Positions 1-64,000 of a stretch of 64,000 bases of DNA are shown piece after piece. Under the pieces are notes generated by a model. That model worked only from the letters and a program-made list of their open reading frames with translations, was not told the DNA's origin and searched no databases. The first letter of the stretch is position 1. Every line of letters begins with the position of its first letter. Origin of the DNA: Streptomyces sp. L-9-10 (lineage in GTDB: Bacteria > Actinomycetota > Actinomycetes > Streptomycetales > Streptomycetaceae); assembly GCF_004151105.1 (NCBI RefSeq), contig NZ_PHRF01000005.1:266026-330025 (forward strand), read 5' to 3'. The position numbers and the translations under genes were made by a program.

Positions 1-103
1 TCTGCTGGTCGTGCGCCTGGGAGCGGGTGAGCAGATACGACAGCAGAGCCAGCATCTTCTCCAGGGCCGCTGTGGGTTCCGGGGCGGTGTCGGCGTCCGG
101 CAT
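1..103 (-). CDS. N-terminal fragment of a probable MarR-like regulator (runs off the window)
   Basis: An open minus-strand frame begins with ATG at 103-101 and stays open to base 1 (34 complete codons, MPDADTAPEP...). The visible part is an acidic tail followed by an amphipathic helix (LEKMLALLSYLLTRSQAHDQ). This resembles the first dimerisation helix of MarR-family regulators, but the HTH is outside the window. There is no good Shine-Dalgarno upstream, so the start could differ. It diverges from the P450 operon and could be its regulator; that is inference from position only. Confidence 0.4.
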   Translation of the reverse strand, partial: MPDADTAPEPTAALEKMLALLSYLLTRSQAHDQQ

Positions 104-228
104 GGAGGAACTGTAACGGCAACACCGCGCAAGGGGGCGCAGGTGGCGGCGGTCGGCATTCGGCCAAAGTGGAACGACGGCCTTTCTCCCCTTCCTTCCG
201 CACGCGCAGGCGCGTTAGCGTGACCGAG

Positions 229-253
229 AGTTAATTGCTTTTGTTAGGTAATT
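229..253. promoter_or_regulatory. AT-rich divergent promoter region upstream of the P450 operon
   Basis: This is a markedly AT-rich island (two AATT blocks flanking TTTTGTTAGG) in otherwise GC-rich sequence. It sits between the minus-strand regulator start at 103 and the P450 start at 316. Its composition suits a promoter or operator, but I cannot assign convincing -35/-10 boxes or a clean palindrome. Confidence 0.25.
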
Positions 254-315
254 CGCTCGCCTGCTCGGCTCTCTCCCGGAAGCTCACCCGCGTCCCGCGT
301 GAAGGAGAACCCCCC

Positions 316-1515
316 ATGACCGTCACCGACCACACGCCGCTCCTCACCGCCCCAGCCGCCCGGGGCGGTTGCCCCTTCGCCCCGCCTCCCGAGTACGAAC
401 AGGCACGCGAGGAGGCCCCCGTGACCCGGGTGACGCTCTGGGACGGCTCCCAGTGCTGGCTGATCACCCGTTATGAAGACGTCCGCGCGGTCCTCGGCGA
501 CCCGAGGTTCAGCGCCGACGCCACCCGCCCCGGCTACCCCTTCCTCACCCTCGCGCGCAAGAAGGTGACCGCGGGCGAGTCGAGCTTCATCCGGATGGAC
601 GACCCGGACCACGCCCGGCTGCGCCGGATGCTCACCGCCGACTTCATGGTCAAGAAGATCGAGGCGATGCGCCCCGAGATCCAGCGCCTCACCGATGAGC
701 TGCTGGACCGGATGACCGCCTCCCGGTCGTCGGCCGACCTGGTCACGGAGTTCGCGCTGCCGCTGCCGTCCCTGGTGATCTGCCGGCTGCTCGGGGTCCC
801 CTACGAGGACCACGACTACTTCCAGGAACGCAGCCGCGTCCTGCTGCACAACGATTCGACGGAGGCCGAGGTCCTGACCGCCAGGGACGAACTGGTCGGC
901 TATCTGACCACACTGGCGAAGACCAAGGAGCACGCGCCGGACGACGGCATCATCAGCCGGCTGATGGCCAGGGGCGAACTCACCGTGCCCCAGACGGCGG
1001 CCATGGGGCTGCTGCTGCTGATCGCAGGCCATGAGACGACCGCGAACATGACCGCGCTGTCGGTGCTCGCCCTGCTGCGCGAACCGGACCAGTGGACCCG
1101 GCTCCAGGAGGACCCCTCCCTGGTGAAGGGGGCGGTCGAGGAACTGCTGCGCTATCTGACCATCGTGCACAACGGGGTCACCAGGGCGGCCACCGAGGAC
1201 GTCACCGTCGGCGGCGTGACGATCCGCGCGGGCGAGGGCGTCATCTGCACGCTCAACACCGCCAACCGTGACGGGGACGTCTTCCCGTCCGGCGGGGACC
1301 TCGATGTCACCCGGGACGCCCGCCGCCATGTCGCCTTCGGCTTCGGCGTGCACCAGTGCCTGGGCCAGCCGCTGGCCCGGGTGGAACTCCAGATAGCGCT
1401 GGAGACCATCATCCGACGGTTGCCCGGCCTGCGGCTCGACGTCCCGTTCGAGGACATCCGTTTCCGGGCCGACATGGGCGTGTACGGCGTGTACGGGCTG
1501 CCGGTGGCCTGGTGA
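316..1515 (+). CDS. cytochrome P450 (CYP105-like)
   Basis: Soluble bacterial P450 of 399 residues that would hydroxylate or otherwise oxidise a small molecule using electrons from a ferredoxin. The I-helix oxygen-binding motif AGHETT is at residues 237-242, the K-helix ExxR is E276-R279, and the heme loop FGFGVHQCLG carries the cysteine ligand C348. Length and the N-terminal CPFAPPPEY segment fit CYP105-type enzymes. ATG 316 is chosen over upstream in-frame codons because AAGGAG lies at 302-307. The stop overlaps a possible GTG of the ferredoxin (GTGA at 1512-1515), and ferredoxin and reductase genes follow, so the electron chain is encoded in one operon. The substrate cannot be told from sequence. 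There is no secondary-metabolite gene beside it, so it may be a xenobiotic or terpenoid oxidase. Confidence 0.95.
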   Translation: MTVTDHTPLLTAPAARGGCPFAPPPEYEQAREEAPVTRVTLWDGSQCWLITRYEDVRAVLGDPRFSADATRPGYPFLTLARKKVTAGESSFIRMDDPDHARLRRMLTADFMVKKIEAMRPEIQRLTDELLDRMTASRSSADLVTEFALPLPSLVICRLLGVPYEDHDYFQERSRVLLHNDSTEAEVLTARDELVGYLTTLAKTKEHAPDDGIISRLMARGELTVPQTAAMGLLLLIAGHETTANMTALSVLALLREPDQWTRLQEDPSLVKGAVEELLRYLTIVHNGVTRAATEDVTVGGVTIRAGEGVICTLNTANRDGDVFPSGGDLDVTRDARRHVAFGFGVHQCLGQPLARVELQIALETIIRRLPGLRLDVPFEDIRFRADMGVYGVYGLPVAW

Positions 1516-1538
1516 GCGCCGGAGTGGAGAGGAAGATC

Positions 1539-1733
1539 ATGGAAGTCAGGCTCGACCAGGACAAGTGCTGCGGAGCGGGACAGTGCGTCGTCGCCGCCCC
1601 CGAGGTGTTCGACCAGCGTGACGAGGACGGCATAGCATTCGTACTCGACGCGCGGCCGCCGGCCGCGCTGCACGAGCAGGTACGCGAGGCCGCGCTCATC
1701 TGTCCGGCCGCCGCGATCCGACTGGAGCCATAG
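1539..1733 (+). CDS. 3Fe-4S type ferredoxin
   Basis: A 64-residue acidic ferredoxin of the type that feeds Streptomyces P450s. Cluster-binding cysteines are seen in DKCCGAGQCV (C10/C11 and C16) and in ICPAAAI (C55), with no further cysteine between. This is the 3Fe-4S pattern rather than 4Fe-4S. ATG 1539 is preceded by GAGAGGA. An alternative GTG at 1512 would overlap the P450 stop and add nine residues. It lies between the P450 and the reductase and should be their electron shuttle. Confidence 0.93.
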   Translation: MEVRLDQDKCCGAGQCVVAAPEVFDQRDEDGIAFVLDARPPAALHEQVREAALICPAAAIRLEP

Positions 1734-2965
1734 TGAGCGGAGCGGGAGTGGGCGAAGTCCGGCATGTGACCGTCGTCGGTGCCTCGGCGGCGGGCATGGC
1801 CACCGCCGAGGGGCTGCGCCGGGCCGGCTTCGAGGGGCGGATCACCCTCATCGGCGAGGAGGTCCATCTCCCCTACGACAGGCCGCCGTTGTCGAAGCAG
1901 CTGCTGTCGGGCGCCTGGGAGCCCGAGCGGCTGCGGCTGCGCGGCGAGGACGTGCTGACGGACCTGCGGCTCGATCTGCGGCTCGGTGTCCGGGCGGAGT
2001 CCCTGGACACGGCGGCACGCCAGGTCGTCCTGGCCGACGGCGAACGGATCGGCTACGACGCCCTGGTGGTGGCGACGGGCGCCGCCGCCCGCCGGCTGCC
2101 CGGTACCGAAGGCGTCGCCGGGGTGCATGTGCTGCGCACCCTGGAGGACGCCCTCGGCCTGCGGGACGCCCTGTGCGGCCGGCCGAGGCTGGTCATCGTC
2201 GGCGCGGGCTTCGTCGGCTGCGAGGCCGCCGCGGTCGCCCGTGAACTGGGCGCCGAGGTCACCCTCGTCAGTGATGTCCCGATGCCGCTGTCCGACGTAC
2301 TCGGTCCTGAACTGGGCACGATGCTCGCCGAGGTGCACCGCGACCACGGAGTACGGCTGGAGACGGGCGTGCTCGTCGACGGAGTCGACTCCGAGGACGG
2401 CCGTGTCACCGGGGTGCGGCTGGCCGACGGCCGTACGCTCCCCGCGGACGTGGTACTGGTCGGTATCGGTGCCCGTCCGTGCACCGGCTGGCTGGAAGGG
2501 AGCGGTCTTCCGGTCGGCGACGGCGTGGAGTGCGACCCCACGCTGTACGCCGGGTCGGGGGTCTGGGCGGCCGGCGATGTCGCCTGCTGGCTGCACCCGC
2601 GCACCGGCGCCCCGACCAGGATCGAGCATCGCACGAACGCCGCAGAACAGGGACTGGCCGTCGCCAGGAACATCCTGGCCGGGCCCGGTGCCGCCGTTCC
2701 CTTCGCTCCCGTTCCGTTCGTCTGGTCCGACCAGTACGAGCTGAAGGTGCAGATCTTCGGCCGTACGCGGGAGGCCGACCGTATCCACGTCGTCGAGGGC
2801 GCCGTCGCGGACCGCAAGCTCATCGCGCTCTACGGGCGGGACGGCCGCGTCTGCGGTGCGGTCTCCGTCAATATGGCGCGGGCGGCCCGTCCTTACCGCG
2901 CGCTGGTGGCCGAGGGTACCGACTGGGAGACCGCGGTCGGCGCCCGTACGGAGCTGGTGACCTAG
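1733..2965 (+). CDS. NAD(P)H-dependent ferredoxin reductase (FAD)
   Basis: A 410-residue flavoprotein of the putidaredoxin-reductase/rubredoxin-reductase fold. It oxidises NAD(P)H and reduces the upstream ferredoxin. Visible motifs are the N-terminal FAD Rossmann loop GASAAG, YDRPPLSK near residue 45, the NAD(P)-binding loop VIVGAGFVGCEAA in the middle and the C-terminal FAD motif GVWAAGDVA. The GTG start at 1733 shares its first base with the ferredoxin stop TAG (1731-1733), so translation is probably coupled. A strong hairpin follows the stop. The set P450-Fd-FdR makes this a self-sufficient oxidation unit. Confidence 0.93.
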   Translation: MSGAGVGEVRHVTVVGASAAGMATAEGLRRAGFEGRITLIGEEVHLPYDRPPLSKQLLSGAWEPERLRLRGEDVLTDLRLDLRLGVRAESLDTAARQVVLADGERIGYDALVVATGAAARRLPGTEGVAGVHVLRTLEDALGLRDALCGRPRLVIVGAGFVGCEAAAVARELGAEVTLVSDVPMPLSDVLGPELGTMLAEVHRDHGVRLETGVLVDGVDSEDGRVTGVRLADGRTLPADVVLVGIGARPCTGWLEGSGLPVGDGVECDPTLYAGSGVWAAGDVACWLHPRTGAPTRIEHRTNAAEQGLAVARNILAGPGAAVPFAPVPFVWSDQYELKVQIFGRTREADRIHVVEGAVADRKLIALYGRDGRVCGAVSVNMARAARPYRALVAEGTDWETAVGARTELVT

Positions 2966-2983
2966 AAGGAGCCGGTCTCCTGT

Positions 2984-3016
2984 GAGCGGGTCCGGCCAAG
3001 TCGGCCGGACCCGCTC
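2984..3016 (+). terminator. intrinsic terminator-like hairpin after the P450 operon
   Basis: Perfect 14-bp inverted repeat: arms 2984-2997 (GAGCGGGTCCGGCC) and 3003-3016, 5-nt loop, 18 nt after the reductase stop. It has no long T-tract, as is common in Streptomyces. Confidence 0.75.
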
Positions 3017-3032
3017 TTCGTCGTAGGGGGTG

Positions 3033-3046
3033 TCGAAGCGCTTCGA
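3033..3046. promoter_or_regulatory. LacI-type operator 1 (TCGAAGCGCTTCGA)
   Basis: Perfect 14-bp palindrome with the central CG typical of LacI/GalR operators, 108 nt upstream of the LacI gene at 3141. The identical 14-mer occurs at 13024 and 13211 in front of the sugar transporter and GH3 genes, so the local LacI protein is the likely ligand. Confidence 0.8.
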
Positions 3047-3098
3047 TCCGACTATGGACAGGTCATGGACGTGCCATCTAGTCTCGAAGACGCGTCCG

Positions 3099-3112
3099 TC
3101 GAAGCGCTTCAC
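3099..3112. promoter_or_regulatory. LacI-type operator 2 (core GAAGCGCTTC)
   Basis: Second copy of the operator core (3101-3110) with one degenerate flank (TCGAAGCGCTTCAC). It lies 29 nt before the LacI start, where bound repressor would block transcription. This fits autoregulation, with two sites 66 nt apart. Confidence 0.75.
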
Positions 3113-3140
3113 TCCTCAACCGGCCTGCCTGGAGAGCTGA

Positions 3141-4166
3141 ATGGTCACCCTCGCCGATGTCGCTCAGCATGCCGGAGTGTCCGCCAGCACGGTGAGTTAT
3201 GTCCTCAGCGGCAAGCGCTCCATCTCGGCCTCCACCCGGGAACGGGTCGAGCACAGCATCGAACAGCTCGGCTACCACCCCAACGCCGGTGCCCGCGCGC
3301 TGGCCAGCAGCCGGTCGAACATCATCGCGCTCATGGTGCCGCTGCGGACGGACATGTATGTGCCGGTGATGATGGAGATCGCCATCGCGGTCGCCACCAC
3401 GGCCCGTACCTTCGGCTACGACGTACTGCTGCTGACCGGCGAGGAGGGGCCGGCGGGGGTGCGGCGGATCGAGGGCAGCGCCCTCGCCGACGCGATGATC
3501 CTGATGGATGTGGAGCTGCACGACGACCGGCTGCCGCTGCTGCGGGAGGCGCGGCGCCCCTCGGTGCTCATCGGGCTGCCCGCCGACACCACCGGACTCA
3601 GCTGTGTGGACCTCGACTTCGCCGCCGCCGGCGCCGTGTGCGCGGACCATCTGGCCGGTCTCGGCCACCGTGAGATCGCGGTCATCGGTGAGGCCCCCGG
3701 GGTGTACGAACGCCTCACCGGCTTCGCCGAACGTACATTGAGCGGTCTGCGCGAGCGGAGCGCGGAGCTGGGGCTCCGGCTGCTGCACCGCCCCTGCGAG
3801 GGCAGTTACGCGGCCGTCTCCGCCACCGTCGGACGGATCTTCGACGAACGCCCCGGCACCACCGCGTTCATCGTCCAGAACGAGGCCGCCACCGATCCGC
3901 TGCTGGCCCTGCTCCGCCAGCAGCGGCGCGCCGTACCGGAGGACATCTCGGTGGTCGCCATCTGCCCCGATCAGGTCGCCGTCCATGCCTCCGTACCCCT
4001 CACCTCGGTCGCCGTCCCGGCGCAGGAGATGGGACGGCACGCGGTCGAGCAGGTGGTCGCGAAGCTCTCGGGCCGGGGATCGGACGAAGTCGTGCTGCTG
4101 CGGCCCGAGTTGACCGTACGGGAGAGCACGGGTCCCCGGGCGGCGTCCGGGGACCCGTCGCGATGA
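3141..4166 (+). CDS. LacI-family transcriptional regulator of the xyloglucan-type locus
   Basis: A 341-residue repressor. The N-terminal HTH is TLADVAQHAGVSASTVSYVLSG (residues 3-24), followed by the hinge helix ALASSRSN that inserts into the minor groove of a central CG, and a periplasmic-binding-protein-like effector domain (about 60-330). ATG 3141 is preceded by GGAGAG. Two copies of the GAAGCGCTTC palindrome are upstream, and two more lie between the divergent binding-protein and GH3 genes. I therefore infer that it represses itself and the whole 4183-16156 locus. The inducer is likely a xyloglucan- or cello-oligosaccharide. The operator differs from the CebR box (TGGGAGCGCTCCCA). Confidence 0.92.
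   Translation: MVTLADVAQHAGVSASTVSYVLSGKRSISASTRERVEHSIEQLGYHPNAGARALASSRSNIIALMVPLRTDMYVPVMMEIAIAVATTARTFGYDVLLLTGEEGPAGVRRIEGSALADAMILMDVELHDDRLPLLREARRPSVLIGLPADTTGLSCVDLDFAAAGAVCADHLAGLGHREIAVIGEAPGVYERLTGFAERTLSGLRERSAELGLRLLHRPCEGSYAAVSATVGRIFDERPGTTAFIVQNEAATDPLLALLRQQRRAVPEDISVVAICPDQVAVHASVPLTSVAVPAQEMGRHAVEQVVAKLSGRGSDEVVLLRPELTVRESTGPRAASGDPSR
4130..4156. terminator. bidirectional terminator-like hairpin inside the 3' end of the lacI gene
   Basis: Perfect 10-bp stem (4130-4139 GGGTCCCCGG with 4147-4156), 7-nt loop, ending 10 nt before the lacI stop. It sits between the convergent lacI and GH12 genes (16-nt gap), so it can serve both directions while also being coding sequence. Confidence 0.55.
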
Positions 4167-4182
4167 GCGGGCCGGCGTACCG

Positions 4183-4890
4183 TCAGCCGCCCGACACCGA
4201 GAAGCTGTTCGTGACGAAGTCGAGCCCGCCGGACGACGAGGTGATCTCGTAGCCGAACTGGACGTCCCCGATGGTCTCGTTGCCCCACCAGCCCTTGGTG
4301 TTCTTGATCCACTTGAGGATGGGCAGGATGTCGACCGTGCCGGAGGCGGAGTCCGAGGTGCGCAGGAACGAGAACACCTCGTTGCCGCCGTTGTTCCCCT
4401 TGTACACGTTCCAGGTGTGGCCGCCGAGTGTGGCGGAGCCCTGCGAGGTGCCGAGCGGGCCGACCGCGCCGTTGTGGTTCACCCAGAGCATGACCTCGTA
4501 GCCGTAGTCGGTGTCCCAGATGTCGTACGACGTGTTGTACGCGCCCGAGGACGGCACGGACACGTTGTAGCCGCTCCGGAGCGAGGACAGCGAGTCCAGG
4601 GGTTTGTTGATCACCTTCTTCGCGTTGGGGTACGACTTGATGCCGCCGGTGTTGGGGTGGGAGGCCCAAACCCCCCAGTTCGAGGAGGAGTTTGCCCAGA
4701 CGGTCTGGGAGCCCGCGCCCGAACCCCAGATGTTGTTGTAGAGCGTGTAGCCGTCGGAAGTGGTGTACGAGCCCCACTGGTCCGACGAGGACCAGATGGC
4801 CGCGTGGGCGGGTGCGGCGGCGGAACCGATGAGGGCGGCGAACGCGGCCGCCGGGGCGAGCAGCAGCCTGCCCGGTGTACGGAGGTTCAT
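4183..4890 (-). CDS. secreted GH12 endo-beta-1,4-glucanase / xyloglucanase
   Basis: A 235-residue secreted enzyme with a signal peptide ending near AAPAHA-AIWSS (cleavage about residue 30). The rest is a single GH12 jelly-roll with no carbohydrate-binding module. The two catalytic glutamates are recognised as E132 in YEVMLWVNH and E215 in FGYEITSS, both in their family contexts. GH12 enzymes cut beta-1,4-glucan backbones, and several prefer xyloglucan. It is the last gene of the minus-strand series that starts with the sugar-binding protein at 12950, next to GH42 and GH74, which supports xyloglucan as substrate. The fold is certain; backbone preference (cellulose versus xyloglucan) is inference. 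Confidence 0.92.
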   Translation of the reverse strand: MNLRTPGRLLLAPAAAFAALIGSAAAPAHAAIWSSSDQWGSYTTSDGYTLYNNIWGSGAGSQTVWANSSSNWGVWASHPNTGGIKSYPNAKKVINKPLDSLSSLRSGYNVSVPSSGAYNTSYDIWDTDYGYEVMLWVNHNGAVGPLGTSQGSATLGGHTWNVYKGNNGGNEVFSFLRTSDSASGTVDILPILKWIKNTKGWWGNETIGDVQFGYEITSSSGGLDFVTNSFSVSGG

Positions 4891-4911
4891 GGCGTTCCTT
4901 CCCTGAGGGGG

Positions 4912-4981
4912 CGGTGGGTCAGCGGCTCAGTGGACCGGTGGGCCGGTGGTTCGGTGGATGAGTGGTTCACCGACTCGGTGG
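4912..4981. repeat. degenerate CGGTGG-type tandem repeats between GH12 and GH42
   Basis: About six imperfect copies of a CGGTGG(N2-6) unit fill the gap between the GH12 start and the GH42 stop and run into the last codons of GH42. There is no gene here. The repeat resembles others found at gene ends in this window. Confidence 0.4.
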
Positions 4982-6955
4982 GCTCATGGCGTCCGCGCGG
5001 AGGACCGCCACACCGTGACGGCCCAGCCCGACCGAGCCGTCCACCGCGCGGCCGGTGAGCAGTTCCCGGTGCGGGCCGCCGACCGCGACGGTGACGTCCT
5101 TCGCGCCGTGGTTCAGCAGAAACAGCAGCGCGCCGCGGCGTACCGCCTCCACGCCGTCCGGCAGCCCCTCCAGCACGGGCCGGACACCCGCGCTCTCGGC
5201 CGCCCCGGCGAGGAGCGCGCGCAGCGCCTCCGGCTCGGGGAGCGTCGAGACGTACCAGGCACGGCCGTTGCGCAGGACGGCCGGAAGTCCGGCCAGTTCC
5301 CCGCTCGTGTACGAGGCGACGGTCTCGCCCGTCGACACCTCCAGCTCCTCGGACCACAGCGTGGCCCGGAAGCCGTCGCACTCCACGGTCTCGTCCGCGT
5401 CCAGCGGCCACCACTCGTGGACCGTGCCGATGCCGAACAGCTCCCGCAGCCGGACGTCCATCCCGCCCGCCCGTACCCGGTCGTCCTCGTCGGCGACGCC
5501 CGTCAGGAAGCCGCACACGAGGGTGCCGCCGTCGCGTACGTACCGGACCAGGTTGTCGATCGCGGCATCGGTCAGCAGATACAAGTGCGGTACGACCACG
5601 AGCCGGTACGCGCTCAGGTCGTGGTCGGGACGGGCGAAGCCGGTGCGGAGGTTGGACTCCCACAGGGCGCGGTGCCAGGCGCGCAGCACCTCCGGGTAGT
5701 CGAGACGCGCCGAGAGCCGGCCGTCCTGCTGGTCCGCCCACCAGGAGTCCCAGTCGTGCAGCAGGGCGATCTCGTCGGACGTATGTGTGCCCGTCACCTC
5801 CGGTCCCAGCCGCTCCAGTTCCGCGCCGATCCGCTTGATCTCCTGGAAGATACGGCCCTGTTCGCCCGCGTGGCCGAGCATCCCGGAGTGGAACTTCTCC
5901 GCGCCCTGCCGGGACTGGCGCCACTGGAAGTAGCAGACGGCGTCGGCGCCGCGTGCCACGGACTGCCACGACAGCAGCCGGTTGAGACCGGCCGGCTTGG
6001 GATGGTTGACGCCCCTCCAGTTGACCGCTCCCGCCGCCTGTTCCATCAGTACCCAGGGTCCTCGCGCCTCGGAGCGCGTCAGATCGCCCAGCATCGCGTT
6101 GTACTGACCGCCGTACGGATCCCTCGGATCGGGATAGATGTCGACGGACACCACATCCTCGCGCTCCGCCCATCCCCAGCCGTCCTGGCCGCTCCACAAC
6201 GGCATGAAGTTGCTGGTCACCGGTGTGCCCGGGGTGTGCCGTACGACGATGTCGCGTTCCGCCGTGCAACACTCCAGCAGCGCGTCCGAGGTGAAGCGCC
6301 GGAAGTCGAGGGTGTGCCCGGGGTTGCGCAGGTACTGGGCGCGCCGGGGCGGGATGATCTCGTCCCAGCTGTCGTAGCGCTGGCTCCAGAAGGCCGTTCC
6401 CCAGGCCTCGTTGAGCGCGTCGAGACCGCCGTGCCGGGTGCGCAGCCAGCCGCGGAAGTGGCGTGCCGTCTCGTCGCACCAGCAGTGGGTGCAGTATTCG
6501 TTGTTGATGTGCCACATGCGCAGCGCCGGATGGCCGCCGTACCGCGCCGCGAGATCCTCGGTGAGCGCGGCGGCGTACGCGCGGTAGACGGGCGAGCTGG
6601 GGCAGAACTGCTGCCGCGAACCCCACCACACGGTCCGGCCGTCCTCATCGCGTGGCAGGGTCTCCGGATGACGCGACCCCATCCACGGCGGCGGAGAGGC
6701 GGTCGGGGTGGCCAGGACGACCCCGATGCCGTTCTCCGCCATGAGATCCATCAGCCGGTCGAGCCAGCCGAAGTCCCGTGCACCCGGGCGCGGTTCCAGC
6801 CGCGCCCAGGAGAAGACGCCCAGGGTGACGGAGTTGACCCGGGCCTCCTTCATCAGCCGTACGTCCCGCGGCCAGGTCTCCTCGGGCCACTGCTCGGGGT
6901 TGTAGTCGCCGCCGAAGAGCACACGGCCCCGTGTGGCGTCGTCCAGGGCGGGCAT
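4967..6955 (-). CDS. GH42 beta-galactosidase
   Basis: A 662-residue cytoplasmic enzyme without signal peptide, full length for GH42 (TIM barrel about 1-390, trimerisation flavodoxin-like domain about 390-600, C-terminal beta domain). The acid/base is E153 in HINNEY and the nucleophile is E305 in LMEQAAG. The zinc-cluster cysteines C118, C155, C158 and C160 are all present. It would remove terminal beta-galactose from imported oligosaccharides, such as the galactosylated side chains of xyloglucan. Its ATG shares one base with the stop of GH74 (TGATG, 6953-6957), so translation is coupled. An intracellular GH42 beside a secreted GH74 makes chemical sense in a xyloglucan pathway. Confidence 0.95.
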   Translation of the reverse strand: MPALDDATRGRVLFGGDYNPEQWPEETWPRDVRLMKEARVNSVTLGVFSWARLEPRPGARDFGWLDRLMDLMAENGIGVVLATPTASPPPWMGSRHPETLPRDEDGRTVWWGSRQQFCPSSPVYRAYAAALTEDLAARYGGHPALRMWHINNEYCTHCWCDETARHFRGWLRTRHGGLDALNEAWGTAFWSQRYDSWDEIIPPRRAQYLRNPGHTLDFRRFTSDALLECCTAERDIVVRHTPGTPVTSNFMPLWSGQDGWGWAEREDVVSVDIYPDPRDPYGGQYNAMLGDLTRSEARGPWVLMEQAAGAVNWRGVNHPKPAGLNRLLSWQSVARGADAVCYFQWRQSRQGAEKFHSGMLGHAGEQGRIFQEIKRIGAELERLGPEVTGTHTSDEIALLHDWDSWWADQQDGRLSARLDYPEVLRAWHRALWESNLRTGFARPDHDLSAYRLVVVPHLYLLTDAAIDNLVRYVRDGGTLVCGFLTGVADEDDRVRAGGMDVRLRELFGIGTVHEWWPLDADETVECDGFRATLWSEELEVSTGETVASYTSGELAGLPAVLRNGRAWYVSTLPEPEALRALLAGAAESAGVRPVLEGLPDGVEAVRRGALLFLLNHGAKDVTVAVGGPHRELLTGRAVDGSVGLGRHGVAVLRADAMSPPSR

Positions 6956-9165
6956 CAGACCGGGTCCCCGTACTGGACGCCGCGGCCGTTGGTGCCCAGA
7001 TAGACGCGGCCGTGAACGCGTGGATCACCGGTGATCACCTCACCGGTCCAGCCCCACTGACGGGCGTCGTCGTTGATCCGTATCCAGCCGGCCCCCGCGT
7101 CGTCCGAGCGGTACACCCCGACGAAGTCCTCCGTCGCGCCGGTCTGGAAGACGGCGGGATAGACCGCGCCCGGGGCCGCCCTGCCGAAACCGAGGGCGTA
7201 CGAGGCCCAGCAGCTGGTGATTCTGGTGAAGGAGCCCCCGCCGTCCGTGGAGCGGTACAGCCCGTTCCATTTGGCCGACAGCCAGAGATCACCGGTCCGC
7301 CCCGGCGCCGCCGCGATCCGGAACTGGACGTCCCCGGACGGCAGCCCGCCCGCGCCGCGCACGAAGGTCGCGCCCGCGTCCGTGGAGCGGTACACGGCGC
7401 CGGCGTCCGTGTCGTACACGGAGAAGCGCCGCGGGTCGACCGGGTCGGCGACCGGCACCGCGCCCCTGGGGAAGGTGGCCACCTCGCTCCAGGTGGTGCC
7501 TCCGTCGGTGGAGCGGAAGCCGGGATGCCGCGTACCGTCCCAGTGGACGAAGGACCACAGCAGCGTGGCGCCGTCGGCGCTCACCGCGATGGGCCCGGGA
7601 GCCGTCGACGCGATCGCGGGCTGTCCGGCGAAGGGACGCCAGCTCTGGCCGCCGTCCGTCGAGTACGCGCCGTTCCCGTGGTCGCCCCACCCCGTGCGCA
7701 CCACATACGAGGGTTTCAGCGCGGCCAGCGCCAGACCGGTCGCCGAGCCGAAGACCGGGTTCGTGGCCATGCCCCGGGACGGGGAGACGGTCAGCGACTC
7801 GTGGTACATCACCCCGATGTCGCCGAGGCCGCTGAGCAGAGAGGCGGCCCCGGCGGCCGGTGAGAGCAACTGCCGTACCGCGGACTCCTCCAGACCCCGG
7901 ATCCAGGGCGCCCAGCGCACCAGATCGCGGGTCGCGAACAGGGTGGCGCCCGTGCCGTACACCAGGTGCTTCGAGTCGTACGGATCGATCGCGACGGTCT
8001 GGATCCACCAGCCGAACTTGGGCGTGGCGCCCCAGGCGAGATACGGCGTCTCCCGGATGTCGAGCGTGGCGGTGTCCTTGAGCGAGACCCAGCTCCCGCC
8101 GCCGTCGGTGGACCGGTAGAGGGTGTCCACCGGGCCCCAGCGGTTGTTGGTGGAGACGACGACCGTACCGGCGACCCGCGCGTCGACGGCCACGCCCCCG
8201 TAGCCGAAGGCGTCACTCCCCGAGGGCTTGACGGGCGTCACGTCGCTCCAGACGCCGGTGGCGGTGTCGAGCCGGTGGACGGACCCGTCGGTCTGGTTGT
8301 TGGGGCCTGGCGCGTTGGAGTAAGTGACGTACAGGGAGCGGGAGTTCGCGTCGAAGGCGGCGCGGATCGGTACCGCAGCCGAGGCGCCCGTCGGCCGGCC
8401 GGGGACGGCCTCCCACGCCACGCCGTCGCCCGTACGGTAGAGCGCGCCGCCGCCGTCGCCCCACCCGGCGTACACCACACGCCCGGCGGCCACCAGAAAG
8501 GTGATGCCCTGGCCGGAGGCGCTCGCCGTGGCGGGGAACGGGGCGGCGGCCCAGGTCGCGCCCCGGTCGGCCGACGTGAGCAGCCCGTCGTGACGGGTGC
8601 CGAGATAGAGGGTGTCGCCGTCGCGCGGGTCGACGAGCAGCCGTTCGCCCGCGCCCCGGCCGTCCTCGTTGCCGCCGAGCTTCACGGGCAGAGCGGCACG
8701 GCTCCAGGTGGCGCCCCGGTCGGTGGAGCGCAGCACGGCGCCGTTGCCGGCCCAGGACTGGGTATAGGCACCGAGAGCGAGATACAGCCGGTCGGGCCGG
8801 TTCGGATCGACGGCCATGGCCTCGACGCCGAGCAGATGGTAGTCGTCCCAGCCGAGATGGTCGGTGAGCGGTGTCCAGCGCTGGGCCGCGTCGTCCCAGC
8901 GGTAGGCGCCGCCGATGTCGGTACGGGCGTAGGCCAGCCCCTTCACCGCGGGATGGAAGAGCACACCGGTGAGGAAACCGGTGCCACCGATGGCGGCCGT
9001 ACGCCAGCGGTACGGCTGCTCCGCCGCCGCCCGGCCGGTGGCGGCGACGGGGGCGTGCCGGGGCGTGGCCAGCGCCGGGGCACCGGTCAGCGCGAACGCC
9101 GCCGCGGTCCCCGAGGCCGTGGTGAGCACCGTGCGTCTGCGGGGTCCATGCGTCGGATCGGACAT
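6955..9165 (-). CDS. secreted GH74 xyloglucanase (Tat signal)
   Basis: A 736-residue enzyme starting MSDPTHGPRRRTVLTTASG, a twin-arginine signal followed by a hydrophobic stretch and ALA cleavage site. Repeated Asp-box/BNR motifs of the form STDGGxTW or SADRGATW run along the whole chain, as expected for the two seven-bladed propellers of GH74. Conserved aspartates are seen in YARTDIGGAYRWD (D83) and in VVRTGWGDHGNGAYS; these match the two positions at the cleft in the family. GH74 enzymes cut the xyloglucan backbone. The start at 9165 is preferred over upstream in-frame codons because the signal peptide begins there. No CBM is fused. Confidence 0.93.
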   Translation of the reverse strand: MSDPTHGPRRRTVLTTASGTAAAFALTGAPALATPRHAPVAATGRAAAEQPYRWRTAAIGGTGFLTGVLFHPAVKGLAYARTDIGGAYRWDDAAQRWTPLTDHLGWDDYHLLGVEAMAVDPNRPDRLYLALGAYTQSWAGNGAVLRSTDRGATWSRAALPVKLGGNEDGRGAGERLLVDPRDGDTLYLGTRHDGLLTSADRGATWAAAPFPATASASGQGITFLVAAGRVVYAGWGDGGGALYRTGDGVAWEAVPGRPTGASAAVPIRAAFDANSRSLYVTYSNAPGPNNQTDGSVHRLDTATGVWSDVTPVKPSGSDAFGYGGVAVDARVAGTVVVSTNNRWGPVDTLYRSTDGGGSWVSLKDTATLDIRETPYLAWGATPKFGWWIQTVAIDPYDSKHLVYGTGATLFATRDLVRWAPWIRGLEESAVRQLLSPAAGAASLLSGLGDIGVMYHESLTVSPSRGMATNPVFGSATGLALAALKPSYVVRTGWGDHGNGAYSTDGGQSWRPFAGQPAIASTAPGPIAVSADGATLLWSFVHWDGTRHPGFRSTDGGTTWSEVATFPRGAVPVADPVDPRRFSVYDTDAGAVYRSTDAGATFVRGAGGLPSGDVQFRIAAAPGRTGDLWLSAKWNGLYRSTDGGGSFTRITSCWASYALGFGRAAPGAVYPAVFQTGATEDFVGVYRSDDAGAGWIRINDDARQWGWTGEVITGDPRVHGRVYLGTNGRGVQYGDPV

Positions 9166-9244
9166 GACGTCACCTTCCGTCGTGGGGGAGTGCGCGCCGG
9201 GGCGGCACCTGGTGAGGTCGTGCGCGAGCAGGCCCGGGGGCGCT

Positions 9245-10216
9245 TCAGCCCTTGACAGCGCCGGTGAGCATGCCCTTCCTGAAATGCTTCTGGACAAAGG
9301 GCGAGGCGACGGCGACGGGCAGCAGCGCCAGCACCATGACCGCCATCTGCACCGAGAGCGGGGAGAGCCGACCGGTCTTGATCAGCTGGCCGAGTCCCGT
9401 CGGCGGCTCCTGCTTCTGCACCAGCTGGATCATGACGTTCTGCAGCGGCATCATGTTCTGGTCCGTCAGATAGATCGACGCGTTGAACCAGGCGCTCCAG
9501 TAGCCGACCGCGTAGAAGAGCGCGATCACCGCGATCACGGCGCGGGAGAGCGGTATGACGATCCGCCAGAGGATCCGGAGATCGCCCGCGCCGTCGATCC
9601 GCGCGCTGTCGAGCAGCTCCGGGGAGATGTTCATGAAGAACGAGCGCAGGACCAGGACATTGAAGACGCTCACCGCACCCGGCAGGATCAGCGCCAGATA
9701 GGTGTCGGTCAGCCCCAGCGCCTGGACCAGCAGATAGGTCGGGATCAGACCGGCCCCGAAGAACATGGTGGCAAGCAGCGTCATCAGGATCCAGCGGTGG
9801 CCGGGCGAGTTCGTCCGGGAGAGTCCGTACGCGCACAGGACGGACACCACCATGCTGAACGTGGTGCCCACGACCGTCACCCCCAGGCTGACCAGCGCGG
9901 CGCGCTGCACCTGACCGCCGCTCAGCAGTTCCTCGTACGCGATGAGCGTGAGGTCCCCGGGGACGACCACCAGACCGCCGGCCGCGTCGATGGTGCTCCG
10001 CGACGACAGGCTGGTGACGATCACGATCCAGAGCGGGAAGAGGATCGCGAGACAGGCGGCCGTGAGCGCGATGCCCTTGCCCGCGAGGCCGGCCCTGGTG
10101 GGCTTCTCCTCCCAGACCGGACGCGACGGGGTGGCCCGGCGGCCGCGTCGGTGCCCACGCGCGGGGCCGGTGGTGGTGTCGGAGCCGACGGGGGCGGCGG
10201 TGCCGGAGGCGCTCAT
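9245..10216 (-). CDS. ABC sugar transporter permease, MalG/LplC type
   Basis: A 323-residue inner-membrane permease with six predicted helices after a basic cytoplasmic tail of about 50 residues. The EAA loop that docks the ATPase reads ELLDSARIDGAGDLRILWRIVIP, and the C-terminus ends FRKGMLTGAVKG, typical of this subfamily. The ATG overlaps the stop of the partner permease by four bases (ATGA, 10213-10216). No ATPase gene is in this operon; like other Streptomyces sugar importers it probably uses a shared MsiK-type ATPase encoded elsewhere (family knowledge, not seen here). Confidence 0.93.
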   Translation of the reverse strand: MSASGTAAPVGSDTTTGPARGHRRGRRATPSRPVWEEKPTRAGLAGKGIALTAACLAILFPLWIVIVTSLSSRSTIDAAGGLVVVPGDLTLIAYEELLSGGQVQRAALVSLGVTVVGTTFSMVVSVLCAYGLSRTNSPGHRWILMTLLATMFFGAGLIPTYLLVQALGLTDTYLALILPGAVSVFNVLVLRSFFMNISPELLDSARIDGAGDLRILWRIVIPLSRAVIAVIALFYAVGYWSAWFNASIYLTDQNMMPLQNVMIQLVQKQEPPTGLGQLIKTGRLSPLSVQMAVMVLALLPVAVASPFVQKHFRKGMLTGAVKG

Positions 10217-11247
10217 TTCCTGTACACCCCCTGCTCGCCCATGAGATGGGCGACCTTGTTGGCCGTGAGGACCAGCCCCAGACCGATGACGCCCTTGACC
10301 AGACCGGCGGCGGCCGCGTAGCTGAAGTCCTGGTTCCGGATGCCCGTCCACCACACGAACGTGTCCAGCACCTCCGCCGCGTCGCGTCCCACCGCGTCGC
10401 GCTGGAGCAGGATCTGTTCGAAGCCGACGGTCAGCGCGTCGCCCACGCGCAGCACCAGCAGCAGGGCGATCACCGGACGCAGCGCGGGCAGGGTGACATG
10501 CCACATCCGGCGCCACCGGTTCGCCCCGTCCATCGCGGCGGCCTCGTACAGCTCGTGGTTGACGGAGGCGAGCGCGGCGAGGAAGACGATGATGCCCCAC
10601 CCGGCGTCCTTCCAGACGCCCTCGGCCGTCAGCAGGAACTTGAAGAGTCCGGGGTCGGTCATCAGGTCGAAACCCTCGACGCCGTGCCGCCGCAGCGTCT
10701 GGGCGATGATGCCCGCGCCGCCGAAGATCTGCTGGAAGACGGTGACGACCAGTACCCAGGAGAAGAAGTGCGGCAGATACATCACGGCCTGGGCGACCGC
10801 TCGCACCCTGGGCCGTACGACGCTGCTGATCAGCAGCGCGAACAGGATCGGGACGGGGAAGAAGAGCACCAGCTGGAGGAGGAACAGCACGAGGGTGTTC
10901 TGTACGGCTGCCCAGAACGCGGAGTCGCCGAAGATCCGCGCGAACTGTTCGAAGCCGACCCAGGGACTCTCCAGCATCGCGACGAAGCCGTTGTCGCTGA
11001 GATACGGGTCGTAGTCCTGGAAGGCCACCACATTGCCGAGGATCGGCAGATAGCTGAAGACCAGCACCAGCACCACCGCGGGCAGTGTCATCAGGATCAG
11101 CGCCCGGTCCCGGCGCAGCCGGACCCGGAGAGACGGCCCGGGAGCACGCTCACGCGGCGGCGGCTTCCCGTCCTTCCCCGGCCGCGGGCGGGCCGCGCTC
11201 CGCGCCCGCCGGCGTACGTCCGCGTCCGGAACCGTGCTCTGCGACAC
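10213..11247 (-). CDS. ABC sugar transporter permease, LplB type
   Basis: A 344-residue permease. It has a basic N-terminal tail (RRRARSAARPRPGKDG), then six transmembrane helices beginning ALILMTLPAVVLVLVFSYLP, with the EAA loop ELYEAAAMDGANRWRRMWHVTLP. LplB-type permeases partner with large binding proteins such as the next gene upstream in the operon. It is separated from that gene by 29 nt and overlaps the second permease by 4 nt. Confidence 0.93.
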   Translation of the reverse strand: MSQSTVPDADVRRRARSAARPRPGKDGKPPPRERAPGPSLRVRLRRDRALILMTLPAVVLVLVFSYLPILGNVVAFQDYDPYLSDNGFVAMLESPWVGFEQFARIFGDSAFWAAVQNTLVLFLLQLVLFFPVPILFALLISSVVRPRVRAVAQAVMYLPHFFSWVLVVTVFQQIFGGAGIIAQTLRRHGVEGFDLMTDPGLFKFLLTAEGVWKDAGWGIIVFLAALASVNHELYEAAAMDGANRWRRMWHVTLPALRPVIALLLVLRVGDALTVGFEQILLQRDAVGRDAAEVLDTFVWWTGIRNQDFSYAAAAGLVKGVIGLGLVLTANKVAHLMGEQGVYRK

Positions 11248-11276
11248 CTGGACTCCCTGCCGTCGTCTGCCGTGGG

Positions 11277-12950
11277 TCAGTTCGCGGCCGGTCCGGACTC
11301 GTCGAGCAGCTTCCTGTACCAGTCACGCAGCTGGTCGCCGCCCCCGCTCCGCCAGTCGGAGACGGCCCGCTGCATGTCGCCGATCTTCTTCCGGCCGCGG
11401 ACGATGTCGTCCTCCAACTGCTCGAAGCCGTCGGCGAGATTGGTCCAGCGGGTCGGCTCGGTGATGGTCAGCCCGTAGAAGGAGGTCTTCTTGGTGAAGG
11501 CCCCCATCCGCTGCTGCCACTCCACCTGCGCCCTGGCGATATCGGGACGGTCGGGGTGGGCGACGTACGCGGCCGGGTCACCGGTGTAGTCGAAGGTGCC
11601 CGCGACCTCGATCGTGCCCTTGTCGTTCTTGACGGGCAGCCCCTTCTCCACCGTGTAGTGCGTGCCCTCGACGCCGTAGTCGGTGAGCATGCGCTCCTTC
11701 GTGCCGTACGGCGCGGCGGTGAAGTTCGCCAGGGCCAGTACATCCCTGACCAGCTTCTCGGTGGAGCCCTTCCTGACGAACGCCCAGATGCCCGCGGGCT
11801 GTACGGCGTAGAGCGTCGGGTCGCCGCCCGCGTGGCCGAAGAGATCCAGGGCGCCCATCGCGAACCCGGGGGTGGCCGCCTGCTCGACGGTCTTCGCGTA
11901 CCAGTGGGAGAGATCCTGGTTGTAGATCAGGACCTGACCGGCCGTGAACCGGTTGCCGGCGTCGCCCTGCGCGGCCTTCGCGTCCGGGTGGACGACCCCG
12001 GCGGCATAGAGCGTGCGCGTCCACTCCAGGGCCTCCAGATACGCCGGGGTCTCGACACGGTGGACCAGCTTGCCGTCGACCAGGTCCCACCCCAGTGCCT
12101 TGTCGTTGCCGGAGAGCGCCCCGAACACATTGAAGGCGGTCCACTTCATGTCGTCGCAGGCCCAGACCTTGGACCTGGCGCTGGTGATCTCTTTGGCGAG
12201 CGCCAGGAACTCATCGGCCGTGCGGGGAAGTTCGTATCCCCGCTCCTCGAAGAGATCCTTGCGGTAGAAGGGCGCGATGTTCACGACGTACGAGGCGGGC
12301 ATCGGGATGCCGCGGAGCGCGCCGCCGAAGATCGAGCGCTGCCACGCGTCGGTCGGGACGGCCGCGAGGTTCGGGAAGTCCTTGACCTTGTCGCCGGAGA
12401 GATACGGTCCGAGATCCTCGAACTTGGCGTTGACCGCGCCGGGGATCTTGCCGGTCAGATTCCAGCCGGGCACGACCACCACATCGGGGATCCCGCTGGA
12501 GGCGAGCACGGCGCCGAGCTTCTCGTCGTACGTGTTGCCGTCCTGGTTCTGCCAGACGGTCCGCACCCCGATCGCGTCGTTCATGGCCGCGTAGTACGGG
12601 TTGTCGCCGGCGGGCGGCGTGCCCCAGTACGGCGACATGATCGTGATGCGGCTGCCCGCGCCGAGCTTCTCCCGTACCGAGTCCTTCAGGTCCGCTGCGG
12701 CGATCGCCCGGGTGAATCCGGCGGAGGACCCGTTCTCGGGCGGGATGTCCGGCGCTACGACGCTCTGTGCCACGAAGGCCGGAAGGATCTTCCGCGCTTC
12801 CTTCCCGGAGGTGGTGCCCTCCTTCTTGGCGCTCCGCGTACCGCCACAGGCGGCGAGCAGCGGTGCGCCGCCGGCCACGGCGGTGGCGGCGACCGCGGTC
12901 GAGGCGAGGAAGCTTCTCCTGCTCGGTGCGGAGGAGGAATTCGGCGTCAT
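11277..12950 (-). CDS. extracellular solute-binding lipoprotein (LplA-type, oligosaccharide)
   Basis: A 557-residue binding protein of the large family-1 class that works with LplB/LplC permeases. The N-terminus MTPNSSSAPSRRSFLASTAV has a twin-arginine signal, followed by the lipobox LLAAC-GG, so it is a Tat-exported lipoprotein anchored outside the membrane. ATG 12950 is chosen because the signal begins there; upstream in-frame codons would add residues before the signal peptide. It is the first gene of a minus-strand operon running through both permeases, GH74, GH42 and GH12. The operator at 13024-13037 lies 74 nt upstream. The ligand is inferred to be a xyloglucan oligosaccharide. Confidence 0.92.
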   Translation of the reverse strand: MTPNSSSAPSRRSFLASTAVAATAVAGGAPLLAACGGTRSAKKEGTTSGKEARKILPAFVAQSVVAPDIPPENGSSAGFTRAIAAADLKDSVREKLGAGSRITIMSPYWGTPPAGDNPYYAAMNDAIGVRTVWQNQDGNTYDEKLGAVLASSGIPDVVVVPGWNLTGKIPGAVNAKFEDLGPYLSGDKVKDFPNLAAVPTDAWQRSIFGGALRGIPMPASYVVNIAPFYRKDLFEERGYELPRTADEFLALAKEITSARSKVWACDDMKWTAFNVFGALSGNDKALGWDLVDGKLVHRVETPAYLEALEWTRTLYAAGVVHPDAKAAQGDAGNRFTAGQVLIYNQDLSHWYAKTVEQAATPGFAMGALDLFGHAGGDPTLYAVQPAGIWAFVRKGSTEKLVRDVLALANFTAAPYGTKERMLTDYGVEGTHYTVEKGLPVKNDKGTIEVAGTFDYTGDPAAYVAHPDRPDIARAQVEWQQRMGAFTKKTSFYGLTITEPTRWTNLADGFEQLEDDIVRGRKKIGDMQRAVSDWRSGGGDQLRDWYRKLLDESGPAAN

Positions 12951-13023
12951 TGCGTCAAACCCTTCGTGGTGCGCAGGCACATACGGCGAAAGCCCGCCGG
13001 ACAGCTGCGGAGTCGAAGATTTG

Positions 13024-13037
13024 TCGAAGCGCTTCGA
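13024..13037. promoter_or_regulatory. LacI-type operator 3 (TCGAAGCGCTTCGA)
   Basis: Perfect palindrome identical to the site at 3033-3046, 74 nt upstream of the minus-strand binding-protein gene. It is the expected repression site for the transporter/GH74/GH42/GH12 operon. Confidence 0.8.
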
Positions 13038-13210
13038 TATTGCTGCGAGGTTAAATGAACCCTTCGGGAGGCACAAGAGTCACCTCCAAGATTCCTTGCT
13101 GTCTGGTTATTGCCACCCAACATGCTTGTGAAGAAGTGGAGTTGGCTGGATATTTCGCAGGGGTCCGGCGCATGGGGGTGTCTTGACAGTCGACCGGCTG
13201 ACTCGGAGCA

Positions 13211-13224
13211 TCGAAGCGCTTCGA
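13211..13224. promoter_or_regulatory. LacI-type operator 4 (TCGAAGCGCTTCGA)
   Basis: Perfect palindrome identical to operators 1 and 3, 64 nt upstream of the GH3 start at 13289. It is the expected repression site for the GH3 gene. Confidence 0.8.
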
Positions 13225-13288
13225 AAGTTGATCGGCAGCCTCTTCCGGCGCTTTCGGCCCCACCGACCTTCTCCAGGGAGAACCGCCC

Positions 13289-16156
13289 GTGACCGAGGAA
13301 CAGCCGCCCTTCCGTGACCCCCGGGCGACCCGTGCCGCGCGTGTCGAGGATCTGCTCGCGCGGCTGACACTCGAAGAGAAGACCGCCCTGCTGCATCAGT
13401 TCGCCCCGGCCGTCGAGCGCCTGGGCGTCGCGGCGTTCCGCACCGGACAGGAAGCGCTGCACGGCGTCGCCTGGATGGGGCCCGCGACCGTGTTCCCGCA
13501 GGCCGTCGGGCTCGGCGCGACCTGGAACGAGGAACTGGTGCGCCGGGTCGGCGAGGCCGTCTCCCGCGAGATACGGGCCATGCGCGCGCGGGACGGCCGG
13601 GTCGGGCTCAACGTCTGGGCCCCGACGGTGAATCTGCTCCGCAACCCGCTCTGGGGACGCAACGAGGAGGGGTACGCGGAGGACCCCCGGCTGACCTCCG
13701 TCCTCGCCACCGCCTACACCCGCGGCCTGCGCGGCGACCACCCCGACTACTGGCGCACGGCGCCCGTGCTCAAGCACTGGCTCGCGCACAACAACGAGAC
13801 GGACCGGGCGACCACGTCCTCCTCCATCCGCCCCCGCGTGCTGCACGAATACGATCTGCGCGCCTTCAGAGGGGCCGTCGAGGCGGGCGCGGTGGCCGGG
13901 GTCATGCCCGCGTACAACCTGGTCAACGGGCGTCCCAACCATCTCTCGCCCGCGCTGCGCGAGCACCTGCGCGGCTGGACCGACCAGGAACTGCTGGTCT
14001 GCTCCGACGCGGGCGCGCCCAGCAACCTGGTCGACGCCGAGGCGTACTTCGACACCCACGAGGAGGCCACCGCCGCCGCGCTGCGCGCCGGGGTGGACAG
14101 CTTCACCGACCACGGCACCGACGCGTCCGTGCTCACCGGCCGGATCCGCCGTGCGCTGGAACGGGGCCTGATCGACGCTTCCGATGTCGACACGGCGGTA
14201 CGACGGCAGCTGACGGTGCGGTTCGGGCTCGGGGAGTTCGATCCGGAACGCGATCCGTACCGGGAGACCTCGGCCTTCGACACCCCTGGACACCGCGCGC
14301 TCGCCCAGGAGGCGGCCGAGCAGGCCGTCGTTCTGCTGAAGAACGACGGCCTGCTGCCGATCGCGCCGGGCCGCCGTATCGCGCTGGTCGGTCCGCTCGC
14401 CGACGAGTGCAAGCTCGACTGGTACAGCGGCACCCTGATCCGCCGGTCCACCCCGCTCGACGGGCTCGCTGAACGCTTCGGCACCGACCGCGTCACCTTC
14501 GCCGACGGCGCGGACCGGATCAGGCTCAGGGCCGTGACGGGCGGCTGGGTCCGGGTGCCCGGGGCCGGGACGGCGAAGGCGGCGGCAGAGGAGGCGGCGG
14601 GGGAGGCGCGCGGCGCCGGGGGCGCGCTCGACCCGGCGCTGCTGGCGGGGCGCACCGACCTGCCGCCGCTGACCTGCGACGCCGCCCGGTCCGGCGAGGC
14701 CACCGAACTGGCCCTGACCGACTGGGGGAACGGGCTGATCACCCTGCGCGCGCCGGACGGCCGCTATCTGTCCGTCGCGGAGGACGGGTATGTACGGGCC
14801 TCCGCCGATCAGCCCGGCGGCTGGGTGGTCCAGGAGACCTTCCGGCTCGAAGAGCACGAGGGCGGGCACCTCCTTGTACACGCGGGGACCGGCGGGCACG
14901 TATCGGTCGCCGCCGACGGCCTGAAGGTTGCCGGCCCCGGCACACCTTTCGAGATCACCGTCGTCGAGCGCGGCGAGGACACGGTGGCCCGCGCCGCGGC
15001 CGACGCCGACGTGGTCGTCGTCGTGGCGGGCAACGACCCGCACATCAACGGCCGCGAGACCGAGGACCGCCGCACCCTCGCCCTGCCACCGCACCAGGAC
15101 CGGCTGTGGCGGGCCGCCCACGCCGCCAACCCGCGCACCGCGCTCGTACTGGCCTCGGGCTATCCGTACGCGGTGGCCGACGCGCAGGCCCGGCTCCCCG
15201 CGCTGCTGTGGACCGCCCACGGCGGCCAGGCGGCGGGCATCGCGCTCGCGCGGGTACTGGCCGGTGATGTCTCACCGGCGGGACGGCTGCCCCAGACCTG
15301 GTACGCGGACGACGCGGATCCGGGCGGACTGCTCGACTACGACATCATCGGCTCGCGCCAGACCTATCTCTACTTCGACGGCACCCCGCTCTACGCCTTC
15401 GGCCACGGGCTGTCGTACACCTCCTTCCGCTACGACCGGCTGGAGGTCGGCCCGAGCCTGCGGGCACGCGTCACGGTCACCAACACGGGCACCCGCGCCG
15501 CCGACGAGGTGGTGCAGCTGTACGCGAGGGAGGCCGCCCCGCGCGTCCCCCGTCCGCACCGCCAACTGGTCGCGCACGCCCGCGTATCGCTGGCGCCGGG
15601 AGGCACGCGCACCATCGAACTGGCCGTCAGCGGAGACGAACTGGGCCACTACGACGTGGCGCGCGGCGCGTGGACCGTACCGGGCGGAACGTATGTCTTC
15701 GAAGCCGCCGCGTCCAGCGCGGACATCCGCCGCTCCGTCCGGCTCACCGTCCCGGGCGACGCCCCGCGCGCCAGGGACCTGCGGCGCGACGGACTGGCCG
15801 CGGCCGACTACGACGAGCAGACCGGCACCGAGATCGTCGACCGGACCAGGGTGTCGGGCGACGCGGTGACCCCGCTCGGCACGGACGGCGAGCGGAAGGC
15901 GGGCGAACTGCTCTTCCGGGACTGTGACTTCGGCGACGGCGCCGGCGGCGTGACCCTCGACGCGGCGGGCGAGGGTGAGGTCACACTGACCACGGCCGAC
16001 GGCGGGGCACTCGCGGTGATCGAGGTCAGGGCGGGCGGCGGACCGTACGACTACCGCACCACCCCGCGCGCCGGACTCCCGCTCTCGGGCGTGCACGACC
16101 TCAGGGTCACCCTGCGCGGCCCGCTGCGCCTCGCGCGGATCGATGTCACCGGATGA
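13289..16156 (+). CDS. GH3 beta-glucosidase with an inserted beta-trefoil-like domain
   Basis: A 955-residue enzyme with no signal peptide, so intracellular. Order of domains: GH3 barrel (about 10-330) with nucleophile D240 in LLVCSDAGAPSN; alpha/beta sandwich (about 340-690) including KNDGLLPI and the later VVVVVAGNDPHINGRETEDR; fibronectin-III-like domain (about 710-800, GHGLSYTSFRY then VTNTGTRAADEVVQLY); and a C-terminal beta-rich extension (about 840-955) like a family 6-type CBM. Inside the alpha/beta domain an extra segment (about 470-560) reads LITLRAPDGRYLSVAEDGYVRA, a fascin/beta-trefoil style repeat, where other GH3 enzymes may carry PA14. The GTG start has AGGGAG at 13275-13280. 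It would trim glucose from imported oligosaccharides; an alpha-xylosidase needed for full xyloglucan breakdown is not in the window. Confidence 0.92.
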   Translation: MTEEQPPFRDPRATRAARVEDLLARLTLEEKTALLHQFAPAVERLGVAAFRTGQEALHGVAWMGPATVFPQAVGLGATWNEELVRRVGEAVSREIRAMRARDGRVGLNVWAPTVNLLRNPLWGRNEEGYAEDPRLTSVLATAYTRGLRGDHPDYWRTAPVLKHWLAHNNETDRATTSSSIRPRVLHEYDLRAFRGAVEAGAVAGVMPAYNLVNGRPNHLSPALREHLRGWTDQELLVCSDAGAPSNLVDAEAYFDTHEEATAAALRAGVDSFTDHGTDASVLTGRIRRALERGLIDASDVDTAVRRQLTVRFGLGEFDPERDPYRETSAFDTPGHRALAQEAAEQAVVLLKNDGLLPIAPGRRIALVGPLADECKLDWYSGTLIRRSTPLDGLAERFGTDRVTFADGADRIRLRAVTGGWVRVPGAGTAKAAAEEAAGEARGAGGALDPALLAGRTDLPPLTCDAARSGEATELALTDWGNGLITLRAPDGRYLSVAEDGYVRASADQPGGWVVQETFRLEEHEGGHLLVHAGTGGHVSVAADGLKVAGPGTPFEITVVERGEDTVARAAADADVVVVVAGNDPHINGRETEDRRTLALPPHQDRLWRAAHAANPRTALVLASGYPYAVADAQARLPALLWTAHGGQAAGIALARVLAGDVSPAGRLPQTWYADDADPGGLLDYDIIGSRQTYLYFDGTPLYAFGHGLSYTSFRYDRLEVGPSLRARVTVTNTGTRAADEVVQLYAREAAPRVPRPHRQLVAHARVSLAPGGTRTIELAVSGDELGHYDVARGAWTVPGGTYVFEAAASSADIRRSVRLTVPGDAPRARDLRRDGLAAADYDEQTGTEIVDRTRVSGDAVTPLGTDGERKAGELLFRDCDFGDGAGGVTLDAAGEGEVTLTTADGGALAVIEVRAGGGPYDYRTTPRAGLPLSGVHDLRVTLRGPLRLARIDVTG

Positions 16157-16166
16157 GCACGCGGAC

Positions 16167-16196
16167 GGGGGTCCGGGCGGCACCGCCCGGACCCCC
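16167..16196. terminator. bidirectional terminator-like hairpin between GH3 and lysyl oxidase
   Basis: Inverted repeat 16167-16180 (GGGGGTCCGGGCGG) with 16183-16196, 14 complementary pairs around a very short centre. It starts 11 nt after the GH3 stop and precedes the convergent lysyl oxidase stop. Confidence 0.7.
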
Positions 16197-16217
16197 TGAC
16201 CCTCAAAGGGCCATGAA

Positions 16218-17909
16218 TCAGGGAGCGTTGATCAGGTCATGCGCGGGCACGGACACCTTGCGGGCACCGGTCGTGCCGCTCAGTACGACCTTGCGCAGCG
16301 CGGTGTTGTTGGTCAGGCTGGTCTCGTGGAGCCGGCGCTCGGGGTTGGCGAGCACCTCGATGTAGTACGTACCGTTCGGCAGGTCGGTGATGTCGAACGA
16401 CTGGCCGGGGCGGTACTGCGTGTAGGTGTCGCCGGAGCCGACGTCCAGCACCTCACGCACGGAGACGGAGCTCTGGACACCGCAGGCGGTGGACAGATCG
16501 GTGTTGTTCGGGTGCCAGTTGGCGTTCTTCACCGTGTAGTCGATGGCGTCGGTGTTGGCCAGGCAGAAGGCTTCCTTGCCGCTGCGCACGGCCTCCTTCT
16601 TGTCGGCACGCAGCAGGCGGTAGCTGGCGAAGTCGGTGAAGTGCCAGTGCTCGTGGCCCTGCCGCGCGTCCCACTCCATGGTGCCGGCGGGCTGGTAGCC
16701 GACCTGCTTGCCCTTGGCGTCGTAGAAGTACTGGTACGCGTCCATCAGGTCCTTGCCGGGACTGCGGAAGCCGTCCACGACCAGCGGCGCGGGACCGGCG
16801 TTCCACACATTCGCGCTGAACGCCAGATAGTCCTTGCCGGGGATGTCCCCGTCCTCGCCGTCGGTGACGGAGATGTCCCACGCCGGCAGCGCGCGCAGAT
16901 CGGGCTTGGGCACGTCGGGCACGCTCGCACGGCCGGCCGGACGCTTCGCGTTGGGCTTGAGCGCGGGCGCGATCCGCGAACCGTCGGTGTGTCCGGGGCC
17001 GTCGCCCAGATGGCCCGTCCCCTTGCCGGACGTGAGAGCGTTCGGCAGCGCGGGCGGCGCCGGGGCGTCGGCCCCGCGGCCGTTGCTGCTCGTGTGCGCC
17101 GAGGCGCCGGGGTGCCCGGCCGGCGCGCCATGACCGCCGTGGCCACCGCCGTGACCGGCGGCCCTGGCTCCCGAGGGTGCCGCTCCGACCCCGCCTCCGT
17201 CTTCCCACTTGCGGTCGCGCACCGTCACCTTGACCGACTTCGATGTGTTGGGCATGCCGAACAGGTCGCGGTACTTCTTGGTGACGGAGACCTTGGCGGT
17301 GTACTCCCCGGCCGGCAGATCGACCGGCTCGGAGTAGTAGCCCAGGTTGGTGTTGGTCGCCCAGCCGTTCTGGACGCCCCACACCGAACCGAGCGTGAAG
17401 GGGTTCGTGGAGCAGCTCTCGGGATACTTCGAGGTGGACGGCGCGTCCGGACGGATCCGCCCCGAGGCGTTGTTCGGGCAGAACGTCTCGGTCGTCTTCA
17501 CGACCGCCGCGCCCGCCGCGTTGCTGACGGTCACCTGGAGGAAGCCCGGCAGACCGGAGAAGTCCTTCACGAGACCCTTCGGCAGGGTCTTGGACCGGGT
17601 CTTCTTCCCCTCGTGGATGATCTGCTTGGCGACCACGGGGTCCTTGTAGGACTTGCGTGTCACCTGGAACTCCAGGGGCCCGCCATCGGCGGTGACATAC
17701 GTGCCGAGGTCCAGATAGACGCCCGGTTCGCCCTCGTAGCGGTCGATTATCACGGAGTCGGAGGCGGCGATCAGGGAGAGCTTGGGGCCCGCCGGGGCCG
17801 CCGCTCCGGCGACGGGCGCGGCTCCGGCCACGCCCGCGATCACCGCGAGCGCCGCTCCGCCGGCGATCGCCGATCGCTTCGTACGGCTGGGGTGGTGAGG
17901 TCTGGTCAT
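16218..17909 (-). CDS. secreted lysyl oxidase-family copper amine oxidase
   Basis: A 563-residue secreted protein with a signal peptide ending near APVAGAAA. An N-terminal beta-rich region (about 45-240) has two cysteines (TFCPNN, ESCSTN). A Gly/His/Pro-rich linker (about 245-330) follows, then the C-terminal lysyl-oxidase catalytic domain. That domain carries the copper motif GHEHWHFTDFASYRLL and later DVGSGDTYTQYRPGQSFDI and NPERRLHETSLTNN, all diagnostic of bacterial lysyl oxidases. The enzymes deaminate lysine side chains using a self-made lysyl tyrosylquinone cofactor. The start at 17909 puts the signal peptide at the N-terminus. The His-rich linker is unusual and may buffer copper (inference). 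It is monocistronic and diverges from the sigma factor gene. Confidence 0.9.
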   Translation of the reverse strand: MTRPHHPSRTKRSAIAGGAALAVIAGVAGAAPVAGAAAPAGPKLSLIAASDSVIIDRYEGEPGVYLDLGTYVTADGGPLEFQVTRKSYKDPVVAKQIIHEGKKTRSKTLPKGLVKDFSGLPGFLQVTVSNAAGAAVVKTTETFCPNNASGRIRPDAPSTSKYPESCSTNPFTLGSVWGVQNGWATNTNLGYYSEPVDLPAGEYTAKVSVTKKYRDLFGMPNTSKSVKVTVRDRKWEDGGGVGAAPSGARAAGHGGGHGGHGAPAGHPGASAHTSSNGRGADAPAPPALPNALTSGKGTGHLGDGPGHTDGSRIAPALKPNAKRPAGRASVPDVPKPDLRALPAWDISVTDGEDGDIPGKDYLAFSANVWNAGPAPLVVDGFRSPGKDLMDAYQYFYDAKGKQVGYQPAGTMEWDARQGHEHWHFTDFASYRLLRADKKEAVRSGKEAFCLANTDAIDYTVKNANWHPNNTDLSTACGVQSSVSVREVLDVGSGDTYTQYRPGQSFDITDLPNGTYYIEVLANPERRLHETSLTNNTALRKVVLSGTTGARKVSVPAHDLINAP

Positions 17910-18273
17910 CGGTTCCTCGTCTGCGAGTGCCACAACAACAGTGGTACGCACGGATGGCGCGGGAGCCATCGACCGGGAATATCCCGATGTTTCGTGACAG
18001 GCCCTATGCGTCATCTATGTGTCACCTGTGAGATCAGGAGAGCGCCACTCCGGGTTGCCCGCGGACCCATAAGTCGCCGATGGTTGGCCGGAATCGTGCG
18101 ACGAATCGCGGATCAGGCCATCAGGCGTGATTTCTTCCCCATGAACCCCTGGGTTGTGCTAGAGCGGTCACAGGGACAGCCGGGGGAGGAGTCACGCGAA
18201 TGCTGGGCTCGCGCAGTCCCGCCGCGGCGGGAACGGCCGGTGCGGGAGCGGACAGCGGACAAGGAGCGGTTCC
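17910..18273. other. 364-nt divergent region between lysyl oxidase and ECF sigma genes
   Basis: No long conserved gene. It must hold the lysyl oxidase promoter (minus) and the sigma operon promoter (plus). I could not identify convincing ECF-type (GGAAC/CGTC) or housekeeping boxes. A short upstream frame with a strong ribosome site begins at 18200 and is listed separately. Confidence 0.5.
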
Positions 18274-18367
18274 GTGGGCACAGTGGTCGATGACGCCACC
18301 GCTGCCGAGTTCCACGCGTTCTTCGAGCGGCACTACGCCGAACTGTCCCGGCTGGCCTATCTGCTGA
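18200..18367 (+). CDS. possible 55-codon upstream ORF overlapping the sigma factor start
   Basis: ATG 18200 is preceded at good distance by GGGGGAGGAG (18182-18191), the best ribosome-binding site in the area. The frame (MLGSRSPAAAGTAGAG...) runs 55 codons to TGA 18365-18367, overlapping the first 94 nt of the sigma gene in another frame. The peptide is Ala/Gly/Ser-rich with no recognisable domain. It could be a regulatory upstream ORF or chance in GC-rich DNA. Confidence 0.2.
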   Translation: MLGSRSPAAAGTAGAGADSGQGAVPWAQWSMTPPLPSSTRSSSGTTPNCPGWPIC

Positions 18368-18882
18368 CGGGCGACGCGGACACGGCCGACGATCTGGCCT
18401 CGGACGCCCTGCTCGCGATGTGGCGCCGCTGGGACCGGGTACGGGCAGCCGATCACCCTGTCGCGTACGCTCGCGGGGTGGTCGCGAATCTGGCCCGCTC
18501 CCGGATCAGGAGCGCCGTACGGGAGCGTCGCCGCGTCTCGCTCTTCTGGTCGCAGCGGGGCGAGCGCTTCGACGATCCGGACGTACCGGCCGTGCTCGAC
18601 GTCCAGGCGGCGTTACGGCGCCTCCCGTTCCGCAAACGTGCCTGTGTGGTGCTGCGATACGCCCTGGACCTCTCCGAACGCGACACGGCGCTCGCCCTGG
18701 GCATCTCGGTGGGCACGGTCAAGAGCCAGTCGTCACGGGGGATGGCCGAGCTGGGGCGGCTGCTCGGGCCGGGCGCCACGGCGGAAGAGGTGCAGGCCAC
18801 GGTGGCTTCCCAGCGAGCCGCGGCGCCCACCCCGGCCCGCCGTTCCGCGCGCGCCTCGACACGTGCTGAAGGCAGGGGCTGA
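18274..18882 (+). CDS. ECF sigma factor, SigE-type (sigma-70 family)
   Basis: A 202-residue sigma factor. Region 2 spans about 10-75 (HAFFERHYAELSRLAYLLTGDADTADDLASDALLAMWRRWDRV) and region 4 about 100-160 (LDVQAALRRLPFRKRACVVLRYALDLSERDTALALGISVGTVKSQ, an HTH). A flexible Ala/Arg-rich tail follows. GTG 18274 has AAGGAG at 18261-18266. Its stop overlaps the ATG of the next gene by one base (TGATG), pairing it with a membrane protein that I read as its anti-sigma factor. The trigger is unknown. Confidence 0.9.
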   Translation: MGTVVDDATAAEFHAFFERHYAELSRLAYLLTGDADTADDLASDALLAMWRRWDRVRAADHPVAYARGVVANLARSRIRSAVRERRRVSLFWSQRGERFDDPDVPAVLDVQAALRRLPFRKRACVVLRYALDLSERDTALALGISVGTVKSQSSRGMAELGRLLGPGATAEEVQATVASQRAAAPTPARRSARASTRAEGRG

Positions 18883-19574
18883 TGGACGAGCTGCACAGGC
18901 GGCTGAAGGAGGCGGCGCGGGCCCACCGCCCGGACCGGGAGCGGATGCTCGCGCGCGTCGAGCGGGGCATGGCCGCACCGGCGACACGCCCCGCCGGGGC
19001 GCCGGCCCACCGCCCGGCGTCCTGGCTCCGGGTCGCCACGGCGGCGGCAGCGGCCGGTGTCCTCGCCGCCGGCACGTTCGTCCTCGTGGCCGCCATGGAC
19101 GACGGCACCGATCCGGCGGGGACGGTCGCGACCACTCCCGGCCCGGCGAGCGGCGCCCCCGACAACCCTCCGACGGACGCCCGGGACGGCTATCTCCGGT
19201 CGGACGGCGTCGTCGACCCGAACAGCAACGCCTACTGGGCGCAGAGCAACATCACGCTGAAAACGGACCGGCCGCTGATCTCGCTCACCCTCGAACTGCG
19301 AGTCGCGCAGACCGGAGGGGTACGGGACACCGGCTCCTGGCGGTCGCTGCCCGAGGAGGACTTCACGGTGTCCGTACGCCCGGAGACCGGCGCGCTGGTC
19401 TACCGGTGGACGCTCAGGGACGGGGTGACGGTCCCGGCCGGCGAGCATGTCTTCGCGGCGCAGTACGACCACGCCGAGGGCGCGCGGGACGCCGGGGACG
19501 ACCGGTACACGGCGGTCGCGACCGGCTCGGGCGGGACCGCCGAAGTCCGGGGGGACTTCACCGGGGCGCGGTAG
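18882..19574 (+). CDS. single-pass membrane protein, probable anti-sigma partner
   Basis: A 230-residue protein. It has a charged cytoplasmic N-terminus (MDELHRRLKEAARAHRPDRERMLARVERGM), one transmembrane helix at about residues 48-70 (WLRVATAAAAAGVLAAGTFVLVAAM), then a Thr/Pro/Gly linker and an extracellular beta-rich domain of about 130 residues. The ectodomain contains YWAQSNITLKTDRPLISLTLELRV, which looks like an immunoglobulin or carbohydrate-binding type beta-sandwich, but I do not recognise a named family. There is no zinc HxxxCxxC anti-sigma motif. Translational coupling to the sigma gene (one-base overlap) is the main reason to call it a sensor/anti-sigma partner. Confidence 0.75.
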   Translation: MDELHRRLKEAARAHRPDRERMLARVERGMAAPATRPAGAPAHRPASWLRVATAAAAAGVLAAGTFVLVAAMDDGTDPAGTVATTPGPASGAPDNPPTDARDGYLRSDGVVDPNSNAYWAQSNITLKTDRPLISLTLELRVAQTGGVRDTGSWRSLPEEDFTVSVRPETGALVYRWTLRDGVTVPAGEHVFAAQYDHAEGARDAGDDRYTAVATGSGGTAEVRGDFTGAR

Positions 19575-19712
19575 CGGACCGCCCGCTCCCGCGACAGTGA
19601 CAAGATTGGCGGGTACGGTCCGCGGCGTGCCGGCCGGGCGACGGCATCGGCCGGTCCCGCCCGAACGCGCCCCGGCGACCCGCGCCGCGCTGGGGGCGGC
19701 CGGTGTGAAGGT

Positions 19713-19755
19713 GGTTCAGGTATGAAGTCGGTTCAGGCACCGGAGGCGGTTCAGG
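19713..19755 (+). repeat. three GGTTCAGG direct repeats before the GH4 start
   Basis: Exact 8-mers at 19713-19720, 19730-19737 and 19748-19755 (17-18 bp spacing, about 1.7 helical turns). They could be protein-binding direct repeats or simply the codons of the tiny leader frame that covers them. Confidence 0.45.
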
Positions 19756-19760
19756 CGTGA
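19722..19760 (+). CDS. possible 12-residue leader peptide coupled to GH4
   Basis: ATG 19722 opens MKSVQAPEAVQA and stops at TGA 19758-19760, overlapping the GH4 GTG start as GTGA. GAAGGTGG lies 7 nt upstream of this ATG. The GH4 start itself has only a distant GGAGG (about 12 nt). A coupled leader would explain how the weak GH4 site is used, but chance is possible at this length. Confidence 0.3.
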   Translation: MKSVQAPEAVQA

Positions 19761-21103
19761 GGCTCACCATTCTCGGCGGCGGCGGATTCCGGGTGCCGCT
19801 GGTGTACGGGGCACTGCTCGGCGACCACGCGGGGGGCCGCGTCACCGACGTCACCCTCCACGATCTGGACGCCGCGCGGCTCACGGCCGTCGCCCGCGTG
19901 CTGGCCGAGCAGGCGGCGTCCGTCCCCGACGCACCGGCCGTCACGGTCACCACCGACCTCGACGAGGCGCTGCGCGGCGCCGACTTCGTCTTCTCGGCCA
20001 TCCGCGTCGGAGGACTCGAAGGCCGCGCGGCCGACGAGCGCGTCGCCCTGGACCAGGGCGTGCTGGGCCAGGAGACGGTCGGCGCCGGCGGCATCGCGTA
20101 CGGACTGCGCACCGTCCCCGTCGCCGTGGACATCGCACGACGCGTCGCCCGGCTCGCCCCCGACGCCTGGGTCATCAACTTCACCAACCCCGCCGGCCTG
20201 GTCACCGAAGCCATGTCGAGGCATCTCGGCGACCGTGTGATCGGCATCTGCGACTCGCCCGTGGGCCTCGGCCGGCGCGTCGCGCGCGCCCTCGGCGCCG
20301 ACCCGGACAAGGCGTCGATCGACTACGTCGGCCTCAACCACCTGGGCTGGCTGCGCGGATTGCGCGTCGCCGGACGCGACGAACTGCCGCGCCTGCTCGC
20401 CGACACCGAAGCCCTCGGCTCCTTCGAGGAGGGCAGGCTCTTCGGCACCGAATGGCTCCGGTCCCTCGGCGCGATCCCCAACGAATACCTCCACTACTAC
20501 TACTTCAACCGGGAAGCGGTACGCGCCTACCAGGAGGCCGAGCAGACCCGCGGCGCCTTCCTCCGCGACCAGCAGGCGCGCTTCTACGACGAGATGGAGC
20601 GGCCCGGCGCCCCCGCGCTCGCGACCTGGGACCGTACCCGCGCCGAACGCGAGGCCACCTATATGGCGGCGAACCGCGAGGCGGCGGGCGTCGGCGAACG
20701 GGACGCCTGCGACCTGGAGTCCGGCGGCTACGAGAAGGTCGCCCTCGCCCTGATGCGCGCCATCGCCCGCGACGAACGCGCCACGCTCATCCTCAACGTC
20801 CGCAACCGCACCACCCTGCGCGTGCTGGACGAGGACGCCGTCATCGAAGTGCCCTGCCTCGTGGACGCGAACGGCGCCCACCCACTGGCCGTCTCCCCCC
20901 TGCCGCACCACGCGACCGGCCTGGTGTGCGGGGTCAAGGCCGTCGAGCGCGAGGTCCTGGCCGCCGCCGAGAGCGGCTCGCGCGCCACCGCGGCCAAGGC
21001 ATTCGCCCTCCACCCGCTGGTGGACTCCGTCAGCGTCGCCCGCCGTCTCGTGGACGGCTATACGCGTGCGCACCCCGGACTCGCCTATCTGAACCGGCGG
21101 TAG
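19757..21103 (+). CDS. GH4-family glycosidase (6-phospho-beta-glucosidase type)
   Basis: A 448-residue NAD+- and Mn2+-dependent glycosidase. The Rossmann loop LTILGGGGFRVPLVYGAL starts the protein. The metal ligands are C165 in ICDSP and H195 in GLNHLGW, and NFTNPAGLVTEA lies between NAD and metal sites. NEYLHYYYF is typical of the 6-phospho-beta-glucosidase subgroup. GH4 enzymes cleave by an oxidation/elimination route. No PTS gene is nearby to make a 6-phosphoglycoside, so the true substrate may be a non-phosphorylated glycoside. It stands alone on the plus strand and converges on the DUF2264 operon. Confidence 0.88.
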   Translation: MRLTILGGGGFRVPLVYGALLGDHAGGRVTDVTLHDLDAARLTAVARVLAEQAASVPDAPAVTVTTDLDEALRGADFVFSAIRVGGLEGRAADERVALDQGVLGQETVGAGGIAYGLRTVPVAVDIARRVARLAPDAWVINFTNPAGLVTEAMSRHLGDRVIGICDSPVGLGRRVARALGADPDKASIDYVGLNHLGWLRGLRVAGRDELPRLLADTEALGSFEEGRLFGTEWLRSLGAIPNEYLHYYYFNREAVRAYQEAEQTRGAFLRDQQARFYDEMERPGAPALATWDRTRAEREATYMAANREAAGVGERDACDLESGGYEKVALALMRAIARDERATLILNVRNRTTLRVLDEDAVIEVPCLVDANGAHPLAVSPLPHHATGLVCGVKAVEREVLAAAESGSRATAAKAFALHPLVDSVSVARRLVDGYTRAHPGLAYLNRR

Positions 21104-21113
21104 ACCCCGGCGG

Positions 21114-21159
21114 CCGGCCGGGCGACCGGGCCGAGGCACGGCCCGCGTGGCCCGGCCGG
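21114..21159. terminator. nested hairpin, bidirectional terminator candidate
   Basis: Outer stem 21114-21123 (CCGGCCGGGC) pairs with 21150-21159. An inner stem 21128-21133/21139-21144 (GGGCCG/CGGCCC) closes a 5-nt loop. It lies in the 121-nt gap between the convergent GH4 and DUF2264 genes. Confidence 0.6.
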
Positions 21160-21224
21160 GGCGACGCGGACCCGTCCCGCCTGGGGCGACGCGACAAGCG
21201 GGCCCCGGCCACGTATCCGGATTC

Positions 21225-23153
21225 CTATCCGTGCCGGACCGTCAGCGGGTCGAAGGCGATCCGCGTCCATGACCCGTCGTCCGCCCACCTCACCTCGGCC
21301 GTTCCCGTGTCCGCGGCCACGGTCACCTCGCTCACCGCCTCGGACAACGGCGCCGCGCCGGGCTCGGCGGTGAGCGAGGCCAGAGCCACGAAGAGCGCCG
21401 TGCCCTCCGCTTCCCCGGTCAGCCGGGGGACGATCGCCCAGCGGGTGTACGCCGTGCCCTGCGGGGCGCGGACCTCGTCGCGCGTCTCCCAGCCGTGCAG
21501 ACCGTGCAGGGTGGAGCGTACGGTCTCCTCGGGGCCGGTCGCCCAGCCCGTCTGCCGCACACGCGCCCCGGGCGGCGCGCCGAGCACACGGTGCGCGCGC
21601 AGTTCGTACCGGCCACGGACCACGGTCACGCTCTCCACCCGCAGTCCCGGCACCATGGGCGCGCCCGAGCCGAAGACGGGCAGATGAGCGGAGGCGGCCC
21701 AGCCCCAGCCGTCGCCGTCCCCCGCGCCGAGCGGCTGGATCCGGCGGCGCCCGCTGACGGCCCCCGCGATCTCCACCATCACCTGGTTGTCCGCGACATT
21801 CGCCGCCGCCGTCGGGCCGGTGCGGGTGGAGTAGGACTGCCGGCTGTAGAGCGGATCGTCCGCCACGCCCGACTCGCCCTCGTGCGGCCGGATGTGGTCG
21901 CTGCCGTGATTGTGCAGCCGTACGATCCCGTCCGCCCGGGTGGAATGCGCCAGCAGCCCCGGCGCGGGGAGGGCGAGCACCCGGTCGGGTCCCTCACTGG
22001 GCGCGGGTTCCTCCGTGGCCGTCCACAGCGGATGGTCCCGGGGGGCGAGCAGGGCGACGAAGGCCTTGGACGCCCAGTACGGCGAGGCGGGACCCGAGTA
22101 GGACTGGAGCGTCGCGTCGTGCGGACCGTGCCAGCCGAGGCTGAGCAGACCGTCCGTACCGGTCGCGCCGCGATCGAGGAAATAGCGCAGCGAACCGTTC
22201 ACCAGCCGACGCGACACGCCGGGCGCGAGCGGGGTGTGTCCGGTGACGGCGCCCAGGGCGACCGCCGCGCCCGCCGCGAACCGGTAGGTCAGCGAGCGGC
22301 CGAAGTGGACCGGCGCCCCGTCGCCGCCGAACAGCAGCGAGAAGCCCTCCAGATGCTCGCGCAGCCGGTCGCCGTACGGCGGGGCCGAAGACGCCCGCAC
22401 GTCACCGGCCAGCAGCGCGTCCAGCACCGGATACAGGTGCAGGGCCCAGCCGTTGTAGTGGTCGAAGGCCCGGCCGTCCCCGTCGGCGTACCAGCCCTGC
22501 CCGCGGTACCACCCCTCCATCAGGTCGCGCGCCCGCTCCCGCGCGCGTGCCGTCTCCGCGTCGCCGCGGCCCACCGACTCCAGGAACCCGGCGACCGTGT
22601 AGGGGAACAGATACCAGTTGTTGGGCGCCGGGGTGTGCCGGAGCGCGCCGCGCAGCCACTCCTCGGCACGGTCCCGCACCCCGGAGTCCAGCCGGTCCCA
22701 GAGCCAGGCCCTGGTCAGCCGGAGCCCGAGGGCCACGGACGCGGACTCGACCATGGGCTGGCCCTGGACGTGGTGGTCGAGGATCAGCGGCCAGGACTCG
22801 GAGTCGTCCCGTCCCGGGGTACGGGTACCGGCCGCGAGCCCGTCCGCGTACCGGTCGAGCCAGCCGTGCGGATCCTCGCCCCGCGCGCCCGCCACCCGGA
22901 AGGCGGCGGCGAGGAACGTACGGGCGTAGCCCTCCAGCCCGTCCGAGCGCACGCCCGAACGGGAGGGCCTTCCCGGCAGATCGAGCAGTGCGCGGCCCGG
23001 GGTGGCCCATCGCCAGGCGGCCCGCAGCAGACCGTCCGCCGCCGCCTCCCAGTGCGCGCGGGTGTACCCGGTGTACGGGCTGAGCGTCCGGTCCTCGGCG
23101 GGGAGTTCGAACACGGGGCCCGGGAACGCGGACGGTACGAGGGGTGAGGTCAT
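21225..23153 (-). CDS. DUF2264-domain protein (alpha/alpha-toroid, probable polysaccharide-oligomer enzyme)
   Basis: A 642-residue cytoplasmic protein. The N-terminal two thirds match the DUF2264 alpha/alpha-barrel (GYTRAHWEAAADGLLRAAWRWATPGR, PAPNNWYLFPYTVAGFLESVGRG, GWYADGDGRAFDHYNGWALHLYP). The C-terminal third is beta-rich. The fold resembles unsaturated glucuronyl hydrolases and lyases. YADGDGRAFDHYNGW is the obvious active-site candidate with two Asp residues. It is last in the minus operon and overlaps the dehydrogenase by 4 nt. Together with the importer it should process an uronic-acid- or deoxysugar-containing oligomer; the exact substrate is unknown. Confidence 0.8.
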   Translation of the reverse strand: MTSPLVPSAFPGPVFELPAEDRTLSPYTGYTRAHWEAAADGLLRAAWRWATPGRALLDLPGRPSRSGVRSDGLEGYARTFLAAAFRVAGARGEDPHGWLDRYADGLAAGTRTPGRDDSESWPLILDHHVQGQPMVESASVALGLRLTRAWLWDRLDSGVRDRAEEWLRGALRHTPAPNNWYLFPYTVAGFLESVGRGDAETARARERARDLMEGWYRGQGWYADGDGRAFDHYNGWALHLYPVLDALLAGDVRASSAPPYGDRLREHLEGFSLLFGGDGAPVHFGRSLTYRFAAGAAVALGAVTGHTPLAPGVSRRLVNGSLRYFLDRGATGTDGLLSLGWHGPHDATLQSYSGPASPYWASKAFVALLAPRDHPLWTATEEPAPSEGPDRVLALPAPGLLAHSTRADGIVRLHNHGSDHIRPHEGESGVADDPLYSRQSYSTRTGPTAAANVADNQVMVEIAGAVSGRRRIQPLGAGDGDGWGWAASAHLPVFGSGAPMVPGLRVESVTVVRGRYELRAHRVLGAPPGARVRQTGWATGPEETVRSTLHGLHGWETRDEVRAPQGTAYTRWAIVPRLTGEAEGTALFVALASLTAEPGAAPLSEAVSEVTVAADTGTAEVRWADDGSWTRIAFDPLTVRHG

Positions 23154-24178
23154 GCGAGGAACGCCAGCCTTTCGCGTCGTACGGGATGGGCGAAACCGTC
23201 ACCCGCGGCCCAGCGTTCGACCTCGCCGACCGCCAGATCGGCGAGACGCCGGGTCTCATTGCCCTGGGAACCCGCGAGATGAGGAGTGATCAGCGCGTTC
23301 TCGCAGGTCCACAGCGGATGGTCCGGCGGCAGCGTCTCCGGCTCCGTGACGTCGAGGACGGCCCGGATCCGCTGCTCCCTGAGGACATCGGTGAGGGCGT
23401 CCTGGTCGACGACGGCGCCGCGCGAGGTGTTGATGAGCACACCGTCCGGGCGCATGGAGGTGAGCAGTTCGCGGCTGACGAGCCCGCGCGTGGCGGGCAG
23501 CAGGGGGGTGTGGACGCTCACCGTGTCACTGTGCGCGAACAGTTCGCCGAGTCCGACCGGCCGGACAGCGAGCGCCACCGCCTCCTCGTCGGAGACATAG
23601 GGATCGTGCAGCAGCACCCGGAAGTCGTACGGCCGCAGCAGCTCGATGACGCGCCGGCCGATCAGCGAGGCGGACAGGATGCCCACGGTACGGCCGTAGT
23701 TGCCCACGGCGCCGTCCATGCTCAGCCAGTCGTCGCGGTCGCGCGCGCCGCGGTAGTCACGGGCCCGTTCCAGCGCGCGCTTGCCGGAGAGCAGGATCAT
23801 CGCGACGGTGTACTCCGCCACCGGCAGGGCGTTGGCGGCGGCGGCCGAGGACACCTCGATGCCGCGTTCCCAGCAGGCCTCCGTGATATGGCCGCGGATG
23901 GTGCCCGCGGTATGTGCGACGGCGCGCAGCCGGGGCGCCAGGTCCAGTACGGCCTGGTCGAGGGGCGGGCAGCCCCAGCCGGTGACGAGGATCTCCACGT
24001 CCGCGAGCGTGGCGCGGGCACGGTCGGTGGTGAAGTCGTCGAGGACGGGCGGTGGTGTCAGCTCGCAGACCGCGCCGAGTGCGGCCAGGGTCTCGGGTCC
24101 GAGGACCGCGGCGGCGGCATCCGGTTTCATGGCGAGGGCGGCGCGCGGACGGGCACGTACGGTCGGTGCGGTGGGCAT
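23150..24178 (-). CDS. D-isomer-specific 2-hydroxyacid dehydrogenase
   Basis: A 342-residue NAD-dependent dehydrogenase of the phosphoglycerate-dehydrogenase type. It shows the catalytic-domain TAGTIRGHI and substrate loop, the helix ALPVAEYTVAMILLSGKR, a nucleotide-binding region VGILSASLIGRRVIELL (the usual GxGxxG is degenerate: LSASLIG), the catalytic arginine region INTSRGAVVDQDAL, Glu in VTEPETLPPDHPLW and His in ITPHLAGSQGNE. ATG 24178 has AGGAGAG upstream. The altered Rossmann glycine loop is odd but occurs in this Streptomyces/Bacteroides subgroup, which accompanies sugar transporters. It probably oxidises or reduces a sugar acid. Confidence 0.88.
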   Translation of the reverse strand: MPTAPTVRARPRAALAMKPDAAAAVLGPETLAALGAVCELTPPPVLDDFTTDRARATLADVEILVTGWGCPPLDQAVLDLAPRLRAVAHTAGTIRGHITEACWERGIEVSSAAAANALPVAEYTVAMILLSGKRALERARDYRGARDRDDWLSMDGAVGNYGRTVGILSASLIGRRVIELLRPYDFRVLLHDPYVSDEEAVALAVRPVGLGELFAHSDTVSVHTPLLPATRGLVSRELLTSMRPDGVLINTSRGAVVDQDALTDVLREQRIRAVLDVTEPETLPPDHPLWTCENALITPHLAGSQGNETRRLADLAVGEVERWAAGDGFAHPVRRERLAFLA

Positions 24179-24222
24179 CTCTCTCCTGGTACGGGGGGAC
24201 GGCGGCCGGTGGGCCCGGCCGG

Positions 24223-25098
24223 CTACTTGACTGCGCCGGCGGTGAGGCCCGACCGCCAGAAGCGCTGGAGCAGGGCGAAGGCGAGGATCAGCGGCAGGAC
24301 CGCGAGCAGCGATCCCATGATCACCACGGGGTAGTACTCCGGGGAGACGGAGGCGGAGCTGTTCCATGTGTAGAGACCGAGGCTCACCGGATAGAGGTCC
24401 TGGTCGGAGAGCATCACCATCGGCAGGAAGAAATTGTTCCAGATCGCGGTGAGCTGGAAGAGGAAGACCGTGACGAGGCCGGGGCCGAGCATCCGCAGGG
24501 CGACCCGTACATAGGTGGTCAGTTCACCGGCGCCGTCCACCCGTGCCGCTTCGAGGACCTCGTTGGGCACATATCCCTGACTGAAGATCCGGCCCAGATA
24601 CACGCCGAAGGGGTTGAAGAGCACCGGGATGAAGACCGACCAGAAGGTGTTCACCAGGCCCGTGCCCGACGCCATCAGATAGAGCGGCAGCGCGAGCACG
24701 GTCTGCGGCACCATCACGGCCGCGAGGACCAGACCGAACAGCTTCTCCTTGTGGCGGAACCGGTACTTGTCGAACGCGTAACCGCAGGCGATGGAGACCA
24801 GCGCGCCGAGCGCGGCGCCGACGACCGCGTACAGCAGGCTGTTGCCGTACCACCGGCTGTAGAGCCCGCCGTCCATCGCGAACAGGTCCTTGAGGTTGCG
24901 CAGGAAGGCGAAGTCGCTCAGCGACAGCAGATCGCTGCTGAACAGCGCGTCGCGGCTCTTGGAGGCGGCCAGAACCAGCCAGAGCACCGGCAGCAGCGTG
25001 TAGAGCACCGAGACGCCCACGACCAGGTTGACGACCGAGCGGCCGAGCAGCCGCGGGCGCAGCGAGGCGGCGGTGCGGGTGGTGCCGGTCGCGCTCAT
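24223..25098 (-). CDS. ABC sugar transporter permease, MalG type
   Basis: A 291-residue permease with six transmembrane helices. The EAA loop is EVLEAARVDGAGELTTYVRVALR and the C-terminus is RFWRSGLTAGAVK. The ATG overlaps the stop of the partner permease by 4 nt (25095-25098). It is the second permease of the importer at 21225-27552, which also lacks its own ATPase. Confidence 0.93.
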   Translation of the reverse strand: MSATGTTRTAASLRPRLLGRSVVNLVVGVSVLYTLLPVLWLVLAASKSRDALFSSDLLSLSDFAFLRNLKDLFAMDGGLYSRWYGNSLLYAVVGAALGALVSIACGYAFDKYRFRHKEKLFGLVLAAVMVPQTVLALPLYLMASGTGLVNTFWSVFIPVLFNPFGVYLGRIFSQGYVPNEVLEAARVDGAGELTTYVRVALRMLGPGLVTVFLFQLTAIWNNFFLPMVMLSDQDLYPVSLGLYTWNSSASVSPEYYPVVIMGSLLAVLPLILAFALLQRFWRSGLTAGAVK

Positions 25099-26144
25099 CG
25101 GGCGGCCTCCTCTTGGGCGTTGACACGGTTGGTCCAGCGGGTCACGCCGTAGGAGAGGGCGATCGTGCAGAGCAGCAGGACGACGGAGGCGGCGGCGGCC
25201 AGACCGTAGTTGTTACGGGTGAAGGCCGCGTCGTAGATGTACATGCTGGGCGAGAAGCGCGAGCTGATCATCGGGGTGGACTGGCTGAGCAGCATCGGCT
25301 CGGTGAAGAGCTGGAGAGCGAAGATCAGGGTGAACATCGCGACCATCACGATCGACGAGCGCACCAGCGGCGTCTTGACCTGGAGGGCGGTACGCACCGG
25401 CCCCGCTCCGTCGACGACCGACGCCTCGATGACCTCGCGCGGTACGGCCTGGAGCGCGGCGTAGAAGACGACCATGTTGTAGCCGAGGTTGCTCCACAGG
25501 GCGATGTTCACGATGGACGGCAGCACGGTGTGCACACCGAGGAAGTCGACGGTGATATCGGCCCTGCCGAGCAGTTCGATCACCGGACTGATACCGGGCG
25601 TGTACAGGTAGAGCCAGATGAGGGCGGCGATGATGCCGGGCACGGCGTGCGGCAGGAACAGTCCGAGCTGGGCCCAGGACCGCAGGCGCACCACCCCGGA
25701 GTCGAGCAGCAGCGCCAGCACCAGCGCGCCGATCACCAGCAGGGGGATGTAGACCACGCAGTACAGGACGACGGTGCCGAGTCCGCCGAGGAAGGTCGGA
25801 TCGGTGAGGACCGCGGTGTAGCTGCGCAGTCCGGCGAAGACCGTGCGCTCCGGGCCGAATCCCAGTCCAGGCTGGTCGTCGCTGAAGAAGCTCAGCCAGA
25901 CGGCTGTCGCGACGGGGATCAGGAAGACTGTCACCAGAAGGACGAAGAAGGGGGTCATCAGGACGCCGGCGGCGCCGAGTTCGCGGCGCCGGGCGGACTT
26001 CCGGCCGCCGCGTGCGGGCGCCGCGGTGGTACGGCCCGGTCCGCCGGTCGCGGCGAGGGCCGGTGCTGTCGCGGTGGTCGGTCCGCCGGCCGTCGCACGG
26101 GTGGTGAGGGAGCCGGCCAGGCGCTTGCTGACGGGGTTGCTCAT
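25095..26144 (-). CDS. ABC sugar transporter permease, MalF type
   Basis: A 349-residue permease. A 55-residue low-complexity Ala/Thr/Gly cytoplasmic tail precedes the first helix (AAGVLMTPFFVLLVTVFLIPVATAV). The EAA loop is EVIEASVVDGAGPVRTALQVKTP. It is separated from the binding protein by 43 nt and overlaps the MalG-type permease. Confidence 0.93.
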   Translation of the reverse strand: MSNPVSKRLAGSLTTRATAGGPTTATAPALAATGGPGRTTAAPARGGRKSARRRELGAAGVLMTPFFVLLVTVFLIPVATAVWLSFFSDDQPGLGFGPERTVFAGLRSYTAVLTDPTFLGGLGTVVLYCVVYIPLLVIGALVLALLLDSGVVRLRSWAQLGLFLPHAVPGIIAALIWLYLYTPGISPVIELLGRADITVDFLGVHTVLPSIVNIALWSNLGYNMVVFYAALQAVPREVIEASVVDGAGPVRTALQVKTPLVRSSIVMVAMFTLIFALQLFTEPMLLSQSTPMISSRFSPSMYIYDAAFTRNNYGLAAAASVVLLLCTIALSYGVTRWTNRVNAQEEAAR

Positions 26145-26187
26145 GGGGCGTCACCTGCCTTTCTGCTGCTGGAACGGGGGACGCGCG

Positions 26188-27552
26188 TCAGCTGCTGCGC
26201 TCGGTGGTGGCCAGACCCAGTGCCTTCAGATCGGGCATGGTGCCCTCCTGGGCCGCGCGCACCGCGTCGATCAGCGAGCCCTGGCCGCCACTCGCCCGTG
26301 CGAAACCGTCCTGCATGACCTTCATGGTGGCCGTCATCCGGGGGCCCCAGATCCAGCCGTCGCGGATCTTGCGCGCCTCTTCCTCGAAGAGGCGGTAGAT
26401 GTCCTGGCCGCTGTAGTAGGAGCGGTCGAACGCCTCGCGGCCGACGGCGACGAGGCCCGGCGCCGCCGGATACTGGCTGCTGGCGCCGCTGGCGAGCCGG
26501 GCGCGCAGCGCGTCGGGGTGCGAGATCTGCCACTCGATGAACTCCATGGCCGCCTCGGGGTGCCGGCTGTCCCTGGTGACCGCGAAGGTGGAGCCGCCAT
26601 GGGTGCCGACGCCGGGCCTGGCCGGGTCCCACTGAGGGAGCGGCGCGATGGCCCAGTCGCCCTTCTGCCCTGGCCGGGCCTTCATCTGCGCCCCGGCGTC
26701 CCAGGCGCCGCTGAGCCGGGCCAGGACCGTGCCGTTGCCGATCTGGGCGTCGCTCTGCCGGCTCTCCACCGGGTTCACGAAGACCAGGTCCTGGTCGATC
26801 AGCCGCTGCCAGTACGCCGCGACGCGGCGGGTCGGCGCGTCGGTGAGGGAGACGTTCCACGCGCCGCCCGCTGTGGTGAACCACTGGGCGCCCGCCTGCC
26901 AGGCGAACGAGGCGAGCTGCGGGGCGCCGTCGGTGGCGAAGAGCGCGAGACGCCGGTCGCGCGCCTTGCTCCGTACCGTCCGTGCCACGTCCTCGAACTC
27001 GTCCCAGGTGCGGGGTACTTCGAGTCCGTACTCACGGAAGAGGTCGGTGCGGTAGTGCATCACCATCGGCTCGATGTCGAGCGGCAGACTGAAGACGCGC
27101 TTGTCGAAGGTCGTCAGGCCGAGCGCCTGCGGCAGCAGTCTGGCGCGCAGGCCCGCACTGATCAGGTCTGTGACGTCACGGGCGACCCCGTCGATGGCGA
27201 AGCCGGGCACCTGGGGATATTCGATGGTGGCGATGTCCGGCGCGTTGCCCGCGCGGGCGGCGTTGCTGAGCTTCGCGTAACCGCCCTGGCCCCCGGAGGG
27301 CACCTGCTGGAAGTCGACCTGGATCCGGTCCTGACCGCGGTTGAACGCGTCCACCACTTCCTGGCTGCCGCGCAGGGCGGACCAGAAGGTGACGCGTGTG
27401 GCCCGCTTACTGCTCGTGGAGATGGTGTTCGTACTGCTCGTGCTGCGCGATCCCGAGTCCGCGCCGCCCCCGGTGCAGGCGCTGAGCGCACCTGACAGGG
27501 GCAGCGCGGCGATCGTGGCAAGCACGGATCGACGGCTCTGTCGACCAGGCAT
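26188..27552 (-). CDS. extracellular solute-binding lipoprotein (family 1 sugar-binding)
   Basis: A 454-residue protein. The N-terminus MPGRQSRRSVLATIAALPLSGALSAC is a twin-arginine signal with lipobox LSAC. A Ser/Thr linker precedes the mature domain, which starts RVTFWSALRGSQEVVDAFN, a typical family-1 opening. It heads the operon SBP-permease-permease-dehydrogenase-DUF2264 and is preceded by a DeoR/LacI regulator on the same strand. Its ligand is unknown. Confidence 0.92.
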   Translation of the reverse strand: MPGRQSRRSVLATIAALPLSGALSACTGGGADSGSRSTSSTNTISTSSKRATRVTFWSALRGSQEVVDAFNRGQDRIQVDFQQVPSGGQGGYAKLSNAARAGNAPDIATIEYPQVPGFAIDGVARDVTDLISAGLRARLLPQALGLTTFDKRVFSLPLDIEPMVMHYRTDLFREYGLEVPRTWDEFEDVARTVRSKARDRRLALFATDGAPQLASFAWQAGAQWFTTAGGAWNVSLTDAPTRRVAAYWQRLIDQDLVFVNPVESRQSDAQIGNGTVLARLSGAWDAGAQMKARPGQKGDWAIAPLPQWDPARPGVGTHGGSTFAVTRDSRHPEAAMEFIEWQISHPDALRARLASGASSQYPAAPGLVAVGREAFDRSYYSGQDIYRLFEEEARKIRDGWIWGPRMTATMKVMQDGFARASGGQGSLIDAVRAAQEGTMPDLKALGLATTERSS

Positions 27553-27653
27553 GGGCGCCTCCCGCGGCTTCGGTATGAGACACGGGGAATCCTGATCGGC
27601 TGATCGGAAAGGGTCAATAGATCGCTCAGAAGAAAATGAAAGCGGTCAAACGC
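27553..27653 (-). promoter_or_regulatory. putative promoter/operator region of the second sugar operon
   Basis: A 101-nt gap, AT-rich for this genome, between the regulator stop and the binding-protein start. It contains AGCG-N6-CGCT (27641-27654) and an upstream CGCTC half-site (27623-27627), so several CGCT half-sites are present. There is also TTCGGTATGAG at 27567-27577, similar to the direct repeats upstream of the regulator at 28862. Binding by the DeoR/LacI protein is plausible but the motif is not exact. Confidence 0.35.
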
Positions 27654-28826
27654 TCAGTTTTCTGCGGGGGTTGGAACGGAGGCGGGAAGGGACGCCGCCG
27701 GCTGTGTCGATCCGCGCACCTTCAGCGTGGGCAACAGCTCGATCCTGCGTACCGGACCGGCGGCGCCGAGCGGCTGGGCCAGCCGGTACAGCAGCAGTTC
27801 GGCGGCGGCCCGCCCCACCTCCGCCTTGGGCGGGGACACCGCCGTCAGGGGGGTGCCGCCCAGCGCGGCCACCACATCGTCGTACGCCACGACCGAGCAG
27901 TCGCGCGGCACCCGGATCCCCTGGTCCGCGAGCCGCTGCACCAGCATCAGCGCGTCCACGTCGCCGTGCAGCACGGCGGCCGTGGCCCGGCGCCCGGCCA
28001 GCAGCGCGGCGAGGTCCAGGGGGGTGCGGTCACGCGGAGCGTCACCGAGCCGGGTTCCGTCGTCATCCGCCGGACCCGGCACCGCGTCCGGCGAGCTGAG
28101 GACCACCGACCAGTCCTCCACCTCGGGCCGGGCGGCGGCGATCTCGGCGAAGGCGCGGCGTACGCTGCGCGCCGTCGGACTGTCGTCGCGGGCGGCCAGC
28201 ACGATCCGGCGGTGGCCCAGCGCGACCAGATGATCGACCGCGAGATACGTCCCGTACCAGTGATCGGAACACACCGAGTCCAGGGCGTGCAGCGCACTGC
28301 CCGGCCGGGGCCGCCGCTCCATCAGCACGACCGGCACCGCCACCTCGGACAGCCAGCCGTAATCCGCCGCCTCCGAGGCGGCGCCGCGCCACCTCGGGGC
28401 GATCAGCAGCCCCCGCGCGCCGGCCGCCAGCGCCGCTTCGACCAGGGGACGTTCCGCGCCGGGCGCCTGTGGCGCGATGTGCAGGGCGATACGCAGCCCG
28501 GCCTCCTCCAGCACCGGCCGGGCGCCGTACGCCGCCTCGTACAGATACGAATGCCGCTCCGGCACCACCAGCGCGACCGGACCGCCGTCCCGCCCCGGCT
28601 CCTCGGCCCGCGCCGCCGGGACCGTGACCTCCTCGACCGTCCCCACCGGGCGGGCCACGCCGTGCCCGCGCCGCAGCCGCCCGGCGCGGGCCAGCTCCTC
28701 GACGTCCCGCCGGACCGTGACCACCGAGACATCCAGTTCAGCGGCGAGCACACTCACCTTGACGGCGCCCCGCGACCGCACCACCGCCAGGATCCGCTGA
28801 CGCCTGAGCTCGACCGGCTCCCGCAT
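27654..28826 (-). CDS. chimeric regulator: DeoR-type HTH with LacI-type effector domain
   Basis: A 390-residue protein. Residues about 6-60 (RRQRILAVVRSRGAVKVSVLAAELDVSVVTVRRDVEELARAG) are a DeoR winged helix. From about 80 the protein is a LacI/GalR periplasmic-binding-type effector domain (VALVVPERHSYLYEAAYGARPVLEEAG ... HRRIVLAARDDSPTARSVRRAF ... VPRDCSVVAYDD). It lacks the sugar-phosphate-sensing domain of ordinary DeoR proteins, so it should sense an unphosphorylated sugar. It lies just upstream of, and is co-oriented with, the transporter operon and is its likely regulator. Confidence 0.9.
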   Translation of the reverse strand: MREPVELRRQRILAVVRSRGAVKVSVLAAELDVSVVTVRRDVEELARAGRLRRGHGVARPVGTVEEVTVPAARAEEPGRDGGPVALVVPERHSYLYEAAYGARPVLEEAGLRIALHIAPQAPGAERPLVEAALAAGARGLLIAPRWRGAASEAADYGWLSEVAVPVVLMERRPRPGSALHALDSVCSDHWYGTYLAVDHLVALGHRRIVLAARDDSPTARSVRRAFAEIAAARPEVEDWSVVLSSPDAVPGPADDDGTRLGDAPRDRTPLDLAALLAGRRATAAVLHGDVDALMLVQRLADQGIRVPRDCSVVAYDDVVAALGGTPLTAVSPPKAEVGRAAAELLLYRLAQPLGAAGPVRRIELLPTLKVRGSTQPAASLPASVPTPAEN

Positions 28827-28861
28827 ACTGTTGGCCCCCTTGCCGCTGCCACCGCGCTCTG

Positions 28862-28883
28862 TTCGTTTGAATGTTTCGTATGA
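28862..28883. promoter_or_regulatory. direct repeat TTCGTTTGA / TTCGTATGA upstream of the DeoR/LacI gene
   Basis: Near-identical 9-mers at 28862-28870 and 28875-28883 (13-bp period), 36-57 nt before the regulator start on the minus strand. DeoR-type proteins often use direct repeats, and a related TTCGGTATGAG lies upstream of the transporter operon. Autoregulation is possible. Confidence 0.35.
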
Positions 28884-28964
28884 GCGCTTGGAGCGGCAGC
28901 ATAGCGACCGCCGCGCCGTGCGTGCGGCGGTCCGCTGGGCAGGGGGGCGCCCCGAAGGGGCAGG

Positions 28965-29486
28965 TCAGTCCTGGCCCTCCAGCTGGTCGGCGAAGGCGCG
29001 CAAGGCGTCGGCCAGCCCCTTCTTCGTGGGCAGTTGGTCGACTTTGCTGTCGAGTTCGTCGATGCGCCTGGTCAGTTCCTCCAGGCTCGCGGGGGCGCTG
29101 GCGGAGGGGCTGGGGGCGCCCGTCGGGTCATCTGTCGGATCGGTGCCTCCCGTGCCTCCCGTGCCGCCGCTGACGCCGCCGTCATCCGTGGGAGCCGAGG
29201 AAGGCTCGGGGGTGGCCTCGTCCGGGGGTACGGCCGTCGGTTCGGTGCCCCCGGAGCCGCTGACGCCGCCGCTGTCCACGCCGCCGCTGTCCACGCCGCC
29301 GCTGTCCGTCCCGCCACCGTCCGTCCCGCCGGTCACGTCCTGCGAGGGCCTCGTGTCCCGGCTGACGGCGCCACTGTCCGGGGCCGCGGCGGCGATCGCT
29401 CCGCCAACGCCGAGGATCACCGCGGCCGCGGCCCCCGCGACCGCGAGCGCCATTCTTTTTGTACGCGTATTCGATTTATCTGCCAT
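28965..29486 (-). CDS. secreted or membrane-anchored Gly/Ser/Thr-rich protein with C-terminal coiled coil
   Basis: A 173-residue protein of unknown function. A basic N-terminus (MADKSNTRTKRMALAVAGAAA) leads into a hydrophobic segment (about 12-33) that is either a signal peptide or an anchor. Residues about 50-125 are low complexity, with repeats such as DSGGVDSGGVDSGG and GGTGGTGGTDPTDDPT. The last 40 residues (LEELTRRIDELDSKVDQLPTKKGLADAL) form an amphipathic coiled coil. The ribosome site is weak. No family is recognised; it looks like a cell-wall or surface-exposed oligomerising protein. Confidence 0.7.
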   Translation of the reverse strand: MADKSNTRTKRMALAVAGAAAAVILGVGGAIAAAAPDSGAVSRDTRPSQDVTGGTDGGGTDSGGVDSGGVDSGGVSGSGGTEPTAVPPDEATPEPSSAPTDDGGVSGGTGGTGGTDPTDDPTGAPSPSASAPASLEELTRRIDELDSKVDQLPTKKGLADALRAFADQLEGQD

Positions 29487-29596
29487 GTGCCGGACATTAG
29501 CCACGGTTTCCACCGGACGGGGGCCTTCCGGGGGACTCCCCACAAGCGAAGTCGGCGACTCCGTGAACAGGTGGAAAGAACCCCGGGGGCGGGTCG

Positions 29597-30502
29597 TCAG
29601 AGTCCCGGGCCGCTGCCCGCTCCCTCGTCGGCGTTCCCGAGCGGCGACGCGGCGGGACTCGGGGCCGGAGGAGGCGTTCCTGGCTGCCAGCCCGGCCGTT
29701 TCACCAAGTGCCCGAGCCGGTCCCGCCAGTTGTCCGCCCGTGCGAGATCGCGTCCGAGGGCCGCGTACTCGTGAGTGGCGACCTTGAGGGGGTTGTAGGT
29801 GTCGATGTTCTTGGTGAGCCCGTAGACGGGACGCTCCGCCTCCTCGGCGTAGGTGCCGAACATCCGGTCCCAGATCATCAGAATCCCGCCGAAGTTGCGG
29901 TCCAGGTAGTCGCCTTGGGAGGCGTGGTGCACCCGGTGGTTGGCGGGCGTGTTGAACACCTTCTCGACCGGCCTCGGAAGTCTGCCGATCCGGTCGGTGT
30001 GCAGCCAGAACTGCGAGATCATGTTGATTCCGCTGCAGAGGAGGACCGCCCACGGAGGTACTCCGGCCAGAACGAGCGGGATGAAGAAGAGCTGTGAGGT
30101 CAGCCCGGTCCACGGCTGGCGCACGGCCGTGGAGAAGTTGTACTTGAGGCTCGAATGGTGGACCACGTGAGCGGCCCACAGGAGCCGGACGAGATGGTGC
30201 TCGCGGTGCATCCAGTAGTAACAGAAGTCCTGTGCGAGCAGGATGAGCGGGAAGGTCACCCAGGTGACCTCGACGCGCAGCGGTGTGAGTTCGTGGAGCA
30301 GGACGAATCCCGCCAGCGCGATCGCCTTGTACAGCACGTCGACCATCGCGGCGCCTGATCCGACGGTGAGGCTGGCCGCCGTGTCCCGGACGCTGTAGCC
30401 GCTGGCGCTCTCGTCCGGATGCAGGCGGTAGTAGATCATTTCGATGATGATCAGCAGGACGAAGGCCGGAGCCGACCAGATCAGCACATGCTCGTAGTTC
30501 AA
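29597..30502 (-). CDS. membrane di-iron hydroxylase of the sterol desaturase / alkylglycerol monooxygenase-like family
   Basis: A 301-residue integral membrane protein of the fatty-acid hydroxylase superfamily. The eight-histidine clusters are visible: MHREHH, HVVHHSSLKYNFSTAVRQ and NHRVHH, plus Q/W motifs around DFCYYWMH. The string HHSS-x2-YN-x-STA-x-RQ is characteristic of the subgroup that includes eukaryotic alkylglycerol monooxygenase. That enzyme cleaves ether lipids, which is of interest because an alkyl-DHAP-synthase-like gene lies 1.7 kb away. The C-terminus is a Pro-rich tail. It diverges from a TetR gene with two operator-like palindromes between. Substrate is inference; a sterol or fatty acyl substrate is equally possible. 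Confidence 0.85.
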   Translation of the reverse strand: MNYEHVLIWSAPAFVLLIIIEMIYYRLHPDESASGYSVRDTAASLTVGSGAAMVDVLYKAIALAGFVLLHELTPLRVEVTWVTFPLILLAQDFCYYWMHREHHLVRLLWAAHVVHHSSLKYNFSTAVRQPWTGLTSQLFFIPLVLAGVPPWAVLLCSGINMISQFWLHTDRIGRLPRPVEKVFNTPANHRVHHASQGDYLDRNFGGILMIWDRMFGTYAEEAERPVYGLTKNIDTYNPLKVATHEYAALGRDLARADNWRDRLGHLVKRPGWQPGTPPPAPSPAASPLGNADEGAGSGPGL

Positions 30503-30514
30503 CGCATCCTCCTA

Positions 30515-30533
30515 TCGGAGCGATTCCCTCCGA
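30515..30533. promoter_or_regulatory. TetR-type operator, copy 1
   Basis: TCGGAGCGATTCCCTCCGA, an imperfect palindrome, 13 nt upstream of the minus-strand hydroxylase start. It shares both arms with the better copy at 30543. Confidence 0.65.
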
Positions 30534-30542
30534 CTTGGAGTA

Positions 30543-30561
30543 TCGGAGCGGATCGCTCCGA
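30543..30561. promoter_or_regulatory. TetR-type operator, copy 2
   Basis: TCGGAGCGGATCGCTCCGA, a near-perfect 19-bp palindrome, 28 bp from copy 1 and 21 nt before the TetR start. The pair sits between the divergent hydroxylase and TetR genes and should let the TetR protein repress both. Confidence 0.75.
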
Positions 30562-30581
30562 CAGGCAATAGGCTGGACGCC

Positions 30582-31232
30582 GTGAATACGCCACCGCCCC
30601 TCGGGCGCCGTGCCGGAGGCCGTCATGGCAGGCAGTCCGAGGCCCAGCGCAACGATCTCCTGGTGCTGTCGGCCGCCCGCGCGGTCTTCGCGGAACAGGG
30701 GCCCGACGCTCCCGTCTCGGCCGTGGCCGAGCGCGCCGGGGTCGGGGTTGGCACCCTCTACCGCCGTTACGGCAGCAAGGTTCAGCTCGTCCAGCGCCTG
30801 TGCGCCGTCGCGATCGCGCTGACCATCGACGCGCTCCGGGAAGCGACGGCGGACGAGAGCGGTGGCTGGGACAGCCTGGCCCGCTACGTCGGCCGCGCGG
30901 TCGACGAACGCGCGGGTGCCTTCGCCTCGTTGGCCGGCACCTTTCCCGTGACCCCGGAGGTGGCGAGCCACAACGAGGAGGCCAGGGAACTGCTGGAACG
31001 GCTCATGAGGAAGGGATACGACGACGGATCGGTGCGCGAGGACGTCACGGCGCTCGACATCACGCACACCATCGAGCTGTTCAGCCGCTACCCCCGGCGC
31101 ACCGACGAGGACCGCCTCGCCCAGCGACGGATGCTGGCCATCGCCCTGGACGGGCTGCGGCCCGGGAGCCCCGAACTCCCCGGGCCGCGGCCGGAATGGG
31201 ACGACTATCACCGAACGTGGGACCACGGCTGA
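30582..31232 (+). CDS. TetR-family transcriptional regulator
   Basis: A 216-residue regulator. The HTH covers about 28-75 (VLSAARAVFAEQGPDAPVSAVAERAGVGVGTLYRRYGSKVQLVQRL) and the variable C-terminal ligand domain follows. The GTG start has no strong Shine-Dalgarno. Two copies of the TCGGAGCG...CTCCGA palindrome lie just upstream. I infer repression of itself and of the divergent membrane hydroxylase in response to a lipophilic ligand. Confidence 0.9.
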   Translation: MNTPPPLGRRAGGRHGRQSEAQRNDLLVLSAARAVFAEQGPDAPVSAVAERAGVGVGTLYRRYGSKVQLVQRLCAVAIALTIDALREATADESGGWDSLARYVGRAVDERAGAFASLAGTFPVTPEVASHNEEARELLERLMRKGYDDGSVREDVTALDITHTIELFSRYPRRTDEDRLAQRRMLAIALDGLRPGSPELPGPRPEWDDYHRTWDHG

Positions 31233-31314
31233 CGGACGACCGGTCCCGGCAGAAGCGGCCGGGGAGAGGCCGGACCGGGACGGGCCGGAACGGGTCGGGA
31301 CAGGCCGGCCCGGG
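31233..31314. repeat. GC-rich CGGG-type degenerate repeats between TetR and lipid kinase
   Basis: Imperfect units of the form CCGGRACGGG repeat through 31258-31316 in the gap between two convergent genes. They can fold into G/C hairpins and may act as a terminator, but no single perfect stem stands out. Confidence 0.35.
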
Positions 31315-32196
31315 TCAGGACAGCAGGTTCAGGGCTCCGGGCAGCACGCGCGCCGTGACCGGCAGTCCGGCCTCGACCTCGCCGTCCGCGCCGTAGGGGA
31401 GGTCCCGGTCGCACTCGATCCGCACCTCGCGCCCGCGCAGGGTCTCGACCTGCCGCCGGTGCACGTGTGCGCCGCTTCCGAGTTCGTTCATCACGGCGAA
31501 GAACAGCAGGCGGGACGCCTGGTGGATGATGACGACATCGAGCACGCCGTCGTTCACGGCCGCCGCGGGGGCGATGCGTCGGCCGAAGCCGTAGTAACCG
31601 GAGTTGGCCACGACGACGGTGAATCCCCTGCGGTGATGGACGGTGCCGTCGACGGTGACGCGGTAACCGGCCGGGCGCCAGCCCATCACGGCGCGCAGCC
31701 CTCCCGCGTAGTAGGAGGCGGCGCCGCGCAGCAGCCGGCTCCGGTTGGCATGGCGGTTGGCCAGCGCGTCGACGCCCGCGTAGACGCTGCCGAGTACGGG
31801 CAGGCGGTCGTGAACGGCCGACTCGACCTCGATGACGTCCGTCGCCTTCGGTTCGCCGCGCAGGAGCAGTTCCGCGAGCCGGGCCGGTTCGGTGGGCAGT
31901 CCGACCGCGCGGGCGAAGTCGTTGCCCCGGCCGGCGGGCACGATGCCGCCGACCGCGCCGGTCCCCGCGAGAGCGCCGACGACGCGGCCCGTCAGCCCGT
32001 CACCGCCGACGCCCAGCACGATCCGGCCCTGTCCGGCGGCCCCCAGGGCCAGTTCGCGCGCGTGACCGAGACTGCGGCTGTACTCGACTTCCAGCTCGGC
32101 GCCGGCCGCACGCAGCAGTCCGGCGAGGGGGATGAGAGCCGCCGCCGATCTCGCACCTCCCGCGCTCGGGTTGACGACGGCCGTGAACTGTCGCAT
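31315..32196 (-). CDS. diacylglycerol/lipid kinase (DagK family)
   Basis: A 293-residue soluble lipid kinase. Family motifs are VVNPSAGGARS at residues 7-17, GGDGL in IVLGVGGDGLTGRVVGAL, and PAGRGNDFARAVGLP. The C-terminal half has YGADGEVE (usual D-G-E motif). It phosphorylates diacylglycerol or a related lipid alcohol with ATP. The start is 2 nt downstream of the stop of the flavoenzyme gene, so the two are translated together. The pairing suggests it acts on a glycerolipid made by its neighbour. Confidence 0.9.
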   Translation of the reverse strand: MRQFTAVVNPSAGGARSAAALIPLAGLLRAAGAELEVEYSRSLGHARELALGAAGQGRIVLGVGGDGLTGRVVGALAGTGAVGGIVPAGRGNDFARAVGLPTEPARLAELLLRGEPKATDVIEVESAVHDRLPVLGSVYAGVDALANRHANRSRLLRGAASYYAGGLRAVMGWRPAGYRVTVDGTVHHRRGFTVVVANSGYYGFGRRIAPAAAVNDGVLDVVIIHQASRLLFFAVMNELGSGAHVHRRQVETLRGREVRIECDRDLPYGADGEVEAGLPVTARVLPGALNLLS

Positions 32197-32198
32197 GG

Positions 32199-33818
32199 CT
32201 ACGCTCCGGTGGGTGGGGACGGCACGGGCGGCAGAAGGATGCCGGGATTGAGGATGCCGGACGGATCGAGCCGGTCCTTGACCGCGTGAAGGACCTCGAC
32301 GCCCAGAGGACCGATCTCCTGGGCGTACCAGTCGCGGTGGTCCGTCCCGACGCCGTGGTGATGGCTGATGGTGCCGCCCGACGCGAGGATCGCTTCGCCC
32401 GCCGCCCGTTTGGCGAGCGCCCAGAGGCCCACCGGATCGTCGCCCTGTGCGCAGAGCACGGTGAAGTACAGCGACGCGCCCGTCGGGTAGACGTGCGAGA
32501 CATGGCACATGATCACGGGGGGAGCGCCCGCGCCCGCCAGGGTGGTGGAGAGCGCGGTCCGCACGTTCTCGTGGAGCGCGGGAATGCCGGACCAGAACGC
32601 GGCGGTCTCCAGTGTCTCGGCGAACGCCCCGATGTCCAGCAGGGCATCGCGCAGATACGGTGCGGAGAAGCGGCCCTCGGTCCACTTCGTACCGGGTGCC
32701 TCGCCGAGGAACACCCCACCGCGCTCACGCAGTTCGGCGTGGGTGCGCGTCCTGCGTTCCGGCACCTCCGCCCCGGTGCCCTCGTAGCCGACGACCGCCA
32801 GGCAGCCCGTGCCGGGGTCGGGAGCGGTGCCGATGGCGCCGGGGTCGGCCAGGCCGATGGCGGTTTCCGTCTCGTCGGACAGCCGCAGCACGGTGGGCGG
32901 CCGCCCCTTCTGGGCGAGCGCCCGCAGCGCGTCCCGGCCCGCCGCGAACGAGCCGAAACTCCAGCCCTCGTAGGCGCGGGTCTCGGGAGCGGGGTGCACG
33001 CGTACCGTCACCGACGTGATCACGCCGAACGCGCCCTCGGAGCCCAGCACCAGCTGCCGCAGGTCCGGCCCGGCGGCCGAACGCGGAGCGCGCCCGATGT
33101 CCAGGGTCCCTCGGGGGGTGGCCACCCGCAGGGCCGTCACCATGTCGTCGAAGCGGCCGTAGCCCGCCGACGCCTGGCCGCTCGAACGCGCGGCGGCGAA
33201 TCCGCCGATCGTCGCCCACTCGAAGGACTGGGGGAAGTGGCCGAGGGTGAAGCCCCGTTCGGCGAGGAGCGCCTCGGCCTCGGGCCCCCGCAGCCCGGGT
33301 TGCAGGACCGCGGTACCGGAGACGGCGTCCAGGGCGATCAGCCGGTTCATTCTGCGCAGGTCGAGAGCGATGAAACAGCCAGGGGTGGCGGGTGCGAGAC
33401 CACCGACCACGCTGGTGCCGCCCCCGAAGGGGACGACCGCGACCCGATGCCGGGAGCAGGCCCGCAGAACGGCCACCACCTCGTCGTGGTCGGCCGGCAG
33501 GACCACCGCGTCGGGCGCGTCGGCGACCGCGCCGGCACGGATGCGCAGCAGGTCGGTGGTGGACTTGCCGCGCGTGTGGCGGATCCGGCTCTCGGCGTCG
33601 GTGAGGACATGTTCCGCTCCCACGATCCGCCTGACCGCTTCCTCGGCGTCGGGAGCCGTCCGGCGGGCGCGCGGCTCCACGGCCGTCAGCTCCACCGGCC
33701 GGCCGTCCGCGGGCCGCACGCCGAGCAGTTCGCCCAGTACGTCGGTGATCTGGCGGGGCAGGGGCGCCGCCCTGCCCGGGTCTCCCCATCCGCTCCACAG
33801 CATCTGCGCCGGCTCCAT
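32199..33818 (-). CDS. FAD-binding oxidase, alkyldihydroxyacetonephosphate synthase-like
   Basis: A 539-residue flavoprotein of the VAO/PCMH family. The FAD-binding domain shows VVPFGGGTSVVGGL and SFEWATIGGFAAARSSGQASAGYGRFDDMV. The C-terminal cap carries ISHHHGVGTDHRDWY, the His-rich active-site signature of alkyl-DHAP synthases, and the N-terminal RIRHTRGKSTTDLLRIR also fits that subgroup. Eukaryotic members exchange the acyl of acyl-DHAP for a fatty alcohol, making ether lipids. The start ATG has GGAG upstream. It forms an operon with the lipid kinase and diverges from TetR-GlpD. Glycolate oxidase-like activity on another hydroxy acid is the alternative. Confidence 0.88.
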   Translation of the reverse strand: MEPAQMLWSGWGDPGRAAPLPRQITDVLGELLGVRPADGRPVELTAVEPRARRTAPDAEEAVRRIVGAEHVLTDAESRIRHTRGKSTTDLLRIRAGAVADAPDAVVLPADHDEVVAVLRACSRHRVAVVPFGGGTSVVGGLAPATPGCFIALDLRRMNRLIALDAVSGTAVLQPGLRGPEAEALLAERGFTLGHFPQSFEWATIGGFAAARSSGQASAGYGRFDDMVTALRVATPRGTLDIGRAPRSAAGPDLRQLVLGSEGAFGVITSVTVRVHPAPETRAYEGWSFGSFAAGRDALRALAQKGRPPTVLRLSDETETAIGLADPGAIGTAPDPGTGCLAVVGYEGTGAEVPERRTRTHAELRERGGVFLGEAPGTKWTEGRFSAPYLRDALLDIGAFAETLETAAFWSGIPALHENVRTALSTTLAGAGAPPVIMCHVSHVYPTGASLYFTVLCAQGDDPVGLWALAKRAAGEAILASGGTISHHHGVGTDHRDWYAQEIGPLGVEVLHAVKDRLDPSGILNPGILLPPVPSPPTGA

Positions 33819-33879
33819 CTGTCTCCTCGCTCGTCCTCTGTCCTCGCGGCCGTCGGGCCCGGCTACGGGCGCGCTTCGC

Positions 33880-33914
33880 TTGCCGTCCCCGTCCCCGTCG
33901 TTACACTGTGACAT
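33880..33914 (+). promoter_or_regulatory. predicted leaderless housekeeping promoter of the TetR-glpD operon
   Basis: TTGCCG (33880-33885), 16-nt spacer, TACACT (33902-33907), then 7 nt to the GTG start at 33915. The fit to a sigma-HrdB-type promoter and the lack of any Shine-Dalgarno before GTG predict a transcript that begins at or next to the start codon. Confidence 0.55.
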
Positions 33915-34514
33915 GTGACGCCTAAACGAAACACCCCGCGGGATGACAATCTTGTCCTCGACGCTGCGCGGGACTGCGTCCTCGCGGTCGGTGTGCGACG
34001 AACGACCCTGACCGATGTCGCCCGCAGGGCAGGGGTGTCGCGCATGACGCTCTACCGGCGCTGGCCCGACGTCCGCGCACTCGTCGGCGACGTCATGACA
34101 CGTGAATGGGTGGCGGTCACCCTGGGGGCCGTCCCGCCGGACGACGGCACGCGGCGGACACGGCCCCACCTGGTCGACACTCTCGTGGCCGGACTCCAGG
34201 CGCTGCGCGACCACCCCTTGCTGCGCAAGATCCTCGACGTCGACCCCGAACTGCTGCTCCCCTACCTTTTCGACCGGCGCGGCGCGAGCCAGGACAGGGT
34301 GCTGGAGTTCATCGAGGACGCCCTGGGGCGTGGGCACGCGGACGGCTCCATCCGCGCGGACCATCCGGTGCGGCAGGCGCGTTGCCTGCTGCTGGTACTC
34401 CAGTCGTTCGTGTTCTCGGCGCGGACCATGATCGACGACGCCGACCCCGAGCTCACCGAGGCCGCCTTCCACGGCGAACTCCGGCACCTTCTCGAAAGGA
34501 CCCTGGCCCCATGA
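33915..34514 (+). CDS. TetR-family transcriptional regulator
   Basis: A 199-residue regulator with the HTH at about 13-58 (VLDAARDCVLAVGVRRTTLTDVARRAGVSRMTLYRRWPDVRALVGDV). The GTG start has no ribosome-binding site and lies 7 nt after a good -10 box, so the mRNA is probably leaderless. Its stop overlaps the ATG of the glycerol-3-phosphate dehydrogenase gene by 4 nt, and the alkyl-DHAP-synthase-like gene diverges from it. It probably controls both. Confidence 0.9.
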   Translation: MTPKRNTPRDDNLVLDAARDCVLAVGVRRTTLTDVARRAGVSRMTLYRRWPDVRALVGDVMTREWVAVTLGAVPPDDGTRRTRPHLVDTLVAGLQALRDHPLLRKILDVDPELLLPYLFDRRGASQDRVLEFIEDALGRGHADGSIRADHPVRQARCLLLVLQSFVFSARTMIDDADPELTEAAFHGELRHLLERTLAP

Positions 34515-36094
34515 GCCCCGCCGCCCGCCCGGACTTCTCGCTCAACGCGGTACGCCGCTACCGTGAGCTGGCCGAACTGGCGGAGGGGGGAGCGGTCGAC
34601 GTCCTCGTGGTGGGCCTCGGTGTCACCGGCGCGGGTACGGCGCTGGACGCCGCCTCCCGCGGTCTGTCGGTCGCCGCGATCGACGCGCACGACCTGGCGT
34701 TCGGCACCTCTCGCTGGAGTTCCAAGCTCGTCCACGGCGGACTGCGCTATCTGGCGTCGGGCCAGGTGGGCATCGCCCACGAGAGCGCGGTGGAACGCGG
34801 GGTGCTGATGGAGCGCACCGCTCCCCATCTCGTGCGCGCCCAGCCCTTCGTCATGCCGCTGACCGCGCTCACCTCACGCCGGAACGCCGCCCTCGCCGAG
34901 GCCGGACTGTGGGCGGGCGACCTCCTGCGCGCGGTGGCCGGCACCGCTCGCGGCACGCTGCCGGGCCCGCGTCGCCTGTCCGCCGTCGAGACACTGCGGG
35001 CGGCGCCCGGCCTGCGCGGGCACGGTCTGCGCGGCGGACTGTGCTCCTGGGACGGCCGGCTGATCGACGACGCACGGCTCGTCACCGCGATAGCGCGTAC
35101 CGCCGCCGGTCATGGCGCCCGCGTGCTGACCCGTACGCGCGCGCTGTCCGTCACCGGCACCGGAGCCCTCGTGCGCGACGAACTGACCGGGCAGGAAACC
35201 CGGATCCGGGCCCGGATGGTCATCAACGCCACCGGCGTCTGGGCCGGCCGGCTCATCGAGGACATCCGGCTCCGCCCGTCCCGCGGCACCCATCTGGTGC
35301 TCCGGGCCGAGAGCCTGGCCGGACTGCACACCGGCCTGCACATCCCCATCCCGGGAGAGACGAGCCGTTTCGTGCTGGTCGTCCCGCAGGACGACGGCAG
35401 GGTGTACGTGGGCTTGACCGACGAACCGGTCGACGGCCCCATGCCGGACGTGCCCGAGGTGCCGGAGTCCGACATCGGCTTCCTGCTCGACATCCTGGGG
35501 ACCGTGCTGGACACGCCGCTTCGCCGCCATGACGTGGTGGGCGCGTTCGCGGGGCTGCGGCCTCTTCTGGACACGTCCCACGGGGTGGAGCCGGCCGGCT
35601 CACGGACCTCCGATCTCTCACGCCGGCATGCCGTGGTGACCTCCCGGGAAGGGGTGGTGACCGTCGTCGGCGGCAAGCTCACCACCTACCGCAGGATGGC
35701 CCAGGACGCCGTCGACGCCGCACTGGCCGCCTGTCGCCTGAACGCCCCGCCGGGCCGCGGAACCGCCCGCCTTCCCCTGGCCGGCGCCGCTTCACGGGCC
35801 ACCCTGGCGGCTCTTTCCGCCCCCCGCCGGCTGGTCGAACGCTACGGAACGGAGGCGACCGCGATCCACGCGCTGGGGGAGCGGGAACCACACCTGCGGG
35901 CCCCGGTGGCGGACGGCCTGGACGTCACACGGGCCGAACTCGTGTGGGCGGTGCGGCACGAGGGCGCTCTCGACGCCTCCGATCTCCTGGACCGCCGCAC
36001 GCGCATCGGCCTCGTACCGGCCGACCGCGCCGCCGCGCTGGACGCCGCACACGAGGCTCTGGCAGCGGCTGCGCCTTCCGCCACGGGCAACTGA
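34511..36094 (+). CDS. glpD: glycerol-3-phosphate dehydrogenase (FAD, GlpD type)
   Basis: A 527-residue flavoenzyme that oxidises sn-glycerol 3-phosphate to DHAP and passes electrons to quinone. The N-terminal dinucleotide loop is VDVLVVGLGVTGAGTALDAASRGLSVAAID (the usual GGGxTG appears as GLGVTG). Substrate region motifs are TSRWSSKLVHGGLRYL and ATGVWAG, with VVGGKLTTYRRMAQDAVD near residue 385 and a C-terminal helical domain (about 420-520). It starts in an ATGA overlap with the TetR stop. It supplies DHAP beside an alkyl-DHAP-synthase-like gene; it may be a second, lipid-dedicated copy rather than the main glycerol catabolic glpD. Confidence 0.9.
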   Translation: MSPAARPDFSLNAVRRYRELAELAEGGAVDVLVVGLGVTGAGTALDAASRGLSVAAIDAHDLAFGTSRWSSKLVHGGLRYLASGQVGIAHESAVERGVLMERTAPHLVRAQPFVMPLTALTSRRNAALAEAGLWAGDLLRAVAGTARGTLPGPRRLSAVETLRAAPGLRGHGLRGGLCSWDGRLIDDARLVTAIARTAAGHGARVLTRTRALSVTGTGALVRDELTGQETRIRARMVINATGVWAGRLIEDIRLRPSRGTHLVLRAESLAGLHTGLHIPIPGETSRFVLVVPQDDGRVYVGLTDEPVDGPMPDVPEVPESDIGFLLDILGTVLDTPLRRHDVVGAFAGLRPLLDTSHGVEPAGSRTSDLSRRHAVVTSREGVVTVVGGKLTTYRRMAQDAVDAALAACRLNAPPGRGTARLPLAGAASRATLAALSAPRRLVERYGTEATAIHALGEREPHLRAPVADGLDVTRAELVWAVRHEGALDASDLLDRRTRIGLVPADRAAALDAAHEALAAAAPSATGN

Positions 36095-36149
36095 GCGGGC
36101 ACCTGCTCCCCCTTGTGGAGCGCGAACCGCTCGCACGCCCGCGGCGACG

Positions 36150-36815
36150 TCAGCGGTCCTCGGCGTCGCCGAAGAGCAGATCGAGGATGGTGCGGTGATT
36201 GGCCCGTACGTGGGCCAGGGCGCGAGCGCGGGCCCGGTCGGGGTCCCCGGAGGCGATGGCCTCGTACAACGCGCGGTGTTCGTCGAGCAGTTCGGGCCAC
36301 TTCTCGTTCTGCCGGGTGAGCAGGCGCAGCCGTCCGGCGACCGGCTCCATCACGGAGATGAGCAGACTGTTGCCGGCCATGGCCAGTACCCGGTCGTGGA
36401 AACGGGTGTTGATGTCGGTGATCCGCTCGGCGTCCCGCACGCGGGTGGCGACGGCGGCCCGGTCGAGCAGTTCCTCCAGCTCCGCGAGGCTGTCGCGGCT
36501 CGCGCGTTCCGCCGCGAGGCCGGCGGCATAGACCTCCAGGGCCTCGCGGAGCTCGAAGAGTTCATCGACGTCGGCCGGGGTGAGCCGGCGCACCACCGTA
36601 CGGCGCGGGGTCTCGAACAGGACGAAACCCTCCGCCACCAGCGCGCGGATGGCCTCCCGCACCGGGACGCGGGAGACCTCGAAGCGCTCGGCGAGTTCGC
36701 GTTCGACAAGCCGGTCGCCGGGGCGGAGCCGCCCGGCGATGATGTCCTGCCGCAGCGCGGTCAGTACGCGTTCGCGTACGGCCCCCAGTGGTTCGACGGT
36801 GGTCATGGCCCCCAT
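36150..36815 (-). CDS. GntR-family regulator (FadR/FCD type)
   Basis: A regulator of about 221 residues. The winged helix is at about 12-75 (VRERVLTALRQDIIAGRLRPGDRLVERELAERFEVSRVPVREAIRALVAEGFV) and the FCD helical ligand domain follows (ELREALEVYAAGLAAE ... NTRFHDRVLAMAGNSLL ... EHRALYEAIASGD), with the metal-binding Asp/His pattern of the family. Two in-frame ATGs are possible: 36815 (GGAG 9 nt upstream, chosen) and 36806. It diverges from the permease-racemase operon, and the palindrome TTTGGTATACCAAA lies between. It is the likely repressor of that operon. Confidence 0.9.
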   Translation of the reverse strand: MGAMTTVEPLGAVRERVLTALRQDIIAGRLRPGDRLVERELAERFEVSRVPVREAIRALVAEGFVLFETPRRTVVRRLTPADVDELFELREALEVYAAGLAAERASRDSLAELEELLDRAAVATRVRDAERITDINTRFHDRVLAMAGNSLLISVMEPVAGRLRLLTRQNEKWPELLDEHRALYEAIASGDPDRARARALAHVRANHRTILDLLFGDAEDR

Positions 36816-36899
36816 GATCCCCGACTCCACGGGTGTTTTACCGGGCCGTAACGGCCGGGACACGGCCGACGGTGTTCATGGCCGGACCATAACGAGGTG

Positions 36900-36913
36900 T
36901 TTGGTATACCAAA
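36900..36913. promoter_or_regulatory. GntR operator TTTGGTATACCAAA
   Basis: Perfect 14-bp palindrome, 39 nt before the permease GTG. TGGTATACCA-type sites are typical of FadR-group GntR regulators, and a GntR gene of that group is divergently transcribed beside it. Confidence 0.8.
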
Positions 36914-36951
36914 ACTCGCCGTTTGTCCCGCTGTCGCCTCAGGGAGGCCCC

Positions 36952-38421
36952 GTGTCCCTCACCGACCGTGCCGAAACCGCCGGCACCCCCGCGTTCGTCC
37001 CTGACCCCCGGCTCACCAACGAGGATCTGGCCCCGGCCGGCGAACGGAAATGGAAGGTCTTCGACCTCTTCGCCCTGTGGATGTCGGATGTCCACAACCT
37101 CGGCAACTACACCTTCGCCGCCGGGCTCCTGGTGCTCGGTCTGAACGTCTGGCAGATCTTCACCTCGCTGCTCGTCGGCTTCGTCCTCATCTACCTCGGG
37201 ATGAATCTGATGGGTCGCATAGGCCAGCGGCACGGCGTGCCGTTCCCGGTGGTCAGCCGCATCAGCTTCGGCATATGGGGAGCCAATGTCCCCGCCCTGA
37301 TCCGCGCCGTGATCGCCATCATGTGGTACGGCATCCAGACCTATCTGGCCTCCGTCGCGGTCAATGTGATGCTGCTCGCGGCGGTACCGGATCTCGTCTC
37401 GTGGACCGAGCACTCCTTCCTCGGGCTCAACGCGCTGGGCTGGGTCTCGTTTCTCGCCCTCTGGGTCGTCCAGGCGCTGATCATCAGCCGCGGCATGGAG
37501 TCGGTGCGCAAGTTCCAGGACTTCTGCGGCCCGGCGATCTGGCTGGTGATGATCGTGCTCGCCGTCTGGATCCTCGCCGAGGCCGGCTGGACGATCCCGC
37601 TCACCTCCACGCCGAACCCCGTCTCCACCGGGGAGCAGTTCGGCCAGTGGTTCGGCGCGATCGGGCTGATCCTCGCGACCTACGGGACGCTCATGCTCAA
37701 CTTCTGCGACTTCTCGCGCTTCGCCCCCGACTACCGCACCGTCAAGCGCGGCAACTTCTGGGGGCTGCCCATCAACTCGACGGCGTTCGTCATCGTCTCC
37801 GTCATCGTCACGGCCGGATCCATCGAGGTCTTCGGCGAGGCGATCACCGACCCCGCGCTGCTGGTCGCGAAGGTCGGCAACACCTGGGTCCTGGTGCTGG
37901 GCGCGCTCACCTTCGCCATCGCCACCATGGGCGTCAATATCGTCGCGAACTTCGTCTCACCCGCGTACGACCTGGCCAATGTCTGGCCACAGAAGATCAC
38001 CTTCCGTATCGGCGGAATGATCAGCACCGTCGCCGCGCTGCTGGTCACGCCGTGGAACCTCTACTCCAACCCCCATGTCGTGAACTACTTCCTCGGCGGA
38101 CTCGGCGCCTTTCTCGGGCCGCTGTTCGGTGTGATCATGATCGACTACTACTGGGTCAAGCGCGGCCGCATCGATGTCGGCCAGCTCTTCGACGCGCGGC
38201 CGGAGTCCCGCTACTACTACCGCGGGGGCTTCAACCCGAAGGCGCTCTGGGCCTTCCTGCCCTCGGCCGCCGTCGCCGCCGTCCTCGCGCTCGTGCCGTA
38301 CTTCGGCGACATCGCGCCGTACTCCTGGTTCATCGGCACGGCCGCGGGCGCCGCCCTCTACGCCCTGCTCTGCCGGGCCGAACGCGCCCGGTCCCTCGCC
38401 GCAGGGCCGACGGAGGGCTGA
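36952..38421 (+). CDS. NCS1-family permease (allantoin/hydantoin/nucleobase type)
   Basis: A 489-residue transporter with about 12 transmembrane helices. The N-terminus (LTNEDLAPAGERKWKVFDLFALWMSDVHNLGNYTFAAGLL) is typical of NCS1 importers related to the hydantoin carrier Mhp1 and allantoin permeases. LILATYGTLMLNFCDFSRFAPDYRTVKRGNFWGLPIN is the conserved helix 6/7 segment. GTG 36952 has AGGGAGG 5 nt upstream. A racemase of the hydantoin/Asp/Glu family follows 5 nt later, which favours allantoin or a 5-substituted hydantoin as substrate. Regulation is by the divergent GntR protein. Confidence 0.9.
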   Translation: MSLTDRAETAGTPAFVPDPRLTNEDLAPAGERKWKVFDLFALWMSDVHNLGNYTFAAGLLVLGLNVWQIFTSLLVGFVLIYLGMNLMGRIGQRHGVPFPVVSRISFGIWGANVPALIRAVIAIMWYGIQTYLASVAVNVMLLAAVPDLVSWTEHSFLGLNALGWVSFLALWVVQALIISRGMESVRKFQDFCGPAIWLVMIVLAVWILAEAGWTIPLTSTPNPVSTGEQFGQWFGAIGLILATYGTLMLNFCDFSRFAPDYRTVKRGNFWGLPINSTAFVIVSVIVTAGSIEVFGEAITDPALLVAKVGNTWVLVLGALTFAIATMGVNIVANFVSPAYDLANVWPQKITFRIGGMISTVAALLVTPWNLYSNPHVVNYFLGGLGAFLGPLFGVIMIDYYWVKRGRIDVGQLFDARPESRYYYRGGFNPKALWAFLPSAAVAAVLALVPYFGDIAPYSWFIGTAAGAALYALLCRAERARSLAAGPTEG

Positions 38422-38426
38422 CCGGC

Positions 38427-39170
38427 GTGCGGATCCTCGTCACCAACTGCAACACGACCCGGGCGATGACCGAGGAGATCGTGCGCGGAGCCCGCTCCGC
38501 CGCCGGACCCGGCACCGCGATCACCGGCCTCACCCCCGCCTGGGGACCGGAGTCCGCCGAGGGCTGGCTCGACAGCTATCTGTCGGCGGCGGCCGTCCTC
38601 GACGCGCTGCGCGGGTACGCGGAGGAGCCGTACGACGCCGTCGTCATGGCCGGGTTCGGCGAGCACGGCCGCGAGGGTGCCCGCGAACTCCTCGACGTGC
38701 CCGTCGTCGACATCACGGAAGCCGCCGCCCATCTGGCCTGTCTGCTCGGGCGCCGGTACGGCGTCATCACCACACTCGACCGGTCCCGCGGCCAGATCGA
38801 GGACAGCCTCCACACGGCCGGAGTCGCCGCGCACTGCGCCGCCGTCGTCGGCACCGGCCTCGGTGTCCTCGATCTCGGCGACGACCGGCGCACCACCGAG
38901 GCGTTCCTCGCCGCCGCCGAGCGCGCCGGGGACGCGGGCGCCGAGGTGCTGGTGCTCGGTTGCGCGGGGATGACCGGGCTCCAGCGCACGCTGGGGGACC
39001 GGCTGGGGATGCCCGTCGTCGACGGCGTCGGCGCGGCCGTCAGACTCGCCGAGTCGCTGGTGGCACTGGGCCTGCGGACAAGCCGTACGGGAGGGTACGC
39101 CCGGCCCCGGCCGAAGCGCCGCACCTGGTCCGCGCCGGGTCCCGGGGGCGGGGGCACGTCGGACCGTTGA
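38427..39170 (+). CDS. Asp/Glu/hydantoin racemase-family protein
   Basis: A 247-residue protein starting MRILVTNCNTTRAMTEEIVRGA, the family opening. These enzymes racemise allantoin or hydantoins with a pair of cysteines. The second cysteine is C179 in VLVLGCAGMTGL. At the expected first position the sequence is VVMAGFGEHGREG, with G76 in place of Cys. It may therefore be a one-base racemase or a decarboxylase/isomerase variant. GTG 38427 has GGAGGG about 10 nt upstream. It follows the NCS1 permease by 5 nt and is expected to act on its cargo. The C-terminal tail is Arg/Gly-rich and ends in a tandem repeat. Confidence 0.85.
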   Translation: MRILVTNCNTTRAMTEEIVRGARSAAGPGTAITGLTPAWGPESAEGWLDSYLSAAAVLDALRGYAEEPYDAVVMAGFGEHGREGARELLDVPVVDITEAAAHLACLLGRRYGVITTLDRSRGQIEDSLHTAGVAAHCAAVVGTGLGVLDLGDDRRTTEAFLAAAERAGDAGAEVLVLGCAGMTGLQRTLGDRLGMPVVDGVGAAVRLAESLVALGLRTSRTGGYARPRPKRRTWSAPGPGGGGTSDR

Positions 39171-39206
39171 GCTGTTGAGCTGTTGAGCTGTTGAGCTGTT
39201 GAGCTG
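39167..39206 (+). repeat. TTGAGCTG x 5 tandem repeat at the racemase stop
   Basis: Five exact tandem copies of the 8-mer TTGAGCTG, starting at the racemase stop codon (TGA 39168-39170). Beyond it (39207-39380) I see no gene and no clear structure. Confidence 0.9.
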
Positions 39207-39380
39207 TTCGGCGGTGTGGGCGGGGCGGGTGCCGTCCCGGCCGGTGATGATGACGGGGGCGCCACCCCGAAGAGCCGTCCCGTGTGCTCCAGGAGCCACG
39301 GGAAGCCTCAGGAATAGGCCGCGCGGGACCCGGGTTGGCACGGTCATCACTGGATCCGAGTCCATGCGGGAGACAACACG

Positions 39381-40256
39381 ATGGTGAATCTGCGGGAATC
39401 CGTGGGCCGTTACGGGATCTGGAGCACGGAACTCCGCTCCGAGGACGCCGCCGTGCGCGCGGAAATTCCCGAGGCCGCCGCCGAACTGGAGGAACTCGGC
39501 TTCGGCGCCGTCTGGCTGGGCGGCAGCAGCGGTGTCGAGCACGCGGTGCCCCTCATCGAGGCCACCTCCCGGCTCACCGTCGCCACCGGCATCCTCAGCA
39601 TCTGGCAGTACGAGGCCGACGACGCGGCCGCCCGCTTCCACACGCTGGAATCCGGGCACCCGGGGCGGTTCCTGCTCGGGCTCGGCGCCAGCCACGCCAA
39701 GCTCTCCGCGCAGTACCGGCGCCCCTACTCGGCGATGGTCGGCTACCTCGACGCGCTGGACGCGGCAGGAGTGCCGGCCGGGCGGATCGTACTGGCCGCC
39801 CTCGGGCCGAAGATGCTCGAACTCTCCCGTGACCGCACGGGCGGCGCGCACCCGTACCTCGTCACCCCCGAACACACCGCCCAGGCCCGTGAACTCCTCG
39901 GCCCCGACCCGCTGCTCGCCCCCGAGCTGAAGGTCGTCCTGGACACCGATCCGGACACCGCCCGCGCCGCGGCCCGCGGCTATCTCGCGATGTATCTCGG
40001 CCTGCCCAACTACACCAACAGCTTCCTGCGGCTGGGGTTCACCGAGGACGATTTCACCGGCGGCGGCAGCGACCGGCTGATCGACGCCGTCTACGCCTGG
40101 GGCGACGCGGCCCGGATCCGGGACCGTATCGACGCCTTCCACACTGCCGGCGCCGACCATGTCGCCCTCCAGATCGTCACGGGTGACAGCGCTCCCGGCG
40201 CGCCGGGAGCCCTGCCGCGCGCCGAGTGGCGCCGGCTCGCCGAGGTCCTGTCCTGA
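39381..40256 (+). CDS. LLM-class F420-dependent oxidoreductase
   Basis: A 291-residue luciferase-like monooxygenase-fold protein. AAELEELGFGAVWLGGSSG (about 33-51) and RFLLGLGASHAKL (about 94-106) are the TIM-barrel strands lining the F420/FMN site. The short length and the VWLGG/LGLGASH motifs match the actinobacterial F420-dependent branch. ATG 39381 has GGGAG upstream. It is monocistronic and its substrate is unknown. Confidence 0.88.
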   Translation: MVNLRESVGRYGIWSTELRSEDAAVRAEIPEAAAELEELGFGAVWLGGSSGVEHAVPLIEATSRLTVATGILSIWQYEADDAAARFHTLESGHPGRFLLGLGASHAKLSAQYRRPYSAMVGYLDALDAAGVPAGRIVLAALGPKMLELSRDRTGGAHPYLVTPEHTAQARELLGPDPLLAPELKVVLDTDPDTARAAARGYLAMYLGLPNYTNSFLRLGFTEDDFTGGGSDRLIDAVYAWGDAARIRDRIDAFHTAGADHVALQIVTGDSAPGAPGALPRAEWRRLAEVLS

Positions 40257-40561
40257 CACGCGGCATCCGACGCGGCCGGACCGCCGGGGCTCAACCCTCA
40301 GGTGGAGGGTGAGACCGGTACCGTCCGGCCGCCGGCGGTTCAGGGCGGGCACGACCGCACCGTAGGCCGACGCGCGCACGCGGCCCGTCGTGGGGAGAGG
40401 GGCACCGCCCCTCCGGCGGCGGGGGCCGGTCTCGTTGGCCGGTTGTCGCCATCCTCGGCGCCCGGGGTGTGAAGTCTGTCCCTTTGGATCAAGGTGAGGG
40501 AGACGGGCCGAACCCGGCCCGCGTGGACGGTGACCGCGCCTGCCGATCGGAGGGAACTCCC
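40257..40561. other. 305-nt region between LLM oxidoreductase and DUF3089 gene
   Basis: No gene is supported. A three-tier structure can form: 40272-40281 (GCGGCCGGAC) pairs with 40323-40332, enclosing an inner ACCCT/AGGGT stem (about 40294-40310). This may terminate the LLM gene. The second half must hold the promoter of the downstream hydrolase; the best-looking sequence there is the ribosome site GGAGGGAA just before 40562. Confidence 0.45.
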
Positions 40562-41905
40562 GTGCCTCGTACGGACGCTGTGCGAAGACTCCTGATTCCG
40601 GTGGCCGCGGTTCTCGCGCTGGTGCCGCTGCCCACGAGCGCGGGAGCGAGCCCGGCGCCCGCCCCGGCCGCCGTCCAGGACACGCGGCCGCTGGACCGCA
40701 CCGTCTGGCTGTGCCGACCGGGTCTCGTGAACAACCCCTGCGGGCAGGACGCCGAGGGCATGCCCCGGTCAGCCGGCCCCGAGCTGGTCACCCGCTACCC
40801 GAGCGGTGGGACCCGGCTCCTGGACGCCACCCGGTTCACGGCCGGCGCGAGCGGGAGGCGCGAGCCGTTCACCGTCACCGAGAAGCCGCCTGTGGACTGC
40901 TTCTCCGTGTATCCGACGGTGGACCTGCTGCCCAATCCACCGCTCCAGACCGGCAGCCTGCCGCCGGCGCCGCGGGATGTCCATCACGCCGTGACGCTCA
41001 TGCAGAGCGCACGCTTCGCCGGACTGTGCCGGATGTTCGTCCCGGTCTACCGCCAGGTACCGCTGCCCGCTCTGCTCGCCGGGATCGTCGTGGGTTCGGG
41101 TGCCGACCTGACCACGGCCACCATGGACATCCGGGACGCCTGGGACGACTACTGGACCCATGACAACCGTGACCCGGAGACCGGCGAGCGGCGCGGGGTC
41201 GTCATCCTCGGCCACTCCCAGGGCACCGCCGTCGCCGCCGCGCTGATACGGGAGCGGGTCGACGAACAGCCGGGGGTACGGCGACAACTCGTCGCCGCCG
41301 CCCTGCTCGGCGGGAACATCGAGGTGCCCGAGGGCCGGGACGCGGGCGGTGGTGCCGACCCCGCGTCGACGTTCCAGCACATCCCCGCCTGCCGGAGACC
41401 CGGCGGCGCCCCGATGCCCACCGGCTGCGTGGTCTCGTACGCCGCCTACTCCCTGCCCCGGGGCTCCCTGCCGGCCGTGATCGGCAGAACGACGAGCCCC
41501 GGTCACCGCGTGGTCTGCGTCAACCCGGCGGCGCTGCTGCGCGGCGAGGCCGCCGGCGCCCGCGTACCGCTCGATCTGTATCTGCCCACCCGGCGGCTGA
41601 TCGGCGGCAACGCACTGCTGCCGAACGGACCTCTGGCGGTGCCCCTGAACGGCTACCAACTCCCGGACCTGGCCACGGGCTTCGCCCGCCACCCCGACGC
41701 GCTCACGGGGGAGTGCGCCCATGCCACCGACGGAACGGTCAGCGCCGACTGGCTCCAGGTCCGCGGGGACCTCTCGCACTTCCCCGCCTCCGCGCCCGCC
41801 GGACTGACCGGTCTGCACGCCATGGACTTCAACGTGGCCCAGGGGGACCTCGTCGCCCTGGCGACGGCGCAGACCCGCGCGTGGCTGGAGCGTCGGCGCC
41901 CATGA
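40562..41905 (+). CDS. secreted DUF3089 alpha/beta hydrolase
   Basis: A 447-residue exported protein with a signal peptide (RRLLIPVAAVLALVPLPTSAGAS, cleavage about residue 30). The mature part is a DUF3089 alpha/beta hydrolase. DCFSVYPTVDLLPNP is the family's first block, and the nucleophile elbow GHSQGTAVAAALI carries the serine. The C-terminal LHAMDFNVAQGDLVALA and the preceding His (LSHFPA) complete the likely triad. Paired cysteines (LCRPG..NPCG, CRRP..GCV) suggest disulfides. The function is probably a lipase or esterase; the substrate is unknown. GTG 40562 has GGAGGGAA upstream. Confidence 0.85.
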   Translation: MPRTDAVRRLLIPVAAVLALVPLPTSAGASPAPAPAAVQDTRPLDRTVWLCRPGLVNNPCGQDAEGMPRSAGPELVTRYPSGGTRLLDATRFTAGASGRREPFTVTEKPPVDCFSVYPTVDLLPNPPLQTGSLPPAPRDVHHAVTLMQSARFAGLCRMFVPVYRQVPLPALLAGIVVGSGADLTTATMDIRDAWDDYWTHDNRDPETGERRGVVILGHSQGTAVAAALIRERVDEQPGVRRQLVAAALLGGNIEVPEGRDAGGGADPASTFQHIPACRRPGGAPMPTGCVVSYAAYSLPRGSLPAVIGRTTSPGHRVVCVNPAALLRGEAAGARVPLDLYLPTRRLIGGNALLPNGPLAVPLNGYQLPDLATGFARHPDALTGECAHATDGTVSADWLQVRGDLSHFPASAPAGLTGLHAMDFNVAQGDLVALATAQTRAWLERRRP

Positions 41906-41985
41906 CCGTCCGGACCTCATAACGGTCCGGAACCCATCACCGTACGGACTCCATGACCGGGCGGACCTCACGACCGTACGGACCC
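41901..41985 (+). repeat. 17-bp tandem repeat, five degenerate copies
   Basis: Five contiguous 17-bp units starting 41901, 41918, 41935, 41952 and 41969, consensus CATGACCGTACGGACCT. The first overlaps the DUF3089 stop codon. Arms such as CCGTACGG are themselves palindromic, so each unit can form a small hairpin and the array may act as a terminator. Confidence 0.85.
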
Positions 41986-42074
41986 GAGGCCGGACGGCCG
42001 CGCCGCGGCGTCATGGAGCGGCGGCGCGACCGAGCCGGTGAAGGAGCGGACAGGGAGGGGATCCGGCCGGACCG

Positions 42075-42491
<417 letters not shown>

Positions 42492-42575
42492 CGGATCTCC
42501 TCAGGAGTGATGCGGCATGGCTGGGGACCGGTCGGCGACGGGGGCGCCGGCCGATCCCCGCAGAAACAGTGTAGC

Positions 42576-42588
42576 GCAATTCAATTGC
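42576..42588. promoter_or_regulatory. OhrR operator GCAATTCAATTGC
   Basis: Perfect inverted repeat GCAATT-C-AATTGC in an AT-rich patch between ohr and ohrR. It matches the known OhrR box pattern (CAATT-N-AATTG) and should control both genes. Confidence 0.85.
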
Positions 42589-42614
42589 ACACAACTAAAG
42601 AGTACGATGGCCTT

Positions 42615-43136
42615 ATGGATCGCTCAGCGGACACAGCCCTGGAAGGCGGGGCGGCACAACCCCTCCCGTCGGTACACGGGGCGGCGGGCTCGGAGGAGCT
42701 GCTGCGCCTGGACCGTCAGGTGTGCTTCGCGCTGCACGCGGCCTCCCGCGCGTTCGACGCGCTCTACCGGCCGCTTCTGGGGGAGTTGGGCCTCACCTAT
42801 CCGCAGTACCTGGCGATGCTCGCCCTCTGGGAGCACGACGTGCTGACCGTCAAGGAACTGGGCCTCGCCCTCCGCCTCGACTCCGGAACCCTCTCGCCCC
42901 TGCTCAAGCGGCTGGAAGCGGCCGGGCTCGTGGTGCGCGAGCGCAGCCGCAGCGACGAACGCTCGGTCAGCGTCCGTCTGACGACCTCGGGGGCCGCGCT
43001 CAAGCGGCGCGCCCGCGTACTGCCCGAGACGATTCTCAGCTCGACCGGCTTCGACGAGGGTGAACTCACCGCGCTGCACCGGACGCTCGGCAGACTCACC
43101 GCCGCTCTGGACGGTGCCGCCGCGCGTCGTTCCTGA
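42615..43136 (+). CDS. ohrR: OhrR, MarR-family organic hydroperoxide sensor
   Basis: A 173-residue repressor. The sensing cysteine is in LDRQVCFALHAASRAFDALYRPLL (about residue 36), the hallmark of OhrR, and the tyrosine pocket is LTYPQYLAMLALWE. The winged helix is LTVKELGLALRLDSGTLSPLLKRLEAAGLVVRERSRSDERSVSV. Oxidation of the cysteine by organic hydroperoxides releases the operator at 42576. The start codon ATG 42615 follows directly after an AT-rich promoter region. Confidence 0.95.
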   Translation: MDRSADTALEGGAAQPLPSVHGAAGSEELLRLDRQVCFALHAASRAFDALYRPLLGELGLTYPQYLAMLALWEHDVLTVKELGLALRLDSGTLSPLLKRLEAAGLVVRERSRSDERSVSVRLTTSGAALKRRARVLPETILSSTGFDEGELTALHRTLGRLTAALDGAAARRS

Positions 43137-43278
43137 CTCTCGTCCCCACGGGATGTCCGCACGGGATGTGCGTACGGCGCCGGCGCCGAACGGCCGCTCC
43201 GCGAGATGTGCCGCACAGAGGTGTGCCACAGAGTGGGGGGTGGGGGAGGGCGGGACCGAACCGAGAGGACGCGCGGAC

Positions 43279-44184
43279 ATGCTGGCAGTGGAGTACGCGG
43301 AGTACGGCGACCCGTCGGTTCTCGGGGTGGCCACCATGCCGGAACCGCACGCCGGTCCGGGACAGGTCCGCATCGCGGTGTACGCCGCCGGGGTGAACCC
43401 TGTCGACTGGCGGACGCGGGCAGGACAGCTCAAGGAACTGATGCCGCAGAAACTGCCCGCGATTCCCGGCAAGGAGGCGGCCGGTGTCGTCGACGAGGTC
43501 GGCGAGGGCGTCGACGCGGTCGCCGTGGGGGACGAGGTGTTCGGGCTCGGCGCCGCGACCTCCGCGCAGTTCGCCGTCCTGGACCACTTCGCCCCGAAGC
43601 CCGCCTCGCTGGACTGGTCGCAGGCGGGCGGGCTCGCGTTCGGCGCGGAGACCGCGGCGCGCGCCCTGGAGCTTCTCGGCCCGTCCCCCGGACAGACGCT
43701 GCTGATCGACGGCGCCGCGGGCGGGGTGGGCAGTGCCGCCGCGCAGTTCGCGCTCGCGGACGGAGTCGCCGTCATCGGCACGGCCGGTGAGTCCAACCAC
43801 GCGTATCTGCGCTCCCTCGGCGCCGAGCCCACCACCTACGGGCCGGGCCTGCCCGAGCGCGTGGCCGCCCTGGCCCCGAACGGGGTCGACGCCGCGCTCG
43901 ACACCGTCGGCAAGGGAGGCCTGCCGGATCTGGTCGCGATCACCGGTTCCCCCGACAAGGTGGTGACCATCGCCGATCTCTCCGCCGCCGAGCAGGGCGT
44001 ACGGGTCACCACCACGGCGTCGGCGTTCGGCGCCCTGGCCAGGGCCGCACGCCTCGCCGACGAGGGGAAGTTCGGCATCCGTATCGCCGCGGAGTTCACG
44101 CTCGCCGACGTGGCGAAGGCCCACGAGATCAGCCAGGGCGGGCACGCCATGGGCAAGGTCGTCCTGCGACTGACCGGAGTCTGA
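43279..44184 (+). CDS. NADP-dependent quinone oxidoreductase-like protein (zinc-less MDR)
   Basis: A 301-residue medium-chain dehydrogenase/reductase of the quinone reductase branch. The GroES-like N-domain has VYAAGVNPVDWRTRAG and KEAAGVVDEVGEGVDAVAVGDEVFG. The Rossmann domain has LLIDGAAGGVGSAAAQFA. No structural or catalytic zinc cysteines are present. It reduces quinones or enones with NADPH. ATG 43279 is chosen over earlier in-frame starts because homologous N-termini begin at MLAVEYAEYGDPS. Its position after ohrR fits a general oxidative-stress role, but it is separated by 142 nt. Confidence 0.88.
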   Translation: MLAVEYAEYGDPSVLGVATMPEPHAGPGQVRIAVYAAGVNPVDWRTRAGQLKELMPQKLPAIPGKEAAGVVDEVGEGVDAVAVGDEVFGLGAATSAQFAVLDHFAPKPASLDWSQAGGLAFGAETAARALELLGPSPGQTLLIDGAAGGVGSAAAQFALADGVAVIGTAGESNHAYLRSLGAEPTTYGPGLPERVAALAPNGVDAALDTVGKGGLPDLVAITGSPDKVVTIADLSAAEQGVRVTTTASAFGALARAARLADEGKFGIRIAAEFTLADVAKAHEISQGGHAMGKVVLRLTGV

Positions 44185-44209
44185 GACAAGGGAGACGAGG
44201 GAGACGCGG
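44183..44209 (+). repeat. GAGAC(A/G)(A/C)GG x 3 tandem repeat at a stop codon
   Basis: Three 9-bp units (44183, 44192, 44201) starting at the oxidoreductase stop. It is another short repeat that begins exactly at the end of a gene. Confidence 0.6.
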
Positions 44210-44253
44210 GTGCGGTGCTCGGCCGGCTGCCGGGCACTGGCATGATCGGTGGC

Positions 44254-44985
44254 ATGGCTGAACGCGTTATCGCCGCGTGTGACGGGGCGTCGAAAGGAAA
44301 TCCCGGGCCCGCCGGCTGGGCCTGGGTCATCGCCGAGGGCGACGGGAACTCCGTACGGTGGGAGGCGGGCCCGTTGGGCACGGCGACCAACAACGTCGCG
44401 GAACTCACCGCACTGGAGCGCTTGCTGACGGCCGCCGACCCCGGCGTCCCGCTGGAGATCCGGATGGACTCCCAGTACGCCATGAAGGCGGTCACGACCT
44501 GGCTGCCCGGCTGGAAGCGCAAGGGCTGGAAGACGTCCGCGGGCAAGCCCGTGGCCAACCAGGAACTGGTCGTCCGCATCGACGCGCTGCTCACGGGGCG
44601 CTCGGTGGAGTTCCGGTATGTGCCCGCGCACCAGGTGAACGGCGACCGGTTCAACGACTTCGCCGACCGGGCCGCCAGCCAGGCGGCGATCGCCCAGGCA
44701 GCCGCGGGCAGCGCGTACGACTCCCCGGAGCCGCCGGCCGCGCCCGACACCGTACGCTCCGGCGGCGCCCGGGGCCGCGCCTCAGGCGCCGGCGCGGGCG
44801 GTGCGGCGAAGGCGGCCCCGTCGCGGCAGCGCACCGCAGGGAGCTCGAAGAGGACACTCAACGCCAAGTTCCCCGGCCGCTGCCGTTGTGGGCGCTCCTA
44901 CGCCGCCGGTGAACCCATCGCCAAGAACCCGGACGGCTGGGGCCACCCGGCCTGCGCCACGGCGACGACGCCCGCCCAGGCGTAG
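44254..44985 (+). CDS. ribonuclease HI-like protein with C-terminal zinc-finger-like extension
   Basis: A 243-residue protein. The first 140 residues are an RNase H fold. The acidic residues are seen at D8 (ACDGASKGNPGPAGWAWV), E48 (NNVAELTALE) and D69 (IRMDSQYAMKA), with a late Asp in NDFADRAA, so the active site is complete for cutting RNA in RNA-DNA hybrids. A disordered Ala/Gly/Ser linker leads to FPGRCRCGRSYAAGEPIAKNPDGWGHPAC, a likely zinc-binding module. The start could also be ATG 44242 (four residues longer). The fusion of RNase H with this finger is seen in actinobacteria. Confidence 0.88.
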   Translation: MAERVIAACDGASKGNPGPAGWAWVIAEGDGNSVRWEAGPLGTATNNVAELTALERLLTAADPGVPLEIRMDSQYAMKAVTTWLPGWKRKGWKTSAGKPVANQELVVRIDALLTGRSVEFRYVPAHQVNGDRFNDFADRAASQAAIAQAAAGSAYDSPEPPAAPDTVRSGGARGRASGAGAGGAAKAAPSRQRTAGSSKRTLNAKFPGRCRCGRSYAAGEPIAKNPDGWGHPACATATTPAQA

Positions 44986-45023
44986 GCCCTGTCCGCACGC
45001 CGTCCCGGAGAACCGGCCGGACG

Positions 45024-45992
45024 TCAGCGGTCCGCCGCGCCGAACAGCCGCCGCGCCAGGGGGTCCCCGTCCAGGAACGCGGCCAGTTGCTCGCGGTCCG
45101 GCGCGGTGGCGGGGCCGCGGTGTCCCACCGCGTACGCCGCCGCCGCGTTGGCGCCGCGCGCGGCCGTCAGCGGGTCGTGGCCCTGGCCGAGCAGGGCCAG
45201 GAACGAGCCGACGTGCGCGTCCCCCGCCCCGTTGCTGTCGACGGCGTCGACCGGGAACCCCGGCACATGCCGCGGCGCCTCACCGGGCGCCGCCAGCCAG
45301 CAGCCGTCCCTGTCGGCCCGTACGAGCACCCCCGCGCCCGGCGCCAGCCGTTCCCGCAGCGCCGCGGCCGCCGTGCGCGGATCCTCGTGGCCGGTCATCA
45401 GCCGGGCCTCGCGGGCATTGCCGCTGAGCCAGTCCGTACGGGCCAGGACCGGGGCGAGGACCGCCTCGGGGATGTCGGCCACCAGCGGCGCCGGGTCGAA
45501 ACAGACCATGATGTCCGCCGGCAGCCCCACCGCGAAGCGGGACAGCAGCGGGCCGTTGACCGGCATCACCAGCCCATAGCCGGAGAGCTGCACCACATCG
45601 CCGGGGAGCAGCCGCGCGGCGACCGCCTCGACATCCGCCCGTGTCAGTTCCGCGTCGACCCCGAAGCTGGTGACGAAGGTACGTTCGCCGCCGCCGTCGA
45701 CCAGGGCCACGGTGAAGCCGGTGTCGCCGTCGGTACGGGTGGGCAGCAGCGTTCCGATGTGTTCGGCGGCGAGCGCCTCGCGCACGAGATCGCCGTACGG
45801 CCCCGTGCCGTGCAGTCCGGCGAAGACCGCTTCCGTACCGAGACGGCGGGCCGCGACCAGGGTGTTGAAACCGCCGCCCGCGGTCAGTTCCGTACGTGTG
45901 CCGATGACGTCGCCGCCGCGTTCGGGCAGCGCGGGGATCTCGATCACCAGATCGGCGATGACATTCCCGGCGAGGACGAGACGGCCGCTCAT
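45024..45992 (-). CDS. PfkB-family carbohydrate/nucleoside kinase
   Basis: A 322-residue kinase. N-terminal VLAGNVIADLV and the substrate motif TAGGGFNTLVAARRLG (about 38-53) are ribokinase-like. The C-terminal DSNGAGDAHVGSFLALL carries the catalytic Asp and anion hole. It probably phosphorylates ribose, a ribose derivative or a nucleoside. The ATG overlaps the NCS1 permease stop by 4 nt (45989-45992), making it the last gene of the GntR-ARH-permease-kinase group. Confidence 0.9.
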   Translation of the reverse strand: MSGRLVLAGNVIADLVIEIPALPERGGDVIGTRTELTAGGGFNTLVAARRLGTEAVFAGLHGTGPYGDLVREALAAEHIGTLLPTRTDGDTGFTVALVDGGGERTFVTSFGVDAELTRADVEAVAARLLPGDVVQLSGYGLVMPVNGPLLSRFAVGLPADIMVCFDPAPLVADIPEAVLAPVLARTDWLSGNAREARLMTGHEDPRTAAAALRERLAPGAGVLVRADRDGCWLAAPGEAPRHVPGFPVDAVDSNGAGDAHVGSFLALLGQGHDPLTAARGANAAAAYAVGHRGPATAPDREQLAAFLDGDPLARRLFGAADR

Positions 45993-47467
45993 CGTCCGGC
46001 CTCCTGGAGTCCGGGGGAGACGGGCTCGTTCCCGGTGCCGGCCGCGGCGCCGGTACGGCGGCCGGACAGCGCGTACACCGCCGCGCCGACGGCCATCGAG
46101 ATCGCCCAGCCCAGCCCGTTCACACCGAACCAGGTGTCGGAGAGCGGGCCCGCGAACCAGACGTCGGTCTCGCTCGTCGACGCCTCGGTGAAGAGCAGAC
46201 CGGCCACGATGGCGACGGCCCAGCCGAGGACGGCGGGAAGGTGGAAGCCGCCCGCGTACCAGTACCGGCTGGTGCGGGTGGTGTCCATCAGCGCCTCGGA
46301 GTCGTACGTGCGCCCGCGCAGCGAGTCCACCGCGATCACCCCGATCCAGGCCGAGATGGGTACGGCCAGCAGGGTCAGGAAGGTGGAGAAGGGGCCGTAG
46401 AAGTCGTCGGCGATCAGCATGAAGTAGATACCGCCGGCGAACATCAGCACCACATCGAGGGCGACGGCCACCGGGCGCGGCACTCGCAGCCCCAGGGTGA
46501 TCATCGTCAGTCCGGCGGAGTAGGTGGAGAGGTGGTTCGACATCAGCAGTCCGCCGAAGGCCGCGATCAGATAGGGGATCGCCATCCAGGAGGGCAGCAT
46601 CGCGTTGATGGCGGCGACCGGGTCGAAGGCCGTGGCGAGCGTCGGATCGCCCGCGGCGAGCAGTGAGCCGAGCGAGATCAGCAGCACGAGCGGGATGCCC
46701 GCGCCGAACGCAGAGGCCACGATCAGCCGCCTGCCCGGAATCTCACGGGGCAGATAACGGGCGTAGTCCGCGCCCGCGTTGGCCCAGCCGATCCCGGTGC
46801 CCGCCGCGATGAAGCCGATGCCCGCGATCACACCGCTGGTCGGACCGGTCGGGGCGTCGAGGACCTCGGTCCAGTCGACGGTGGCGACCAGGAAGCCCAT
46901 CACGATCAGATTGAGGACGCCGAAGACGACCGTGGCCCACTTGTTGATCCACATGATGGTGGCGTGGCCGAGACCGCTGATCAGCAGCGTGCAGGCGATG
47001 AAGACCAGCAGACAGACGAGTGTGAGCACGGTGTTCCGGCCGACTCCGAACGCGATGCCGAGCAGCGCGAGCAGCGCGTACGCCGCGGTGGTCGTCGTGA
47101 TCGTCTCCCAGCCGACCCGGCTCAGCCAGGTGATCAGGGTCGGACCCGCGTTGCCCCGCTGTCCGAAGACCGCGCGGGAGAGGGTGAGCGCCGGGGCGCC
47201 GCCCTTCTTGCCCGCCAGGCTCAGGGCCCCCACCAGCGCGAAGGAGCCGAAGGCGCCGACGACGGCGACGAGCACCGCCTGCCAGATGTTCAGGCCGCGG
47301 AAGGCGACGAGGGTCGCGCCGAGCGGGAGCCCGAGGATGCTGATGTTGGCGGCGAACCAGGTCCAGAACATCTGGCCGGCCTGGCCGTGGCGCTCGTTGT
47401 CGGGGACCGGTTCGATCCCTCGGGTCTCGATGGCACCGACGCGATCGTTCGTCTTCGAAGCGGCCAT
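45989..47467 (-). CDS. NCS1-family permease (cytosine/purine/nucleoside type)
   Basis: A 492-residue transporter with about 12 helices. The start motif IEPVPDNERHGQAGQMFWTWFAANISILGLPLGATL and the sequence ANAGADYARYLPREIPGRRLIVAS are typical of the cytosine-permease group. ATG 47467 is chosen because AGGAGG lies 7 nt upstream; an earlier in-frame ATG has no such site. It is translationally coupled to the PfkB kinase. It likely imports a nucleobase or nucleoside handled by the kinase and the ADP-ribosylglycohydrolase-fold protein. Confidence 0.9.
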   Translation of the reverse strand: MAASKTNDRVGAIETRGIEPVPDNERHGQAGQMFWTWFAANISILGLPLGATLVAFRGLNIWQAVLVAVVGAFGSFALVGALSLAGKKGGAPALTLSRAVFGQRGNAGPTLITWLSRVGWETITTTTAAYALLALLGIAFGVGRNTVLTLVCLLVFIACTLLISGLGHATIMWINKWATVVFGVLNLIVMGFLVATVDWTEVLDAPTGPTSGVIAGIGFIAAGTGIGWANAGADYARYLPREIPGRRLIVASAFGAGIPLVLLISLGSLLAAGDPTLATAFDPVAAINAMLPSWMAIPYLIAAFGGLLMSNHLSTYSAGLTMITLGLRVPRPVAVALDVVLMFAGGIYFMLIADDFYGPFSTFLTLLAVPISAWIGVIAVDSLRGRTYDSEALMDTTRTSRYWYAGGFHLPAVLGWAVAIVAGLLFTEASTSETDVWFAGPLSDTWFGVNGLGWAISMAVGAAVYALSGRRTGAAAGTGNEPVSPGLQEAGR

Positions 47468-47572
47468 GACGGAACCTCCTAGCAAGGTGCGAAGGGGTGG
47501 ATGGGGAAAGGGGTGGACGGGGAAAGCGGAGGAGCGGGTTCCTGGGGAGCCGGGGCCCGGAGGCCGGCGCGG

Positions 47573-47592
47573 CGCCCCGAGTTCTCGGGGCG
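47573..47592 (-). terminator. 8-bp hairpin just after the ADP-ribosylglycohydrolase stop
   Basis: CGCCCCGA / TCGGGGCG stem (47573-47580, 47585-47592), GTTC tetraloop, 2 nt past the gene's stop on the minus strand. It lies in the 127-nt gap before the permease, so it may attenuate read-through or protect the mRNA end. Confidence 0.45.
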
Positions 47593-47594
47593 GC

Positions 47595-48587
47595 TCAGCG
47601 GAGGGTGAGCAGCCGGGTGGTCAGGGGTTCCAGAGCGAGGGAGTTGACGGTACGGAGCGTCCGGACGGCCTCGGCCGGCAGCGCCGAGAGCCCGGCGACC
47701 GACCCGGCGACCGCGCCCGCGATGGCGCCGATGGTGTCGCTGTCGCCCCCGAGGTTGGCGGCGAGCAGGGCGGCGTGCCACGGATCGCCGTCGGCCACGG
47801 CGAGTACCGCGAAGGCGGCGGGCACCGACTCCTGGCTCGCCACGCTGGTACCGATGAGCGCGCAGATCCGGTCCAGGGCCTCGGCCTCCGGGAGGCCCCG
47901 TACCAGCTCCCACGCCCACTCGATCCGGGAGGCGATATCGGCCCCGGCGATCCAGTGCCCGCGCCGCGCGCCCGCACGGGCGGCGGCCACCGCGGCGGCG
48001 ACGGCCTCCCCCAGTGTGCCCCCGCCGACACCCGTGCTGACAGCGGCGGCGACGGCTGACGCGCCCGCGATCCCGACAGTCGTGTCATGCGTGACCTGGC
48101 AGGACTCCACGACATGGTCGAGGAACGATTCCAGCGGTTCGACGGCGAAGGCGATCCCGACCGGGGTGACGCGCATGGCGGCGCCATTGGTCGTGCCGTA
48201 CCTCCCCGCCTCCCGCGCCGGTACGCCACGGGCCACCGCGTCCAGCGCGGTCTTGGTGGACGGGCCGAGGAGATCGAAGGAGCCCTTGGCCTTCATCTCC
48301 TTCTCCCAGTCGAGCAGTTCCTGGGCGAGGCGCAGCGGGTCGATCCGGCCGCGGCCCTCGTCGATCAGCCGGCCGACGATGACGGCCTGGTCGGTGTCGT
48401 CGGTGACGGAGCCGGCCGGCATGCCCGCGCTGACCGGGTTGTCGGGGCGGGCGGCCTCGAAGCCGGTGAGGGTGCCGTAGACCCGTACGACGTCCTCCCG
48501 GGACATCACCTGCGTGGGCATGCCGAGAGCGTCGCCGAGGGCGAGTCCGTAGTACGCGCCGAGGGCGCGGTCGAGTCGGTCGGTCAC
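47595..48587 (-). CDS. ADP-ribosylglycohydrolase-fold protein (DraG/ARH family)
   Basis: A 330-residue all-alpha dinuclear-magnesium hydrolase. Metal ligands are visible in AGSVTDDTDQAVIV (about 59-72) and GGDSDTIGAIAGAV (about 285-298), both complete. Classic members remove ADP-ribose from proteins. Here the partners are a permease, a PfkB kinase and a UTRA-type GntR regulator, so hydrolysis of an N-ribosyl bond in an imported nucleoside-like compound is more likely. The ATG overlaps the regulator stop by 4 nt. Confidence 0.9.
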   Translation of the reverse strand: MTDRLDRALGAYYGLALGDALGMPTQVMSREDVVRVYGTLTGFEAARPDNPVSAGMPAGSVTDDTDQAVIVGRLIDEGRGRIDPLRLAQELLDWEKEMKAKGSFDLLGPSTKTALDAVARGVPAREAGRYGTTNGAAMRVTPVGIAFAVEPLESFLDHVVESCQVTHDTTVGIAGASAVAAAVSTGVGGGTLGEAVAAAVAAARAGARRGHWIAGADIASRIEWAWELVRGLPEAEALDRICALIGTSVASQESVPAAFAVLAVADGDPWHAALLAANLGGDSDTIGAIAGAVAGSVAGLSALPAEAVRTLRTVNSLALEPLTTRLLTLR

Positions 48588-49303
48588 AGTCGGTCTCCTC
48601 GGCCGGAGCGGACGTGCAGTTCGAATCTGGCGGGGTCCAGCAGGCTGGTGACCTGCTCGACGACCGAGCCGTCGGCGGCCCGGTAGACCTGGGCGAGCCG
48701 CAGGAAGGACTCGCCCGGCGAGCGGTGCAGTACGGCGGCCTCCGCCGCGTCGAGCCCCCGGACCGACACCAGGCCCTCGCCGGAGTCGGTGATACGGCCC
48801 GCGGCGATCAGCGCCCGGTTGAGCGAGCCGCCGTCGAGTCCGCGCTCCGGCAGGCCGGAGAGGTCGCCGGTGGCGGGGACCCTGCTGTGTTCGAGCGACA
48901 CGCCCTGTCCGCCGGCGAGCCGTCTGACCCGGTCCAGGGCGATGAACGCGCTCGACGCGAGCCCCAGTTCCGCGGCCAGCTCCCGGTCGGTCACCTCCTC
49001 GAAGCGGAGGGTCTCGGTCGTCAGCTCGGTGCCCTGCTCGGCGAGCGCCCGGGTCCAGCCGAGGCGGTTGTCCAGTGGCGTCCCGTCGAAGGTGACGAAC
49101 GAGCCGATCCCCGCGTGGGTGGAGATCAGCCCCTCTTCACCGAGGACCTGGAGCGCTTGGCGCAGGGTGGTGCGGCTGACGCCGAACCGCTGGGTGAGCG
49201 CGTGCTCCCCGGGCAGTCTGCTGCCGTCGGTGTGGACGCCGGCGCGGATCTCCGCGGCGAGAACGCGGGCGATGCGATGGTGCTTGTGGACCTGTCCAGG
49301 CAT
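48584..49303 (-). CDS. GntR-family regulator with UTRA domain (HutC type)
   Basis: A 239-residue regulator. The winged helix is at about 7-70 (HHRIARVLAAEIRAGVHTDGSRLPGEHALTQRFGVSRTTLRQALQVLGEEGLISTHAG) and the UTRA ligand domain follows (DRVRRLAGGQGVSLEHSRVP ... LRLAQVYRAADGSVVEQVTSLLDPARFELHV). It is first in its operon, so it probably autoregulates and controls uptake and metabolism of the ligand. No Shine-Dalgarno precedes ATG 49303; a promoter positioned for a leaderless mRNA is seen. Confidence 0.9.
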   Translation of the reverse strand: MPGQVHKHHRIARVLAAEIRAGVHTDGSRLPGEHALTQRFGVSRTTLRQALQVLGEEGLISTHAGIGSFVTFDGTPLDNRLGWTRALAEQGTELTTETLRFEEVTDRELAAELGLASSAFIALDRVRRLAGGQGVSLEHSRVPATGDLSGLPERGLDGGSLNRALIAAGRITDSGEGLVSVRGLDAAEAAVLHRSPGESFLRLAQVYRAADGSVVEQVTSLLDPARFELHVRSGRGDRL

Positions 49304-49309
49304 GTCTAG

Positions 49310-49339
49310 AAGGTAAGCGGACAGATCCCCTCCGGTCTA
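49310..49339 (-). promoter_or_regulatory. predicted leaderless promoter of the GntR/UTRA operon
   Basis: On the minus strand: TAGACC (49339-49334), 18-nt spacer, TACCTT (49315-49310), then six bases to the ATG at 49303. The TCTAGA palindrome at 49305-49310 lies in the transcription start area and could be the regulator's operator. Confidence 0.4.
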
Positions 49340-49436
49340 TGGCTCACGGAGATTTTCTTTCGCCCCGCGCGGCGTCGGCCCGGACGCGGCGCACGAAGGA
49401 AGGGTGAGCATTCGGCCACAGCCAAATCGCCCAGAA

Positions 49437-49450
49437 GTGATTTGGGTCAC
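49437..49450. promoter_or_regulatory. Crp-like site 1 (GTGATTTGGGTCAC)
   Basis: Exact match to the Streptomyces coelicolor Crp consensus GTG-N6-GNCAC. It lies 350 nt upstream of the KSIII start. Confidence 0.5.
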
Positions 49451-49533
49451 AGTCCTGCCCCGGGACAGTGTGTCGGCCGGAAAGCGCCGTCCCTCGCGGG
49501 CGTGTGCGCGAAAGGGGGCTGTCCTGGCTCCCG

Positions 49534-49547
49534 GTGACGGATGTCAC
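49534..49547. promoter_or_regulatory. Crp-like site 2 (GTGACGGATGTCAC)
   Basis: Exact match to GTG-N6-GNCAC and a perfect GTGAC...GTCAC dyad. It is 97 bp from site 1. Confidence 0.55.
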
Positions 49548-49599
49548 GGCCGGGCGTGATGTATGTCAGGAAATGGACGCTCTCGTTCCTCATTTCGAT

Positions 49600-49613
49600 G
49601 TGACCTGCGTCAT
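49600..49613. promoter_or_regulatory. Crp-like site 3 (GTGACCTGCGTCAT)
   Basis: One mismatch to the Crp consensus (final C to T). It is 66 bp downstream of site 2 and 187 nt before the KSIII start. Confidence 0.4.
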
Positions 49614-49799
49614 ATGACCCGGGGTTGGGTCGGTGCTTACATCCGACCGCACGGTGTGGTGATCGGTCCAGCGAACACAGCCCGTGGGCTGTTCCCGCCG
49701 CTCTCCCCAACTCCTTTGCCCGGCAGCGCCGATGCTCAGTACAGCGCCGATGCCCAGAAGCCCAGGATTCCCGCCACTCAGGACCGAGAGGGAGCGCGC

Positions 49800-50813
49800 G
49801 TGACCGATCCAGCCGAGCGCGGTGACACGGCACCGCTCGCCGTACGCGAGGCCGCCTGGTATCTGCCGGAGCCGGTCGTGCCGGTCGACGGACTGGCGGC
49901 ATGGGACGAGACCGAACTCCGCACCCGCGGCAGCCTGGGGATCGACACCGTACGGGCGGACGACCGGGTGAGCGCGGTGGACCTCTGCGAGCACGCCGCG
50001 CGCCGTGTGCTCGACCGCTCCGGAGTGGACGCCCGGGAGCTGGGGGCCCTGATCATGGTCGAGTCACGGGCACCGGAAACCCTGCTCAGCTCCGAGGTGA
50101 CCCGGCTGCAGCAGCTGCTCGGCGCCGGTGCGGCGACGACCCTCACGGTGGGCGGGCTCGGCTGTGTCTCGATCAGCGCCGCCCTGATCACCGCCCGCGG
50201 ACTGCTCGCCGGGGACGCCGCCTTGGACAACGTCCTGGTCGTACACGGCAGCAAACCGGCCGCGGCGGTGCGTTACCGCCATCCCGTGACGGTCAACGGC
50301 GACGGCGGGCAGGCACTGCTGCTCTCCCGCCGCGGGCCCGTCCGGATCCTCGACATCGCGCAGCGGACCAACGGCCAGTACTGGGACCTCTTCCAGGTGA
50401 AGTACCGGGACCGGCCCACCGCGCAGTGGCGCGAGGAGTGCGGCGACCCGGCCACCTACTCCTTCCGGCTCGCCATGGAGACACGCGGCGCGCTCGCGGC
50501 GATGCTGCGCGAGGTCCTGGAACGCAACGGTCTGCGCCCGGCGGACATCCGCGGATATCTCAGCCACAACCTGTCCACGGGCAGCTTCACCTTCACCGAG
50601 GAATCCCTCGGCATCGGCATCCTGCCCGTCTGCCGGGAGAACCTCCGGCGCTACGGACACCTCGGCTCGAACGATGTCTTCCTGAACCTCTACACGGCCC
50701 TGGAGCGCAAGGAACTCGCCACGGGGGACCGCGTCGTACTGATCAATGCCAGTCCGGTAGCCGCCTGGAGTCTGCTGCTGGTCGAGATAGGACCACAGGA
50801 GGGTGTGGCGTGA
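49800..50813 (+). CDS. ketoacyl-ACP synthase III-like enzyme of the biosynthetic cluster
   Basis: A 337-residue thiolase-fold protein of the FabH/KSIII class. The nucleophile is C122 in VGGLGCVSISAALI, with the catalytic His at H256 (YLSHNLSTG) and Asn at N291 (LGSNDVFLNLY), so the triad is complete. KSIII enzymes prime polyketides, transfer acyl groups, or (in tetronate clusters) condense a glyceryl-ACP with a beta-ketoacyl chain. The GTG start has GGGAG upstream. It heads the operon and overlaps the ACP gene by 4 nt (GTGA), suggesting that it works on that ACP. Its precise role is open. Confidence 0.88.
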   Translation: MTDPAERGDTAPLAVREAAWYLPEPVVPVDGLAAWDETELRTRGSLGIDTVRADDRVSAVDLCEHAARRVLDRSGVDARELGALIMVESRAPETLLSSEVTRLQQLLGAGAATTLTVGGLGCVSISAALITARGLLAGDAALDNVLVVHGSKPAAAVRYRHPVTVNGDGGQALLLSRRGPVRILDIAQRTNGQYWDLFQVKYRDRPTAQWREECGDPATYSFRLAMETRGALAAMLREVLERNGLRPADIRGYLSHNLSTGSFTFTEESLGIGILPVCRENLRRYGHLGSNDVFLNLYTALERKELATGDRVVLINASPVAAWSLLLVEIGPQEGVA

Positions 50814-51079
50814 ACGGCATCACCGAAGAGGTCACGGAGTTCCTGACCGCGGCGCTCCGCCGGCCGATCGGCCCGGACGACGACTACTTCGCCCTGGGCC
50901 TCGCGGACTCGCTCTTCGCGCTGGAACTGGTGACCTTCGTCGAGGAGCGCTTCTCGTTCACGGTGGAGGTGGAGGACCTCGACCTGGACAGCTTCCGCAC
51001 AGCCACCCGCATCACGGAATTCGTGCTCCGCAAGACCGGGTCCGGCCGGCTGACGGAAACCCATGACCAGGGTGCCTGA
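50810..51079 (+). CDS. discrete acyl carrier protein (FkbJ-like)
   Basis: An 89-residue ACP. The phosphopantetheine serine is in LGLADSLFALELVTFVEE (about residue 33), the family DSL motif. In FkbH-type pathways such an ACP carries the glyceryl unit and its oxidised products. The GTG overlaps the KSIII stop, and the 3' end overlaps the acyl-CoA dehydrogenase start by 17 nt, so the genes are tightly coupled. Confidence 0.9.
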   Translation: MNGITEEVTEFLTAALRRPIGPDDDYFALGLADSLFALELVTFVEERFSFTVEVEDLDLDSFRTATRITEFVLRKTGSGRLTETHDQGA

Positions 51080-52331
51080 CGCCGCGCCGCCCGGAGCCGG
51101 GCCGCCGGCCGACACCCTGATGCACGACGCGCCGGCGGCCGGCGGCCGGCCGGGAGACGGACAACCCGCCGCCGACGAGTCCTTGGTACGAGCGGCGGCC
51201 GAACTCGCCGCCGGGGCACGGGGTCCGGCCGCCGACTGGGACCGGACCGGCGGACTGCCCGGCTCCGTACGCGGGGACATGGCCGCGGCGGGACTGCTCG
51301 GCGCCGACCTGCCCCGGAGGTACGGGGGAGCGGGCCTCGGCCCTGCGGCGCTCGGCGAAGTGGCCGCACACCTGGGCGGGGTGTGCAGCGCCCTGCGCGG
51401 GCTGCTGACCGTCCAGGGCATGGTCGCGGCGGCGCTGGCGCGCTGGGGCACCCGGGAACAGCGCGCCCACTGGCTCCCGAGGCTGGCGAGCGGTGAGCTG
51501 ACCGCGGGCTTCGCGGCCACGGAACAGGCGGCCGGCAGCGCGCTCGGGGCCGTGGAGACCCGTATCGAGGACTCCGGCGACGGCGCGGACATCAAGGTGA
51601 GCGGCCGCAAGAAATGGATCACCTTCGGTGAGGTGGCCGATGTCTTCCTGGTGCTGGGGAAGAGCCGCGGCAAGTCCGCCACCGTGCTCGTCGAGGCCGA
51701 CCGTACGGGCGTGAGCCGGGAGCCGGTGACCGGCCAGCTCGGTATGCGCGCCGCGCGGATCGCGCATGTGACCTTCGACGCGGTACGGGTCCCCCGGAGC
51801 CATCTCGTCGCCCCGCCGGGGCTCGGGCTGTCCCATGTCGCGGCCACCGCGCTCGACCACGGCCGCTTCACGGTCGCCTGGGGATGCGTGGGCATGGCCG
51901 AGGCGTGTGTCGCCGACGCCGCCACACATGCCGCCACCCGCTCCCAGGGCGGCGTGCCGCTCGCCGACCACCAACTCGTCCGGTCGCTGCTGGCCCGCTG
52001 CGCGGTGGAGACCGCGGGCGCGCGTGAACTGGCCCGCCGGGCGGCGGAGTTCCGCGCGCCGGGTGCGGGCAGGGGCGTCACGGAGACCATCGTCGCCAAG
52101 TACGCGGCCGCCGCCGCTGCCGCCTCGGTCAGCCGCGACACCGTACAGATCCTCGGCTCGGCCGGCTGCGAGCCCGACAGCAGACCGGGACGCCACTTCC
52201 GGGACGCCAAGGTCATGGAGATCATCGAAGGAGCGCAGCACGTGTCCGAACTCCACATAGCCGATCGCCTTCTGCGTCAGTTCGGCGCTCCGCCCGCCTC
52301 CGCCACGCGGCTCCCCGGGGAGCCGGTGTGA
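51063..52331 (+). CDS. acyl-CoA dehydrogenase-like flavoprotein (FkbI-like)
   Basis: A 422-residue ACAD-fold protein. An Ala/Pro-rich N-terminal extension (about 1-40) precedes the helical domain. FAATEQAAGSALGAVETRI matches the FAD/substrate strand (usually CVTEP-like), and MEIIEGAQHVSELHIADRLL is the C-terminal base/FAD region. In methoxymalonyl- and hydroxymalonyl-ACP pathways this enzyme oxidises the C3 aldehyde stage of the ACP-bound unit to the carboxylate. Its position between the ACP and the FkbH gene supports that role. Confidence 0.85.
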   Translation: MTRVPDAAPPGAGPPADTLMHDAPAAGGRPGDGQPAADESLVRAAAELAAGARGPAADWDRTGGLPGSVRGDMAAAGLLGADLPRRYGGAGLGPAALGEVAAHLGGVCSALRGLLTVQGMVAAALARWGTREQRAHWLPRLASGELTAGFAATEQAAGSALGAVETRIEDSGDGADIKVSGRKKWITFGEVADVFLVLGKSRGKSATVLVEADRTGVSREPVTGQLGMRAARIAHVTFDAVRVPRSHLVAPPGLGLSHVAATALDHGRFTVAWGCVGMAEACVADAATHAATRSQGGVPLADHQLVRSLLARCAVETAGARELARRAAEFRAPGAGRGVTETIVAKYAAAAAAASVSRDTVQILGSAGCEPDSRPGRHFRDAKVMEIIEGAQHVSELHIADRLLRQFGAPPASATRLPGEPV

Positions 52332-53407
52332 CGGCGGACCAGGGCGCCCCGGCGCGCGCCCCGCTGACCGCTCCCGCTCCCGTCGTCAAGTGCCTGGTGT
52401 GGGACCTGGACGACACGCTGTGGGACGGTGTCGTTCTGGAGAACGACGATCCGGAGCCGTTCCCCGAGGCGCTGGAGACCCTGAGCGCACTGGACAAGCG
52501 GGGCATCCTGCACGCCGCCGCCAGCCGCAGCGAACACACCGCCGTCACCCGCCATCTGACGGAACGCGGCCTGGACGACTGGTTCTGCGCGGTGCAGGTC
52601 GGCTGGGGTGCCAAGTCCGGCGCGCTGCGCCGTATCGCCGAGACCCTCAACATCGGCCTGGACACCCTCGCGTTCGTCGACAACGACCCGGCGGAACGTG
52701 CCGAGGTCGAGGCGGCGCTGCCCATGGTCCGCTGCTACCGGGCCGACGAGGTCGGCCGGCTCCCGGACCGCGCCGAATTCCAGCCGGCACAGGTCACCGA
52801 GGAGGGGTCCCGGCGACGCGCGCTCTACCGCACCGAGTGGCGGCGCCGGGAGGCCGAAGAGGAGTTCGGTGAGGACCGGCAGGCCTTCCTCGCCTCGCTC
52901 GACCTGGTCATGCGGCTGCGACCGGCCACCGAGGACGACCTGTCCCGGGCCAGTGAACTGACCGTCAGGACCCATCAGCTCAACAGCACCGGCCTGACCT
53001 ACGACGCGGACGAACTGCGCGAGCTCAGCGCGTCGCCCGGCCATCAGGTGCGGGTGGCACGGCTCAGCGACCGGTTCGGCGACTACGGGATCATCGGCCT
53101 GGCCGTCACCGAACTCACGCCCGGGGACTCGATCCTGCGGCTGATGCTGATGTCCTGCCGGGTCGCCTCACGGGGAGTGGGCGGTGTCCTCCTCAACCAT
53201 CTGGTCAAGGAGGCGCTGGCGGAGGGCCGCCGGCCCGTCGCGCACTTCGTGCCCACCGACGTCAACCGGAACATGCTGGTCACGCTCCGGTTCGCGGGCT
53301 ATCGGCCGGTCGCCACCGAGGAGGGCCACATGGTGCTCGCGGTCGACCAGGACCGTCCGGCTCCGGAGCACCACAGCCATACCCGTGTGATCACCGGCGC
53401 GGAGTGA
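52328..53407 (+). CDS. FkbH-like HAD-superfamily glyceryl transferase/phosphatase
   Basis: A 359-residue protein. The HAD domain has the nucleophile motif LVWDLDDTLWDGVVLENDD (about 21-39) and VDNDPAERAEVEAALP. The C-terminal half is GNAT-like and contains RLMLMSCRVASRGVGGVLLN, with the cysteine that carries the glyceryl group in FkbH enzymes. These dephosphorylate 1,3-bisphosphoglycerate and load glycerate on the ACP. The GTG overlaps the dehydrogenase stop by 4 nt. With ACP, ACAD and the 3-hydroxyacyl dehydrogenase at 61291 this completes a hydroxymalonyl-ACP set. Confidence 0.92.
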   Translation: MTADQGAPARAPLTAPAPVVKCLVWDLDDTLWDGVVLENDDPEPFPEALETLSALDKRGILHAAASRSEHTAVTRHLTERGLDDWFCAVQVGWGAKSGALRRIAETLNIGLDTLAFVDNDPAERAEVEAALPMVRCYRADEVGRLPDRAEFQPAQVTEEGSRRRALYRTEWRRREAEEEFGEDRQAFLASLDLVMRLRPATEDDLSRASELTVRTHQLNSTGLTYDADELRELSASPGHQVRVARLSDRFGDYGIIGLAVTELTPGDSILRLMLMSCRVASRGVGGVLLNHLVKEALAEGRRPVAHFVPTDVNRNMLVTLRFAGYRPVATEEGHMVLAVDQDRPAPEHHSHTRVITGAE

Positions 53408-53420
53408 GAAGGGGGAGACG

Positions 53421-55481
53421 GTGGTGTACAGCTACGCGCGCGACCGCGACGGAGCCGCTGGGCCCCGCGCCAAGGGCACGACCGCGACAGAGCAGGGGCC
53501 GACCGCGACCGGACAGGATCAGGTCGTCACTGAACAGGGTGCGACCGAGACCCGACGGAGGCCGATCGTGACCGAACACGGGCCGATCCTGGCCGCCTTC
53601 CGGCAGCAAGCCGCCCGCTCCCCGGAGACGACCGCCCTCATCATCGGGGAAGCGGTCCTCACCTACCGCGAACTCGACCACGCCTCGGCCGGGCTCGCCC
53701 AGCTCCTGCGGCAGCGCGGTGCGCGGCCGGGCCGGGTCGTCTGCATCCGCGTCGAACAGAGCGCCCTCGCCGTCATCGGGGTACTCGCCGCGCTCCGGAC
53801 CGGCGCCGCCTGGGCCGCGCTCGAACCGGACCTGCCGGCCTCGCGCGTACGGGCGCTGTTCCGCGACACCGACTGCGCGGTGGTGCTGAACACCGGGGAC
53901 GACCCGGCCATGACGGGCCTGGCGGACCCGCCGCAGCGGCTCGAAGCCGCCGGACTCCGGATACCCGACCTCATCGAGACGGGCGCGCGCGTCGCCGACG
54001 TGGACGAGGGGTACCCGCCGGTCTCCGAGGACGCCCCCGCCTACCTCGTCTACACCTCGGGATCGACCGGGCTCCCCAAGGGGGTCATGGTCAGCCGTGC
54101 CCAGCTCGCCGCGTCCATCGGCTCCCGCGCCGGGGTCTACGGCACCGAACCCTCCACCTTCCTGATGGCGATGCGGCTGTCGTTCGACGGCATGCTCGGC
54201 GGCATGTTCTGGTCGTTCCGCAACGGCCACACACTGCTGCTGCCCGATCTGCGGCAGCTGAGGCAGGTCCGGGAACTCGCCCGGCTGGCCGGCGCACACC
54301 GGGCGACCCATCTCATCGTCGTCCCCTCCTACTACCGGGCACTGCTGGACGAGAGCCGGCTGCTCCCCGATTCCCTGCGGCTGGTGGTGGTCGCGGGCGA
54401 GGTCTGTACGCCGGAGCTGGTGCGTACCCACCACGAGCGGCTGCCCGGCGTGCTGCTGGCGAACGAGTACGGCCCCACCGAAACGATCATCTCCTGCACC
54501 GTCGAGCCCGACCCGGACGCCTCCCGGCCACGGATCCCCATCGGCCGGCCCTGGCCGGGCGCCGAGGCTTGGGTACTGGACGACCGGCTGCGCGAGGTAC
54601 CGGCCGGGGTGGAGGGCGAGCTGTACATCGGTGGCGCGTTCGTGGCCCTCGGCTACGCCGGACAACCGGGCAGAACGGCCGAGAGGTTCGTCGCGGACCC
54701 GTTCGGGCGGCCGGGAGCGCGCCTGTACCGCACCGGTGATCTCGCCCTCGTCGACGAACGGGGAGCGCTGCACTACCACGGCAGAACCGATCTCCAGGTG
54801 AAGATCCGCGGCACGCGTATCGAACTCGGCGAGATCGAGAGCGTCCTGGAGCGCCATCCCGCCATCGGCCAGGCGGTGGTGGTCTGCGAACCGGCCGAGG
54901 ACGACGAGCCGCGCCTGACGGCCTTCTTCACGCCCGCCGGGCCCCAGGTCACGCCGCCCGGCGGGATGGCACTGCGCCGGCACTGCCTCGGACATCTGGT
55001 GGAACAGGCCGTGCCCACCGTGTTCGTGCCGGTCGCGCGGATGCCGCTGAACAGCAGCGGCAAGGCCGACCGTACGGCGCTGTCGCGCGACTTCGCCCCG
55101 GCGGGCGGGCCCGAGGGCGGCGCGGCGGGGGATCCGGCCGACGGCCGGCTCGCCGGCTCGACGCGCGAGAACTCCCCCTGGGAGGGGTGGACCGGCCACC
55201 GGCGGAGCGTCGGAGCCATCTGGGCGGCCGTGCTCAGACACCCCGACACCGGTCCCGACGACAACTTCTTCGCGGTCGGCGGCAGTTCCCTCAAGATCAT
55301 CGATCTGCACGCCCGGCTGAATCAGCGGTGGCCCGGGGTGCTGCGCATGGGAGAGCTGTTCGACCTCATCACCATCTCCGCCCAGGCGGAGGCGATCACG
55401 AACCGCGTGGGCACGGGCACGGACGCGCAGGCGGACGCCCGGCGACAAGACCTCACGACCCCGACCGCTTATGAGCTGTGA
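53421..55481 (+). CDS. stand-alone NRPS loading protein: adenylation-thiolation (A-T)
   Basis: A 686-residue didomain. Residues 1-45 are a degenerate Thr/Glu/Gln repeat (TATEQGPTATGQ, VVTEQGATETRR, IVTEHGPI). The A domain (about 50-550) has core motifs LVYTSGSTGLPKGVMV (A3), NEYGPTET (A5), YRTGDLA (A7) and NSSGKADR (A10). MRLSFDGMLGGMF shows the Asp that binds the alpha-amino group, so an amino acid is expected, but I cannot read its identity with confidence. The T domain serine is in FFAVGGSSLKIIDL. No condensation domain is present, so it loads the first residue. GTG 53421 has GGGGGAG upstream. Confidence 0.93.
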   Translation: MVYSYARDRDGAAGPRAKGTTATEQGPTATGQDQVVTEQGATETRRRPIVTEHGPILAAFRQQAARSPETTALIIGEAVLTYRELDHASAGLAQLLRQRGARPGRVVCIRVEQSALAVIGVLAALRTGAAWAALEPDLPASRVRALFRDTDCAVVLNTGDDPAMTGLADPPQRLEAAGLRIPDLIETGARVADVDEGYPPVSEDAPAYLVYTSGSTGLPKGVMVSRAQLAASIGSRAGVYGTEPSTFLMAMRLSFDGMLGGMFWSFRNGHTLLLPDLRQLRQVRELARLAGAHRATHLIVVPSYYRALLDESRLLPDSLRLVVVAGEVCTPELVRTHHERLPGVLLANEYGPTETIISCTVEPDPDASRPRIPIGRPWPGAEAWVLDDRLREVPAGVEGELYIGGAFVALGYAGQPGRTAERFVADPFGRPGARLYRTGDLALVDERGALHYHGRTDLQVKIRGTRIELGEIESVLERHPAIGQAVVVCEPAEDDEPRLTAFFTPAGPQVTPPGGMALRRHCLGHLVEQAVPTVFVPVARMPLNSSGKADRTALSRDFAPAGGPEGGAAGDPADGRLAGSTRENSPWEGWTGHRRSVGAIWAAVLRHPDTGPDDNFFAVGGSSLKIIDLHARLNQRWPGVLRMGELFDLITISAQAEAITNRVGTGTDAQADARRQDLTTPTAYEL

Positions 55482-58400
55482 AGGCAGGGTGCTGCATGAA
55501 CGGGATGGCGACATGAGCGGTACGGGCACGGCATACGGGCGCGACGCGACGCGCGAGGACCGCGCGACGCGGGGAGACGGTGTGACGGCGGACGACGGCG
55601 CGACGCGGGCGCGACCGGCCGTCGCGGTCATCGGCATCGCCACGCGCTTTCCGCAGGCGGACAGCCTCGACGCGTTCCGGGCGAATCTGCGGAACGGCGT
55701 CGACTCGGTGCGCCCCATACCGCGGGAACGTGTCGAGTCCACCTGCCTGGACCCCTCCGCGGACTACCCGGAGCTGGGGTATCTCGACCGGATCGATCTC
55801 TTCGACCATGAGTACTTCGGTCTGTCGCGGCGCGAGGCGGAGGTCACCGACCCGCAGCACCGGATCGCCCTCGAACTCACCCACGAGGCCCTGCAGAACG
55901 CCGGATACGCCCCCTCGGGCCTGCGCGACAGCCAGACCGCCGTGATCTTCAGCTCCCCGAGCAACGGCTACGCGCCGCTGGTCCGCGAGCACGGCACGCT
56001 GAGCATGATCGGCAACGTCCCCTGCATACTGCCCGCCCGGATCTCCCACATCTTCGGGCTGACAGGGCCCTGCTACGGCGTCGACACCGGCTGCAACGGC
56101 TCGCTCGTCGCCGTACACCAGGCATGCCGCGAACTGCGCGACGGCGACGCGGAGTACGCGGTGGCCGGCGGGGTGAGCCTGCGTCATGTCGTCGCGCCCG
56201 CCGCGACCGTGGCGGCCTTCCCCGGCATCAGCTCGCCGACCGCCAGATCCCGGGCGTTCGACCACGCGGCGGACGGAGCGGGCGGCGGTGAGGGGGGCGC
56301 GGTCCTGCTGCTCACCACCCTGGAGCGGGCGTTGGCGGACGGCGCGTTCATCCACGCCGTGATCCGCGGCAGCGCCGTCGTGCACAACGGCCGGCACTCG
56401 GCCACCATCAGCACGCCGAGCGCCAGGTCCCAGGCGGAGGTCATCCGCAAGGCGTGGCGCAGCGCGGACCTGGACATCGGGACGGCCGGGTACGTCGAGA
56501 CACACGGCTCGGGCACCCGGCTCGGCGACGCCATCGAGGCGGAGGGGCTGGCGCTCGCCCGCCCCGGCGACCGCCGCGGCCTCGCGGTCGGTTCCGTGAA
56601 GACCAACCTCGGACACCTGGACCACGCCGCCGGAATCGCCGGGCTGGTCAAGACGATCCTCAGTGTGCGCCACGGTGAGCTGTACCCTTCGCTGCACTTC
56701 GAACGGGCGGCGGACGAGGTCGATCTCGAGGGTGCCCGCCTCGACGTCGTGACATCGCTCCGGCCCTGGCGCGACGAGGTGCGCCGCGCCGGTGTCAGCT
56801 CGTTCAGCCTCGGCGGAGTCAACGCGCACTGCGTGGTGGAGCAGGCGCCCGGGACGGCCGTACGGCGGCGCTCGGCGGACACCGGCGCCGGCGCGGCCGG
56901 CGGAGCGGCCGGCGGACCGGGCGCCGACGCGGCGCGCTTGGTCGGTGTATCCGCCCGTACGCCCGCCGAGCTGATCGCCCTGTGCGAACGGCTCTCGCTC
57001 GAACTGCGCCACAGCACACAGCCGTTGGCCGATGTCGCCAGGACGCTGAACGAGGGACGGGAGCACCACCCCCACCGCGTCGGCGCGGTGGCCGGCCGGA
57101 CCACCGAACTGGCCGTCAGACTGGCAGCGGAGGCCACCTGGCAGCGACTGGAGACCCCGGCCACGGCAGTGTCACCGCGGACGGGCAGGACCGAGGCCCG
57201 GTCCGCCGCCGCGCCCCGCGTGGTGTTCCTGTTCTCCGGGGACGCCGACCCCGGCCGGGCGCCGGAGGCGGACCCGCTCCCGGGCCCGCTGCCCGAGCGG
57301 CTGCCCGTACCGGCCGACCGCGCCACGATGGTGCGCGGCCAGCTCGCCGCGTACACCCGGCTCACCCGGGCCGGAGTGACCCCCGACGGACTGATGAGTT
57401 CCGGGATCTCCCGGTATACCGTCCGGCATCTTCAGAACACCCTGACGCCCGCCGACACCGCGACGCTGGAGCGGGCGACGAGCGGCCAGGACCCGGCGGT
57501 GGCCGGGAAGGCGCTCCGGCTGGAACAGCTGAGGGCGGCGGCGGACGAACAACTCGCGGGCGGACCCGTCGTGTTCGTGGAGCTGGCGGCCCGTGGTGAG
57601 CTGGGCGAGCGGCTGGCGGAGTATCTGCACGGCCGCGCGGACGCCGCCGTCCTCACCCTGGACTCCGGCACGGACGGGGTGCTCGACGTCCTCGGGCACC
57701 TCTATGAGCGGGGGTGGGACCCCGACTGGTCCGCGCTGTCGGTGGCCGCCGGTGAGCGCGGGGGCGGCGTCGGACGCCGGGTCCCGTTGCCCGGCCACCG
57801 GCTCAGGGGCGTCCGCTGCTGGGCGCGGCCCGTCGGCGACATCATCTCCTTCGGGGGCTTCGGAGCCGCCGCGCCGGCGACGAGGGCCGCCGAGGCGGTG
57901 CCGCCCCCGGCGCTCGCCACCGAGCCCGTCCACGTCCCGGCGCCCGCCGAAGCCCCCGAGCCTGTTCATGTCTCCGCGCCCGCCCACGTGCCCGCGCCCA
58001 GGGCCGTTCCGGCGTCCGTTCCGGCTCCTGTACCCGCCGCCCCTGAGGCCCCCGTACCCGCGCCCGCAGCCGTTCCCGCCGCGCCCGCACCCGCCTCGCC
58101 CGCGCTTTCGTCCGGGCCCGGTCCGAGTGCGCCGTCCGGCCCGCAGACAGTGCTGAGCTGGCTCCGGGAATCCCTCACCGATCTGCTCCGCGCGGACGAG
58201 GTCCCGGCGGACGCCGACTACTTCGCCATCGGCGGGAACTCCGTCATCGGGCTCCAGCTCGTCCAGGGGATGGAGCGGCGCTACGGCGTCCACCTCAAGC
58301 TGGTCGACATCTACGACCATCCCGTCGTCGGCGACCTCGCGGACGCCCTCGCGGCCCGGCTGCCGCAGGCCCCGCCGGAAGAGGGGACACGGCCGGAACC

Positions 58401-61257
58401 GTCGGCCGCGGCGCCCGCCGTCCAGGACGACGGCCATGCGCTGCCCCCGATCCTTCCCGGCGAGGAACTGGTGCTGTCGTACGGGCAGGAACGCATGTGG
58501 TTCCACCACCAGCTGGACCCGACCACCACGCTCTACAACCTGCCCGGCGTCTCCCGGCACCGGGGCCCGCTGGTTCCCGGCGCCGTCCGGCTCGCCTGGG
58601 AGGATCTCGCCCAGCGGCACGAGACCCTGCGATCCAACTTCATCGAGGCCGACGGACGGCCGCGGCTGGTGATCCGCCCTGAGCTGGGCGACTTCTTCCG
58701 GTACGAGGACGTCACCGCCGACCCGGACCCCGAGGCCGCGGCGCGCGCGATCATCAGGACCGAGACCGGCTGGGTGTTCGACATCGCCCGTGATTCGCTG
58801 GTCCGGGTGACGCTGGTACGCGTCGCGCCCGAGGAGTATCTCTTCTGCTGGGCGATGCACCACGCGGTCAACGACGGCTGGGCGCCCCAGATCCAGATGA
58901 AGGAGTTCCTCGCGTTCTACACGGCCCGTCTGGAGGGCCACGTACACCGGTTCGACCCGCTGCCCGTGCAGTACCGGGACTACGCGCGCTGGCAGCGGGA
59001 ACTGCTGGAGGGCTCCCGGCTCGACGGCGAACTCGACTACTGGCGCGGGCGGTTGAACGATCCCCCCGCGCTCGAACTGCCCACCGACCGGCCGCGTGCC
59101 ACACGCATGGACTTCGCGGGAGCGTCCCACGGGTTCACCCTCCCCGGTGACCTGGTCAACGGACTGAGGGCCGTGGGCGGCAGGGAGACCGCCACGCTCT
59201 TCATGGTGCTGCTCACCGGCCTCAAAGTGCTGCTCGCGCGCTGGTCCGGTCAGCGGGACATCGTGATCGGCACGCCGACCATCGGCCGCAGCCGCCCCGA
59301 ACTGTGGGGTCTGCTCGGCTTCTTCAACAACACCATCGCGCTGCGCTCCGACCTCTCCGGTGATCCGACCTTCCGGGAACTGCTGCGTCAGGTACGCGGT
59401 GTGGTGCTAGGCGCGCTGGACCATCAGGAGATCCCGTTCGACAAGATCGTGCGCGAGGTCGCACCGGAGCGTGATCCCAGCCGGAACCCGATCTTCGACG
59501 TGATGTACGTCCACCAGACGCTGCCGGCGGGCCTGGCGTTCGGCGAGGACCTGTTCGGCCCGGCCGGGCACGAGGACACCGGTCCCTACTTCCCCGGACT
59601 GCCCAAGGGCACGGCCAAGTTCGACCTCACGGTGGTCGTCGCCGAGCGGGCGGGCGAGGAATCACTCGACGTGGTGATCGAGTACGCCACGCAGCTCTTC
59701 GACGCCGGTACGGTCGAGGCCCTGTCGGCGTCGCTGATCGAGCTGTTGCGCGCCGTCGCGGCGGACGAGGACACCCCGTACGGGGAGATTCCCGTCCAGC
59801 CGGCCCCTGCCCAGCGGACTGTCACCGTCCCGACCGTCCCCGAGCCGACCGTCGCCCCACCGACCGTCACCGTGCCGGCTGTCACCGTGCCGGCTGTCAC
59901 CGATCCGGCTGTCACCGTGCCGGCCGTCATCGAGGCCGCCGCCCCGGACCTCCCGGTCCCGTCCGGCGTTTCCGGAGACCCGGTCGGCGTCTGCGTGGAA
60001 CTGCGTGGCGAGGTGGACGGAGCACGGCTGCGGACCGCGTTCCAGGAACTGGCCGAGCGGCACGCGGTGCTGCGCCCCCTGCGCGGTGACTTCTTCACCG
60101 CCGTCGACACCTCCGGCCTCGACGAACCGACGGCCGCCGCCCGCGAACTCGCCCTGGCCGAAGGGCGGCGGCCCCTGGACCCGGTGGCGGGCCGCCCGCT
60201 GCGCGCGCTGCTGATCACCACGGGCCGCACCGAGCACATCCTCGTGGTGACCACTCACCCCACGGCCTACGACGGAGGACAGCCCGGTGTGTTCTTCCGG
60301 GACCTGTTCGCCCTCTACGGCGCACGGCTGCGCGGACACCCGGCGGGTCTGCCCGCGCTGCCCGAAGTCCCGGTCCGGAACGCGGAGTACGCGCGCCAGG
60401 ACGATTCACCCGATCCGCTCGCGGTCGCGGACGGTCCGCTCAACGGACGGCTCGACCACTGGAAGCGCACCCTCTCCGGGCTGCGCGCCTCCGGCCTGCC
60501 CGCCGACCGGCCGCGCCCCCTCGCCGGTACCGGCGCCTGCGCCGCCCACACCTTCCGGGTTCCGGAGGAACTCGCCGTCGAACTGACCCGGGCCGGAGCC
60601 CGCGAGGGGCTGCTCGCGGGCATCACCACGCTCCTCGCCCTGCGCTCCGAGACCGAAGAGGCGGTCATCGGACTCACCACGGCGCCGGGCCGGGCCCCCG
60701 GGGGAACGGGAGACGGCCGGGAGCGGCCCGGCACGGACGAACGGATCGGCGCGTTCGCGCGCACCGTGCCGCTGCGTATCGCGCTCGCCGACGATCCCTC
60801 CTACGACCTGCTCACCGAGCGGATCCGCGAGGTGGTCGCGGACGCCGAGAGCCACCGGGACGTGCCGCTCGCCGATATCGTCCGCGCGGCCGGCGTGCCC
60901 CAGGAGCCGGGGCGGGCGCCGCTCTTCGATGTCGTCTACGCCCACCACCGCCTGCCCGCGGCGCTCGGCTCCGCGGCCGGTGTCGAGGCCGGTGCCGTGC
61001 GGTGGCCGGGGGAGGAGGCGGGACGGCTCACCCTGCCCACCGGTACGGCGGTCCACGATCTGGCCTGGTCCGTCGTCGAAGGCCCCGAGCCGGGCGCGTT
61101 GCAGGTGTCGGTGGAGTACCGCACCGAGATGTTCGACGCCTCGACGGTCACCGCCCTCGCCGACGACCTGGTCGCCCTCGTGCGCGCCGCCGTCCGTGAG
61201 CCCGCCTCGCCCCTGTCGCACCTGTGGTTCAGCGCCACCGCGTCACTCGCCGACTGA
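55471..61257 (+). CDS. hybrid PKS-NRPS megasynthase KS-AT0-ACP-C-C0
   Basis: A 1928-residue protein. KS about 52-460 with C208 in VDTGCNGSL (usual DTACSSSL), HGSGT and NLGHLDHAAG, so the C/H/H triad is intact. AT remnant about 583-786: FLFSGDADPG replaces the usual FLFSGQGAQ, and GHSxGE is replaced by SSGISRY (643-649), so no nucleophile. A Pro/Ala linker (about 800-890) follows, then an ACP with S924 (GGNSVIGL). C1 about 990-1437 has intact HHAVNDG (H1130, H1131). A 15-bp-repeat linker (about 1466-1485, PAVTV) comes next, then C2 about 1505-1920 with H1596-P-T-A-Y-D-G, where the catalytic second His is Pro. No KR, so a beta-keto product is expected. The start at 55471 overlaps the upstream stop by 11 nt; ATG 55513 is the alternative. 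Confidence 0.92.
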   Translation: MSCEGRVLHERDGDMSGTGTAYGRDATREDRATRGDGVTADDGATRARPAVAVIGIATRFPQADSLDAFRANLRNGVDSVRPIPRERVESTCLDPSADYPELGYLDRIDLFDHEYFGLSRREAEVTDPQHRIALELTHEALQNAGYAPSGLRDSQTAVIFSSPSNGYAPLVREHGTLSMIGNVPCILPARISHIFGLTGPCYGVDTGCNGSLVAVHQACRELRDGDAEYAVAGGVSLRHVVAPAATVAAFPGISSPTARSRAFDHAADGAGGGEGGAVLLLTTLERALADGAFIHAVIRGSAVVHNGRHSATISTPSARSQAEVIRKAWRSADLDIGTAGYVETHGSGTRLGDAIEAEGLALARPGDRRGLAVGSVKTNLGHLDHAAGIAGLVKTILSVRHGELYPSLHFERAADEVDLEGARLDVVTSLRPWRDEVRRAGVSSFSLGGVNAHCVVEQAPGTAVRRRSADTGAGAAGGAAGGPGADAARLVGVSARTPAELIALCERLSLELRHSTQPLADVARTLNEGREHHPHRVGAVAGRTTELAVRLAAEATWQRLETPATAVSPRTGRTEARSAAAPRVVFLFSGDADPGRAPEADPLPGPLPERLPVPADRATMVRGQLAAYTRLTRAGVTPDGLMSSGISRYTVRHLQNTLTPADTATLERATSGQDPAVAGKALRLEQLRAAADEQLAGGPVVFVELAARGELGERLAEYLHGRADAAVLTLDSGTDGVLDVLGHLYERGWDPDWSALSVAAGERGGGVGRRVPLPGHRLRGVRCWARPVGDIISFGGFGAAAPATRAAEAVPPPALATEPVHVPAPAEAPEPVHVSAPAHVPAPRAVPASVPAPVPAAPEAPVPAPAAVPAAPAPASPALSSGPGPSAPSGPQTVLSWLRESLTDLLRADEVPADADYFAIGGNSVIGLQLVQGMERRYGVHLKLVDIYDHPVVGDLADALAARLPQAPPEEGTRPEPSAAAPAVQDDGHALPPILPGEELVLSYGQERMWFHHQLDPTTTLYNLPGVSRHRGPLVPGAVRLAWEDLAQRHETLRSNFIEADGRPRLVIRPELGDFFRYEDVTADPDPEAAARAIIRTETGWVFDIARDSLVRVTLVRVAPEEYLFCWAMHHAVNDGWAPQIQMKEFLAFYTARLEGHVHRFDPLPVQYRDYARWQRELLEGSRLDGELDYWRGRLNDPPALELPTDRPRATRMDFAGASHGFTLPGDLVNGLRAVGGRETATLFMVLLTGLKVLLARWSGQRDIVIGTPTIGRSRPELWGLLGFFNNTIALRSDLSGDPTFRELLRQVRGVVLGALDHQEIPFDKIVREVAPERDPSRNPIFDVMYVHQTLPAGLAFGEDLFGPAGHEDTGPYFPGLPKGTAKFDLTVVVAERAGEESLDVVIEYATQLFDAGTVEALSASLIELLRAVAADEDTPYGEIPVQPAPAQRTVTVPTVPEPTVAPPTVTVPAVTVPAVTDPAVTVPAVIEAAAPDLPVPSGVSGDPVGVCVELRGEVDGARLRTAFQELAERHAVLRPLRGDFFTAVDTSGLDEPTAAARELALAEGRRPLDPVAGRPLRALLITTGRTEHILVVTTHPTAYDGGQPGVFFRDLFALYGARLRGHPAGLPALPEVPVRNAEYARQDDSPDPLAVADGPLNGRLDHWKRTLSGLRASGLPADRPRPLAGTGACAAHTFRVPEELAVELTRAGAREGLLAGITTLLALRSETEEAVIGLTTAPGRAPGGTGDGRERPGTDERIGAFARTVPLRIALADDPSYDLLTERIREVVADAESHRDVPLADIVRAAGVPQEPGRAPLFDVVYAHHRLPAALGSAAGVEAGAVRWPGEEAGRLTLPTGTAVHDLAWSVVEGPEPGALQVSVEYRTEMFDASTVTALADDLVALVRAAVREPASPLSHLWFSATASLAD
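59866..59925 (+). repeat. 15-bp coding tandem repeat (VTVPA x 4) between the two C domains
   Basis: Four units starting 59866, 59881, 59896 and 59911, near-identical GTCACCGTGCCGGCT, encoding V-T-(V/D)-P-A. They form an extended Pro/Val/Thr linker joining C1 and the degenerate C2. Looser PTV/TVP copies precede it. Confidence 0.85.
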
Positions 61258-61290
61258 CATCCCGGACAGAGCCGAAGGAGATCCGCAACC

Positions 61291-62325
61291 GTGCGCGAAC
61301 GCAAGGACAGTGAGCCGGCCATCGCCACCGGCGCGCCCGTGGGCGTCGTCGGTGCCGGAACGATGGGGATCGGCGTGGCGCAGTGCTTCGCGGAGGCCGG
61401 GTACCCCGTGGTGGTCGTCGATTCCGACCCGGCGGCACTCGGCGGCGGCCCGGCCCGCCTCCGCGCGGGGGTGCGGATGGCGCAGCTGCTGCGGCGTCGC
61501 TCCTCCGCATCAGCCGGAGCCGGAGCCGGAGCCGGAACAGACTCAGACTCAGGTACAGACTCAGGCAGAGGTGCCGGGGCCGGAGGCGGGACGCCCGCGT
61601 CCTCCTCTCCGTCCCCCGAGGCGCGTGTCGTCTGGTCGGAGAAGCTCTCCGACCTGGCCCCCGCCTTCTTCGTGGTCGAGTGCGCGCGCGAGAAGGTGCC
61701 GGTCAAGGAGGAGATCCTGCGGCAGCTGGACCAGGTGTGCGGCCCCGACACGGTCTTCGCGTCCTGTACCTCGTGCATCCCGATCACCCGGCTCGGATCC
61801 GTCACCGGCCGTCCCGACCGGGTGATCGGCACCCACTTCATGAACCCGGCCCCCCTCAAGGACGCCGTGGAGGTCATCCGCGCGCCCCGGACCAGCGAGC
61901 AGACCGTCCGGCGGACCGTGGACCTCCTCGCGGAGATCGGCAAGCAGGCCCTCGTGATCCGCGACGCGCCCGGTTTCGTGACGAACCGCGTGCTGATGCT
62001 GACGCTCAACGAGGCCGCCACCGTGCTGGGCGAGGGAACGGCCGACGCCGAGACCGTGGACCGCATCTTCCAGGACTGCTTCGGCCACCCGATGGGGCCG
62101 CTGCGTACGGCGGACCTGATCGGGCTGGACACCGTACTCGACTCACTCGACGTGCTGCGCGAGTTCACCGGCGACGAACGCTTCCGGCCATGCGCCCTGC
62201 TGGCCCGTCATGTCGCGGAAGGCAGCGTCGGCCGCAAGTCCGGCCGCGGTTTCTACCAGTACCCGGAGCAGAGGCAGCGTCCGGAACACCATCTCGTCTC
62301 GCGGGGAGGAGCCAGCCATGGCTGA
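61291..62325 (+). CDS. 3-hydroxyacyl-CoA dehydrogenase-like enzyme (FkbK-like)
   Basis: A 344-residue NAD-dependent dehydrogenase. The N-terminal loop [28 protein letters not shown] binds NAD. Catalytic residues are found in context: Ser in [10 protein letters not shown], His in [10 protein letters not shown], Glu in VEVIRAP, Asn in [10 protein letters not shown]. It should oxidise the glyceryl-ACP alcohol towards hydroxymalonyl-ACP. A low-complexity Gly/Ala/Ser/Asp insert (about residues 71-110) interrupts the Rossmann domain; it uses codons such as AGA and TCA that are rare here. Without it the length is normal. GTG 61291 has GAAGGAG upstream. It overlaps the next NRPS gene by 8 nt. Confidence 0.9.
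61511..61583 (+). repeat. simple-sequence insert in the FkbK-like gene
   Basis: GGAGCC repeated in tandem, then ACAGACTCAG-type repeats, encoding AGAGAG and DSDSGTDSG. Base composition and codons are unlike the flanking gene, consistent with recent slippage expansion in a surface loop. Confidence 0.7.
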
Positions 62326-64000
62326 CCACCAGAGTGCGCGCACCGCAATGTCCGCCGCGGGCCGGGAGGTCTGGCGCGGCTCGCCGGACGGTCCCCGGGG
62401 ACCGGGCCTGTACGCCGCGGAGGTCGTGGAGATCCACGGCGCCCTGGACGTCACGGCGTTCGAGAAGGCGCTGGCCCAGGTCGTCCAGGAGAGCGACGCG
62501 CTCCGCCTGCGGCTGCCGGGGAGCGAGCCCGGTACGCGGGAGGCCCCGGCCCTGGAGTCCGCCGACAGCCTGCCGTTGCCGCTGGTGGACGTCAGTGCCG
62601 AGCCCGATCCGGTGGCCGCGGCGGAGGAGTGGGTACGGGCCCAGCTCGCCCGGTCGGCCCGTCCGGCCGGGAACGCGGCGTCGGCACAGGCACTGATCCG
62701 CCTCTCCGCGCACCGCTTCCACTGGTTCCACCGGCATCACCGCTCGGTGCTCGACGGCTTCGGCTGCTCACTGATCACCCGCCGGGTCGCGGAGGTCTAC
62801 ACGGCGCGTGCCGAGGGCCGGCCGCTACGGGATTCCGCGCTGGTGTCACCGGCGGTGCTGCTCGCGGAGGAGGCCGAATACCGCGCGTCGGACGACCACG
62901 GGCGGGATCTGGCGTTCTGGCGCGAGTATGTCGCGGGCAGGACCGAGCCGGTGACCCTGGCCGAGGAAACGGCGCCGGGCGCCGCGGGCGCCGTAGGCGC
63001 TTTTGCCGAGGCTGCCGTCGAACCCGGGCTCCCGTTCGTTCTCACCACCGCCGTCACCGACCGCGTGCGCGCGGCGGCCCGCTACAGCGGCACCCCGTCC
63101 CGGGCCGTGCTGTTGGCCGCCGTCGCGGCGTACACACACCGGATGAGCGGCGGTACGGACCTCGTGCTCGGTCTGCCGGTCGACGGACGGCCGACCCGGA
63201 TCTCCCAGCGCGTGCCGGGCGCCGCCGAGGACATCGCGGCACTGCGGCTGACGGTGCGCCCCGGTACGGGCTTCGGTCAACTCGCCCAGCGGGCGGCCCA
63301 GGAGAGCCGCCGTGTCCGCGCGCGTCAGCGGCTGCGGCACGAGGAGCTGTGCCGGGAGCTGGGACTGCCGGGCAGCCGCCCGCAACTCTACGGGCCCGTC
63401 GCCGACATCCGGACCCCCGGCCCGGAGATCCGGTTCGGCGCGCTGCCCGCCGTCACCCGCAGGGTGGGTCACGAACCCGTCCAGGATCTGCGCGTGGTGA
63501 TCGACGAGCTTCCCGGCGACAGCCGTCTGCGGATCGCTTTCGAGGGCGCCCCCGGCCGGTACACCGCTGCCCAACTGGCGGCCCACGGACAGCGTTTCGG
63601 GCGTCTGCTGTCCGCCGCCGTGGCCGCTCCCGGCCTGCCGGTCGGCACGTTCGATCTCCTGGACGCCGGCCTGCGGGCGACCGTGCGCGGCTGGACGGGG
63701 GCCGTGGAGCGGCGCCCTCAGCAGGGCACGCTCACGGAACTGCTGGAGACCGCGGCGGCCCGGCACCCCGACGCGATCGCCGTCCGGGACCGTACGACGC
63801 GGCTCACCTACGGCGAACTCCACGAGCGGGCCAACCGCCTGGCCCATCTGCTGATCCGCCGGGGGGCCGGACCCGAGCGGGTGGTGGGGCTGCTGCTGCC
63901 CCGGTCGACCGAGGCGATCGTCGCGATGCTGGCGGTGCTCAAGACCGGCGCCGCGTATCTGCCGCTCGACCCCGCCTACCCGGCTCAGCGGATCCGTTTC
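62318..64000 (+). CDS. NRPS, condensation and start of adenylation domain (runs off the window)
   Basis: 561 residues are visible. Residues about 10-450 are a condensation domain of the type that opens many Streptomyces NRPSs and Ent[20 protein letters not shown] aligns with the EntF motif, but the catalytic second His is R142 (H141-R-S-V-L-D-G). Later [11 protein letters not shown] is typical. The adenylation domain begins about 470 ([39 protein letters not shown]) and runs to the window edge after the A2 region ([19 protein letters not shown]). ATG 62318 has GGGGAGGAG upstream and overlaps the FkbK-like gene by 8 nt. The number and specificity of the remaining modules lie outside the window. 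Confidence 0.92.

Follow-up and report, generated by a model that had tools for sequence, protein, structure and literature searches.

A candidate KSIII-like extender loader for an AT-less PKS module in a Streptomyces hybrid NRPS/PKS line

FkbH, FkbI and FkbK sets of the FK520 type make methoxymalonyl. In zwittermicin A biosynthesis, hydroxymalonyl carried on a discrete ACP feeds a hybrid PKS/NRPS, whose protein ZmaA has a working AT with the motif GYSFG, according to the available part of that report (PMC4207774). The accessible portion of a second source (PMC9573744) describes CerJ and ChlB3 as having a Cys-His-Asp triad, CerJ as a malonyl transferase, and a sugar hydroxyl or, for 6-methylsalicylyl, an ACP as the acceptor; DpsC, whose fold is common to the KSIII-like protein considered here, is a condensing enzyme. 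In alpiniamide biosynthesis, a KSIII adjoins an NRPS/trans-AT PKS in a cluster that has a discrete AT, and in the sections of that paper available, the authors link the KSIII to starter decarboxylation (PMC6113372).

The locus analysed here lies at the end of the window (the whole stretch of 64,000 nucleotides) and continues beyond it; features past the edge are given as window-equivalent positions. It is similar to zwittermicin A in that hydroxymalonyl, in this case predicted, would be held on a discrete ACP for a hybrid PKS/NRPS. Unlike ZmaA, its PKS protein has the nucleophile elbow SSGIS and is accompanied by a KSIII-like protein. As in trans-AT PKSs such as alpiniamide, the KS module is without a working AT and is presumably loaded in trans, but no discrete FabD-type AT was found: none of 23 proteins scanned, from 43060 in the window to window-equivalent 87280, matched the Pfam AT. 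With its discrete AT and a KSIII tied to starter decarboxylation, alpiniamide was rejected as a counterpart.

A single operon encodes the KSIII-like protein, the discrete ACP, FkbI, FkbH, A-T, KS-AT0-ACP-C-C0, FkbK and NRPS1, with NRPS2 and MbtH past the window edge, up to window-equivalent 79702 (Table 1). The earlier note had described an overlapping hybrid NRPS/PKS operon around a hydroxymalonyl extender; that observation is confirmed, and every part it listed, from KSIII, ACP and acyl-CoA dehydrogenase through FkbH, A-T and KS-AT0-ACP-C-C0 to FkbK, is present. Identical gene order was found again in other Streptomyces, so the assemblage is more than chance. The closest named relative is S. 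netropsis, whose KSIII is 79% identical. The note knew of no characterised twin, and we likewise found none in the open-access literature. Judged from the available parts of the reports, foxicin, which pairs FkbH with NRPS/PKS, has a different domain order (PMC5318452), and an oxazolomycin-like protein joins C and FkbH in one protein, unlike here (PMC5932044).

Table 1. Features of the locus, in window or window-equivalent coordinates
Feature	Coordinates	Strand	Basis
KSIII-like protein, proposed hydroxymalonyl acyltransferase	49800..50813	+	KSIII fold and families
Discrete ACP, proposed glyceryl/hydroxymalonyl carrier	50810..51079	+	PF00550, 28.8 bits; DSL serine motif
FkbI-like acyl-CoA dehydrogenase	51063..52331	+	1r2j FkbI, E 3.2e-60
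FkbH-like glyceryl transferase/phosphatase	52328..53407	+	TIGR01686; DLDDT and MSCRV motifs
Stand-alone A-T protein, proposed internal module	53421..55481	+	PF00501, PF13193, PF00550
PKS protein KS-AT0-ACP-C-C0	55471-61257	+	
KS domain of PKS	55618..56838	+	PF00109, PF02801; active-site DTGCNGS
AT0, remnant AT domain of PKS	57130..57840	+	no Pfam AT; conserved (S/T)SGxxRY; structure model
In-line ACP of PKS module	58159..58350	+	PF00550
C and C0 domains, end of PKS protein	58465..61245	+	PF00668, two stretches
FkbK-like 3-hydroxyacyl dehydrogenase	61291..62325	+	PF02737, PF00725
NRPS1 start (C-A-T-E-C-TE)	62318..64000, on to window-equivalent 69610	+	
NRPS2 (C-A-T-C-A-T-E-C)	window-equivalent 69607-79383, outside window		
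MbtH	window-equivalent 79484-79702, outside window		

Homologues of FkbH, the discrete ACP, FkbI and FkbK occur all together, and by this homology they form a predicted hydroxymalonyl-ACP set, in support of the earlier note's reading. The best solved relative of the FkbI-like protein is FkbI itself, and the FkbH-like protein scores 239.8 bits against TIGR01686 (cut-off 146.65), the single match to this family in the whole genome. FkbH would charge the discrete ACP with glyceryl, which FkbK and FkbI would oxidise to give hydroxymalonyl-ACP. FK520-type methoxymalonyl sets have the same four homologues in common, but among the 23 proteins scanned here no FkbG-like O-methyltransferase, or match to any methyltransferase family, was found. 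The note's statement that no methyltransferase is in view still holds after extension rightward, over ten proteins that begin with NRPS1 and reach window-equivalent 87280.

The AT of the sole PKS module has lost its nucleophile motif and is taken to be dead. Near 57397 the elbow reads SSGIS where a cis-AT would have GxSxG, and the PKS protein has no match to the Pfam AT. The predicted structure of AT0 resembles KS-AT and AT structures, and its (S/T)SGxxRY motif is conserved in type A. The adjoining KS retains Cys plus two His motifs. Of the two C domains, the first has HHAVNDG and the second (C0) has THPTAYDG instead of HHxxxDG. No KR domain was found in the PKS protein, in agreement with the extension without ketoreduction that had been proposed.

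The KSIII-like protein is the candidate to replace the lost AT activity. With a likely GTG start at 49800 and residues counted from 49785, its triad is Cys127, His292 and Asp297, so that Cys-His-Asp stands in place of Cys-His-Asn, as in CerJ and ChlB3. Among 87 loci read (72 distinct), the Cys is conserved in 87/87, and the His and Asp in 86/86 covered loci. His292 occupies the position of FabH Asn274, and the FabH His244 position is Gln in 67/86. ChlB3 (~20% identity) was the best solved match in a profile search with the C-terminal part, with GHLGxxD aligned; FabHs topped the Foldseek list, and NatS, ChlB3 and DpsC tied on top with VIA-align. The earlier note had recorded the KSIII without giving it a role. 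Its presence stands, and the triad together with steady company with AT-less KS modules now makes it a probable extender loader. The likeness to CerJ and ChlB3 extends to triad and fold; the acceptor we propose, the ACP of an AT-less PKS, differs from theirs. We recognised no description of a KSIII-like enzyme as a hydroxymalonyl loader in the open-access PMC literature.

We favour, with moderate confidence, a model in which the AT of this hybrid line's only PKS module is dead and the KSIII-like acyltransferase charges the module in trans; with the usual loading domain out of action, an enzyme of another family would have been recruited for delivery. Using its Cys-His-Asp triad, the KSIII-like enzyme would take hydroxymalonyl off the discrete ACP and pass it intact to the in-line ACP of KS-AT0-ACP. 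The KS would then condense this unit with the peptidyl chain, decarboxylating it. Malonyl loaded by a housekeeping FabD is a conceivable alternative.

A survey of related loci is consistent with this model. Among 72 distinct loci, 62 have a KS within the fetched DNA, and GHSxG occurs downstream of the KS in none of them (0/62). Because ZmaA-AT has GYSFG, GHSxG could miss hydroxymalonyl ATs, so we repeated the reading with the looser GxSxG, which matched in 4/62 loci versus 34/35 host-genome control KSs, over slightly mismatched spans (KS end to ACP motif in the loci, 100-330 residues after the KS in the controls). The four stray matches (in L060, L070, L084 and L110, lying 264, 27, 311 and 294 residues beyond the KS) have no AT context by eye and were judged fortuitous. 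A further KS in L110, on the reverse strand, does carry GHSxG; it is a neighbour and was left out of the KSIII module count. A KS adjoins the KSIII in 51/54 loci having at least 7.5 kb on both sides, and FkbH is linked to KSIII in 46/53 assessable loci and unlinked in 7/53; these counts are not independent, because an operon passes its genes on as a unit. That loci lacking FkbH in the fetched DNA might use a different extender proved mostly incorrect: in 12 of the 18 genomes searched, FkbH sits on the same contig as KSIII, ~12-21 kb away. AT0 relatives occur in at least 13/392 genus genomes, all 13 KSIII carriers, genus-wide counts being lower bounds with 5 or 7 first-look candidates scored per genome. 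S. cacaoi has its KSIII set on one contig and an ACP, A-T and KS-AT0 locus on another. In a second KSIII clade, the Fkb set is present in 11/13 loci read, and all 12 KSs found in 8 extended loci are without GxSxG. Two loci speak against the model: no KS lies within 10 kb in L090 or L074, and the single KS examined in the L090 genome has GHSVG.

KSIII loci were also seen in S. rimosus (two) and Kutzneria CA-103260 (one). Detoxin/rimosamide and epemicin, considered because of these respective loci, were set aside on the basis of literature search listings.

The order of assembly is suggested by the ends of the NRPS proteins. NRPS2 terminates in a C domain without its own acceptor, which makes NRPS2, A-T, KS-AT0-ACP-C and NRPS1-TE the likely order, NRPS1 holding the sole TE of the line. 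The NRPS2 counterpart is C-ended in 7/7 type A relatives examined along their length, and in the single type C relative examined, a colinear NRPS contains the KS module. Both observations favour an internal position for A-T, with the C domain at the end of NRPS2 acting on it; we consider this more likely than the role of starter loader envisaged in the earlier note. NRPS2 would supply Thr and then a Val-like residue, A-T a residue X, and NRPS1 a small residue before release by the TE. These residue predictions come from A-domain pocket codes; position 278 of the NRPS1 A domain falls in a gap. We would expect a peptide product that carries an internal gamma-amino-beta-keto-alpha-hydroxy unit and is perhaps N-acylated.

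Other roles for the KSIII-like protein can be weighed against loading. It could be a condensing enzyme, either attaching an acyl or aminoacyl group to hydroxymalonyl-ACP or forming a starter, with the type I KS doing another step or only passing the chain along. The KSIII fold, the condensing activity of the structural neighbour DpsC (PMC9573744, in the part available) and L090, where a KSIII and the Fkb set occur but no AT-less KS was found, point this way, yet His292 at the FabH Asn274 position and the frequent Gln at that of His244 argue against it, as does an adjoining KS whose Cys and His motifs are intact and which would itself still require a loader; we regard this role as unlikely. Quite unlikely, in our estimation, is a scheme in which the KS uses hydroxymalonyl-ACP directly and leaves the extended chain on the discrete ACP, for the KSIII-like enzyme to shift to the in-line ACP. 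Such a shift suits an acyltransferase that has ACPs as partners on either side, but loci such as L069 and L115 have KSIII and an AT-less KS without linked FkbH, and no discrete-ACP relative was found in their fetched DNA.

The order in which the genes run (A-T, PKS, NRPS1) also allows A-T to load the starter, as the earlier note had it, followed by PKS extension with hydroxymalonyl from an unnamed AT and an end at NRPS1. The KSIII would then perform an unrelated acylation, as CerJ, an ester-making enzyme in the available text of PMC9573744, does on a sugar. Since the only TE is in NRPS1, NRPS2 and its terminal C would go unused despite their 7/7 retention in type A, and the AT-less KSs next to KSIII would be left without a common loader; we hold this to be distinctly improbable.

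Loading by the KSIII-like protein remains our preferred reading, and relatives in other actinobacteria suggest that the rare hydroxylated two-carbon unit is brought by an enzyme recruited from another family. We give an even chance to the broader proposal that KSIII-derived trans extender loaders serve AT-less PKS modules within NRPS lines across actinobacteria, with the dead AT, which in type A has the conserved (S/T)SGxxRY, kept for docking. If true, this would be a third charging route for PKS modules, alongside cis-AT domains and trans-ATs of the FabD type, in which a small stand-alone KSIII-like enzyme using an ACP-bound oxygenated unit sets extender choice. It would offer a portable part to put hydroxymalonyl into engineered lines, and KSIII with GHLGxxD, an AT-less KS and the FkbH set would be a signature for internal alpha-hydroxy-beta-keto peptides. 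It would also explain how KS modules operate in the many actinobacterial clusters where no working AT adjoins them.

Every part of the gene set named in the earlier note, from the KSIII-like gene to that for FkbK, is present in the window. The contig that holds the window has 445,945 bases, and the genome 8.85 Mb. These genes belong to a tight rightward operon running past the window's right edge, where the window numbering is carried on, and encoding the KSIII-like protein, a discrete ACP, FkbI, FkbH, an A-T protein, a PKS (KS-AT0-ACP-C-C0), FkbK, NRPS1 (C-A-T-E-C-TE), NRPS2 (C-A-T-C-A-T-E-C) and MbtH. The six genes scanned upstream (zinc-type alcohol dehydrogenase, RNase H, PfkB kinase, cytosine/purine permease, ADP-ribosylglycohydrolase and GntR regulator) look unrelated. 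Beyond MbtH, a family scan gave an M23 peptidase, a GT4 glycosyltransferase, a family-less protein, a BPL_N protein, two FAD-binding proteins and an amidohydrolase. The absence of a methyltransferase noted earlier extends rightward, as none of the 10 proteins scanned from NRPS1 to 87280 matches a methyltransferase family. When 19 other loci were compared, five (genomes G391 and G344; loci L077, L109 and L111) had a relative of the M23 peptidase at their KSIII cluster; its role is possibly self-protection or export.

Coordinates of the operon and of features in related loci
Feature	Position	Content
KSIII-like gene	49800-50813 (+)	
Operon	about 49800 to 79702	KSIII-like to MbtH
M23-family peptidase gene	79812-80672 (L016:10812-11672)	directly past MbtH
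Control KS without GxSxG	G000:C41 near 121,651 (L186)	the single one, host genome
Verrucosispora locus	L090:861-9895 and 10037-14462	KSIII and Fkb set, C-T protein
Relative L069	L069:769-2436, 4540-6030, 8459-9805	isopropylmalate-synthase-like, aminotransferase, class II DAHP synthase genes
Relative L076	L076:6669-8372, 8453-9874, 3250-4821	isopropylmalate-synthase-like, aminotransferase, tryptophan halogenase genes
Second-clade loci	L141-L152 except L151	FkbK-ACP-FkbI-KSIII-FkbH operons
Second-clade locus L142	L142:3-7796	operon beside T-reductase protein and stand-alone A domain

The best solved relative of the operon's FkbI is FkbI (1r2j). FkbH passes its curated model and keeps DLDDT and the cysteine in MSCRV, FkbK has both 3HCDH domains, and the ACP carries the serine of a DSL motif. 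The published zwittermicin scheme (PMC4207774) suggests by analogy that this set would yield hydroxymalonyl-ACP, a likely extender for the window's line.

At E 1e-30, KSIII has matches in at least 32 of 392 genomes of the genus, a lower bound because few candidates were scored per genome; relatives of AT0, the remnant AT domain, occur in at least 13, all among these 32. Our locus set, 67 loci from KSIII matches and 20 further ones, comprises 72 distinct loci, 62 with a KS. GHSxG follows the KS in none of the 62 and GxSxG is lacking in 58, with stray matches in four, while GxSxG follows 34 of 35 control KSs (those of the host genome with at least 200 residues after the KS). Where KSIII is flanked by at least 7.5 kb on each side (54 loci), a KS stands beside it in 51. 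The other three are Kibdelosporangium (L074), S. cacaoi, with KSIII-FkbI-FkbH-FkbK (L061) on one contig and ACP, A-T and KS-AT0 (L133) on another, and Verrucosispora (L090), where KSIII and the Fkb set adjoin a C-T protein without an A domain and a C-A-T-C-A-T-TE protein. There the acyltransferase may load an NRPS carrier directly; of that genome's two KSs, the one examined carries GHSVG.

The window's PKS protein has no Pfam AT match. The stretch following its KS is nevertheless AT-like in a predicted model (mean pLDDT 72.5), which matches KS-AT didomains and AT domains, including ZmaA-AT, with query TM-scores of about 0.4-0.6. The nucleophile elbow reads (S/T)SGxxRY in the eight aligned modules of type A, one class of relatives, with Ser158, Gly159, Arg162 and Tyr163 invariant. 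By-eye gapless comparison with an active AT of the host genome puts Gly159 at the catalytic Ser position; a one-residue shift puts Ser158 there, still without GxSxG. Because of this elbow and its invariant residues, AT0 looks dead yet conserved, which suggests retention for a binding role.

The KSIII-like protein has a KSIII fold (predicted model, pLDDT 85.2), and fold does not decide its function. Foldseek's top matches are FabHs, and those of VIA-align are NatS (Z 34.9, rmsd 2.5, 314 aligned), ChlB3 (Z 34.4, rmsd 2.8, 319 aligned) and DpsC (Z 34.0, rmsd 2.8, 319 aligned), tied among themselves. Residues (numbered from 49785) were read at 87 loci (72 distinct), the C-terminal part in 86, since L118 is truncated. 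Cys127 is conserved in 87/87 and His292 and Asp297 in 86/86; of these 86, 67 have Gln and the other 19 His at FabH's His244 position, and His292 occupies that of FabH's Asn274. Profile search with the C-terminal part gave ChlB3 as top match, with GHLGxxD aligned. The Cys-His-Asp triad, common to this protein, ChlB3 and CerJ, favours acyl transfer; PMC9573744 describes its use by ChlB3 and CerJ, the latter moving malonyl onto a sugar hydroxyl.

We consider it moderately likely that KSIII loads the hydroxymalonyl unit in trans onto the AT-less module. Against this stand the condensing relatives of KSIII, such as DpsC (so described in PMC9573744), seven loci without linked FkbH, two at which no AT-less KS was found, and a possible housekeeping AT. 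Genes of one operon also travel together, so that co-occurrence counts are not independent. Searches of the open-access literature gave no description of KSIII, Fkb set and AT-less KS together.

NRPS2 ends in a C domain with nothing behind it, as do its counterparts in all seven type A relatives read over the whole line (C-A-T-C in genomes G177 and G366, which lack E-C pairs). Because, in addition, the A-T protein has no C domain, the line's sole TE is in NRPS1, and the KS module of the type C relative read (G093) sits within a colinear line, between A-T and C-A-T, the likely order, as the simplest fit, would be NRPS2, A-T, KS-AT0-ACP-C, NRPS1-TE. The pocket residues of NRPS2 (DFWNIGMVH and DALWWGGTF) we take to specify Thr and a Val-like residue, those of A-T (DGGIVAEIS) perhaps an aromatic one, and those of NRPS1 (DVA-AAVVY) presumably a small, Ala-like one. 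In the first C domain of NRPS1 the motif is HHRSVLDG, the second His apparently lost, and in C0, the second C domain of the PKS, it is THPTAYDG. The extra genes of L069 and L076 suggest a homologated or halogenated aromatic residue in those relatives.

In the tree, the window's KSIII joins that of S. netropsis (99/93), and a second, more distant clade (36-43% identity to the window's KSIII) stands apart on long branches, its row G373 unsurely placed. This clade keeps the triad in 13/13 loci read and the complete FkbK, ACP, FkbI and FkbH set in 11/13; none of the 12 KSs found in eight extended loci is followed by GxSxG, and in genomes G175 and G191 the KSs lie on the opposite strand. Among the 54 loci with both flanks, FkbH lies within the DNA read at 34 and about 12-21 kb away on the same contig at 12 of the remaining 20; seven (L040, L069, L070, L093, L113, L114 and L115) have no linked FkbH. 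This linkage in 46 of 53 assessable loci (leaving out L099) argues that hydroxymalonyl would be the rule among related loci, with other options in existence.
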